A DNA stretch of 58,770 nucleotides from Diplocarpon mali (Eukaryota > Ascomycota > Leotiomycetes > Helotiales > Drepanopezizaceae): NCBI GenBank assembly GCA_024741835.1, contig JAENRP010000255.1:3231-62000 (forward strand), written 5' to 3'. A program made the translations under genes and the position numbers. Below the pieces are notes generated by a model that made no database searches, was not told the origin of the DNA, and was given only the letters and a program-made list of their open reading frames with translations. The stretch's first letter is position 1. Each line of letters begins with the position of its first letter. Positions 1 to 58,770 of this stretch are shown here, piece after piece.

Positions 1-115
1 TTTTATACGCTTTTCACCTACGGGCCGGGCCTAGGAGTTAGAAAACGAAACTAGCAAAACAGACAAACAAGCTATAGAGTTGCAAAAACAATTAAAAATA
101 ATACTAACCTAGATA

Positions 116-3100
116 TCAATTTTCCTTAATCCTTTTTAAGGGATAAGGAGAACTATTACCAGATAACACTCTCTTTGCCAAACGACCACTTCTTCTTATA
201 GCATCGCTATTAGTATCTGATAAAGCAGGTCTTAGTATAGCAGGAGCTTCTATACTCCTTGCGGATGCTAGTATAGTATAACGGCTTCTGCTAATAGGGA
301 GAGAGACTTATATAGTAGCGTTATCGTTATTATTATCGTTATTATCCTTAAGGGAATTATTAGTAATAGAGGAAGGGGAGGCAGGAGATTCTACAGACAC
401 TACTTCCTTAGCCTTGCCCTTTAACAGATCAAGTTGCAGGCCGGGCCTAAGAGTTATATTAGGTGTCTTTGCATAAGGCTTCTTAGTGCTATACTTCTTA
501 AGGAGTATCGTCTCATCAATTATATTATCAGCTTTGATATTATCATCTATATCTTTAGTCTTTATCCAAGACTTATCGCCATACAACTATAGCTCTAGTT
601 GTTAAACCAGCTTCCAGGTACTAGTAAAATCTTTAAAAAGTTCTTATTTGTACTTCTTTAAATATGCTATCAGCTAAGATACGTCTTTTGCGAACAAATC
701 CTTTATAGTTATTACTACTAATAGATCACTCTATAATCGTCTTCCTATAAGAGCGTCTAATAGTAGACCACCTTTTATCATACTAAGCGTTGCACGAAAC
801 TTAGCTAAGGATTCTCCGATAATACTCCATCTCGCTATGCTTGGTTTCTTTATATAGATAGAATCGATAATGAATTCTTCTAGGTCAGCGCTATTCTCAA
901 GTGATTCATTGCTAACAACTTCTATATAGTTGTTGCTAATAGCGAGAAAACCACCCTTTCCAGGTTCTCTATTAGAATCCAGGTCAACGAAGGTGCCTTG
1001 TCTTATAAACACTAAGAATAGAGTAGTCTCATTAGAGATATACTCCTTTAGAATTATTCTATCCTTAGTATTCAATTCTTTCTATTGAGCTGCGCTTTAT
1101 GCCAGATTCAACGAGATCTACTAAGAGTTCTTAAGGCGATAGGGTATAAGTGTAAATAACTTATAAGACTTTTCCTATATAGCAAATTCTCCAGTCGATT
1201 GTTTAGCTGCCGGAATCACGTAGTAGTCAATAGTTCTATTATTAGGTAGATTGACCCGCGAGCCGGGCCTAGGAGTCAATCTTACGAATCTTATATTAGC
1301 GTCAATCTTAATAGAAATAATTTGCAAATAGTAGTCAATGCCTATAAACTATATAAGCTTAAGATATGCCACTAGCTTATATAAAGAATTATAATAAGTC
1401 AATAGAGCACTAAGATACAGACTATAGTGCATCCTTAAGGTCTGCTATATTAAGCTGTAAGTCATATTATAAAGGAAGGCGGAAGGGGAGCTTAGCTTCT
1501 TATCTAAGGTCCGGAAATGGTATTAGTATATTTTTAGCTCCTCTTATACTAATATCAAAAATGAATTCTTTTTACAATTACCGTAACTATACGTACGTAT
1601 AGCACTTAGGAAAGCGCAGCTAAACAATTTAGGCATATTCAAAAAACCTTTGCTATAGAGTAATATTAGGTTATTACTAGTCAGTATAGCACTATACCAA
1701 GCGGGAGTCTAAGCGATATTATAGAATAATTTTAAAGCTTCGGGCTCTACCTTAAACTTAGCGAAACCTAATAATATATCTTTCTTAACCTGGCTCGCTA
1801 TTCTATTACCGGTAGCCATAATTGCATAATTCCCTAGGTGCAGTAAAAACAACTTTAAGTCAGGTGCAGTGCAAAATTTATATATATTAGAGGAAACTTG
1901 CTCGTTGGTTAAAGACACTGTTATCAGCCTATAATATTATATATATTATCGTTTATATAGAGTATAAAATTTTTCGAAACTGAAGTCCTTAAATATCCTT
2001 ATTATAAATTTGCTTAATTGTATCTTTATCTTTAGTATTACTGCAATCTTAAATCTATCGCCATATTGAAGTATTATCTTAATGTTAAGGGGAACTTTAT
2101 AGCACTCTATGGATATGATTGTCGTACTACTTTCTGGCTTTTCTTTAAGGATATAGTAGTCGCCCTTCGATTTCTTATACTTAATAAAGAAATGCATAAT
2201 ATTATCTATAGAAAATTCGTCTTATCGTAGCTTTATGATTTGTTTAACGGCTCTTGCCGTCGCTTCCTATACTAGTAAAACTTCTCCCTGACCTTCCTTT
2301 TTCAAACGCTTTATTATTGACTTATAGAATTTTAAAATAAATTTTTACAGGTCTTTGGAAAAGGTTTATATAATATCAGCTGTATCCTTCTTAGTATTAT
2401 TAAAAATTTCCATTATATTAGTAATAGGATTATTCTCTTCGTCTATCAGATTATCTTTAGAATCTATATTATTACGTATTCTGACCTATAGGCCGGGCTT
2501 ACGAGTCAACTTCTTTGCTACTAGTGTTCTAGGTGTTTAGGGCATCTCTAAGGATAGTAAATCAAACTCGTTTGAGTCTGATGATTAGTGATCGCAATAG
2601 TCAGCTATTTGAGTTCCAAGTGTTATAGGTACCTCTAGCTTAGGGATATCCTCCTTATATAGTACTTCTACCCGTAGGCCGGGCCTACGAGTCAAATTTT
2701 GCTTATTAGTTAAATCTTCCAAGGGTAGTAGCATTTTCTAAGCAGCGGGTATAACAAACTCCTATCTTTCTATCTTATTATCAAAGTAGTTTATAGTATA
2801 CTCAGCTAGATAGATTATCTTTTCCTTTATAATAAGTAAACTACATTATAACTATTGCAAACCAAGGGTATCTAGAACTATTTAATCTAGTAACGCAATA
2901 TTATCGTACTAAAAGGGGCTGTCCTTTATAGTCTAAATGGCAGAGTGGATAATAGTACTTAAGAAACCTATAAATTTTCTACCTCGCGTACTATTTCCCT
3001 GCAGCTTTTTTATACCCTTTTAGATAGTAAAATAATTCAATACCTATATAGCCTTTGCCACTAGTTGGTATATTTTAAAAATTTTACCAAGCCCTTGCAA

Positions 3101-3535
3101 GGTATTATTAATAGTAATGTCAGTTATAAAGTATGTCCGAAAAAGTGTACCATAGGTGCTACTTATAAACTGCAACAACCTTTTCATATACTTATTTTTC
3201 TTATCTCGATTCTTCCGAAATAGATCAACTGAATTGGCATACCCTTGATATTCCTATAGAAATTTTTCACAATCGATTCCCTTTATCTTAAGCTTATTCT
3301 CAAGAAAATCATCGAAGTCTAAAAATCCTTCTTTAACTGCAGAGATTCTATAGTTTAATACTTCAATAGATGAGTTTAGGAATACCTATTGTTCTATTTT
3401 ACCTAATGTTCTATAGGTGCTTACCATATCTTCTAATAATCTTAGTAACTTGCCCTCTTATAAAAAGCCACCCTCTAATATTAGCTTATTGCTAGTAGTA
3501 TTTATTGACTTGCTGCCTAAGGTAATAACTGATAT
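116..3535 (-). pseudogene. X1: accessory long ORF of element A, unknown family, RIP-inactivated
   Basis: One minus-strand frame of 1140 codons runs from 3535 to a TGA at 116-118, interrupted only by TAG/TAA codons. The start is now ATA (3533-3535); the A2 copy still has ATG at the matching site, so I take this as the start. I recognise no family. Visible: STYRTLGKIE (about 3400-3430), a conserved RGRKFIGFL block, VEPEALKLF, YSLYLSALL and LLVVITIKDLF in order; an Asn/Asp-rich stretch near the C-terminus (308-340); and a basic tail containing RRSGRLAKRV and LKRIKEN that looks like a nuclear localisation or nucleic-acid-binding tail (inference). There is no signal peptide or clear membrane segment. 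It is homologous along its length to X2 just upstream. Four palindromic repeats fall in the frame. Role unknown; it sits where some retroelements carry a third ORF. Confidence 0.7.
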
Positions 3536-4190
3536 ATTCTTCTTAGGTATGGCTTTCTTGTTTGAGCTTAGTGGTGCTATAATGAATTAGTCGGTAGGAG
3601 GGGTAGCTTTAAATAAAGAGATGATTATTTAAGAAAGATTAACAACATAGGAGGCCTATACTAGAAAAGATTGATAATAGAAAGACAATAGTAGTAGTGC
3701 TAGTATTATAGGTCTGGTAGGGTTATAGAGAAAGTAAAAAAAAGTAAAATCGTCGTACGGGGAGAGGCTTATTTATAGAATTTGGAATCGCGCTAGTGCA
3801 CAAAGGAAAAGTGGGTATAATAAGCTTAGAAGTGGGAACAAAAGTAGGGTATAACGCATACAAGGACCTACAATTAGTGAATGATAATTCTTCAAAGGTG
3901 AGGACGACATTTTAAAGGTAAGCGTTAGAAAGTTGCATACAAAGGGAATAATCAAAGAATAAATCATATAAAGAGTAAAGTAAATAAAGAATATATATAA
4001 AATGGAATAATAGGTTAAGAATAAAGAGGTGCAAGTATATAGAAAGTAGATAATCCTTAAAAAATTCAACTTCTAATTCGCAATCTCTCTAAATGGTTTT
4101 CAAGGGAAGGAGGTAGTAGACTTGATTCTCGAGGCTCGAGTCGACTCAATTGTCAGTTCTATTATCACTTCGGAATCTTCTTCTCTTGCG
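3536..4190 (-). other. Spacer between X2 and X1 with possible internal promoter
   Basis: About 650 bp with no convincing gene; the 98-codon open frame at 3773-4069 is Phe/Leu/Tyr-rich because the coding strand here is pyrimidine-rich. The same spacer, almost the same length, is kept in A2 (15922-16571). It contains a TATA-like run at 3991-4001, about 460 bp before the X1 start. A separate promoter or leader for X1 is possible but unproven. Confidence 0.4.
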
Positions 4191-7100
4191 TTAGTTCTCA
4201 TTTCTTAGCGATTTCTCAGCTTTAGGGACCTCTCTCAAAGGATCTTCTATTAATACTCCTAGATTTGGTAACTGAGGTTCATCCGAACTATCTCGTAGGC
4301 TTAAGCCAGCCGAGTCCAACCTCACTCGCAGGCCAGGCTCGCGAGTCAGTCTTAGCGTTTCTAAGCTTAAGGATAAAAACAGGGGATTAGTTCCCAAATC
4401 AGGGTCTAATACTATACTAGCGTCTCAGTTCGTCTCTTTTCCGAATTTTCTTATAATAATGCCTTTATTAATCAGTGCATTAGGCTCTTAGATAGCATTT
4501 ACTTTATCGCGTTATCCCTAAGACTTAAGTCTATAAAGAAGCGACTTAGTGTTTGTAACGTCTGTTTAGGCCTTAATAAGGGCGTTGAAGAGCTTCTGAT
4601 TATATTTTGCAAAGTGGATTTTCAATTTATCTTTATTAAGAAGAAACAACTCTTGTACTTTAATTATAACCAATAGATCTATTTAAGAGCATCGACTAAC
4701 AATGGCTTTAGAGAGGCTGCCGCAGTTCTCAAGATGAAAAGCTGCTTTAAAAGGTGCAGTAGTCCTGCTTATATTAATCTATCGAAGTACTAGAGGTTGC
4801 TTTAAAGCAGAGACTGAAAAGATAAGATCGGAGATTCGAGTCTTATTTTCCAAGGTATTCTTATTGCGTATAACTGTATAGTTATTACAAAAGGCTATAA
4901 AACCACTAGTCCTATAAGGATTGTCCAAAAGCATTTCAAGAAGGTGTCCTTATTTTATTATTACTATAATTGGATTGCTATTATTAGTAATAGGTCGCAA
5001 GATCTCCTTTTGCTTTAATTTTGCGGTTATTTGAGCTAGTTGAGATTTTGAACCGAGTGCCTAGGAAGTCTATCGACTTGTCTTCTTCGTAGATAGAGTG
5101 AGTTTCACATTCGACTAAGAGCTGACCCACCTATTAAGGCTTCCAGAAGCTGGCCCTTGTCCGATCGGTAGGATCTAATAATCCAAGACTTGCTTTTTAA
5201 TAAAATTGACTTGCGGGCCAGGACTGCGAGTGAAAATCGGAATCTCTTTATTAGTAGCACTTATATCTCTTTTTATTAAAACGACTTAATTATAAAGACT
5301 AAGGCCAATCAATTAAGAAGGTTTAAAGTAGGCCATAAGCTAATAGGTTCCTCTACTTCTTGCTATTATAGCTGAAAGGTAAAGTCTATAGTACATTCGA
5401 AGGACTTATTGAGTAAGACTGAATATCATATTATAGAGAAAATAAGAAAGTATAGAGATCGCGCTATCTATAGGGCAGAAGTGATAAAGATATATCTCTG
5501 CTTCTTATCTTATAATAGAGAGGAATATACTTATAAAAGCACTATTATTAGTAGTAAAATTGTCGGTTAGGAAGCGGCATCTAAAGGGCTTAGGCATCAC
5601 AATTGACCCTTCTTCCTCTATTCCCTCCTACTGTTTATTGCTTAATAATATCGATAAGAAGGAATTATTCTATTCAATCGGCTCTAACGCTTTTAAGGCT
5701 TCGGGATCAGCTCTGAATTTTATAATACCTAAAGATGCCTCTATTATCAATAGGTTAGATTTGCATATCCTTAAAGAGATAAAGAACTGATTATTAAGGT
5801 AGATTAGAAAAAGATCGATATCTTCTACTATATAAAGAAGTTCGAGGTATTTAATAGTTTTATTAATATCAAATCCTTTATAATTAAGACTATAGTAAAC
5901 CGAAAGAGAGCGAATATAAAGGTCGCAAAGTCTTCTCCCTTCGATTCCTATACTAAGGAGATACTGCCGAAAGCGAGTCTTTATTGTAAAAGACACTTAA
6001 ATGTTATATCATTCTCTAAGCTTAAGGTTGAGAATGACCGATTAAGGCACATTATTACAATTACAAATGTCCTAATCAATAGATTCCTCTTCGCATTCTC
6101 TTTCTTATAAGATAAAATAGTCTCGTTCGGCATCCGAGAGACTAGGTTCTTAACTTCTATAATTATTAAAGAATTGAATAATATCTGTAAGGGCGAACTC
6201 GTCTAGGATAAGCCATTGAATCTGTTTAATAGCTCTCCTAGTTATCTCTAAAGCAGTTAGAATAGGGTCTTCCCTTATATTATTATTTCTAAAATGGTTA
6301 TATATAGATATAAAGAAGTTAAGAACTAGCTCCTTTAAGTTGTTAAGGAAGGAGTCTAAGCGAGTGCGCAATCCTTTAGTTTTAAATTGCAAATCAGCTA
6401 AGGTAGCTATTAAACAATCCATCCTTTTTAAAGGTCGAGCTAAAATTAGTCGTTTAGCTAAAGGAGAGTCCCTTAAAGATTCCGAAAATTCTAAAGAGAC
6501 TGCGCTAAGCGTTCGAGCAGTCTATTCAACAGCGGTTTCTAGAATTATTTTAGCAAAAGGCAGGTTAGGTCCAATTCTAAAATTCTCGTTTCTAACTCTT
6601 AGTCTAAGACTGCAAGTCAAATCACATAGTTTAGCGCTTATCGAATCTTTAGGCTAAGAGGCGAATTTCAAGGCAAGCTTAACTACAAATAACCAATTCT
6701 CTTCTTTATTATTAAAGAAATCTCATTTAAACTCTAGCATAGGAGTCCAGTTTTCTTTTAAAATAAGCAAACTATAAGCAGAAGCGCAGAGCCCTAGCAT
6801 ATTAATAATAGTGCTATTAGGTAGGGTAATATCTACAGCCCATTTTAATCTTTTTATAGCTCTATTAGCTGCTATAAATATTGCATTAGATAGGCCTACA
6901 AATCTGCGACCGCGAATTCGATTGCCTCAGAATTTTGCTACTCCTTCTTAAATGATAAAGAAATTGAGAATTTAAATAGCTCTGGCTATAGGAGTATTTT
7001 CCTTAAGAATTTTTAATAACACTCGCCTTCTATTATTAGAATCAATATTTGTTAAGAAATGTAAATGAAACAAGAGTCCTCTCTTATTAGTAGCTAAATT

Positions 7101-7463
7101 ATCCAGTCGTTAAATAGATTCTTCCCTTTTATCTTAGTCCGTTCTGAAAGTATCGGCCAAGGTTATGTATTAATCTGCGTCGGCTAAGAATTCCTCTCTA
7201 GAGATTCCCTTTAGTCTTAATTCTTCGGTTAGAAAGTTGTTAAATTAGAGAATTCCAAGGGCCACCTAAGTTAAAAGGTTGCTAATAGTATTCGCGTAAG
7301 CTAAAAGGAGTTTTTATTACTCTATATCTCCTAAGGCTATATAGGTCGATTTAAAGCTCTCTAATAATGCAATGGCTCTATCGTCCTAAGAGAAGTTTGT
7401 AACTAGTGCTTATTCATCCCCTATCGCAGCAGATAAAACCATTTATGAGTTCTTTAGAGGCAT
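4191..7463 (-). pseudogene. X2: accessory long ORF of element A, paralogue of X1, RIP-inactivated
   Basis: A 1091-codon minus-strand frame starts at ATG 7463 and ends at TAA 4191-4193, broken only by TAG/TAA (RIP) stops. It aligns in order with X1: STYIALGDIE with STYRTLGKIE, RGRRFVGLS with RGRKFIGFL, ADPEALKAL with VEPEALKLF, YRLYLSAII with YSLYLSALL, and LLVIIKVQELF with LLVVITIKDLF. The two are therefore ancient tandem paralogues, diverged far more than the two element copies. Three palindromic repeats lie in frame (4324-4349, 5207-5234, 6594-6620), each at a position matched by one in X1. Some intact pieces remain open (4191-4397, 5670-5996, 6150-6422). No known domain was recognised. It lies directly downstream of pol on the same strand, so co-transcription with the retroelement is likely (inference). 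Confidence 0.7.
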
Positions 7464-7769
7464 ATTACTTATGAAAGATAGGGAGTATAAATAAGAGAGT
7501 TCAATAGGGTATAAGAATTAAAAGGGCATACAAGCTGCAATAGGTTTGCTATATATATATTAAGGAAATTGGACTTTTTATTTATTATTTAAGGAAAGTA
7601 ATAGGAATATTATAATTAAAGGCCAATATTAAAAATGTAAAATAAGTTAGAGTAGGCAAGAATTTAAAGTGATCTTAAAAGATCTATATCCTAAATAATA
7701 AAGGAGGCGACCTTGCCGAAAATGTAAAAATAAGAATTAGAGGAAGGTAAGACAATTAATAGGCTAGGA
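7464..7769 (-). other. Pol-X2 spacer
   Basis: About 300 bp of AT-rich sequence between the end of the pol-like frame and the X2 ATG. No domain, hairpin or promoter that I would defend. The pol frame may run a little further into it, because its true stop cannot be told from RIP stops. Confidence 0.35.
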
Positions 7770-10700
7770 AATCGTTTGGTATTCCCGCTTGCGTTCTTCG
7801 GATATTTTAGAAATAATGACTTAGGGTCGCAATTGGTTAGGTATTTTAATATTCTTCACTTGCAGGACCGGCTTATAGGTTAAGTTGGAAAAATCTTAGT
7901 CTTCGTCCAAGGGTTCAAAATTGCTTATATCGCCGTCGGTTCTTACAAAAGATTCAGAGGTAGTATCAATTTCAGATTCGTCTTCTAAGGGGAATAAGGT
8001 CTAGTCGCATTAGTAAAAGCGCTTCAGTCAGTTGGCTACAAAGGTTCCTTTAATATCGACTCCATCAAGTTCTTAAAGAGAATAGTATCCTTTTTCTTTC
8101 TACTCAGATTTAACTTTAAATAGGCCAAGCTATTAATAGTCAAGTTTAGTATCTGCTAATATATTAATGCTTCTTATAACATCGTAAACTAGGATAAGAT
8201 TATCTTTTTAAATAGGATGCGTTTTAAGTACTTTAGAAGTAGCCTATGCTTCTTTAGCTTTTTCCTTATATTGTTTCTTTCGCAGGATGATTTCCTCTAT
8301 ATCTATATCTCAAAGCTTAAGTTGTCGGCATTTTATTGCTAGCAAATCGGAACGATTCTAAATTTGACTATAGTCGAACAATCTCCAAATAGGCTATCAG
8401 GATTTAAAAGGGAGCTATGCCTCTCTACTATAGATAAGGAAAAATAGTATAACTCCAGTTGGTTTATAGATTATCGTTTAATAAGCAAAGAGTATTCTAT
8501 AAAAGTATTTTATCCAATTTTTAAATCCTCTACGGGTAACTTTAGATAGCCTATCAAGAATATTGCGATATCCTTACTCTACCACTCTATTAGCTTTCGA
8601 GTTGTACGCTGAGATTTAAACCTATTTAATACTATATTTTCGCGAAAAAGCTTTAACTACTCCTTTATTTTCAGGGCCTCTATCAACAGTTAGTCTGCTA
8701 AAAAGTCTATAGCAATAGATCATATCTTCTTAAAGGAACTTCGCAATAGATTCAAAGTTAGCAGATCTTAAAGGTCGTCCTTTAGGCCATCCTAATAGGT
8801 CTTCCTTTGCTAGAATAAAATATATAATCCTATTTTCAATTATTAGTACTTATATAATATCAAGACTGACTTTATAAAAAAGGCCTAATAGCTAGGTTAG
8901 GAATAGGAGATTCTCTTTATAACTAGGTTTTCGTTTTTAATAAGGGACGCAACTTTTCACAAAGGCTTTACAGTCCTTAAAAGAACCTTTCTAAAAGAAT
9001 TTCCTCGAGAGTCGGTAGTAGGTAGACTCAGCTCTTTAGTAGCCAGTTTTCTTATAAATATCCTAGATAGCCTTAGCCCTTAGTTCTTTATCGTCTAAGC
9101 AAAGTCGTATAGAGAATAAGTTATTACTCCTTTTAAACAATCGTCTTTCTTATATTAGATAAATCAGAGCTTTAGCTTTGAATTTCTAAAAATCTTTAAG
9201 AGCAACTGTCTTTAGTCGTTTAAGCGTGACTAAAAATTTTACGATTTCTTCAAAGTCACCTAAGTAGTTAAGTGATAAAATTCTCTTACTCGACTCGCGG
9301 GCCGGGCTCGCGAGTCAAGTCCCTTTAAGGCAATATATTAACAGATAACCAACTTCGTTCTCTACCCACTTATTAATATCTGTTTTATCTTCTTTAATCA
9401 AATCAGAGGGGTAGGGACGAGTTCTTCTTAAAAGGCCGTCGGCGGCGGTATTTTTCATTCCTAGAATATATTTGACTTTAAAGTCTATTAGTCTTATTTA
9501 AGCAATCTATTTCATTAGCAAGGCTCCTAATAGGTCGCTTGCAACTCTATTCAATTGTTCTACTAGCACTTTAGTATCAGTTTCAAGGATAAAGTAAGTG
9601 CTATAAAGGTCGCTTCTTATCTTTTTCATCGCCTTTAGGGCGCTTTTGCATTCCCATTTAGTAGCATTATACTTTGTCTCCGCTGGATTCCAAAGACCAC
9701 TTTCAAAGCAAGTTAGATGTCTTTTCTACTAGCTGTCAGTTTATTAAAGGACGGCACCCCATCCGATTAAGCTTGCGTCAACTATTAGTATAATTGGCCC
9801 AGCGTCGGCTCTATAGTCTATTTTAATCAGATATAGCGCTTTAAGCAACGCTTACTTCAGTTGTCTTATAGCCTCTATTTAGGGTTCCTCCTACTGAAAC
9901 TCAGCCCCTTTCTAAAACAAGGAGTAAATAGGTACTGCCTTTTTAGCAAAATCCTTAATCTAAATGCAATAGTATACCATAACTCTAATAAACGCGCGAG
10001 CTTCTACCATATCGTCACACCTCTTCCATTCGTCGATTTTAAGTACTTTAGCCCTCTAAGGACTTCGGCCATTGGAATCCGTAATAAAACTAACAATTTC
10101 CATTGATAAGAGATAGTATTATAACTTCGGACCAACTGTTGCTCCTACCCTTTTGAATTGTATAAGTACCTAGTCCAGGTTCTAAATGTGTTCTATTATA
10201 AATTATTATATACTAAAGAGAACTTCTTTATAGTTGTAGAATGATCTTAATCCTTTTACTCCTATATCGTCTATATAAGAGAGCGCAATATTAGGTATAC
10301 AATCTACTAGTATCTTATAGATTACTTAAATAAATTGAGCGATCGAATTTATAGCCCCTTAAGGTAATCTTATCATCCGAAGTAGCCTAAGAGGGGTTTG
10401 AATTACTATTATATCTCTTAATTTAACATTAAGAATGAATTGGTCGTATCTAAAGAAGAAGTTAATAAGAGAGCTGCAGGTTAATCCTGCGAATTCATTC
10501 GAGAACTTATCCATATTCAAAGGGATATTAGCATCCTTAACAGTTACTCGGTTTATCTCTACTACTGCTATTATTAGTCTATAAGTTCCCTTCTCTTTCT
10601 TAGCAACTAGGAACCATTTGTTCTTATAAGGGCTATTACAGAACTTAAAAACACCTTGCTTCAGCCTATCCTTTAACATTTCAATTACCTTTTCTTAAAG

Positions 10701-11490
10701 AGCTTTAGGGACTCCGAATGTTTTCTCTTACTAGGCTTCGTAAGGTATTATCTTAATCTTAATATAAGGCGTGACCTCTTCTCGAATCTAGCCAAGTTCC
10801 GTCTAATTAAAAGCTAAGGCGTCCTCTTAATTTGTTAAGGTTTTATAGAGTAGTTCGCGTTCTTATTCTATTAAGTCATCTTCAATTTTCAGTATGCTAA
10901 AACGTTCTTTTATTAGCTGATATCCGATAGGTTTATTAGAAAATCTGCCTATAATAAACTTATCGAATTTGCCACTTAGCTTCAGAGGTCGAAGCTTCTC
11001 GTCTTATTCAAACCAATCATCCAATCCTTTAGGCTTTAAGCTATTAGAGATTCTCTAATCTACCGGTCGTACTTTATCAGCCTTACTTTTATATATAGTT
11101 CGAATATTAGCTAGTACTATGCTTCTCTGCTTTTTTCCTTTTTTATCAAATCTTATAAAACGGTCCGAATCTTCCTTTTTAAAAACAAATAAAAGATTTT
11201 CTAAGTTATCAATTTAAAGTGCGTAGATAGAAATGTCGTTAGTAATTTTATTATTTTTCACTCGCAGGTCCAGCCTATAAGTGGTTTTTAGGTTTTTCAA
11301 AATGATTAATAAATTATCGAAATTTATAAAACGAACTCTCTTCTCTACCTTATTTTTCTTTTTTCTTAATTATTAAGCTGATAAAACGCCAATTGCACCA
11401 TTTTTCAAAATTCCAGATTTGACTCCCAGTCTAAGACTGCGAATCAAATCGCTATTGTTTAAAATTGGCAAACTCACCTTTCTTTCACTA
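7770..11490 (-). pseudogene. pol: A1 pol: RT, RNase H, integrase (Ty3/Gypsy), RIP-inactivated
   Basis: Minus-strand frame offset -1 from the gag-protease frame. RT: the open piece 10359-10679 reads LKQGVFKFCNSPYKN, then KYRLI-like and LRDIIVIQTPLRLLRM motifs typical of fungal Gypsy RT. RNase H with WNPAETKYNATKWEC lies near 9600-9690, followed by AADGLLRRTRPYP (about 9430). The integrase is near 9250-8500 and keeps its acidic residues: YKVSLDII, LTVDRGPENKG and NRVVE. A C-terminal GYYSLQELDG-type segment with a stop at the Q codon (about 8090) matches the end of these fungal polyproteins. Four palindromic repeats fall inside (7856, 9292, 11257, 11420). Many TAG/TAA stops. The exact C-terminus is uncertain. 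Family identification rests on motif recall, not a search. Confidence 0.88.
9292..9316. repeat. Best-preserved copy of the element-A palindromic repeat
   Basis: A 25-nt near-perfect palindrome: GACTCGCG, then G-GCC-G-GGC-T, then CGCGAGTC. The outer eight bases pair perfectly, GCC/GGC pair inside, and the one non-Watson-Crick position is a G/T wobble around a single-base centre. In this copy the pol frame reads LASPARES, a different frame from most other copies. Confidence 0.85.
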
Positions 11491-11499
11491 TAACTCCTT

Positions 11500-14400
11500 G
11501 CTAAGTGCCTTCCTTCACTAGCATTAAGCCTAGCCCTTATACTAGCTAATCGTTTCCTAAAACCTCGTTTTAGAATTCGGCTATATCTCCTGCAATAACC
11601 ATTTGTCCTTTTAAAGATCGATCTATATTCTAAAGACTAGCTTTTATAAGACTATCTCTAAGATAGTTAAATATTAGCTGAGATTCTAAAATGAAGGGCA
11701 TTCCTAAAAGAATATCGTTCGAAGAATTCTCTATTATTAGAAAGTCAATATAATTAACGATTCCTCCGACTCTAACCTTTACGTTTTTCACCTATCTATT
11801 AAAATTGTGTTTCAATCCAGAGACAGTCGAATAAACAAGGAGTCGATCGCTAACGATTATCAATCGAGCCATTTCTGCCACCTTTTTAATTATCGCATTA
11901 ACTTTTGAACTACAATCGATCAGAGCCTTTGCTTTAACTGATTCTTCTATTAAATAAATAATAATAGGGCTTTTTATTACAACTGCTAAACAATTTCGAT
12001 TGATATTCTAAGATATTAAAGCTATTGCTATAATATTGTAATACCTCTAGGTTCCTTTGTCTTCTGCAATCTAGAGACATTTGATTAAGGCTAAGTGCTT
12101 CTCAGAGTTCTTCTGCGTTACAATTTCCATTTCCTTATTATCATTTAAATCTTTAAAGGCAACTAGGATATGCTTTCCTAGCACTTTATTAAAGCGTCCA
12201 ATCAAACCAAATAGGTCTTTAAATATAAGGTTAATTTGCTAAGCTATGATATTCTCTATAGCTTTCTCTATTGCAGTTGAATTAGCGTATTTGTCGACGA
12301 ATTTCTCCTATTTTAATATCTATCTCTTTCGCTTAGGGTCAAGGGTCTGCGCAATAACTTCGACTTCTTAATCTTCGAGCTTAAAGCCATTTTCGTCTAT
12401 TATATCTCTAATTAATTCGTCTGCCATATCGGCTTTATCCTCGTCTACTGCAGTTCTAGATTATTAAGTATCTTTTAGCGTTTGGACTCTATATTAAGAT
12501 TCCTAAGTTGCACGCATTGATTTCTAGACTTTAGCTAGTTTAATCAGTATTAAGGGAGTAGTAGATCTAAAAGGGCGTCAAGTATTCTAAGGGTTTCTAA
12601 ATACAGAAGCAGTATTAATATCAGCAGATACGTTATTATTAACCCACCCTAAGACAGAGATGCCTTTAACTTCCGTAGCTATTTAGTCAGAAGCCAGGTC
12701 CTTAAGAACTCCCTTAGGTAGGTTGCTAGTTGGACCTATATATATATAAGTTGGAATTTTAGCGTTTATATCTATAATACGCTATCGTTTGACCAAATTC
12801 TCGTCCCATTTCGTACTATATATCATCGTTCGAACAGTCTATAACTATAAGCGATTCTAGTGCTTTTTAATAGGGATAGCTTCTAGCCTAGGATCTTTAA
12901 TGCAAAGCATCCTATACTTATTAATATGTATAACCCTAGTATTAATAAAACGAAGGAAAAGAGGGCAATCGTTGCAATACTTATATAAAGCGCAGTTAGG
13001 TTTTTCGTTATTATAAAAGTTGCAGGTTAGTTGTCTTCTATTGCCGTTTCCTTAGTACCCTATAGTATTAATATTAGCAGAGTGCTAGTTAGGATCAATT
13101 CCTCCTTCTTTAGCCAGCTATTGCGTTCTTATATTAGCTGGTTGTTCCGAATGATAAGAAGCAGGAGTCTGGTAATAGGAACCACTAAGTTAGCTTATAG
13201 TAGCCGAGTTTTACCTATTACTAAATTGCGGAATATGCTGTTTTTCCTATAAGAGATTATTAATCTTAGTTTCTAAGCTTTAGATTTAGAGTTTTGCAAA
13301 TTAGGTCTTAAGTTCCTCAATTCTAAGGTTAGATCTTACTCCTAGGTCAGGACCGCGAGTGAAAGGTATAACCATAGGGTTCTTCTTTGCCTCCTCTATG
13401 ACTTCCAAAGCCTTCGAGTGTTCTTAGACCAGGCTCTTAAGGTCTTTAGTATAAGAGGGAGTAGGGGCTTTTTCCTACTCTATAGTATTAATAGTTCTCT
13501 TACTAAGATCTGATTTTAAAGCAAAGGCCGAGAATTCCTTAAATAAGGCGAAGGTTATAGGGTCTTGCTTATTAATCCTAAAATGCTTGATAATCTTATT
13601 TCGAAAGCTAGTAGGTAATCTAAGTAAGAAAAGGCGACCTCTTTCAACTTTGCTAAGTATTTTCTAGCTGATTAAGGTGTTTAACACACAAGTAAAAGTC
13701 CGATAGTAGTTCTTAAGTTCCTTAGGAGTTTAAGTGACTAGAACAAATTCCTTTAAGAAAGCTAGAGTATTGCGAATCTGCTATCTGTTAAATTCTCAGA
13801 ATTTAGACTTAAGAGCCTTAATAAGGAGTTCTTATGAATTATGCGTCTTCTATTTAAAGAGGGATTTGATAATATCTTTGCTTATATAATTATAGTAGCA
13901 AGGGAGCTGAGAAATCATATCCGCTTATAAAATACCAAAATTGTAATAAGTTTCCTTATATTGCTTAAGGAAATCAGTGATATTAGCTCTTATAAAGTAA
14001 GGAGTACTAAGGGAACTAAGGAGGGGAAAGTGACTGGTAATAGCCTTAAATGCAGCTATTATCATTTTATATTAACCGTCCGGATTAATAGAATCCATAG
14101 GGGGCAAATAGGAAGCTTTGATATCGCGTGATTGGTTGCTAAAAGGAGTACTTCGAAATTCAAAAGGGCTTAAAGAACATTCAAAATCCGAGTCGATCTC
14201 AAAGTGACTAGGACGAGTTTAAAAAGATTCAGATAAAGGGTTAGTAAAAAGTTTAAAATTGTTATTATTTTTAGTGTTTTCTAGTATCGATATTAAAAAA
14301 GTAGGTAGCAGTCCTAAGTTATTTAAGGACATCTTTTTATCCTTCCACTTATAGGCCAGGCCTAGGAGTAGAATTCCGGATTCCGCTAAAAGTTTAATCC

Positions 14401-14755
14401 GAGTTTGCTAAAAGATTTTAAATAGGTACTAAATAGCTAATAGGAGCGTTGCGACTAATCGCAATAAGATAAGGTTTACCTAATCTAGGACCAATTTCTA
14501 AGATAAGGTTTATATCCAAGATTCTTCTTAGCCTCTAGGCCAATTCCTATTAGTCTTCAGAATAAAGGGGTCTCCGGAGACGATTCTAGGGCAATTTTTA
14601 GAGTTTTATTAAGCTAAGGCGGCTGAATTATCAGATTCGGATTTCTAAGGATTCTAAAGAGGCACTTCCAGTTGAAGTTTACGCTTAGTATTACTCGAGT
14701 ACTCGAAACTACCGCTATTTGAGATTGCTATTATAGGGTCCGCCAAACTTTTCAT
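11500..14755 (-). pseudogene. gag: A1 gag-protease, RIP-inactivated
   Basis: One minus-strand frame of about 1085 codons from ATG 14755 to a TAG at 11500-11502 (itself possibly a RIP stop). The N-terminal two thirds is gag-like, with a cysteine cluster CNFYNNEKPNCALYKYCNDC near 13030-12970 that may be a diverged zinc-binding motif. Near the C-terminus is a retropepsin-type protease: ALIDCSSKVNAI with the catalytic Asp codon at 11917-11915 (the usual Gly after DC reads Ser, a G-to-A change) and later ILLGMPF near 11710. Two palindromic repeats lie inside, at 13336 (reads FTRGPDLGVRSN) and 14345. Protease fused to gag, with RT in the -1 frame, differs from B and E, where protease is on the pol side. 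Confidence 0.8.
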
Positions 14756-15036
14756 ACTAAGAAGCCGAAAATTCCAAAAATCTCAGAGTTAAGGAAGAAA
14801 ATAGGGGTTTTCAAAGCAGAGCCGAAAAGGGAAAATCTAAGGTTATTAATAGTTGCTAAACGAAAATCGACAGTTCCAAGTAACTAGGCGATTAAAGATA
14901 AGGGTTTTGGAGTTGATTAAAATGCTATAAGTGTTTCGAAGACGTATTTCAAAGGCCGGTCTCTTGTCTGCGAACTAAGAGATCGATAAGGTTGTATAAG
15001 GACGGAAATCTCAAGAAATCGGTCCCTGCGTAGGTC
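14756..15036 (-). other. A1 5' leader between LTR and gag
   Basis: About 280 bp following the 5' LTR on the minus strand; a primer-binding site is expected in its first 20 nt (15036-15017). I could not match it to a tRNA 3' end. Only a 7-nt complement (GCGTAGG) to it occurs in the LTR, too short to call self-priming. Confidence 0.4.
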
Positions 15037-15276
15037 ACTAATATAAAACTGAGGGGAGACAATACAAGAATAGGCCTAAGGGAAGACCTAAAAACAAGAG
15101 GAGGAAGCACTATAAGCAGGCTCTCTTAGACAAGATATTAGGAATAAGTCCCAAGTATAGGGTATATTTAGTACTATGGCGATACGCGCTGTCTCTATAT
15201 ACAGAAGATGGCCCTTTTATCTACCTGCCGTCCTACGCCGATCATATGATATATATCACGAGACCTATCCATCTCA
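15037..15276 (-). repeat. A1 5' LTR (240 bp)
   Basis: Matches A2's 3' LTR (20378-20617) as reverse complement over its whole length. On the minus strand it starts TGAGATGGATAGG and ends near TTTTATATTAGT. The next bases, 15277-15281 (GGTCT), are the expected 5-bp target duplication; its partner should lie beyond the left edge. The outer boundary is clear because X2 sequence of A2 begins immediately. The inner boundary is uncertain by a few bases. Confidence 0.75.
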
Positions 15277-15921
15277 GGTCTCCATATTATCTTTTCAGTC
15301 TCTGCTTTAAAGCAACCTCTAGTACTTTAATAGATTAATATAAGTAGGACTACTACACCTTTCAAGGTAGCTTTTCATCTTAAGAACTGCAGCAGCCTCT
15401 CTAAAGCTATTATTAGTCGACGCTCTTAAATAGATCTATCGGTTATAATCGAAGTATAAGAGTTATTTCTTTTTAATAAAGACGAATTGAAAATCCACTT
15501 TGCAAAATATAATCAAAAGCTCTTTAATACCCTTATTAAGGCCTAGACGAATATTATAAATACTAAGTCGCTTCTTTATAAACTTAAGTCTTAAGGATAA
15601 TGCGATAAAGTAAATGCTATCTAAGAGCCTAATGTACTAATTGATAAAGGCATTATTATAAGAAAATTCGGAAAAGAGACAAACCGAGATGCTAGTATAG
15701 TATTAGACCCTGATTTAAGAACCAATCCCCTGTTTTTACCCTTAAGTTTAGAAACGCTAAGACTAACTTGCGAGCCTAGCCTACAAGTAAGGTTAGACTC
15801 AGCTAGCTTAAGCCTATAAGAAGGTTCAAATGAACTTCAGTTACCAAATCTAAGGGTATTAATAGAAGATCCTTTAAAAGAGGTCCTTAAAGCTAAGAAA
15901 TCGCTAAGAAATAAGAACTAA
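15277..15921 (+). pseudogene. X2 3' fragment in A2
   Basis: Reverse-complement match to A1 4191-about 4835; ends at TAA 15919-15921, the same stop as A1 X2. It is truncated at its 5' side by insertion of A1. It includes the mirrored palindromic repeat (15770-15791) and the AEKSLRNEN-like C-terminus, here with AKKSLRNKN. Confidence 0.75.
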
Positions 15922-16571
15922 TATAAAAGAAGAAGACTCTAAAGTAATAATAGAACTGATAATTAAGTCGACTTAATCTAAAGAATCATAGTCTATTCCC
16001 CCCTTTGAAAACTATTTAAAGAAATTGCAAATTAAATATTAAATTTTTTTAAGATTATCTACTTTTTATATACCTATACCTCTTTATTCTCTATTTATTA
16101 TTCTATTCTATATATATTCTTTACTCTACTTCATTCTTTATATAATTTACCCCTTGATTATTTCCTTTATATGCAACTTTCTAACGCTTACCTTTAAAAT
16201 ATTATCCTTACCTTTGAAGAATTATCATTTACCAATTATAGGTCCTTATATATATCATACCCTACTTTTATTCCTACTTCTAAGCTTATTATACCTACTT
16301 TTCCTTTATACACTAGCGCGATTCTAAATTCTATAAATAAGCCTCTTCTTGCATAACGATTTTACTTTTTTTACTTTCTCTATAACCCTACTAGACCTAT
16401 AATACCAGTACTACTACTATTATCTTTCTATTATTAATCTTTTCTAGTATAGGCCTCTTATATTATTAATCTTTCTTAAATAATCATCTTTTTATTTAAA
16501 GCTACCCCTTTGCCAACTAATTCATTATAGTACTATTAAGCTTAAATAAGAAAGCCATACTTAAGAAGAAT
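15922..16571 (+). other. X2-X1 spacer in A2
   Basis: 650-bp counterpart of 3536-4190, pyrimidine-rich on this strand with several TATA-like runs. No gene seen. Confidence 0.4.
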
Positions 16572-19500
16572 ATGTCAGTTATTGCCTTAGGCAGCAAGTT
16601 AATAAATACCACTAGTAATAAGCTAATATTAGAGGGTGGCTTTTTATAAGAGGGCAAGTTATTAAGATCATTAGAAGATATAGTAAGCACTTATAAAACA
16701 TTAGGTAAAATAGAATAATAGGTATTCTTAAACTTATCTATTAAAGTGTTAAACTATAGAATCTCTACAGTTAAAGAAGGATTTTTAGGCTTTAATGATT
16801 TTCTTAAGAATAAGCTTAAGATAAAGGGAATCTATTATGAAAAATTCCTATAAGAATATTAGAGGTATGCTAATTCAATCGATCTATTTTAAAAGAATCG
16901 AGATAAGAAAAATGAGTATATGAAAAGGTTATTGCAGTTTACAAGTAGCACCTATAGTACACTTTTTTAAATATACTTTATAACTAATATTACCGCTAAT
17001 AATACCCTGCGGGGGCTTGGCAAAATTTTTAAAATATACTAACTAGTGGCAAAGGCTATATAGGTATTGAATTATTTCACTATCTAAGAGGGTATGAAAA
17101 AGCTATAGGGAAATAGTACGTAAAGTAGAAAATTTGTAGGTTTCTCGAGTACTATTGTCCACTCTGCTATTTAGACTATAAAGGATAGCCCCTCTTAGTA
17201 CAATAATATTATATTACTAGACTAAATAGTTCTAGATACCCTTGGTTTATAATAGTTATAATATAGTTTACTTATTATAAAGGAAAAGATAATCTATCTG
17301 GCTAAGTATATTATAAACTACTTTGATAATAAGATAGAAAGATAGGAGTTTGTTATACCTACCGCTTAGAAAATGCTACTACTTTTAAAAGATTCAACTA
17401 ATAAGCAAAATTTGACTTATAGGCCTAGCCTATAGGTAGAAGTACTATATAAGGAGGATATCCCTAAGCTAGAGGTGCCTATAATACCTAGAACTTAAAT
17501 AGCTGACTATCGCAATCACTAATTATTAAACTCAGACGAGTTTGATTCACTATCCTTAAAGATGCTTCAAACACTTAAAATACTAATAGTAAAGAAGTTG
17601 ACTTATAAGCCTAGCCTATAGGTTAGAATATATAATAATATAGACTCTAAAGATGATCTAACAGACGAAGAGAATAACCCTATTACTAATATAATAGAAA
17701 TTTTTAATAATACTAAAAAGGATATAGCCGATATTATATAAACCTTTTCTAAAGACCTATAAAAATTTGTTTTGAAATTCTATAAGTCAATAATAAAGCG
17801 TTTAAAAAAGGAAGGTCGAGGAGAAGTTTTACTAGCATAAGAAGCGATAGCAAGAGCTATTAAATAAATTATAAAGCTATAATAAGACGAATTTTCTATA
17901 GATAATATTATGCATTTCTTTATTAAGTATAAGAAATCGAAAGGCGACTACTATATCCTTAAAGAAAAGCTAGAAAATAGTATAATAATCATATCTATAG
18001 AATGCTATAAAGTTCCCCTTAATATTAAGATAATACTTTAATATAGCGATAGATTTAAGATTGCAATAATACTAAAGATAAAGATACAATTAAGCAAATT
18101 TATAATAGGGATATTCGAAGACTTCAGTTTCGAAAAATTTTATACTTTATATAAACGATAATATATATAATATTATAAGCTAATAATAGTATCTCTAACT
18201 AATAAGCAAGTTTCCTTTAATATATATAAATTTTGCACTACACTTGACTTAAAGTTGTTTTTACTATACCTAAGGAATTATACAATTATAGCTACTAGCA
18301 ATAGAATAGCAAGCTAGGTTAAGAAAGATATATTATTAAGTTTTGCTAAGTTTAAGGTAGAGCCTAAAGCTTTGAAATTATTCTATAATATCGCTTGGAC
18401 TCCCGCCTAATATAGTACTATACTAACTAGTGATAACCTAATATTACTCTATAGTAAAGGTTTTTTAAATATGCCTAAATTATTCAGCTACGCTTTCCTA
18501 AGTACTATATATATATATAATTATAGTAATCGTAGAAAGAATTCATTTTTAACATTAGTATAAGAGGAGCTAGAAATGTACCAATACTATTTCCGGACCT
18601 TAGATAAGAAGCTAAGCCCCCCCTCCGCCTTCCTCTATAATATAACTCATAGCTTAATATAGCAGACCTTAAGGATATACTATAGTCTATATCTTAGTGC
18701 TCTATTAACTTATTATAATTCTTTATATAAGCTAGTAGTATATCCTAAGCTTATATAGTTTATAAGTATTAACTACTATTTGCAAATTATTTCTATTAAG
18801 ATTAATGCTAATATAAGATTCGTAAGATTAACTCCTAGGCCCAGCTTATAAGTCAATCCACTCGATAATAGAACTATTGACTACTACGTGATTCTAGCAG
18901 CTAAACAATCGACCAGAGAATTTACTATATAGGAAAAGTCTTATAAGTTATCTATACTTATACCCTATCGCCTTAAGAACTCTTAATAGATCTTATTAAA
19001 TCTGGCATAGAGCGCAGCTTAATAGAAAGAATTAAACACTAAGGATAGAATAATTCTAAAGGAGTATATCTCTAATAAGACTACTCCATTCTCGGTATTT
19101 ATAAGACAAGGCACCTTTATTAACCTGGATTCTAATAGAGAACTTAAAAAGGGTAGTTTTCTTACTATTAGTAATAACTATATAGAAGTTATTAGCAATA
19201 AATCACTTAAGAATAGCGCTAACCTAAAAGAATTCATTATCGATTCCATCTATATAAAGAAACTAAGCATAGTAAGATAGAGTGTTATTAGAGAAGCCTT
19301 AGCTAAGTTTTATATAACGCTTAATATAATAAAAGGTAGTCTACTATTAGACGCTCTTATAAGAAGACGATTATAAAATGATTTATTAATAGTAATAATT
19401 ATAAAGGATTTATTTGCAAAAGACGTATCTCAGCTAATAGCATATCTAAAGAAGTACAAATAAGAACTTTTTAAAGATTTTACTAATACTTAAAAGCTAG

Positions 19501-19991
19501 TTTAATAACTAAAGCTATAGTTATATAGCAATAAGTCTTAAATAAAGACTAAGGATATAGATGATAATATCAAAGCTAATAATATAATTAATAAGATAAT
19601 ACTCCTTAAGAAGTATAGCACTAAAAAGCCTTATGCAAAGACACCTAATATAACTCCTAAGCCTAGCTTGCAACTTGATCTATCAAAGGGTAAGGCTAAG
19701 GAAGTAGTATTTATAGAATCTCCTGCCTCTCCCTCTTCTATTACCAACAATTCCCTTAAAGATAATAATAATAATAATAATAATAACGCTACTATATAAG
19801 TCTCTTTTCCTATCGATAGAAGCCATTATACTATACTAGCATTTATAAAGAGTATAAAAGCTCCTGCTATACTAAGACCTACCTCATTAGATACTAATAA
19901 CAATGCTATAAGAAGAAGTAGTCGTTTGGCAAAGAGAGTATTATCTAATAATAGTTCTCCTTATCCTTTAAAGAGAACTAAGGAAAACTAA
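16572..19991 (+). pseudogene. X1 copy in A2, RIP-inactivated
   Basis: 3420 bp from ATG (16572-16574, MSVIALGSK) to TAA 19989-19991, exactly the length of the A1 X1 copy, so the two copies show no net indel. Differences are nearly all C/T and G/A transitions. It preserves the ATG that A1 has lost and so fixes the start. The Asn/Asp repeat (about 19760-19790) and four in-frame palindromic repeats are present but more eroded. TAG/TAA stops are frequent. Function unknown, as for the A1 copy. Confidence 0.75.
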
Positions 19992-20091
19992 TGCTTAGGT
20001 TAGTTCTATTTTAATTGTTTTTTTTACAATTCTATAGCTTATTTGTTTATTTTGCTAGTTTCTTTTTCTGACTCCTAGGCCCGGCCTATAA

Positions 20092-20180
20092 NNNNNNNNN
20101 NNNNNNNNNNNNNNNNNNNNNNNNNNNNNNNNNNNNNNNNNNNNNNNNNNNNNNNNNNNNNNNNNNNNNNNNNNNNNNNN
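20092..20180. other. Assembly gap (89 N)
   Basis: Run of N immediately after the last palindromic repeat and before a poly-A run (20181-20188). It falls in the A2 3' UTR, at the point that pairs with the window's left edge. The repeated, palindromic sequence probably defeated assembly; the true length is unknown. Confidence 0.95.
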
Positions 20181-20377
20181 AAAAAAAACTCTCCTTTTTT
20201 TTCTTTTACCTTTAATAATAATATAGCCCTAGTTTAGGCCTTTTAATATATTAGTTTTCTCGCACTTAGGGTTTGCTAGTAATTGATATACTATTACCTT
20301 AACCTATATTATTTTATATTCTTTACTAATAGTAGTAGGGGCTACTACTTTTATTATTTAGGATATATATAAAGACT
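20181..20377 (+). other. A2 3' UTR remainder
   Basis: AT-rich, homopolymer-rich sequence between the gap and the 3' LTR. No gene. The polypurine tract expected before the LTR is not clear; GTAGTAGGGGC near 20330 is the nearest purine-rich run. Confidence 0.4.
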
Positions 20378-20617
20378 TAAGATAGATAGGTCTTATGATA
20401 TATATCATATGATCGACGCAAGACAGTAGAAGGATAAAAGGGCTATCTTCTATATATAAAGATAGCGCGTATTACTATAGTACTGAATATACCCTATACT
20501 TAGGACTTATTCCTAATATCTTATCTAAGAGAGCCCGCTTATAGTGCTTCCTCCTTTTGTTTTTGGGTCTTCCCTTAGGCCTATTCTTGTGTTGTCTCCC
20601 CTCTGTTTTATATTAGT
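20378..20617 (+). repeat. A2 3' LTR (240 bp)
   Basis: Starts TAAGATAGATAGG (G-to-A changed from TGAGATGG in A1) and ends near TTTTATATTAGT. It matches A1's 5' LTR in opposite orientation. The right flank is the G2 reverse transcriptase codons for LPFSLTN on the minus strand. Confidence 0.75.
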
Positions 20618-22135
20618 AAGGCTAAAAGGAAGCACCTTGCACTTATACGCGCCGTACCGAGTTCTGAAAGTGGTAAGCTCTTTAGATTTAAGGTCCATTC
20701 GGATTCGATAAAAAGCCTGCTATATATCGAGCTTTATAAAAATCTAAGCGCCAGCTAATCGAGCTAAGGTCTTATCAATTAGTAGTAGAGGGTAGCGGTC
20801 TTTACAAGTAAGGTTATTAAGCATATAATAGTTAATATAGAATCGTAGGGAGCTATTAGCCTTTTTTACAAATAGTACTAGCGCAGTATAAGAGGCAGAG
20901 GAGGCCTTGATAAATCCTTTATTAAGGTTATTAATAAGGTACGCCTTTACTATTTCCAGTTTAGGTATAGATATCTTATATAAGAGGGAGTATCGGAGGG
21001 CCTTTTAAGCACCTTTGGCTATGAGTTCGATTTTATAATTATAGGGTCGATAGGGTAGCAGCATATTAGAAGCGGCTTTCGAGAATATATATCGGTACTC
21101 TTTATAAGCGGCTAGAATCGGTTTTTCGATTAGTTTAAAGGAGGCAGTTAGAATAGCTATCGAAACCTCTCTATTACAGTATCGGTTTAAAAGGGAATCG
21201 GTTTTGCATTATTAGGTCTGACTTTCTTAATTATCTTAAATCAATCGATCAATTTTATAAAATAAGGTGCTAAAGAGCTCTGCGCCTCGCTAATTCCTAG
21301 CTATTATATAAAAAGCATAGGCTAAAATTGCATATATATTTAAAGATAAAAGAGGAATTTTGCACTTCGCTATCTGCTTGCAAATGCGTTTTAAAGTCGA
21401 AATAGAAGAGGGAGCCGAGTTAGGCTCAGTCGCATTAAGCTCTTGCTTTATAATTAACATATAGCAGAAGTAATCCTTAGAAAAGGTATTACCTTCGACT
21501 TAGGGTAGAGTTAGGGTAGAATTAGTAAAAGAGTATTTAATCGGAATAGGAGGTGATTTAAAAGGGAGTTAGGAAAGGGCTTCTTAGCGTCGAGCTTTAT
21601 ACTTAAAAAGGGACCGTTCTAGTACTATATTATATTGAATTGCATTTCGCTAATAGTATTAATCCAAGTTTTGCTATTTAATATTAATGATTTCGATATT
21701 CCTTATAAAAGAAATAGTAAGAGGGTAGGAATTAGGCTAGGTTAGCTTGCAAGAAGTACAATTAATAGAAACTTTATACTCCTTAAGCCAAGCTCTTCCT
21801 AAAATCACTCTATAGTTACTAAGGTTAATAATAAGAAAGGGAGTAAAAGATTGAATTCGCTAATTAATATATAGATTAAGCAATATATAATAAGTAATAG
21901 TACTACCTTAAGAACCGTTGTATCCCTTAATTAGAAAGGGTATAAGGAGTATACGAATCAATAGTTTAAGGAAAGAAGATAAAAATTTAAATAACGCCAA
22001 ATTAATTAAAGCATACCTATTAGCGCTTATATCAATTAATGCTAATACCTTATAAGAAATACCATTCTTTAAAAGTAAGATCCGTTTTATTATTAAATTG
22101 CCGCTAAAGAGGTTTCTTAAATTAAGGTATCGCAT
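20618..22135 (-). pseudogene. pol: G2 protease and partial reverse transcriptase
   Basis: Frame in -1 relative to gag. The protease reads ALIDISANRYALIN (about 22040-22000), the aspartic-protease DTGA-type site with RIP changes, followed by VILGRAWLKEYKV. The RT reads NKGFIKASSAS, ALVLFVKKANSSLRFYINY, KDRYPLLLIDKTLARLAGA and FYRIRMD, then ELTTFRTRYGAYKCKVLPFSLTN where it stops at the A2 LTR. The YxDD catalytic block and everything after it are missing. Scattered TAG/TAA stops indicate RIP. Confidence 0.87.
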
Positions 22136-22139
22136 ATTA

Positions 22140-23661
22140 TAAAGTGCGCTTAAGAAGGAGGCTTTACTTAAGCAGAGGCGTTTCCCCTAGGAGTCGGAGG
22201 GGGAAGAGGAGCGCTACTATTATCTTATTCGGCCTTAGGGTCCTCCTCTTTATCGCTACTCTATCCTTAGCCATTATTATACTTAAGCTTATTAACGCAA
22301 GAGCTATAATACCTAGGAGTAATAGAAGGGGATTTCGGCCGTTTATTAAACTGATTTTTTCGATTAGCTAAAGGGAGAGCGCTAAGGGTATCGGTTTAGC
22401 GCAGAGGAAAAGAGGGAGTTCCGGACTTGGCGAAGCCAAGGGCAGGGGTGCTATGCTAAGGTCGATTCGAATACAATTCAGAAAGGTTTCTTAGCAAGGG
22501 ATTTGATTTATTATTATCTCTTCGTTAGGCATTTTTATTAGAATTAGCTTTAACTTTAGTACCTAATCTCTCTTTGTATTATATCTAACTATATAGCGTC
22601 CTCTTAGCGCGCTATCCGGCATCTTCTTATTAAATGGTAGTAACCCACTTATCCAATGTCCTAGTCTTATACTACTTCTATATAAGGGGGGTTTAGAGGC
22701 ATTTTAGGATTTTCTCTTTAAAGGCGCTACAAAGTCGACCGTTATTATCAATCTCTACTATAGTAGCTAGTTAAAAGAACTTAAGGTAGAATTCCTAAAA
22801 AGACTTATTGGCCTTTATATAAAGGGTAGTAAACTCGATCTTAGCTTTTTCGCATTCCGCTAGGTTAGCTAAGAACTTAGCAAGTTGACTTACTAGGGTT
22901 TCGGCGGTAATTCAGGCGTCCCTATTAAGTACTTAAGGGGTCAGCTAGTCCTTAGCTATACCCTTAGTCTAATCTAAAACGTAGTTAAGCCAGGCCTATT
23001 CCTTATAGAAGTAGGGGTAGTAAAGCTTTAAATTATCAAATACGCAGGCCTCTTAATGTTTAGCATAGTAATTACAGCTATTAGATAGTTTCTAAATAAG
23101 GTTTAGTATATTATAAATGCAAGAGAGGTTTAGCTGCTAAGCTAAAGGCGAACTAGTAGTATATCAGTCGGAGGAAGCAGAAGAAGGATTATCTTAATTG
23201 TTATATCGCTTACTACGCGCAGTAAAGGAAATAGAAAGAGGTAAGTCGAAGTCTATAAAGCATTAGGAATGCGTAAGTAAACCAGAGGTATTTCGGAGTT
23301 CAAGTGTAAGTGTTTTCTCAATTGATCTTAAGATACCTTTAAAGGCGCTTTAAAGGTTATCTAAATCTCTTTCTCAATCGATCAACTATTAGTATATAGA
23401 ATTCAGCTTATAGTTATACCTATTATATTCTTTTAATATAGATATGAGTTATACTTATAAGGAATCTAGTTCAGCTTATAATATAGTGACTTTAGGGCTA
23501 TTGTTATCGGCTAGTAAGGAGTTAGTAGGAAAGGTACTAGAGGTAATACTGGCACCTCCCTAGGAAGGAGAGCGAGGGGTCTTTAAAGACCGAGTAATAA
23601 GGGGAACTATTCTTCAAGCTTATAGCAAGAGCTTAGTATAAGTCTTTTAGTATATTATCAT
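22140..23661 (-). pseudogene. gag: G2 gag, RIP-inactivated
   Basis: Minus-strand frame of about 500 codons from a possible ATG at 23661 down to the protease overlap. A central helical-looking block (for example EFTTLYIKANKSF-like, about 22860) precedes a Pro/Ser/Asn-rich C-terminal part with PLPPPTPRGNAS near 22190. A CCHC knuckle is not visible. Called gag from position upstream of protease-RT, length and composition. Confidence 0.6.
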
Positions 23662-23708
23662 ACTCGTTAGGGTTTCGGTCGACTACTAGGAATAATATAA
23701 ATAGATAT

Positions 23709-24041
23709 TATAACGCTATCTCTAGCGAAGCAAAAGAGTTATTAATAATATAACAACTAAGAGTATAACCTTTGCTTAGCACTAATATATATATAAATTA
23801 TATAGTAATACTAATAGAACATCTTAATAATAACTTAGAATCAATAACTACTAAGCCTTAAAGGAGTGGAAGGGCATAGAATATATATATAAAGAAAAGA
23901 GGGTCACCCGCTTAAGGGGATCCGAACCGGATGCTAACCAAGGGTAACCTGGTTTTTTAGCCTATACCAAGATTGCGCCAAGCTATAACCGAACCGGGTA
24001 CGAACCAGGGTATAACCCACATATGGTGACAATCCGTCACA
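23709..24041 (-). repeat. Probable G2 5' LTR
   Basis: The outer end is sharp: TGTGACGG on the minus strand at 24041, where B-family LTR homology stops. The inner end is proposed at the CGTTATA (RIP-changed CGTTACA) ending at 23709. It holds an unusually GC-rich block at 23905-24010 with short hairpins (GTGAC-AATCC-GTCAC and ATCCG-AAC-CGGAT) and a GGTTCGGATCC motif resembling a Pol III B box. No second copy is in the window to confirm the limits. Confidence 0.5.
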
Positions 24042-24168
24042 TTATGCAAGAATATCCTTTTGCACTTTCAGGGTCGATTCGAGAAAACCCTATATCGAAT
24101 CGAGATTGCGAAACCTTAAAACGCCGTACTCTTAGGTAATTGCACCAAGTGGAGGTGCAACCGTTATA
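24042..24168 (-). repeat. Fragment of B-family LTR (first about 127 bp)
   Basis: On the minus strand it starts TATAACGGTTGCACC and follows the first 127 bp of the LTRs at 25360, 32614 and 37108, then breaks at the G2 LTR. G2 therefore inserted into an older B-type LTR. It is less RIP-eroded than the LTRs of copy C. Confidence 0.85.
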
Positions 24169-24328
24169 TGGTAGATACTAATTCAATAACTATTAAGAAG
24201 GAAGGATAGGTACAAAGGCCTATTAAGGCATAACTAGACCTAAAAAGGTCCTAGATTAACGATATCTGATATTTTTAATTATAAGCTATTAGCAATTTTT
24301 TTATTTATTTTTTATTTTACTATAAGAT

Positions 24329-24424
24329 ATATTCCTATACTTACTATTACTACCTTCTTTTTTATCTTTTCTTACTATATTCCTATACTTGCTATTACTA
24401 CCTTCTTTTTATCTTTTCTTATTT
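24329..24424. repeat. 48-bp direct tandem duplication
   Basis: Two adjacent units starting ATATTCCTATACTT at 24329 and 24377, pyrimidine-rich and nearly identical (one extra T and a few substitutions). Confidence 0.85.
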
Positions 24425-24519
24425 ACCTACGCGTACTTGCATTTTTTTTATCACTTAAGTAGTACTAAAGAAGGAGGTTATAGCAAAGTAGCAATTATTA
24501 TATTATTAAAGATAATAAT

Positions 24520-25130
24520 CTATTAACGATTCTACCCTTAATAAGCACCTATCCTAAGCACTAGGATTTCTAAAGCGTAGATCCTTAAACCCTTAAGGCT
24601 TAGAAGCCTTACTACCTAAAGCAGTAGCTAAGTTAGCCCGCTCCTCTTAAGCTCGCACCTAAGCAAAAGCGGCCGCGATCTCCTTTAGATTCGGCTTATC
24701 TAAATCATTAAGATCCAGATCCTTACCCTTTAAAGAGCCCTTAGAAAGCACCTATCTGCCCTTACCTTTTTAGCGGCAGATATTATTAAAGGGAGCTTAA
24801 GAGCGGCCTCTAACTAAGCTAAATAGCCCCTTTATATGCTAAAGGGAGCTAAGCACCTTAGCGCTTTAAGTTTTAAAACGCCTAAGGGCAGTATTACTGC
24901 CTTAGACGGCATATAATAGATCCTACGAATAATTAGTTATTAATATCAAATAGATTCAAAGGCACTTATAGCCTATTAAGTATTTGCAAAGTTAATACTA
25001 TAGCAAAAGGTATAAGCTTCGTTTAATTAAGCTAGCTAAAGGGTATCCCGAGTCTTTAAGACTATAGAGATTTATATCTAAGTCTCTTTAAATAGGATTT
25101 AGGCCGCCTCTTAGATCGCTTTAATATTAC
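24520..25130 (-). pseudogene. Degraded unidentified coding frame
   Basis: About 200 codons on the minus strand stay in one frame with only RIP-type TAG/TAA stops and one TGA. The C-terminal half is charged: KDLDLNDLDKPNLKEIAAAF, then EERANLATALGSKAS. A charged helical tail like this occurs in fungal DDE transposases, but no catalytic part is present and I would not name it. Confidence 0.35.
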
Positions 25131-25354
25131 TACTAACCTAAGCATCCTAAAGGATAATATACTTATCCTAAGCTTAAATAGGTATTTATAATAAACATCT
25201 ATCAAAGGTCATTAGAGTATAAAGATATTAAAGGGCACTTACTAAGATATACTTTACTTACTATATAATATAATAGTTATACTTTTTAAAAGTAAGAGTA
25301 TTAAATGCGCATATATAGCCGGTATTATTCTTACTAGCCTCCTTTCTTAATATC

Positions 25355-25359
25355 ATACG
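25355..25359. repeat. Target site duplication of element B, left (ATACG)
   Basis: ATACG directly before the 5' LTR; identical to 32921-32925 after the 3' LTR. Confidence 0.9.
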
Positions 25360-25522
25360 TGTAACAGCTGCACCTCCACTTAGTGCAATTACCTAGGAGT
25401 ACGGCGTTTTAAGGTTTCGCAATCTCGATTCGATATAGGGTTTTCTCGAATCGACCCTAAAGGTACAAAAGGATATTCTTATATAATATTATATGAATAG
25501 GCAATAGAGCTTCTAGCTACTA

Positions 25523-25531
25523 TGTATATAA
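25523..25531 (+). promoter_or_regulatory. LTR TATA box
   Basis: GTATATAAG in the 5' LTR, conserved as TATATATAAG in the 3' LTR (32774-32786) and in copy C (about 37268). It lies about 35-40 bp before the segment predicted to be the transcript 5' end. Confidence 0.6.
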
Positions 25532-25564
25532 GGAAGAAGGGCTCTCCCTTAAAGAGGGTTCTCT

Positions 25565-25577
25565 AACTTCTTCGTTT
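25565..25577 (+). promoter_or_regulatory. Predicted transcript 5' end used as self-primer
   Basis: AACTTCTTCGTTT, exactly complementary over 13 nt to 25669-25681 just after the LTR. Position downstream of the TATA box fits the RNA start, as in the Tf1 self-priming mechanism. Confidence 0.65.
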
Positions 25578-25668
25578 CTTTTGTATTAGACCTATAGAAT
25601 ATGCCTTTTGTACTACTTCTTACTCCTATACTTAATCTCGCACTTTAGCGGTTCTATATTATTATATT

Positions 25669-25681
25669 AAACGAAGAAGTT
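25669..25681 (+). other. Primer-binding site (self-priming type)
   Basis: AAACGAAGAAGTT, beginning 3 nt after the LTR. Perfect 13-nt complement to the LTR segment 25565-25577. In copy C the same pair survives with RIP mismatches. Confidence 0.7.
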
Positions 25682-25975
25682 CTTTTCCGCTAGGGACGGC
25701 TTTTAATAATATCCTACCCCTTTTGAAATTCGATTCGCAGTTATTTCGACTTTCGGCAGAGTCAAGATCCTAAAGATCTTCTAAACAAACTGGGAGCTTA
25801 AGTATAGCTTATTAACTAATATAATCGAGGAACGCTTTTATTAGCTAGATTTTCTTAACCACTCCTTTTGTAGAAGTGCTATAGGCAGAAGTTAGGAGAG
25901 CACTACGCTATTAGAACCCTTTTTCTATAGAATCCCTTTTTTGACTAAATTACTACTGAAACTAAAATCGGTAAA

Positions 25976-27340
25976 ATGAATTCCCTACTAGCCGGAAGTT
26001 AGCAAATATAAAATGTACCTAGTTCGTTTAGGGAACTAGCTTCTATAAGGAGTACCCCTACCCTAGCCCCTAAGGGCGGACCTTCCTCTGCTACCAAGGG
26101 CAAGAGACTACAACGCTATAGCTAAGCCAACCGAGATAATTAAGACTTTTCGAACCCGAACGTCTTATAAGGAATAGTCTTAGGTTTAAAGGAATCCTTA
26201 TAATACTAAGATCAATCTAATCGATAATTATAAAGTAAGATTAGTAGGATTGCTTAAGCTATCTTTAGCCTAAAGACCCTAGCTTATCAAAGCTAAGAAA
26301 CGGCTTAGCGCGTATATTAGATTACTAAGCGAGAATCTACCTACCTTTGATAAAGCAAGACCTAGCCTCTTTTAAAAGTCGATATAGATATAAAATGGAC
26401 GAAAATTCAGCTAATTGAAAAGATCACCCTCCTTAATAATAGGACCTCTCTAATATATAAGCAGTAGTTAGCTTTAGTCTAAGATCGATTGCAAGTTAAT
26501 ATAGACTTATACCCGAATGAGCGAGCTTGCTAAGCTCTTATTTAAGGATCTACTATAGGATAAGCCCAAACGTACTTTAAACCCTAGTACCTCTTAGAGA
26601 CTAATCCCTTTTAAAACTATTAGGAAATAGTAGAACTGCTAAGTAGTTACTTTTTAACTAGCTAAGAGGTAGACCTATTCTAATCTACTTTCCATTACCT
26701 TTATATAAGGGAAGCTGGTTATTCTAAAGAAACTTTCCCTTAGTTTCGGGCCCGATTCTAATCTACTGCGATTTAAGGAGAGGTTTTAAGATCTGAGTAG
26801 TTCTTCTTTATATAGAATAAGATTACCCTCTAGCTTAAAGCTGCCTGCGCCCTAGCTAAGGCCTCTTAGGGGAAGGACTATACTATTATAGTTAACTAAT
26901 TGAACGCCCTTGATGCCGAATATTAAAGCAATCAACTTCTTAACCCTTCGACTAGAAGTAAGGCGACCCTAGTATTATACTAGAAGATATCTAATTCGCT
27001 CTTTAATAAGACTGCTTATGGTTTAAGCGCTAGAAGTACTACTTAAGCTTTTAAAATACTAGCTCTGAAGCCGACTACCCCTTTTTGCTAAGATATGCTA
27101 GCTAAGGCTAGTTCTCCTACTTTACCCCTTAAGTAAGCCACCTACTAGACCTATAGTAAAACTAGTTACTATAAGATTAAGTGCCCTTTTATAAGTAAGA
27201 TCAATGCTTTAAAAGATATAAAGGAATCTGATCTAACTCTAGACTTAACTAAGAATAAGGTTGAAATAGAAGAAGATTAGGAAAACGAAAAGGCTTAAGA
27301 AAAGACTCCTACTTAGGCCTGCGAAAGTGCGACTTATTGA
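25976..27340 (+). pseudogene. gag: B gag, RIP-inactivated
   Basis: 455-codon frame from ATG 25976 (MNSLLAGS) to TGA 27338-27340, the same length as in copy C. Long helical capsid-like middle. Near the C-terminus SKTSYYKIKCPF (about 27160) is a CCHC zinc knuckle in which cysteines and the histidine read Tyr or Ser, as expected from C-to-T/G-to-A change. A Glu-rich tail follows. The pol frame starts just beyond in -1. Confidence 0.8.
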
Positions 27341-27349
27341 AGCTAGATC

Positions 27350-30300
27350 TTAACTCTTTAATAGAAGGAAAGTAATTCCTAACCTCTTATACTATTAGTA
27401 TAAATAGACTTAAAGTCTTATTATTAGCTTTAGTAGATATTAGAGCCTTTGGTTACTTATTCTTAAATCGTTCCCTTTCTATACGTCTTTCGAAAGCGAC
27501 TGGCTCTTAAATTCTTCCTCTTTTAGCCCTTATTCCTATCTATAGATTTTAAAATACCGTTTGCACATAAGCTACGCACTATATGCGCTTTCATTTAACA
27601 ATTGATAGAAGGCGTATTTACAACTACCCTTAGGTTATTCTCGACCTAAGCTAGTGCAATACTATTATTAAAGTCAAATGGATACGCCGATTCCGACTTA
27701 AACTTAATCTAAAGGAAAACCGATTCGTATGGCCTTTATATTACCTCCTATCTTCCTAATTCGCAAAGGAAATTCTTATCTGTCTTCCCCCTTTTAAAGG
27801 ACTTTGGATCCGATCTAATTATTAAGCTGATATTAATTGCAAAGAATAAGAAATAGCTATAGATAAAGCTCGATAGATTAATAGAAGATAGTCTTGTATT
27901 AATTTAATAGCTCTAGCTAGGCGCAAGATCCCTATTGCTATTACTAGGCTAGCGCCTTAGCCTATAACTAAACTAGATTTAAGAAAATAGTCTAATATAA
28001 ATCGATTATAATCTGACCCTATTTGCAAATGCCCCAAAGCTGCGGTTCCTATTTGCGAAATCAGTACTAACGCCTTTTATTATAATATAAAGTATAAAGA
28101 GACTAAGTTCTTTTAAACTAATATTTATAAAGTGGATAGGATTCTAAAGGAAAGATATAAGCTTAAGAATCCTAATATCGAAAAGCTAATTAATAATCGA
28201 CTCTTAAAATAGTACCGATCTTTAAGATAAGCCTTCTTAAAAAGGGATGCAGATACCCTCCCTTCCTATTAGTACTATAATCATAAGATACAGTTAGAAG
28301 GGCCTTTGCCTAACGCCTATTCGCTCCTCTACCGTTAATCTACTAAAGAGCTTAAGGTTATAAAGGAGTACTTACTTAAGAATTTAAACAAAGGCTTTAT
28401 TAAGACAAGTACTAGCCCCTTTGCTTCGCTAGTGCTATTTATAAAGAAGGCCGATAGTAGCCTCCGATTTTGTATAAACTATTAAAAGCTAAACACTTTA
28501 ACTTAAAAGGACGCTTACCCGATTCTAAGGATAAACGAGCTTTTAAGGCGAGTATCTAAAGCTAAGATTTTTACGAAACTAGATATTTAAGCTGCTTTTA
28601 ATCGAATATAAATAGACCCCAAATTAGAGGAATATACTACCTTTTAAATAAGGTATAGATCCTATAAATGCAAGGTTCTCCTATTTGGCCTTTATAATAG
28701 ACTTAGTACTTACTAGTAGTATATAAATGACATTCTTTTAGATTACTTAAATGATTTTTATATAGTGTATTTAAATGATATTTTGATTTACTTTAAGAAT
28801 ATTAAGGAGTACTAAAGCTATATTAAAAGGGTATTGAAACGACTCTTAAAGGCTAGCCTTTAAGCAGATATTAAAAAGTGCAAGTTCTATATTACTTAAA
28901 CTTAATATCTTAAATACGTTTTAATAATAACTAGGATTAAACCGGACCTTAAAAAGGTCGAACCGCTGCGTAATTAGAAGTACTTAAAAACTATTATTAA
29001 AGTGAAGTCCTACTTAAGATTTTGCAGGTTCTACTAATAATTCATTTGCAACTTCGGGCTAATTGCTAAACCCCTTTCAATTCTAACCCGACCGATAGTA
29101 CCTTGGAATTAGATAGAAGAGTGCCGAATCGCTTTTGAAGAGCTTTGTAAGCAATTGCTTTTAATTTAGCAGATTTACTATTTTGATCCTAACTTGCCTA
29201 TAAAGCTGGAAACTAATGCTTTTAATAGTATTATCGCCGAAGTACTTTCTTAGTAATACTCTAATAAGTAATAGTACCTAATTAGCTTCTATTCGCATAT
29301 ACTCTCTAGCTATAAACCTAATTAGGAAATATATAATAAGGAACTCTTTACTATTATTGAATCCTGCTATAAATGGAGACCTAAGCTTATATCACTTAAG
29401 AAGCAAGTTGATATTTACTTAAATTACCGCTCCCTTAAGTACTTCATAACTACTAAGGTTCTAACTGTAAAATAGTGCCGATAGATGGAATTCCTATTTA
29501 ATTTCAATTTTCGAATCGTATATACTCTTAGTAAAGACAACTGGAAGGCCGATATTCTTAGCTGCCGAGAGTAGGATATGCCGATTTATAAGTAAGCGAA
29601 GCTAAATAGCCGATCCTAGGTTCTAATTTCCCTAGCCTAGTTAGACCTTTGAATCAATACCAAACTAGCTAATAAATTTCTTACTAAATCTGCTAAAGGC
29701 ACCCTTGCCTTAATATTAATTAATAATCCCGATTCGACCCTAAATCGACCTAAGGATTCTTTTAATTTAATTGAAAAGCTTTATTAAGATAACTGCGAAT
29801 CCTTTTAAAAGATTCGCGCCGACCTCCTTAAGAATTACTCCTTAAAAGACGGATTACTTTACTTTAAGGAGCGTCTTTGCATATATTGCAATACTCTTTT
29901 ATACACTCGTCTAATTTAGAAAGCTTATAACCAACCTTTAAGCGCGCACCTTAGTAGCTTAAAGACCTACTAGCTTCTTACTCTTAAGTACTATTAGGTT
30001 AAGATGGGTTCAGATTGCAAAAGATTTATTGCAAATTGTAGACCTTATCAATTTTCGCATTCGAAGACAATTAAGTAATAAGGCCTCCTGCAGCCTCTTC
30101 CTATTCCTAATTATCTTATATAGCACTTATATATAGATTTTAAGGATTTCCCTTTTAATAAGCACAGTTTTGATCGAATCCTGGTTTTTATAGACCGACT
30201 TAGTAAGAGCGCTATTATAATTCCTTATTAAAAAGATATTAACACTTAAGGAACTGCCCGATTATTCGTTCAATAGATATATTAATTCGGCTATACTCTA

Positions 30301-31296
30301 GAGATAATTACCTTAGACCAAGGCCCCCAATTCGTCTCCTTATTTTAGAGAGAGTTCTGCCGTATTATTAGTATTAAGATTAAACTCTTTATAGCGTACT
30401 ATAAGGAGACTAATAGCCAAACGGAGATTATAAACAAGTATATTAATTTAAGGCTAAGGCCTTTTGTTAATTACTATTAAGATAATTAGAGTAAATTAAT
30501 TCTATTGATAGATTGTATGCAATCGACTTTACCTTACGCTTTGATTAGTATAACCTTATATTAGCTTAAGTATAAAGTTGCACCTTAGACAAGTTGGGAC
30601 TAGATCTCTTTAAAAACGTCTAGCCTATAGGAGAAATTGAACTAGGCAAAAGCTAAGCTAGTAGTAGAAAGGATATACGCAGCTTAGGAAATAGCAAAAG
30701 GCAATATAGAACGCGCTTAAGAGAAAATGCGTAAGTTTATAAATTAATACTAAAAGGAGATTGATTAGAAACCTAGAGATATAGTCTACCTTTTAATAAA
30801 AAATCTTAAGAACTACTGCCTTAGTAGGAAACTAGCCAATTAATAGGATAGTCCTTTTAAGGTTCTTAAGAAGGTAGGCAATTTATATTAGATTAAGCTG
30901 CTTATAGGTTTTATAATATACGATATCTTTGCGCTAAAGCTATTATTTAAAGATCTATAGAACCCTTTGCTAGGTTAAGAACAACCTCGGCCTACTATAG
31001 AAAAGATCGTTAGGTAAGAAGAGTATAAAGTATTTGAGATACTAGGTATACGCCTATCTTAAGGAAAGCTAGAGTACTAGATCAAATGGATTAGTTATAA
31101 CTCTGATTTAAGTTAGTATTGCACTTTAAATTTTATAAGATCCTTATATAAGATTCGCGACTTTTATTAGGCCAATCTTACAAAGCTAGGACCACCTTAG
31201 AACCTATAAGCTTAGCTAAAGGCTTAAGAAAGTGATATAGATAATTATAGTCACTTGGAAGATAATAGGCTAGATGCGAAATAGGTTGGTAAATAA
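27350..31296 (+). pseudogene. pol: B pol: protease, RT, RNase H, integrase, chromodomain; RIP-inactivated
   Basis: About 1310 codons in the -1 frame relative to gag, to TAA 31294-31296. Protease ALVDIRAFGYLFLNRSLSI (about 27430). RT: NKGFIKTSTSPFASLVLFIKK (about 28395-28460), then YLNDILIYF at about 28770, where the YVDD-type catalytic site has one Asp changed to Asn by G-to-A. RNase H about 29200-29500 and integrase about 29900-30700, including a TLDQGPQF-type motif. Chromodomain at about 31020-31160: EYKVFEILGIRL, KLEYQIKWISYNSD, and a NFIRSLYKIRDFY end. The chromodomain usually directs insertion to heterochromatin, consistent with this repeat-dense site. Many TAG/TAA stops. Confidence 0.9.
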
Positions 31297-31379
31297 ATTT
31301 AAAAATACAAATAAAAAAAAAAAAGGAGAAAAATAATAAAAATAGAAAAACAATAACGCTAGGCTAACTGCCCCCTCCC

Positions 31380-32285
31380 TTTACAACTCCTTTGACCCCT
31401 CCTTCTCTACGCTTAAGGAGATAAGCTCCAACTCTATTCTAAAGCTAGAGCTCGCCTCCCGAACACACCCCCGCTTAGAACGACCCTGACCTTCTTCTCT
31501 TACTACCGCTAGCGCTGCCTTACTGGCCGCTGCGCCCGACGCTACCCTTGCTACTACGAGCCCTCCTCCCCTTACGAGAGACTCTGCTGCTATAGCAGTC
31601 TGCTCTACTAATGTAGCAATAGACCCTAGGAGGCCTAATATAGTTCGGCTGGATTACTCTAACCTCGCTAGCCGGGACTTAATAAGGTCGCTGCGCTCCT
31701 ATTAGAAAGTTAGCAATCGATTTGATATTAATTCGAGTTTAACTTATAGCAACTATCGCCTAGATCCCCTTTAGCTAGCTTACTATAGCTTTAGCTATAG
31801 AGCGGAGCTCCGCAAGGCTAGTACGCTTTAATTAGGAGCGGCTAGTTAAAGCCTTTGCGCTAGCTACTAGTAAGAGGTTGACGAGAATCCGGGCACGCTA
31901 GACCGCTTCTTAATAGAGCATCTTGCGATTCCCTATTAAAACCGCCCGAGCGTTGTTGTTATCGTCGCTGCCGTCATCCTCCTCTTGCTACCAGGCAGCC
32001 TCCTCCCGCCACTCCTTAAGGGCTGCAAACAGCGCTGCAAACTCCTTACTAATATAAGAGGGAAGCTATAAATAAGTATTAGCGCAACTAGAACTTTAGA
32101 CTCGATTCGAGGTACTTATAGAGATGCACTCTACCTTTTGCTCCTAGCACTAGTAGCACTTCTTACTATACTCCGATTCGAACTCGCATTCGTATATAAT
32201 ATTGCGTATAAGGTACTGCACGCACTAATAGCAGTATATGCAGTAGGCTACCGCAAGGGCGCCTAACGGTAGGGGAATTGGCACT
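31380..32285 (-). pseudogene. Cysteine-rich frame on the strand opposite to element B
   Basis: Between pol and the 3' LTR, a minus-strand frame of about 300 codons runs with only TAG/TAA stops. Its N-terminal part has a patterned cysteine cluster: YCIYC, CVQYLIRN, YECEFESEYSKKC, then a C-x2-C-x6-C around EQKVEC (32260-32120). It then has KEFAALFAALKEWREEAAW, an acidic EEDDGSDDNNN stretch, and a basic Arg/Ser-rich C-terminus including SKRRR. This suggests a zinc-binding, nucleic-acid-associated protein (inference). Similar Cys-patterned frames occur in fungal TE-rich regions, but I cannot name a family. The plus strand is also partly open at 31500-31830, so coding strand is not certain. Confidence 0.5.
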
Positions 32286-32598
32286 ATATATATTAAACGC
32301 GATTCGACCCTAGACTAAGGCAAACTTACTTATAGTAGTTAATAGTAGTAGTAGTATTTATTTCTATTACTATGTATTAGCCCTATGCTATAGTAGTAGG
32401 AGTAAGGGACTTATGCAATAGTATATAGTTATTATACTAAAGAAGGAAGATCCTATAAGGAGGAAAAACAAATTTAAGTATATAATGCGACTTGCGCTAA
32501 ACCAAATATAGAATAGTACTATTTGTATAATAATACGCTAAGTATATTACTATACAAATATTATCACAACCTCCTAACGCTTATAGGCAAGCGTTCTT

Positions 32599-32610
32599 AA
32601 AGGGGGAAGG
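32599..32610 (+). other. B polypurine tract
   Basis: AAAGGGGGAAGG, three bases before the 3' LTR; the expected plus-strand primer of an LTR retrotransposon on the plus strand. Confidence 0.75.
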
Positions 32611-32613
32611 TAG

Positions 32614-32920
32614 TATAATAGCTGCACCTCCACTTAGTGCAATTACCTAAGAGTATAGCGTTTTAAGGTTTCGCAATCTCGATTCGATATAGGGTTTTCT
32701 CAAATCGACCCCAAAGGTGCAAAAGGATATTCTTATATAATATTATATAAACGGGCAATAGAGCTTCTAGCTGCTATATATATAAGGAAGAAGGGCTCTC
32801 CCCTAAGGAGGGTTCTTTAACTTCTTCGTTTCTTTTGTATTAGACCTATAGAATACGCCTTTTGCACCACTTCTTACTCCTATACTTGATCTCGCACTTC
32901 GGCGGTTCTGTGTCGTTATA
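32614..32920 (+). repeat. B 3' LTR (307 bp)
   Basis: Starts TATAATAGCTGCACC and ends TGTCGTTATA; same length as the 5' LTR, differing by transitions. Followed by TSD ATACG (32921-32925). The 61-codon minus-strand open frame across its right edge is not a gene. Confidence 0.92.
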
Positions 32921-32925
32921 ATACG
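32921..32925. repeat. Target site duplication of element B, right (ATACG)
   Basis: Perfect copy of 25355-25359. Confidence 0.9.
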
Positions 32926-33996
32926 CATATAACATATGCATAGCATTCGAAAAGCCTTAGGCAGGTCCTTAGGATTGCATTCAAGCACTATTTAAGTTAA
33001 TAATATATATATTAAAGGGGATCGGCTAACAATTAAAGCACTTACTAATAATAATAATATTAGTGATAAATTAATATAAGATAAGATCTACTAAAGGGTT
33101 AATCAACTCAAAAGCAAGAGGGAGAAATCGACCTACTTATAAGAAGTAGGAATTAGAGTTGAGAGATCAAGGGAAAAGGGAAGCTTGATATATATGCCTT
33201 CTTAAAGGCCCCTCTTTTCCCTTTTACAAATCATTATAATTCATAGCTATAGTGGATTACAACTCTAGATAACTCTTTAATAAAGAGTCTCAAACCTACT
33301 AAAACGCAACCGGACTATAATTACACTACTATAAGGCTTAAATAAAGACTTTAGATTACTTCTATCACTTAAATACCTTTCCTTTCCCTCTTTACTATTT
33401 GCCTTTATCTTTGCTATTCTACTTTCTATATACTGTCCTTACTACCTATTACACCTGCCTTTGCTATTAAGCTATTTGTCTTTGCTATTTTATTCTTTAT
33501 TACTATTTGATTATTTGCTACCAATCTGCCTCCTTTATACACCTATTCTACGTACTTCCTTATACAAGTTGAAAAGGTCTTTTTAAAAGAAAGTACTGCC
33601 AGTATTAGTACGCAGATTCTTATATAAGAGGCAATCTGCCCTTATTCCTAGGGTTATCCTATACAGCTGTACCATATGCGATATAAGGGGTTTCATATAT
33701 ATTTCAAACGGCTATTTAGCCAGAAGACCTTGGAAGGATATCTATATGCGGCTAAAAGGGACTATAGGAGGGAGGATATTCATAGGTATAAAAGTACTAT
33801 CTCGGTTATATAGAGATAGACAGACATTATAATAGATTCTTTTTAACAATAAGTACTCAACTATATTCACGTGAATATCGATTACCGGTATAGAACCTAT
33901 AATATTACATCTTTATATAATCTAAGTAATATTCTTTCATAAAATTAATTTTTTTACATAATCCACTTTTTTGTATATTTCCTTAATTGTACTTAT
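32926..33996. other. AT-rich gene-free region, possible LTR-like remnant
   Basis: No gene. Notable are a hairpin-capable pair AAGGGAAAAGGG / CTCTTTTCCCTT (33170-33235), repeated TTTGCTATT words (33405-33500), and a promoter-like stretch with GGTATAAAAG (33805) followed by ATTCACGTGAAT (about 33877), which could be the end of a Copia-type LTR. No partner copy or target duplication was found, so it is left unassigned. Confidence 0.35.
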
Positions 33997-35363
33997 ATGT
34001 CATCACCTGATGTAATTGAAAACTATTAATCCTTAATCTAATTTTCGTATTCGACAGCCTATCAGATTTATACGATTTGATTAGCGTATATTAAGACTAG
34101 CTTTTTGTAAACAAGTCGACGGGCGATATCCTCCTTAATTGCTGTACGAATTGTATAAAGACCGATATCCTATTAAAGGATCGAAGGAATATCAACCAGT
34201 TTACGGCCTCGATAATAGTATTAAGGGGTTAGGCGACTTATTAAAGCGTACTGCACTTCACGTGGAGTAAGTTTCAACTAAAGGGTGATTTGATGAAGTC
34301 TAACTGCCGTTAAAGTTAAGGGTTTGATAGCGTAATCGTTCGTTGCAAAGGTCTATCTTATCAGGGTCTTTAGCATAGGTATACTTAACAAGGATTCTAT
34401 ATTGAAAGTCTTGATTTCTAGCCTGAAAAGCAGTGAGATAATATGAATTCATCATTAGGTAACACCCTTCTAACAGTTCCCTTATGATAGAAATCTTGAG
34501 AATAGCGCATAGGCTGCGGATGCACATTATTTCGGGCATATACTAACTAAATAAGTCGACATATTGACAAGCTATTTGGTATGACTGACACTTGGCTTAT
34601 AGCCAACGACTTTGGCGTCTTCGGTCAACGTGCTTCGGACGTACGTAGATCGGAAAAAGGGATCATTACCAGAATTACCACCAAGACACCTAGAGTATAG
34701 AAGAGCGATGATGCGTTCGGTTGCGCTTCTCAACGTCGGCATGTCTATTACATGGACATAGACCAACCGAAAAAATTACTTACCCCTAGCAATCAGAGCT
34801 CAAAGATTCCAGCCTACGGTATAAAGTGACAAGCCAGACTATCGTTTTTATGACCTCGGACTATACGATGTTTTCCGCGCCAAGGACTAGAGCAACGACT
34901 AATAATTAGGATACTCGTACCTGAGTCGCGGCAGATGGGCCACTCACGGGAGCAACTTCTGGTAAGAACGATGCTACCCTTTACCCTCCCCCCCCCAGTT
35001 TTTCCTACACGATATTGCGCAACCAACCCTCCTCTGCCATCACTGAAAGTTGAATATTTATATCAGGGGAGGGGATGATGGTGCTTGGTTGATACTCTTA
35101 TATCTGAAACTTAATCAGACCTAATATACTTCCCTTCATCGGCCACTAAGCGAACATCGTATTGGATTATTTGCAAGAGGAGTTCAAGGGACGTTTGCAA
35201 GGATGTACTCTGTGCGGTGTCTATGTGGCCTACGACGGAGTACATAAGATCTCCTACTCCCCCCCTACGTTTCCTTTCGTCACTCATATTTTCCATCCAG
35301 TTCATACACAGCAAGTCTTCTACAAGAACTAAAGCCATCACTTCCAATCCAACGACGGGCAAT
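33997..35363. other. Less-mutated region upstream of the secreted-peptide gene
   Basis: Base composition is visibly more balanced than the elements around it. Several 60-100 codon open frames on both strands (for example minus 34300-34539) show no recognisable domain. A CCTACCCC-free C9 run occurs near 34990. The last 80 bp before the ATG are pyrimidine/adenine-mixed and suitable as a 5' UTR. No other gene can be supported. Confidence 0.4.
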
Positions 35364-35607
35364 ATGCAAATCTCCACCGTCTTCACGTTCATGATCGCTG
35401 CCTTTGCCACCTCGGCCTACGCTACGCGGGTAAGACCATCCCTCCCTCCACTTCTCTGGAAGAATTCCATGTCATGTAGAGTGTACTAATACATAATAGG
35501 TTCATTGCGACTGCTATAACAACCAGGGGCGTTGCTTGTATACTACTTGCGATTCCGACACCATTACGAACTGTCAGCAATGCTGCGGAGGCAATGGAGA
35601 GTGCTAG
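35364..35607 (+). CDS. Small secreted cysteine-rich protein (57 aa, one intron)
   Basis: Exon 1 is 35364-35429 (22 codons) and exon 2 is 35500-35607, separated by a 70-bp intron with GTAAGA donor (35430), TACTAAT branch site (35484-35490) and TAG acceptor (35497-35499); reading frame is kept across the junction. Exon 1 encodes a signal peptide (MQISTVFTFMIAAFATSAYA, likely cleavage after AYA). The mature part is about 37 residues with eight cysteines: CDC, RC, TC, NC, QQCC and a terminal C before TAG, enough for four disulfides. No RIP-type stops. Size, signal and Cys density fit a fungal effector-like or defensive peptide; target unknown. It sits between heavily RIP-mutated elements, a common setting for such genes. 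An expressed product is inferred, not shown. Confidence 0.72.
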
Positions 35608-36919
35608 GCGTAGGGGTTCTAACAGCTCGTCAAACCTCATCGCCGTGGTATGTTACCGCGAAATTTCGGAGAATTGATGGCTAAAAATCTCGCAGCGCTG
35701 TGGAAGAGCGTTAGGACGAGATCTACCATACCCTTAGCTACAATGGCTTGTATATAAGTCACATAAGTGCCCGGTTTGGAGATGATGAGTTTGGTAGAGT
35801 TAGTCCGCTAGTTATAAATCACAGCTTCACTTCTGTAGATATATCTCTATGGTTTCACTGCCTCGACCCGTTCAATAGATTGAATCGTGTGATCCAAATG
35901 AAACCGAAAAAGTACAGATTTTGTAAATTGACCCGGATCAAGTTCTGACGATATATGGTATAGAGACCTGAAAACGTAGAGATCTCGTGACAGAAAGTCA
36001 TATGATTGGCATATGATGGATGAAGGATAAATACAGGACCACTATTGTACTTAGAGAGACAGAGAAAGTGCGCGCGCAACGCCAACAACAAAAATATACC
36101 TCCAACTTGGGAATTGTTCCCAACACCTCCTCAAGGCTTGCCCAATTATGGTGCTTCCTCCTCTCTGTTTTAGTTCTCTATGAGGCCTCCTCTTTGTGTG
36201 TTTCCCTCTTTGTTCTCTAATGGAACGTGAGGAAATCACGTAAGTCTCGTACTCTCGATGCTCCGAGCAGTTAGACCAGTATCCACTTACGGTCGATGGA
36301 CGAATGCTCAAATAGCATACTGTTAATGCGCGCTTACTTTCCTCTCTGTGCCCTATTATTTGCCCCAAGAGCTATATGTCTGCTTTTGGACATCGCAGAG
36401 GGGAGTTGGGCTGCCCTCGACTAACTAAAGTCTTGCGTCTCCAGCTTCCGTGGTGTCTCGAATATAGTGAAACCTAGCCACTTGGAGAAAATTGTTAGCA
36501 GGGGATTATCAGAACTCCTGAACCGTTCGGACTGTCAGTATTGAGGTTGCAGTTAGGCCGAGTCGCAGTTAGAATTTGGACACTAGCCTTAGATGCAGTC
36601 AATCGATCAAGTCACAGCGAAGTTAGGGGAAGGATACCTATCTGAGATATGTTATAGTGGTAATGGAAAAAGTAGAATCAATTGGATAAAGAGAAAAAGC
36701 TAAGAAGCAGCTCTAGAGCTATTTATATAAGAATATGCTAAACCCAATTGGGATAGAACAGAACGCTACTCCTTTACATACTAGCGAAGTAGTAGCCGAT
36801 ATGATATGGCTCCTTTTAATAGTCTCCTAAATATAAATATCTATAGTTAGCGCTAATCCCTTTAATTGCAAACTCTAGTACTTAAGTCAATATGACGCCG
36901 AGCGACTATAGTCGAAGAT
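35608..36919. other. Region downstream of the secreted-peptide gene
   Basis: No gene supported. Overlapping open frames on both strands at 36020-36368 lack domains. At 36124, on the minus strand, a GAGGAGG purine run is followed by TGTTGGGAACAATTCCCAA, which resembles a polypurine tract next to the start of a Copia-type LTR, but no second copy is present. 36650-36920 may be the 3' LTR region of the Copia remnant that follows (TATATAAATAGC near 36725 on the minus strand). Confidence 0.35.
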
Positions 36920-37107
36920 TTAGTCCCTTAAGAGAGCGAGAGTAGTTTGAGGAAGTGATTTAGTGCAGATATCCGCCAGGTTTTCTGCTAACGGAATATA
37001 AGAAAGACTATATTCGCTATTAGCGAATCGTTCGCAGACGAAGTGGTAGTAAACGTTAATATGTTTTAAGCGGCTGCTTATTCGTTAGTCCTTAACTAGC
37101 GCGATAG
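36920..37107 (-). pseudogene. Copia pol C-terminus, truncated by element C
   Basis: Minus-strand frame ending at TAA 36920-36922: RLKHINVYYHFVCERF, then SLSYIPLAENLADICTKSLP, the conserved end of Ty1/Copia RNase H (RHIDVRYHFIRE and ADxLTK-like motifs). It is open without stops over its roughly 60 codons, so little RIP. Its 5' part is removed by the C 5' LTR at 37108. Confidence 0.8.
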
Positions 37108-37413
37108 TATAACGGTTGCACCCCCAACTGGTGCAATTACCTAAGAGTACGGCGTTTAAGGTTTTACAATTTCGATTCGATATAAGGTTATTTCGAATCG
37201 ATCCTAAAAGTGCAAAAGGATATTCTTATATAATATTATATAAATGGGCAAAGAGCTTAGAGCTGCTTATATATATAAGGGAGAAGGGCTCTCTTATAAG
37301 GAGGGCTCTTTAACTTCTTTATTTCCTTTGTATTAGACCTATAGAATACGCCTTTTATACTACTTCTTACTACTATACTTGATCTTACACTTTGGCGGTT
37401 TTATATTATTATA
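37108..37413 (+). repeat. C 5' LTR (306 bp)
   Basis: Starts TATAACGGTTGCACC and ends ATTATTATA; same internal landmarks as B (TATA at about 37268, inverted TCGATTCGA-like arms). Confidence 0.9.
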
Positions 37414-37721
37414 TTAAATGAAGAAGTTCTTCTCTATTAAGGATAGCTTTTAATAATATCCTATCCCTTTTGAAAATCGATTTGCAATTATTTCGACTTT
37501 CGATAGAGTTAGGATCTTAAAGATCTTTTAAATAAACTAAGAGCTTAAGTATAGCTTATTAATTAGTATAATTGAGGAATGCTTTTACTAGCTGGATTTT
37601 CTTAACTACTCCTTTTATAAAAGTACTATAGGCAGAAGTTAAGAGAGTACTATACTATTAGAACCCTTTTTCTATAGAACCCCTTTTTAACCGAATTACT
37701 ATTGAAATTAAAATTGGTAAA

Positions 37722-39086
37722 ATGAATTCCCTATTAGCTAGAAGTTAGCAAACCTAGAATGTACCTGGTTTATTTAAAGAAGCAGCTTCTATAGGGAGTA
37801 CCCTTACCCTAGCCCCTAGGGCCAGACCTTCCTCTGCTGCTAAGGGTAAGAGATTATAATACTATAGTTAAGCCAATTAAGATAAATAAGACTTTTCGAA
37901 CTTAAACGTCTTATAAGGAATAGTCTTAGGTTTAAAGGAATCCTTATAATACTAAGATTAATCTAATTGATAATTGTAAAGTAAGATTAGTAGGATTACT
38001 TAAGCTATCTTTAGCCTAGAGACCCTAGCTTATCAAAGCTAAGAGATGACTTAGCGCATATATTAGACTATCGAGTAAGAATCCACCTTCCTTTAATAAA
38101 TCGAGACTTAGCCTCTTTTAAAAGTTAATATAGATATAAAACGGTTAAAAATTCAGCTAATTAAAAAGATTATCCCCTTTAATAATAAAACCTCTCTAAT
38201 GTATAAGTAGTAGTTAGATTTAGTCTAAGACCGATTGTAAGTTAATGCCAACTTATATCTAAATAAGTAAGCTCGCTAAGCCTTTATTTAAGGATCTATT
38301 ATAGGATAAGCCTAAATGTACCTTAAACCTTAGTACCTTTTAAAGACTAACCCCTTTCGAAATTATTAAGAAATAGTAGAACTGCTAAGCAGTTACTTTT
38401 TAATTAATTAAAAGGTAGACCTGTTTTGATCTACTTTCTACTACCTTTATATAAGAGAAGCCAGTTATTCTAAAGAAACTTTCCTTTAGTTTTAAGCCTA
38501 ATTCTAATTAGCTACGATCTAAGAAAAGGTCTTAAGATCTGAATAGTTCTTCTTTATATAGAATAAGATTATCCCTTAGCTTAAAGCTACTTGCGCCTTA
38601 GCTAAGGCCTTTTAAAAGAAGGACTATACTATTATAGTTAATTAATTAAACGCCCTTAATGCCGAACGCTAAAGTAACTAACTTCTTAACCCTTCGACTA
38701 AAAGTAAGGCGACTTTAGTATTATATTAAAAGATATCTGGTTCGCTCTTTAATAAGACTGCTTACGGTCTAAGCGCTAGAAGTACCAACTGAGTTTCTAA
38801 GTTACTAGCCCTAAAGCCGATTACCCTTTTTTATTAAGATATACCAGCTAAGGCTAATTCTCTTACTTTGCCCTTTAAGCAAGCTATTTACTAGACCTAT
38901 AGTAAAACTGGTTACTATAAGACTAAGTGTCCTTCTATAGGTAAGATTAATACTTTAAAAGATATAGAGGAAGCTAATCCAACTTTAGACTTAATTAAAA
39001 ATAGGGTCGAAATAGAAAAAGATTAGGAAAATGAAGAGGCTTAGGAAAAGACTCTTACTTAGGCTTATAAAAGTGCGACTTATTAA
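37722..39086 (+). pseudogene. gag: C gag, RIP-inactivated
   Basis: ATG 37722 to TAA 39084-39086, 1365 bp, the same length as B gag. More TAG/TAA stops than in B; the zinc-knuckle region reads SKTGYYKTKCPS, closer to a CCHC than B's. Confidence 0.8.
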
Positions 39087-39095
39087 AGCTAGATC

Positions 39096-41402
39096 TTAAC
39101 TCTTTAATAAGAGGGAAGCAATTCCTAACCTCTTATACTATTAGTATAAATAGACTTAAAGTATTATTATTAGCTTTAATAGATACTAAAGCCTTTAGTT
39201 ACTTATTTTTAAATCGTTCCCTTTCTATACGTCTTTCGAAAGCGACTGGCTTTAAAATTCTCCCTCTTTTAGCCTTTATTCCTATTTATAGATTTTAAAA
39301 TACCATTTGCGTATAAGCTATATATTATATATGCTTTTATTTGACAATTGATAGAAGGCATATTTACAACTGCCCTTAGGTTATTCTTAACTTAGGCTAA
39401 TATAATGCTATTATTAGAGTTAAATAGATACGCTAATTCCAATTTAAACTTAATTTAAAGGAAAACCGATTTATATGGCCTTTATATTACCCTTTATCTC
39501 TTTAATTTATAAAGGAAATCGTCATTTATCTTTCCCCTTTTAAAAGACTTTGGATCCGATCTAATTATTAAGCTAATATTAATTATAAAGAATAGGAAAT
39601 GGCTATAGATAAAGCTTAATAGATTAATAGAAGATAGTCTTATATTAATTTAATAGTCTTAATTAAGCGCAAGATCCCTATTGCTATTATTAGGCTAGCG
39701 CCCTTGCCTATAATTAAGCTAGATTTAGGAAAATAGTCTAATATGAATCGACTATGATCTGACCTTATTCGCAAATGCCCTAAAGTAGCAGTTCCTATTT
39801 GCGAAATTAGTACTAATGCCTTTTATTATAATATAAAGTATAAGGGGATTAAGTTCTTTTAAACTAGTATTTATAAAGTAGATAGGATTTTAAAGAAAAG
39901 ATATGAACTTAAGAATCCTAATATTGAAAAGCTAATTAACGATCGACTTTTAAAATAGTACCAATCGCTAAGATAAGCCTTCTTAAAAAGGGATATAAAT
40001 ACCCTCTCTCCCTATTAGTACTATAATTATAAGATATAGCTAGAAGGGCCTTTGCCTAATGCCTATTCGCCCTTCTACTATTAATCTATTAAGGAGCTTA
40101 AAGTTATAAAAGAGTACTTACTTAAGAATTTAAATAAAGGCTTTATTAAAATAAGTACTAGCCCTTTCGCTTTACTAATGCTATTTATAAAGAAGGCCAA
40201 CGGTAGCCTCCGATTTTGCATAAACTATCGGAAGCTAAACGCACTAACTTAAAAGGACGCTTACCTAATTCTAAGGATAGATAAGCTTTTAAAGTAAGTA
40301 TTTAAAGCTAAGATTTCTATAAAGTTAGATATTTAAGCCGCTTTTAATCGGATATAAATAGACCTTAAATTAAAGGAATATACTACCTTTCAAATAAGGT
40401 ACAGATCCTATAAATATAAGGTTCTCCTATTTAACCTTTATAATAGACCTAGTACCTACTAATAGTATATAAATAATATTCTTTTAAATTACTTAAATGA
40501 TTTTTATATAATATATTTAAATAATATTCTAATTTACTTTAAGAATATTAAGGAGTACTAGGGTTATATTGAAAAGGTATTAAAACGACTTTTAAAGGCT
40601 GGCCTTTAAGCAAATATTAAGAAGTGCGAGTTTTATATTACTTAAACTTAATATCTTAAATATATTCTAATAATAACTAGGATCGAACTGGACTTTAAAA
40701 AGGTCGAACTACTATATAATTAGAAGTATTCGAAAACTATCACTAGAGTAAAGTCCTACTTAGGATTTTATAAGTTCTACTAATAATTCATTTGCAACTT
40801 TAAGCTAATCGCCAAACCCTTTTCTATTTTAACCCGACCGATAGTACCCTAAGATTAGATAGAAGAGTACTAAATCACTTTTAAAGAACTTTATAAGCAG
40901 TTGCTCTTGATTTAGTAGATTTACTATTTTAACCTTGACTTGCTTATAAAGCTAGAAACTGATGCTTTTAATAGCGTTATTGCTAGAGTACTTTCTTAAC
41001 AATACTCTAATAAGCAATAGTACCTAATTGGCTTCTATTCGCATATACTCTCTAACTACGAACCTAATTAGGAAATATATAATAAGGAACTCTTTGCTAT
41101 TATTAAATCCTGCTATAAATAAAGACCTAAGCTTATATTACTTAAGGAGTGAGTTGATATTTACTTAGATCACCGCTCCCTTAAGTACTTTATAACTACT
41201 AAGGTTCTGACTGCGAAATAGTACTAATAGATGGAATTTCTATTTGACTTTAATTTTCGAATCGTATATACTTCTAGCAAAGATAACTAGAAGGCTAATA
41301 TTCTTAGCTACTAAGAGTAGGATATGCCAGTTTATAAATAAGCGAAGCTAGATAGCTGATCCTAGGTTTTGATTTCCTTAGTCCAATTGGACCCTTGAAT
41401 TA
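39096..41402 (+). pseudogene. pol: C pol, 5' part (protease to RNase H)
   Basis: Follows B pol codon for codon: protease ALIDTKAFSYLFLNRSLSI (about 39170), RT with NGSLRFCINYRKLNAL (about 40200-40245) and a catalytic block reduced to YLNNILIYF (about 40510). It stops in the RNase H-integrase linker at the AATTA target of D. In places it keeps residues B has lost, so the two copies mutated independently. Confidence 0.85.
41398..41402. repeat. Target site duplication of element D, left (AATTA)
   Basis: AATTA before the D LTR, repeated at 57112-57116; B has the uninterrupted sequence AATCAATACC at the matching place. Confidence 0.88.
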
Positions 41403-41599
41403 TATGGTGCGGTCGGCTGGAGGGCCTTCATTAGGTCGCTTAGGAGGCTCGCAGAAGTAGGGGAAGATAATTGATTATATTATTCTCTAGTATATATATA
41501 GTAAGGAGACTTCGGAAAGAAAAGGGAGAGTTTATAACTTAGCAGAGTTATATAAAGGGTCTTTAGAATAAGTAGAGACTCTGCTTATTCTATATAATA
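41403..41599 (-). repeat. D 3' LTR (197 bp)
   Basis: Same length as 56915-57111 and differing by transitions; contains GGTCGGCTGGAGGGCCTT. On the minus strand it runs from 41599 to 41403. Confidence 0.9.
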
Positions 41600-43083
41600 T
41601 ATTCCTTAGTTAAGCAATGCTTTTAAAATCGCTTAGTTATATAAATAAAATAAAAGAAAGAATAGCAGTTATAAAGAAAAGAGGCTTTATCTTATATGCT
41701 GCCCCTTTAGAGGTCGTTCCTTTTAAAATGAAAAAGGTTACTATAGGCAATAAGCGCGCTTAGGAATCTTTGCGATTCTATGCTAGTGCTCTATTAGGCT
41801 TCTTATAGAGTATTTCTATTGCGGAGGTTCTCTTTCCCTTTTTTTAAAAACAACCCTCCTTTATTATTTAAAATATTATCTTTATACTAATAATTTTTAA
41901 ATATAAAAGGAACTCCTGCTTATTATAGCCTTAGCCGCCTTTATAAAGTAAGACCCTTAGAGTCCTTATACTTTATATTATATTAACTTTGCGCTAGGTT
42001 GCTAGCGCTCCCTTAGGAGTAGGAACCCTATCCTAATCCTCTTAGCGCCTGCTAGGTAACAAGCTGCTGCCGCTATCCTTGCCGCTGCCGCCGCCCTTGC
42101 TGCTGCCGCTACTACTTAAGAGCCTTGCTCCTACTGCGCGCTATATACTTAAGCTTATAATAAAGCGCGATAACGCATACGTATATTACATTATATATAA
42201 GAGTATTAGCAATCTCGATTGTTAGTACTTTAATAGTACCTTTAGTGCGCGTTACGTTTATTATATAGTACTAAGCAATAGCTACTAATAGGCTAGCGGA
42301 CCTCTCTTTGCCTTTTAAAAGGCTATTGTATTAGCCTGCGCCTGCGGCGCCTTTAAAGAGGAGGTAGCGCTATTACTTAATATAGTAAAGGGTGCGCTTT
42401 AAAACTTTTATAATACGTTTTATTAAGTCTTATTAAGTTTTAAGCTGATTTTTAAAAGATAGGAGCGATTAGACCCTAATGCTAAAAGGGCCTGCTACTC
42501 TTGCGAGTAGTAGTATTGCTGCCTCCTTTGCTTTTAATATACTATTTCTATTTGCTCCTAGCCCCTTTAGCTTAGACCTATTCGCCTTTGCTATCGTTAC
42601 TACTGCTTTTGTCCTATCTACCGCTATTATCGCAGCTGCCGCTTTAGTATCTTCCTTTATCTCCCTTATTCCTACTCCTACTATTGCCGCTTTTGCTATT
42701 ACTACTGCTTCTGCTATCCTCGCCCCTATTGCCCTTGCTATACCCCTTGCCTTTGCCCCTGCTATCGCTAGTATATTTGCCAGCGGGCCTAGGGCCAAGG
42801 GAGTGCCTTTGGGCCTCTTTTAAGAGGAGATTTATATAAAGCTTATAGCTATAGCTTCGCGGCTCTTAGCCTTAGCTAAGAGGATCTAAGAAAGGGTTGC
42901 GCCTTATAATAGCAGCTTAAGAACGTTACCTATCTTATATTTTTAAAAAAGGAGAAGCTTTTATAATATGCTTTATAAGAGAAAACAAATAAATATGATT
43001 ATAAGAGAGTAAGAGCTTATAAGTATAAGTCTCTTAGTAATAAGTGACTACTTATTAATAAGTGTAAGTTGCTAAACAATTGT
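41600..43083. other. D region between pol and 3' LTR: GC-richer low-complexity block
   Basis: 1.5 kb with no recognised domain. 42040-42110 is a run of CTG/CCG triplets; 42479-42823 is open on both strands, giving Ala/Ser/Pro-type low complexity on plus and Ala/Lys-rich on minus, so neither frame alone is convincing. A plus-strand frame at 42124-42500 (AFKEEVALLLNIVKGALQNF and a CYSC) looks more protein-like and would be opposite to the element's own strand, as in B. Coding status undecided. Confidence 0.4.
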
Positions 43084-43905
43084 TTAAAAGCTTTAAAAGT
43101 TTAATAAACGAATAAAGCTTTTAAACTTCTAGCGATCTAGGTTCTTAATAAGCCTATTTGCGTATATCTCCTTAGTAAGGAGGTAGATTATTTAAAAGCT
43201 TCCTCTTTAGTACTCTTAACAGATCTATATATTACTAATTTCGATATATCAAAGGCTTATTTTAATCTTCTTATTCTTTATGATAATTAGCCGAATCGTC
43301 TATTAGTTATTATAATATATATTCCATTTAAAGAGGGAGTCTATGCGAATCTCCTTAAAGAGGCGTTTTATAGCTATTATCTCCTTTGTAGTAGAAACTA
43401 TACTATAGAGTTCTACTTTAGTAGAGGAGAGTATGATAGTCGCTTAATGATTCGCTTTTTAAATAATCGGTCTTTTAAATAGGAAGAAGATATATCTTTA
43501 AGAGGATTTATAAGTCTTTCGGTCATCTCTAAAAGAAGTATTTAAAGACGCAACCAGTTAGTATTCCCTAGCCTTAAAGCTATAGGCAATTCCTAAGAAG
43601 CGCGTACTATATAGGTATTAAAGCGTCTAATCTACAGCTAAGAGGTACTTAAAGCTTAGATTAGTTAGGAAGAAAGATAGTTAAGAGGCTGCGAATGCAA
43701 TATCTAAGCGTATTATAATTGCTATATAGAGAATAGAGCCTATTTTCTCTTAGTACTCCTTTACCTTTTCTAGAAAAGCTTGCCCTAAGTTCTTAATAAA
43801 CTCCTTCTTTAGTAGTAGAGTACTAGGCATTCTTCCTATATTAGCTCTAAACTTTTAAGCAATCTTCTTAATATAGGTATTATAAATTAAAGAGATCCTC
43901 TTTAC
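43084..43905 (-). pseudogene. pol: D pol 3' part: end of RT and RNase H (Copia)
   Basis: Minus-strand frame: GSILYIAIIIRLDIAFAAS (about 43710), RNase H SFRDDRKTYKSSQ-like with a stop at Q, then ATIILSSTKVELYSIVSTTK (about 43430-43370) and the terminal TKEIYANRLIKNLDRQKF-type end (stop at Q) near 43110. These are the SSTEAE and ADGLTK motifs of Copia with RIP changes. Separated from its 5' part by element E. Confidence 0.87.
43901..43905. repeat. Target site duplication of element E, left (TTTAC)
   Basis: TTTAC repeated at 52007-52011, immediately outside the E LTRs. Confidence 0.9.
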
Positions 43906-44211
43906 TATCACAGTACGGTTATATCATAGTCGCAACAGAACTGTTAGAGCAGGTGCAATGGAGATAGTAGTGCAACTAGAGGCGAAACAGACTAGTGCAA
44001 TAGATACGCCGCACCTTTACTATACCTTTCTTTTAATAGATAGAATATGACTTATTAGTAGAAATCGACTTCTAGGAGTCGTAGGCTAAGGAGAGCATAT
44101 TAAGAGGAAGGCTTCCTACTTTATATATACTCCTTAGCTTTAAATTCTATACGATTTAGCAGCTTTGATCTTAATGACTTTATCGACTTATGCCTTACTT
44201 CTGCTATTATA
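43906..44211 (+). repeat. E 5' LTR (306 bp)
   Basis: Starts TATCACAGTACGG and ends CTGCTATTATA; partner 51701-52006 keeps the unmutated end GCCGTCACA. Contains a TATA-like TTATATATA (44121-44129) and a segment complementary to the primer site. Confidence 0.92.
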
Positions 44212-44212
44212 T

Positions 44213-44223
44213 AATTTAAAGCT
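44213..44223 (+). other. E primer-binding site (self-priming type)
   Basis: AATTTAAAGCT, one base after the LTR, is the exact 11-nt complement of AGCTTTAAATT inside the 5' LTR (44136-44146). The 3' LTR has AGCTTTGAATT, so the pair was probably AGCTTTGAATT/AATTCAAAGCT before RIP. Confidence 0.62.
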
Positions 44224-44544
44224 TATATTCCCTCCGGCCTTGTAAGGCGATATAATATACCTAGTAGAGGACTAGTACCCCCTCGGAGACCCTTCTTCCG
44301 ACTGACTCCTACGATACGCAGAAGTAACCTAAAGAACGGCCTTGACGTTCAGTCCCTTTCTGAACTTAAGAATCGAAAGAAGAGCTAGTGGACTTAGCTA
44401 GAATAACTATTGATAGTTAGTAGCTCTCGGCTAACTTTAAAAGAAATTGTAGAATCTGTAAGTTAAGGCATTTCCCGACTATAGCCCTTAGTAGGATGAA
44501 AACGTTATATAAGGACCTCTTACTTTAAAAGAATTAACCTTAAG
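44224..44544 (+). other. E leader
   Basis: 320 bp between the primer site and gag ATG; includes the moderately GC-rich stretch 44235-44350. No gene or clear structure identified. Confidence 0.4.
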
Positions 44545-46137
44545 ATGACGACGCTAGTACCTCTTGAGTTAAGCAACCTCTTAATTAAAGAGGATACCCT
44601 TTAAAACCCTGCAGAAGATGAATCCCCTATACTAGCCGACTCTGCTAGCAAGCCTTAACCAGCCCCTTCTTTAAAACGAACCTTATATAATATAGAAGAT
44701 ATATCAACCTCCTTTAAATAAGAAGCCTTAATCTAACCTATCTCTTATACTAATATAGAGGCTAAGAGAGACGACTTCTTTATATTACTAGGGTTTTGAA
44801 CTAAGGCAGGCAAGAGATCTACCATATATAAGGATCGATTAGTAGTAGAGGAACGCCTAATGGAATACTACTACTAATATATTAAATAATAAGATTTAGT
44901 AGTTTAGAGTTTTTATAATTATATTTAAAAGATAAAAGAAGCAACTGCACTTATAACTGCGCGACTGTAAGAAGAGCTTAAAACAACCTAGGAGACTAGT
45001 GCGTATTAGAAGAACTTAGCAAAAGAGTAATAATATATAAACTTAATCAGCTAGCCGGCTACCCTTACTTTATAAAGCCGACCTCTCTTTGAAAATCCTT
45101 ATAGAGATCCCCTTACCGCCTAGCTTAAATAGCCTATTGAAAGGGAACCCTACTCTAATACCCTTGACTTTGGAGGATAGAGTCGAACCCTTAAACCTAG
45201 TCGCTAGGTCCGCTTAATAAAGATTAAGGATCCGAACCCCTTTTTAAGCAAAGGGGATATAAAGGTCGAGGATTAGATCTTTGATATATAGCAGAAGATA
45301 AAGGTCAATTATATAGAGTTCTTTAATAAATTAGTTGCCTTAATATATACTGCTAGTTTAATAATAGGAGACGCTTAAAGCTTAATCCGAGATCGGCTTA
45401 TAGAAGGATTTATCGGACAAATCGAAACGGCTGCGCAGCTATTCCGAATCTTATAAAGGGCCTATAGAGTTAGTAAAGAAACTAAGCGATAGATAGCTAA
45501 AGACGATTAGATAAAGCTTAAATAGGGAAATACCCCTTTTATAGCCTTTTAAGCCGACTTCTATAGACTAGCTTTTAAACTAGGAAAGTCGACTAACGAT
45601 TAATATAAGGCGCTTTAGAATAAGGTAAAAGTGTCTTTACTAGAGCAACTCTCCGATTAGAAGTTCGACTACCTTAGAGACTTAGCCGAATGGTTTATAA
45701 ACAAGGAGAACTAATAACTCTGCCTCTTATTATAACGCTTTAACTAAAACAAGTATTAGGCTAAAACTTCCAATCGGCCCTCCTCTACCTCTTAATAAAT
45801 AGGACTCGTACGCTATAAACGAGCCCTAAGCCGTCCTTAAAAGGAATTAAATACTACCCTTAGACCTTTAGGACTTAGAGATAATAAACGCGCCTTTTAC
45901 AACCGAACCCTAAAGACTGACGACACTTGCTATAAGTGTGGATAAAAAGGGCACTATAGCTGAGATTGCCTTAAATAATATAAGATTATGCTAGTAGAGA
46001 AAGGCTGCGACGAACTAGAGAATAACGTTAAGATAATAGATAATATAAAGGAATCAGGAAACGAATCGCTTTAGGATTTTAAGTATTACTTTTAGAGCGC
46101 AACTGACACTAGGAATCGGTCGACCTATTTAGGCTAA
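44545..46137 (+). pseudogene. gag: E gag, RIP-inactivated
   Basis: Frame from ATG 44545 (MTTLVPLELSNLL) to a TAA at 46135-46137. Capsid-like helical region about 45200-45600. A CCHC zinc knuckle keeps all four ligands: CYKCG, then GHYS and DC (45930-45972), with one RIP stop inside. Protease follows in the -1 frame. Confidence 0.83.
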
Positions 46138-46139
46138 TT

Positions 46140-49100
46140 GGAGGCTAGCAATTTATAACCTAGTGCTAACTCTATTAGAAAGGGCGCTATACTGACCTAA
46201 TAGCCCTAATAGACTGCGGGGCTAATGCCTTAGGAATTATCAATTATAAGATACTCCCCTCTTTAACTATATAGCTAAAGCTACTAACTTACTACCTTAA
46301 GAGACCGATCCCTTTATAAGGATTTAATAGACAACTTAATAAGGCTATTTAATAAGTTATACAAATAGATATTATAATTGATAAATATAACTTTAAAGGA
46401 TAGTTCTTCTTAGCCGCTGACTTAGGCTTATATGATATGATCTTAGGTTGCAAGTGGCTAGCCGAATAAGATGTAATCGTCGATTGCAAGAGGAAAAAGC
46501 TATATTGGCCTAACGTTTATCAATTAGATTAATAGGACGCCGACTGGAGAGATTAGCGATAGCTTAATAAGACTAGCATCCTTAGACCGCCGAAAGCTCT
46601 TAAAGACCCCTTGACTAAGTCTAAGAATATGCCGATCTAGGACTTCGATACCTGCCTAGCTAATTATAAATAATGAAAAGAGGAACTTAATATTAATACT
46701 CTCTAACCGATAAGTATAAATATATCGATAATCTTAGGACTAGCCTTTAGAGTTAGCTTCCACTAGACTAATACTAAGATCAAGTCGGTTACGCTTATAA
46801 AACTAGATCACCTCTTTGAAAAAAGAAATAGGAAAACCCCTTATATCTAAACTCGATGCGAAGCTATCATTCGCCCCTTAGACTTAAGAATGGACCAGAC
46901 CCTAATTCATACAATAGAAGAGGAAGAACCTAATACGCTTAATAAGTATAATACTCCAGGACCTTAAGAGGCCTACGAGTTACGCGCTAAGTTACTACCC
47001 TTCCTTTACAACCTAGCTATATGCTTCTCTAAAAGCGCCGCAAATACGCTACCTCTATCGCAGCCAATCAATTATAAGATTGAGTTTAAAGGACTACTAC
47101 TAATAATGAAAACCGCCTATTTATATAAAATAAGTAAGCCTAAACTTAAGAAGATAAGGGAATACCTTATAGATAATCTAAAGAAGGGATTTATACAACT
47201 ATCTAATGCTGCCTTCTTATCGCCTATCTTATTTATAAAGAAACCTAAAGGCGGCCTGCGGTTTTGCATTAACTATTAAAAGTTAAATAGACTTATTAAA
47301 AAAGACCAGTACTCCCTCCCTTTAATTATAGAAACCCTCGACCGACTTAGGAATGCGATACTCTTTATAAAGCTTAACGTTTGCTATGCGTTCTATTGCA
47401 TCCTAATAGACTTTGACTCTATAATATAGGCAGCCTTTAAGACGAGGTACGGCTCTTTTAAACTAGTAGTACTCCCCTTTAAATTATGCAATAGCCTAGC
47501 TACCTTTTAGCAGTATATTAATACTATCCTAATAGAATACTTAAACGACTTCTACTCTATATATATTAATAATATCTTAATCTTTTTAAAAACTAAGGAA
47601 GAGCACTAATAATATATTAGATAGGTCTTAAAAAGACTACGCAAGGCTAGCCTATAGGTCGATATTAAGAAGTGCGAATTCGAAATCACTAGCACTAGAT
47701 TCCTAGGGTTTATTATTATTAACTAAAGAGTATAAGTCGACCTTACTAAGGTTAAGGTTATTAAAGAATAGACCCTTCTATTAATAAAGAAATAAGTGCA
47801 GTTATTCTTAGGATTCTGCAACTTCTATTAGAGATTTATTAAAGCCTACGGTCGAATTGCGCACCCCTTTAATCAGCTGATAATAAAGGAGACTAGCCTA
47901 ACATTCGTCTTAATTAAGGAATAATAAGATACATTTGAATAATTAAAGAAGCGGCTGCTAAACGCGCCTACCTTATTATACTTTAAAAACCACCAACTAA
48001 TAAAGATCGAGACCGACTGCTTAAACCTAGCGGCGGCCGGAGTACTTAGCTAAAAAGACAAGGACGATAAATAATAGTACCCTATCGCCTTCTTCTCTAA
48101 AGGATTGCAGAATGCAGAATCATATTACGAAATCTATAATAAAGAGATGCTAGCAGTTATATTAGCTTTAAAAGAATAGGACGTAGAGTTGCGAAGTGTA
48201 TTAAGCTTCTTAGTGATTACCGATTATAAGGCTTTAAAGTACTTTAGAATTAAAAAACTCCTTAATAAATAACAAATCCGATAGATGGATATACTCTTGA
48301 GATATAATTACTAAATTACCTATCGCTTTAGAAAGGAGAATACAATAGCTAATATACTATTAAGGAAAGATGAACTTATACTTACTTAGAAAGCTATAAG
48401 AGAAGCTAAGAGGACCTATTAGCTTCTTAACCTAGCTAGTATTATTTAGGATCGTCTTATAATAGCTCTAATCGACCTTATAATACCTAAGGAACGCTCT
48501 TCTATTAATAATTTCCGAATAATAGAAGAAGTCCTTAATACTAACCGAACCTATAAGTCGCTGCAATTAAAGCGAGAGAAAGCTATTAGAAAAGAGATTC
48601 TTTAGACCCTATTAAAGGACGGACTACTCCTATACAATAGAAGGCTAATAGTTTTTAAAGAACTAGACAATCTCTATACCTGCCTACTCTGCCAAATTTA
48701 TAATAGTACGTTAATAGCTTACTCTAATAGAACTAAGACTATATAGTTCCTTTAATACTACTACTAGTGGCCTACGTACTGCTGCGATATAGAAAGGTAT
48801 ATCGCTAACTATTACAATTGCTAACGTTTATATAAACCTTAAGATAAGATACTAGGACTTCTTAAACTACTGCCTATCCCTTTGCATATATAGGACGACC
48901 TATTTATAGACTTCTATACTCTTAGATCAATTAGCAATAGCTATAATACTATATTTATTATAGTTAACCGACTCTTTAAGCGGTATATCTACCTACTAAT
49001 AATAAAGAAGGCTATTGCGCAGACCGCCGCCTCCCTATTTTACTAATATATTTAGAGGTTTAAAGGGAGCCCTCTTACTATTACTAGCAACTGAGGACCT

Positions 49101-50160
49101 CAGTTCATCTCCGACTTTATAAATAAGCTATTAACGCTAGCGTAGGTTAAGCTCTAGCTATCGACCTTCGAATACACTCAAACGGATAAATAGATTGAGA
49201 TTATTAACTAGATAATCGATATACAACTACGCCCCTTTATTAACTACTTTTAAGATGATTGGGCCGACTTACTCCCTACTATAGACGCTGCCGGCGCCGC
49301 TTACCCGAACGAGTTAACTAGCCTCTCTCCTTTTATAGTCGATTATAGCTATAAACCCCGCTTGGATTTTGACTAGACCGCCTATACTACTAAGCACTCG
49401 AACCCTTAGGAGAAGCTAAATAGGAAAGAAGCGCAAGCATAGGCCTGAAGAATCGACGAAGTAGTCCAGTTTGCTTAAGAATCTATACTAATAGCTTAGG
49501 AAAGATAATCCAAATAAGCAAATAAAAAGCGACGCTAACCTGACTTCGGCCTAGGAGACCTAGTATATATTATAAAGAGAGCTTAGAAAATAGACCGACC
49601 CTTTGATAAGCTCGACTTCCCTATTATAGGCCCCTTTAAAATCATTAGTCTAATCTACTACTCCTATAAGGTAGACCTACTCCTATCCTATTAAATATAT
49701 AATATCTTCTATACTAATAGACTAAGGAAAGCCGCTAACAACCCCTTACCTAAGTAGATCAACCTACTAGCAGAACCTATTATTATCAATACCTATTTGG
49801 AATAGGAAGTCGATTAAATCTTAACGTCTAATATATAGTAAAAGCAACTCTATTATAAAGTTAGCTAAGTAAGATAGGATCCTAACGATTAATAGTACCT
49901 TGCTAGCAACTTTAAGAACGCAGCTATACTACTTAAGAAGTTCCACTCCGACTACCCTAACGCCCTTAGGCCCTTAGCAAGATTATAGACCTAGTTAGAA
50001 GCCGCCTTTAAAGACAAACTCGATCTAAACTACCTATTAGATAATACCCCTAAGAATAAAGGTTATTACTAAATGCGCTAGCGATAATAGTAGATACCCT
50101 TATAACTATTCAACCTTAATAGAGATTAGGAATAAAGCGCTAGACGCTAATGTACCTATC
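46140..50160 (+). pseudogene. pol: E pol: protease, RT, RNase H, integrase, chromodomain; RIP-inactivated
   Basis: Protease LIALIDCGANALGIIN (46194-46240) with its Asp and Gly intact, then YDMILGCKWLAE. RT: KKGFIQLSNAAFLSPILFIKK (about 47185-47245), LRFCINY, and the catalytic block reduced to YINNILIFL (47560-47590; Asp codons changed to Asn). RNase H about 47990-48230, integrase about 48780-49400 with SDFINKLLTL, TQTDKQIEIIN and RPFINYF. Chromodomain-like end at about 49795-49990 with QQYLASNFKNAA and LLKKFHSDYPNAL. The exact stop is unclear because of RIP stops. Frame is -1 relative to gag. Confidence 0.88.
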
Positions 50161-50419
50161 TAAAACGTATAATAAAGACCACCCTCCCTTTGAACTATTC
50201 TTATGATTTACCGCCTTACTACTTGCTATTCTTTACTATTCTATTCCTTTATTTTCTATTCTACGCTAGTACTTCTGCCTAGATCTATTTCCTTATAAAT
50301 ACTTCTCCTTCTTACTACCTTCGCTTTGCTTTTACAAATTAATCAACTTACTCTTTTAACCTACCGCCCTACTACTATATATTACATTATTGAACTAAAC
50401 TACTTAGCTAACTATTACC

Positions 50420-51700
50420 ATAAGCGAACTAATAAATAACCCCCTTCCCTTTAATAACGAGACTACTACGCCTGCTATCGCGCTTACCGACTCCTTTAAT
50501 ATATAAGACGACTTTATAATCGGTATTAACAACGCAATAGCGTTTCTAATAGAGGTAGACCCTATGCAAGCCGCCCTCGCCTAATGAGTAATAGACGACC
50601 AACCTACTACGCTTATTAGAATAGAGCGAGCAGATTTCCGATTGCTATCCGCAAGTGATACAAATAGCGACTCCAACGACTCTGATAATAATAAAGACGT
50701 TAAACCTGCTGCCTCGCTATCGCTAATACCACTCTTGGTAGACAATGAAATAAACGAACCTACCGCCTCGCCGACGCCGACCCCGACCCCCTTCCTATTT
50801 AGAAACAGCGCTACCCTTAGTAAGAAGGTCTCTCTTAATTAGCTCTATAACGAGTTAGAGAACGAGAATAATAAAGATAACCGACCTGCGCCTATTAAAA
50901 TAAAGAGGGATGGTACGCTAATAAAGAGGAAAGACGGCGCAATAATTAGGGAGTTATAACCTAATAAGTTAAGACTCTTAAGAAATAACCTTTAGAGATA
51001 GCTATAATAAAACATCTCTAACTAAGGCGAGATGTAAGTTAACCTAAGGCCTGCTAGATTCAGAGCGTCTAAATAGCGCATTTGAAAGACGGTTATAAAA
51101 GCTGTATAAAGTAAGGAACGCCTACTTACTAATATCGATAAAGTGGTTGCGAAGATTAAGGCCAAAGGAGGAACCTTTATATAAGGTAGATATATAGTTT
51201 TCGTTATACTATTTAAGGCAGTTGAGTTTAATCGCCTTTATAATAACCTTAACAACTAATCGCGCGAATTGAAAACCCTATAAGCTAAAGCAAAGGAGGA
51301 CGCGTTAAAGCTTAAGACATTGCAAGACAAGAATAATAAGCTATAATAGTAAGTCGCTACTTATGCTATTATATAAAAGAGGAAGGCTACCTTTACTACT
51401 ACTACTAGCACCTCTGCCAAACGATAGAAGTCAAACCAAATGGATTGGCTAGAATAGATACGCGAAAACTAATAATAATAACGCAATCTTAAGGATCTAC
51501 GCAATAGAAAGCTTATTAGCGCGTTTAACAACCTGGACGAACTAGTCGAGACCGCTATCGAGACTATCTATACTAAAGGGGATCCGACAAATGAAAAGAT
51601 AAAGAGCTTTATTAATAGAGCTGAAAATAGAATTATATACAACTTCATCTAAGAATAGGTCGAGATAAAGGCACCTTGCTTCTTAAAAGGGGGGGGGTGA
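50420..51700 (+). pseudogene. E accessory ORF (sense strand), unknown function
   Basis: 427-codon plus-strand frame from a RIP-lost start (ATA at 50420, SELINNPLPFNN) to TGA 51698-51700, broken only by TAG/TAA and a TGA. An Asp/Ser/Asn-rich stretch (SASDTNSDSNDSDNN, 50648) and a Pro/Thr run (ASPTPTPTPF, 50768) precede a lysine-rich segment (IKIKRDGTLIKRKDG) and a charged, coiled-coil-like C-terminal half (KEDALKLKTLQDKNNKL, NNLDELVETAIETIYTKGDP). The last codons are the polypurine G-run itself, and the stop ends exactly where the 3' LTR begins. No family recognised; position matches a third ORF. Confidence 0.6.
51686..51697 (+). other. E polypurine tract
   Basis: AAAAGGGGGGGGG-type run directly before TGA and the 3' LTR start at 51701. 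Confidence 0.75.
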
Positions 51701-52006
51701 TATTATAGCATAGTTATATTATAATCGCAATAGAACTGTCAGAGCAAGTGCAATAGAGATAGTAGTACAACCAAAGGCGAAACAGACTAGTGCAATAGAT
51801 ACGCCGCACCTTTACTATACCTTTCCTTTAATAGATAAAACATGACTTATTAGTAGAAATCGACTTCTAGGAGTTATAGGCTAAGGAGAGCATATTAGGA
51901 GGAAGGCTTCCTACTTTATACATACTCCTTAGCTTTGAATTCTATACGATTTGGCAGCCTTGATCTCAGTGACTTTATCGACTTGTGCCTTGCTTCCGCC
52001 GTCACA
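51701..52006 (+). repeat. E 3' LTR (306 bp)
   Basis: Starts TATTATAGCATAG and ends CCGCCGTCACA; matches 43906-44211. Followed by TSD TTTAC (52007-52011). Confidence 0.92.
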
Positions 52007-55000
52007 TTTACCTTCCTATCTTAAATAATCCTTATTCTAAGGAACTAGGAGATATCTCTTATAATAGTAAGCTTATATGCCCTCTTTAGGTCTTCAATTA
52101 GACGAGTCGCCTAATTTAAGTTAAAGGCCTTATATAATATTTAAATATTATTAATATAAAACGCTATAAAGACTATGCGATCCTTTATTATGAAAATATA
52201 AGGCTCTTCTCTTAGTAGCTTAAGTTAAAGGCCCTTAAGTATTCTTATAAAGTTCCTATATTATAGCGCCAAAGAGTCTTTCAGCCTATAGAGTGTATAA
52301 TCCAGTTCTACTACTATACTAAGGCGCTTAAAGCCATTTAATAGGAAGTATATAACTAGAGTACTCCTTAGGTCTTTAAGAGTATTAACAAATGCATTAA
52401 TAATATTGAACTGCTTTACTTCTATATTAAAGTATATAGTAAGTGCTATTAGTACCTTAAAAGACCTTATTATAAGTGTAGCTATATAGGTTAAGAGAAT
52501 TGAAGCTTTATCTTAGAGATCCCTTTATATAACTAACTATAATCGGCACTTTAGAAGCTTGCTAAAGCTATTAACCTTATAAGTAAAAACCTATTTTAAT
52601 AGTATTGGCAAAGGCTTTGAGTAGTCCTTTTATATAATTCTCTAATAACTCTGAGATTTTAGATTCCTAATCTTCTAGCGCCTTCTTTCCTTAAATTATT
52701 TGCTAAAAGGGTGCTTCTCTAGGTCTAGCTATCCTTTCGAAGGCTTTAGTAGAAAGCCTTAGTGCTATAAGCGGTTAAAAGACTGCGCTCTATCCTTTGC
52801 CTAACTATTAACTATAGCTTTAATAATTATATAAACTATTAAATAGTCCTTCTTATTCTCTCTTATCTATTTATTTACTTAAAAGGTTAATATAAACTCT
52901 TATATATATAAAGAGCAAGGTAAATTAATATTACTTTAAGAGAGTATATACTTTAGAGTAGTAGTATACACTTTTAAAGTCTCCTATTATTTAACGCTTA
53001 AGCGTCTTATCCTCTTTTACCTAGGAAAAGGGAGTTCCTCTTTGCGCTTTTCTCTATAAGTCTTTTCCTCTATTTTTATTATTATTAAAGGTTCCTTTAA
53101 GAGTCTAGGTAGCTCTATCTCCTAAGCCTATAGTCTTTAAGCTAGTATTATAACTTAAGGTATTATATTATTAAGGCTTGCTCCTTTTACTAGATTGCTT
53201 CTTATAAGACTATTAAAGCTCTTCCTAAATCTTGGTAGTAGTGCCTCTAGCCTTTTATCAGAGTTTATTAAAGCCTGCCTTTATAATTAAAAACTCTATC
53301 TTAAAGCCCTTAAGCTATCTCTATTCTTATATAGAATAGCAGCTAAAGATCTGCCGATCGCCTTATAGAACTTATCTTTAAAGACTCCTTTAGAGTCGTC
53401 TATAGTTCCTTCTTTAGTAGGGCCTTTATAAGGAATTATTACCCTTAAGCTTTAGTCGCCATTTGCCTTTTTAAAGACTAGCGAAGTAGCTTTTAATTTG
53501 CTTACTTTTACCTTTAAGTTTTTAAGCAGGTCTCTTAGAGAATTTAGATTTAAGTTAAAGCCTTTTATATTATTAATTAAAGGCTATAGAGTAGCGTCGG
53601 TTTATAATATAAGCTCTTCTTATATAGCGGCTTCTTCTGCGGCGATTGCGTTCAGCCTTGCAATAAGCTCTGATTCTTCGAAAATGCCTTCGAACTTAGC
53701 GTTCTAAGCTCCTTCTCCTTCTTTGATCAATTAGAGAGTTATCTTAAGTTCCTAGCGCAATATAGGGTTTACGCGCTTAGCCTTTAGACTATAGAAGAGA
53801 GACTTATCAAATTCGATATTATAAGGTATTATTACTTACTAGAGTATAGGAACTTAGATTCTATAAACATTAGAGGTAATATATCTAACTAAGTAACCTA
53901 AGTGCCCTTATAGTTTAATTTTAAAGGTTTGGCAGTCCCTCCTTACCTCCCTCTCTTTAATTAAAGGGTATGCGTAAGCACTATATATATAAACGCGACT
54001 CTAATTAGGCTTTAAGCTTACTATCATCTACTTAATAAGTAGCAGCTTATAAAATCGAAAATACTATTTAAACTAATTATAAAGAGCCTTACTTAATAAG
54101 ATCATCTTCTTCCTAGCGAGTAGGAAGATATTATAAAGGTATATAGCAGCTTCTACAACCTTTAGCTAAAGGCTTATTAAAAGCCTGGCGTAGATCCTCA
54201 TTTTAATAGAGCGTTTAATCAACTCCCTTCCTACTCGCTCTATACTTCTATTAAGTTGGTATATATAAGCAGAAGTAAGCTTTAAATCGATTCCCTCCTC
54301 TTTTACCTATCTCTAGTACTCTATAAGAGAGTCTTCCTTTAAAAAGATTATTAAAGTATCATTATCTTGCTTGATTTTATAAATTAAAAGCCTATATTAG
54401 CGTTTTACCTATGCTTCAAAGGCCTAAAGGACCTTTATAACTACATCTTTACCCTTCGATCTTAATAGGAACGTCTAAAGTATACTACTATACTTATCCT
54501 TAATTAAAAGAACCTATAAGCAACTATTATATAAGTTATTTAAAAAGTTAAAGAGATCTTAGGAGATCTTAAAAAAGGACTTTAAAGATCAGTTCTCAAA
54601 GGTAGCATAAGAAATAACTTGCCTAGCAGATACTACTACGCATATAGGGCACTCTAGCCTCTATATTCTCTTGATCTTTACTCCCTTGGCGCACTTGACT
54701 AGTACTTAAAGAGCCTTTGCGCCTAGGTAGCCAGCGCAAAGGTGCTAAGTATACGTATTATTATCCTATACCTTAGTAGGTATATAGTTAGACTGGAACC
54801 TATTATAAAGCGTTATCTTAGCTATAGGAAATGCTATTAAAGCAGAGAAGTTATATTAAAGTATATTTAAGAGATTTAAATAGTTAATAGGCTTATATTT
54901 AAAGAAAATGAGATTATAGCAATACTTTAATTAAGCTCGCTTTATAAAGTCTTTAATACTCTTAAAGCGCAAAGTAAGGTCTACCTTAAAGTATTAAAAA

Positions 55001-56740
55001 CCCTTATTTGCAAAGAGCCTCTCTAAGATAATATTAGTAATAAACTCCTTTATAATAGTAATATTATAAAGTATTATCCCTATAAGAGAGCCGTTACGCT
55101 ATAGAAGAGAGTCTACTATATATCTATTACCTCTCTTAATAATTAAGAGTCTTAAGGTACCTGCTTTAATATACTGCTATAAGTTATTAGAAGGCTTAAA
55201 GGTGCTTATAATAAGTAAATCCTTTGAATTAACGATATAAGTAACTGCGCAATTATTAAGGAGCATACTTAAGGAGAGCAGGTAGCGTTCTAGCTTAAAG
55301 AGGTAGTAGATATTAAACGATTCTTTTAAAGCGTTAAAGGTAGAGGGATCTATTATTATAAAGACTGGTAAGTTCTCCCTTTTGCTTAAACCATCCTTTT
55401 TAAAGGCTGAAGCCTTTCCTTTAAATTTGTCAATTGCTATTACTATAATATTATTCTCCTTAAGCCATACTTAAAGACCCTTAAACTGGTCTCCTACGTT
55501 TAATGCCTTTTTTATTCGTAGGACTTCTTCTTACAAGGGGAGAACCTTTATATTTTCCTTACGCTTATCTATAGCATATAATAGTTTCTAATAGTCCTAG
55601 GGCTTTTAATAATGATTTTTAAAGCTTCTATAAGGGCACTTAGGCCTAATCTCCCTTTTAGAGCTTATAAAGCGATTTCAGGAGCTGCTTGCTAAAGCCT
55701 GCAAAGGGGTTTCAGCATCTAAGAGAGACTCTTAAGTAGTAAAAACTACTAGCCCTTTATTATTAATTACTCTATTGGATTCAATGCCTACTAAGGCGTA
55801 GCTCAGCTATATTAAGTTATACTTATATAAGGTTCCCATTTGCTTATTAGTAATTATTTCCTCCTTTAAGCAAATCGCTTAACTTAGATTAATCTTTATT
55901 ATAACTAAGTCTAAAAAGTCAATTACTCTTAGTCTCCCTTTAATCTTAGAAAGATTATATTATTCTATTAGGCGGTACGCCTCTTGCTACTCCTAGATCT
56001 ACTACTAAGTATTAATTCTCTTAGTCTTGCCTTAGCGTAGTATATTATAGTATTAAAGCCTTATCTAAGACTAAATAGCCTTATTAGAAGGCGCAATATC
56101 ACACTTTAAAATAGATACTAGGCCTTAGAGTAAGAGTTGCTGGTTTACTAAATTAGCATATAGGTCGTTAGCAGGAGTTCCACTTATAGGAGTATCTTTA
56201 TTAGGTATTAAGGAGGAGAGCTTCTTAACTTGGATTTATACTTAAGCTATTGCAAAAGCTAGAAGCGTTCTATCGACGGTCTTAAAGACCTATTCTAACA
56301 ATAGTTCGTAGTATTTACATTAGGTCTTCTAAGTCTCCTTACGCATAAGGTGCTCCTTTATTAGAATTTCATATTTATCCTTAATATCTTTATAAGAGGC
56401 CTATAGAAGAGGAGCCTTTGATAGATCTCCTAAGGGAAAGCAGGCGTAAATCTATTTAGATAGAATTATTATATATTTTTTATACAACCTCGCATATACT
56501 ATACAAAGGTTAGCCGTTTCTAATTCCTTAAGCTCCTATATAGAAGGAGCTTAAGGCTCAGTTTTTATAATTGACTTAAATAGGAATCTTAGATTGGCAA
56601 AAATGGTAATATTATAAAGCTTAGCGAAGAATATGTATTTACTAAACCACTTTACCTAAGAGGCAGAAGTATTAAAGCGAGGCTTAGAGATGCTTAAAGA
56701 GTTAGATATATTGAATAAAGTCTAATGAAAAAGGTTAGGT
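52007..56740 (-). pseudogene. pol: D gag, protease, integrase and RT 5' part (Copia)
   Basis: Minus strand, 5' to 3': gag from about 56740 with a degraded zinc knuckle (KCPYRSFKNHY, about 55640); protease NNCAVTYIVNSKDLL (about 55250), a Copia LDSGAT-type site with Asp changed to Asn; integrase zinc region HLCAGYLGAKAL and CPIC (about 54740-54640) and core LKLTSAYIYQLNRSIERVG (about 54280); RT with LIIRSFKVLIALTIYF, FNIINAFVNTL and DYTLYRLKDS (about 52480-52290), catalytic block FYINNI (about 52160; both Asp now Asn). Cut at 52007 by E and continues at 43905. Heavy TAG/TAA load; several frames are used because I followed motifs, so frameshifts are possible. Confidence 0.85.
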
Positions 56741-56914
56741 ATATAGATAAAGTTTGCAAATAAGGTTCGATTGAAAAATAGAGATTTATTAATTAAAAAT
56801 GAAGGTCCTTTAAGTTATTATAAATACTTGAAAAGTCGGTTAAGAGCTCGAAGGGCCCTTTAGCCGGTTGTATGCAAAGAGAAAGTATATTAAAGTGCTT
56901 ATAGGGCTTATAAC
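56741..56914 (-). other. D leader between 5' LTR and gag
   Basis: About 170 bp. The bases just after the LTR on the minus strand (GTTATAAGCCC) should hold the primer site; no confident tRNA match. Confidence 0.35.
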
Positions 56915-57111
56915 TGTAGTACGGTCGGCTGGAGGGCCTTTATTAGGTCGCTTAAGAGGCTTGCAGAAGTAGGGGAAGATGATTGATTATATTATTCTTT
57001 AGTATATATATAGTAAGGAGACTTTAGAAAGAAAAGGGAAAGTCTATGACTTAGCAGAGTCACGTAGAGGGTCTCTAGAATAAGTGGAGACTCCGCCCAT
57101 TCTGCACGACA
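56915..57111 (-). repeat. D 5' LTR (197 bp)
   Basis: On the plus strand starts TGTAGTACGGTCGG and ends TCTGCACGACA; partner 41403-41599. Followed by TSD AATTA (57112-57116). Confidence 0.9.
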
Positions 57112-58756
57112 AATTAATACTAAACTGGCTGACAAATTTCTTATAGAATCTGCCGAAGGTACTCTTGCCTTAATATCAACTGATACTCCTAATTCGACCT
57201 TAAATCGACTTAAGGATTCCTTTGATTTAATTAAAAAGCTTTATTAAAATAATTACAAATCCTTTTAAAAGATTTGCGCCGACTTTCTTAAAAACTACTT
57301 CTTAAAAGATAGATTGCTTTACTTTAAGGAGCGTCTTTGCGTATGCTATAATACTCCTTTATGCACTTATCTAATTCAAGAAGCTTATAACCAACCTTCT
57401 AGCGCGTACCCTAGTGGCTTAAAGACCTATTAGCTTCTTGCTCTTAAGTACTATTAGGTTAGGATAGGTTCAGATTGCAAAAGATTTATTATAAATTGCA
57501 AACCTTATCAATTTTTGCATTTAAAGACAATTAAATAATAAGGCCTCTTATAGCCTCTCCCTATTCCTAACTATCTTATATAGCACTTATATATATATTT
57601 TAAGGATTTCCCTTTTAATAAGTATAGTTTTGATAGAATCCTAGTTTTTATAAACCGACTTAGTAAGAGCGCTATTATAATCCTTTATTAAAAAGATATC
57701 GATACTTAAGGAACTGCTTGATTATTCGTTTAATAGATATATTAATTCGGCTATACTCTAGAGACAATTACCTTAAACTAAGGCCCTTAATTCGTCTCCT
57801 TATTTTAAAGAGAGTTCTACTATATTATTAGTATTAAGATTAAACTCTCTATAGCATATTATAAGGAGACTAATAGCCAAATAGAGATTATAAATAAGTA
57901 TATTAATTTAAGGCTATAGCCTTTTATTAATTACTACTAAGATAATTAGAGTGAACTAATTCTATTAATAGATCGTACGCAATCTACTCTCCCTTACGCT
58001 TCTATTAGTATAACCTTATATTAGCTTAAGTATAAAGTTATGCCTTAGATAAGTTGGGATTAGATCTTTTTAAAAACGTCTAGCCTATAAGAGAAATTAA
58101 ACTAAGCAAAGGCTAGGCTAGTAGTAAAGAGGATGCACGCAGCTTAGGAAATAGTAAAAGGTAATATAAAACGCGCTTAGGAGAAAATGCAGAAGTCTAT
58201 AAATTAATACTAAAAGGAGATTGATTAGAAACCTAGAGATATAGTCTACCTTTTAATAAAAAATCTTAAGAACTACTACCCTAATAGGAAACTGGCTAAT
58301 TAATAGGATAGCCTCTTTAAGGTTCTTAAGAAGGTAGGCAATTTATATTAGATTAAGCTGCTTATAGGTTTTATAATATATAATATCTTTGCGCTAAAGC
58401 TACTATTTAAAGATCCGCAAAACCCTTTGCTAAGTTAAGAATAACCTTAGCCTATTATAAAAAAGATTATAAGGTAAGAAGAGTATAAAGTATCTAAGAT
58501 ACTAGGTATACGCCTATCTTAAGAGAACTTAAAGTACTAGGTTAAATAGACTAGTTATAACTCTAATTTAAGTTAGTATTATACTTTAAATTTTATAAGA
58601 TCCTTATATAAGATTTGCGACTTTTATTAAGCTAATCCTATAAAGCTAGGACTACCTTAGAACCTATAAGCTTAGCTAAAGGCTTAGGAAAGCAGTATAA
58701 ATAATTATAGTTACTTAAAAGATAATAGGCCAGATGCGAAATAGGTTAGTAAATAA
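57112..58756 (+). pseudogene. pol: C pol, 3' part (integrase and chromodomain)
   Basis: Resumes exactly where 41402 stops, with AATTA duplicated, and follows B 29654-31296: integrase zinc region and core (about 57300-58000), then the chromodomain region with EEYKVSKILGIRLS (about 58480) and the NFIRSLYKICDFY end, to TAA 58754-58756. More RIP stops than B. The remainder of C is outside the window. Confidence 0.85.
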
Positions 58757-58770
58757 ATTTAAAAATATAA

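What the first reader, a model, noticed from the sequence alone, without database searches (positions are those of the whole stretch)
1..15276. Very large Gypsy element with two paralogous 1.1-kaa accessory ORFs downstream of pol
Element A1 reads LTR, gag-PR, RT-RH-IN, X2, X1 on one strand. X1 (1140 codons) and X2 (1091 codons) align along their length (RGRKFIGFL/RGRRFVGLS, EPEALKLF/DPEALKAL, YSLYLSALL/YRLYLSAII) but to nothing I recognise. Together they are about 6.7 kb, as long as the whole gag-pol of a normal element. In copy A2 X1 again lies just inside the same LTR, so the association is not a one-off. Extra ORFs in Gypsy elements are usually env-like; these show no signal peptide or membrane segment, and X1 has a basic RRSGRLAKRV tail.
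Basis: partly seen in the sequence, partly recalled or inferred. Interest (0 to 1): 0.88.

Follow-up and report, generated by a model that had tools for sequence, protein, structure and literature searches.

The report
Giant fungal retrotransposon with twin genes
A roughly 15.75-kb jumping element of a fungus carries, besides the usual genes it needs to copy itself, two large related genes that match no known protein family; copies elsewhere in the genome keep the same layout, so the genes belong to the element, but what they do is not known.

Summary
A1 is a mutation-riddled Ty3/Gypsy copy on the minus strand. Behind pol lie two long sense ORFs, X2 (window 4149-7463, 1105 codons) and X1 (119-3580, 1157 codons), 29% identical over 978 columns. 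Three LTR-bounded copies elsewhere (15.74-15.76 kb, LTR 245 bp) have matching 4-bp target duplications and hold X2 and X1 before the 3' LTR; in one, part of X1 reads N. Of 21 X2-X1 pairs found, 20 are 834-841 bp apart. So X1/X2 are integral, not nested elements. Relatives were found only in Diplocarpon coronariae, one pair with consecutive locus tags. No known family fits, hydropathy shows no membrane segment, and the fold models were too poor to use. The function, nuclear accessory proteins, is inference. One 2.9-kb LTR-bounded sister copy lacks pol, X2 and X1 and reads as a deletion derivative. Unexpectedly, a 25-bp GC-rich palindrome is scattered through the element and other repeats: 505 places genome-wide at up to 3 mismatches, none for the reversed pattern.

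The parts
15042..15286 (-). 5' LTR of A1, 245 bp
   Evidence: ends set as in three copies with target duplications; matches the A2 LTR at 87.9%; 41 matches in a capped genome list
10901..14398 (-). gag-PR frame; aspartic-protease-like stretch about 11690-11935
   Evidence: PF13975 E 1.3e-4, 22.9 bits, below the curated cut-off of 28.2
9426..10649 (-). reverse transcriptase and RNase H
   Evidence: phmmer to Ty3 RT 4ol8, E 5.4e-16; PF17917 and PF17919 over cut-off
7860..9092 (-). integrase; H2C2 zinc-binding domain at 8922-9092; the lower limit is approximate
   Evidence: PF17921 E 2.1e-7 over cut-off; core and pol end read by eye in the damaged frame
4149..7463 (-). X2, 1105 codons
   Evidence: gap-free with P0005, 73% identity; 42 of 42 scored genome matches run from residue 1, 2 or 4 to 1105
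119..3580 (-). X1, 1157 codons
   Evidence: gap-free with P0001, 65% identity; 38 of 39 scored genome matches reach residue 1173 or beyond of the 1182-codon query
15286..15963 (+). A2: C-terminal part of X2 (residues 880-1105), cut by the insertion of A1
   Evidence: tblastn of P0005, 65% identity
16539..19988 (+). A2: X1
   Evidence: tblastn of P0001, 57% identity
20362..20617 (+). A2: 3' LTR (extent of the DNA match)
9292..9316 (.). best-kept 25-bp palindrome (11 of 12 arm pairs); others start at 15, 431, 1253, 2483, 2669, 4323, 5208, 7857, 11259, 14346 and, weaker, 6594, 11421, 13337

Best explanation
A1 is one of many copies of a Ty3/Gypsy LTR retrotransposon about 15.75 kb long that carries two extra genes, X2 and X1, between pol and the 3' LTR. 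Shown: the order, the strand, the fixed spacing, the LTRs and target duplications, and that X1 and X2 are paralogues. Inferred: one ancestral gene was duplicated in tandem inside the element; X2 and X1 are made as proteins separate from pol; they enter the nucleus by their basic C-terminal tails and work as a pair on the element's RNA, cDNA or on host chromatin (export, integration or relief of silencing), as some other retroelement accessory proteins do. The copies were nearly identical when they spread and were damaged by RIP afterwards.
For: Paralogy. Three LTR-bounded copies with matching 4-bp duplications, C185 TTAT, C390 CTAT, C175 CTAT; X2 and X1 placed in all three, X1 of C175 only for its first 468 residues because an N run follows. 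From capped lists: 24 pol-X2 pairs, 20 of them 9-12 bp apart; 21 X2-X1 pairs, 20 at 834-841 bp and one at 17696; 4 X1-LTR pairs at 254-293 bp; opposite-strand controls 0, 0 and 0. Ten X1 copies differ from A1 by 318-397 transitions and 0-11 transversions. Full-length X1 and X2 relatives in D. coronariae with consecutive locus tags. Between pol and X2 the shared frame has 9 stops in 152 codons in A1 and 13 in C185. Basic C-terminal tails in four of the five relatives' ends and no membrane-like segment.
Against: The nuclear role rests on basic clusters alone; no NLS program, expression or localisation data. pol and X2 are in the same frame, and the stops between them lie in RIP-damaged copies, so a fusion is not strictly excluded. 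No known domain was found, so any activity is open. Unpaired X1, X2 and pol places are in the lists; the lists are capped, so they neither support nor refute. The gag-only sister spread without own X1/X2.
Confidence: 0.5

Rival explanations
1. X1 and X2 are a second set of structural proteins: a paralogous pair that co-assembles into or onto the particle, in the manner of the two related coat proteins of quadriviruses (recalled, no call).
For: Two paralogues of similar size kept side by side at fixed spacing; large, no membrane-like segment.
Against: No sequence match at E up to 10 to any solved chain for the profile or for X2 alone; X1 alone gave two weak hits, a cyclic GMP-AMP synthase (0.29) and an ABC transporter (2.3). 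Long acidic linkers and basic tails are odd for a shell protein. The fold models are too poor to test it.
Confidence: 0.15
2. X1 and X2, like gag-pol, are processed by the element's protease at the repeated T-R-G-P-G-P-R-V stretches, giving separate domain products.
For: The stretches lie in X1, X2, gag, between PR and RT and near the end of pol; X1 and X2 share two of them at matching alignment columns, one beside a poorly conserved linker.
Against: The unit is a palindrome at the DNA level, found also outside ORFs and in other repeats, and out of that frame between RNase H and integrase.
Confidence: 0.1
3. X1 and X2 are separate transposons or captured host genes nested in A1.
For: Orphan sequences; one LTR-bounded sister copy lacks them.
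Against: Same position and spacing in 20 copies; flank repeats no longer than chance; consecutive locus tags in another species' record.
Confidence: 0.04
4. X1 or X2 is an envelope-like protein.
For: Position between pol and the 3' LTR.
Against: Highest Kyte-Doolittle 19-residue mean 1.26 over five proteins; hydrophilic N-termini. No signal-peptide program was run.
Confidence: 0.02

Closest known systems
Ty3/Gypsy LTR retrotransposons
   Same: LTRs, short target duplications, gag-PR-RT-RH-IN order, RT-RH alignable to Ty3 RT
   Different: about 15.75 kb with two extra sense ORFs of over 1100 codons
Plant Retand elements (PMC11963269, abstract read)
   Same: long region between pol and 3' LTR with extra coding sequence; the author suggests a regulatory role and possible DNA binding
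   Different: their extra ORFs are antisense, mostly with TRP28; here sense, paralogous, no known domain
Cer1 of C. elegans with CERV (PMC10309623, abstract read)
   Same: an accessory nuclear protein encoded by an LTR retrotransposon
   Different: one protein from a spliced mRNA; no relationship to X1/X2 was tested
Boty/BcGypsy1 of Botrytis with brtn (PMC8365987, passages seen)
   Same: fungal Gypsy element with an additional gene
   Different: brtn is antisense according to a cited title; its sequence was not compared
Giant Gypsy-like Burro elements of planarians (PMC6431247, passages seen)
   Same: very large Gypsy-like elements with extra coding capacity
   Different: longer (internal region up to 25 kb), with recognisable extra domains

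Membership tests
Ty3/Gypsy LTR retrotransposon | paired LTRs with a short target duplication | tested here: met
   3 of 3 LTR-bounded copies looked at: 4-bp duplications, LTR pairs 88.9-94.3% identical
Ty3/Gypsy LTR retrotransposon | RT-RH before IN, RT related to Ty3 | tested here: met
Ty3/Gypsy LTR retrotransposon | tRNA primer-binding site behind the 5' LTR | tested here: inconclusive
   a conserved stretch lies there (77 forward and 60 reverse matches at up to 1 mismatch, sister copies included); no tRNA was matched to it
Chromovirus | chromodomain at the integrase C-terminus | tested here: inconclusive
   no Pfam match in damaged frames of two copies
env-bearing Gypsy (errantivirus-like) | membrane-anchored glycoprotein behind pol | tested here: not met
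   hydropathy only
Retand | antisense ORFs behind pol | tested here: not met
   X1 and X2 are sense to gag-pol; other antisense ORFs were not looked for
quadrivirus-like coat pair | coat fold | tested here: inconclusive
   models of mean pLDDT 31 and 44

The most novel reading that the evidence does not exclude
X1/X2 are an undescribed protein family of retroelement accessory factors, and the genome also hosts an undescribed nuclear 25-bp palindromic mini-element that spreads into retroelements and settles in frame between protein domains, a nuclear counterpart of mitochondrial GC clusters or Rickettsia palindromic elements (both recalled).
Probability: 0.3. Interest if true: 0.78.

Novelty: new variant of a known kind. 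Interest (0 to 1): 0.62.

Why it matters
Extra genes reported in LTR retrotransposons in the passages seen are env-like, antisense or single captured ORFs. A tandem pair of large sense paralogues that adds about 6.8 kb of coding sequence, kept in a fungus whose repeats are heavily RIP-mutated, suggests a job that pays for its length. Full-length relatives in D. coronariae make the proteins open to direct study. The palindrome, if it inserts, would be a countable case of tiny repeats entering coding sequence.

Tried and rejected

Literature: searches listed no paper whose title or abstract start names this element, X1/X2 or such a palindrome; the passages on repeats seen in PMC3484023, PMC5628827 and PMC11527701 give repeat totals and classes. 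The library holds open-licence papers only.

Full report
The window lies in a 49.4-Mb genome of 676 contigs held without a name. The host is not shown; the only relatives of X1/X2 found are from Diplocarpon coronariae, an apple pathogen (abstract start of PMC11527701), so a related ascomycete is likely (inference). The dinucleotide make-up is that of repeat-induced point mutation: TA/AT 1.26-1.37 in 3-kb blocks over A1.

Observation. Six-frame self-comparison of window 1-21500 shows one long paralogy within A1 on the minus strand, X1 against X2, 29.4% over 978 columns. Against P0001 and P0005, X1 runs 3580-119 and X2 7463-4149, both without a gap. Upstream on the same strand are a weak aspartic-protease match, RNase H and the integrase zinc domain and an RT-RH stretch that aligns with Ty3 RT at E 5.4e-16. 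A1's 5' LTR abuts A2, whose X2 continues behind it at residue 880 on the other strand: A1 jumped into A2. A1's 3' end is hidden by N.

Is it more than one copy? The genome search scored 39 X1, 46 X2 and 73 pol-end places out of 625, 614 and 386 first-look candidates, and listed 41 LTR matches from 40 scored of 723 candidates. The lists are capped, so these are lower bounds. Pairing them by strand and distance: 24 pol-X2 pairs, 21 X2-X1 pairs of which 20 at 834-841 bp, 4 X1-LTR pairs at 254-293 bp, 14 LTR-pol pairs of which 12 at 5833-5847 bp; A1 itself is among the first two sets. Opposite-strand controls for the first three gave none. Three copies with both LTR ends fetched have 4-bp target duplications TTAT (C185), CTAT (C390) and CTAT (C175), LTR 245 bp and lengths of 15760, 15739 and 15753 bp. 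The LTR ends were set as TG...CA before RIP. X2 and X1 lie inside all three: C185 and C390 by genome search, C175 by genome search for X2 and by tblastn for X1 residues 5-468, after which 2211 bases read N. LTR pairs are 88.9-94.3% identical; RIP adds to the difference.

A copy without X1/X2. C94:7050-9949 has LTRs 93.6% identical to each other and about 74% to A1's, a CTAA duplication read by eye, a gag stretch at 58% identity, and no match to pol, X2 or X1. Three other fetched pieces share its 3' part (L041, L043, L045). It is read as a non-autonomous derivative.

What X1 and X2 are. Four X1-like proteins and one X2-like protein, all from D. coronariae, were found. P0001 (X1) and P0005 (X2) are full length and have consecutive locus tags; P0003 and P0004 lack internal stretches and P0002 has another C-terminus, which may be annotation. 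Pfam: nothing over a cut-off for X1 or X2 (best E 0.024; the X1 and pol queries were in a wrong frame and were repeated). NCBIfam none, PHROGs one hit at E 0.036 for P0005, PDB none at E up to 10 for the profile and for X2 and two weak hits for X1. P0001 and P0005 are 43% identical in the N-terminal domain, 37% in the middle, 32% in the C-terminal domain and 21-24% in linker and tail. P0001, P0003, P0004 and P0005 end in basic clusters; X1 has a strongly acidic stretch before it. A1 and ten other X1 copies differ by 318-397 transitions against 0-11 transversions: the copies were near-identical when they spread, and RIP made nearly all later change.

The palindrome. A 25-bp odd palindrome, GACTCGCGGGCC-N-GGCCCGCGAGTC in its cleanest form, matched in the genome (23-base core, up to 3 mismatches) 505 times on each strand, the listed places being the same on both, and nowhere read backwards. 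A looser pattern gave 934 and 941, with 0 and 0 for the control; the eight loci brought by it all lie in copies of this element, two of them A1 itself. A transition-tolerant scan of the window gave 28 hits, 18 in A1, against 5 in the reversed window, so the weakest are doubtful. Of the 18, one overlaps a neighbour, and 15 were tabulated. Leaving out a hit inside RT and two outside ORFs, 11 of 12 read T-R-G-P-G-P-R-V or a decayed form in the frame of their ORF; the RNase H-integrase site does not. Counting the RT hit and two weak hits in the gag region, which are out of that frame, it is 11 of 15. Random 25-mers of A1 have on average 3.3 of 12 complementary arm pairs; the 15 sites have 6-11. 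X1 and X2 share two sites at matching columns. Of 12 further places that I picked from the listing, 1 lay in X2, 4 in one other repeat family, 6 share sequence with the sister's 3' region or LTR, and 1 (L035) matched none of these. So it is a genomic unit and not only a protein motif; whether it inserts or is kept for a peptide is open.

Verdict. A real, unusual Gypsy variant. The structural claim is strong (about 0.95); the nuclear accessory role is a guess from sequence character (about 0.35).

Noticed in passing
window 15-14370, many sites; L034-L045: GC-rich 25-bp palindrome scattered through the element and through other repeats of an AT-rich stretch, mostly in one reading frame inside ORFs.
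   Followed up: partly
L035 (C21:8300-9300): Two palindromes about 55 bp apart in a stretch with little RIP signature and no match to the window or to the other palindrome loci fetched by place.
   Followed up: no
L039 and L046 (C94:7050-9949): 2.9-kb LTR-bounded sister element with a gag stretch only and a CTAA duplication.
   Followed up: partly
window 43906-44204 and 51701-51999: Direct repeat of about 300 bp, 90% identical, 7.8 kb apart; perhaps the LTR pair of another element.
   Followed up: no
window 33001-36000: Block with a weaker RIP signature (TA/AT 1.13) than the rest of the window.
   Followed up: no
G000 C168:35627-36091: Two LTR matches on opposite strands overlapping by 13 bases.
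   Followed up: no
G000 C253:35694-39224: The X1 match here was listed with an open frame of 3664 residues where the others have about 1150-1240; not explained.
   Followed up: no
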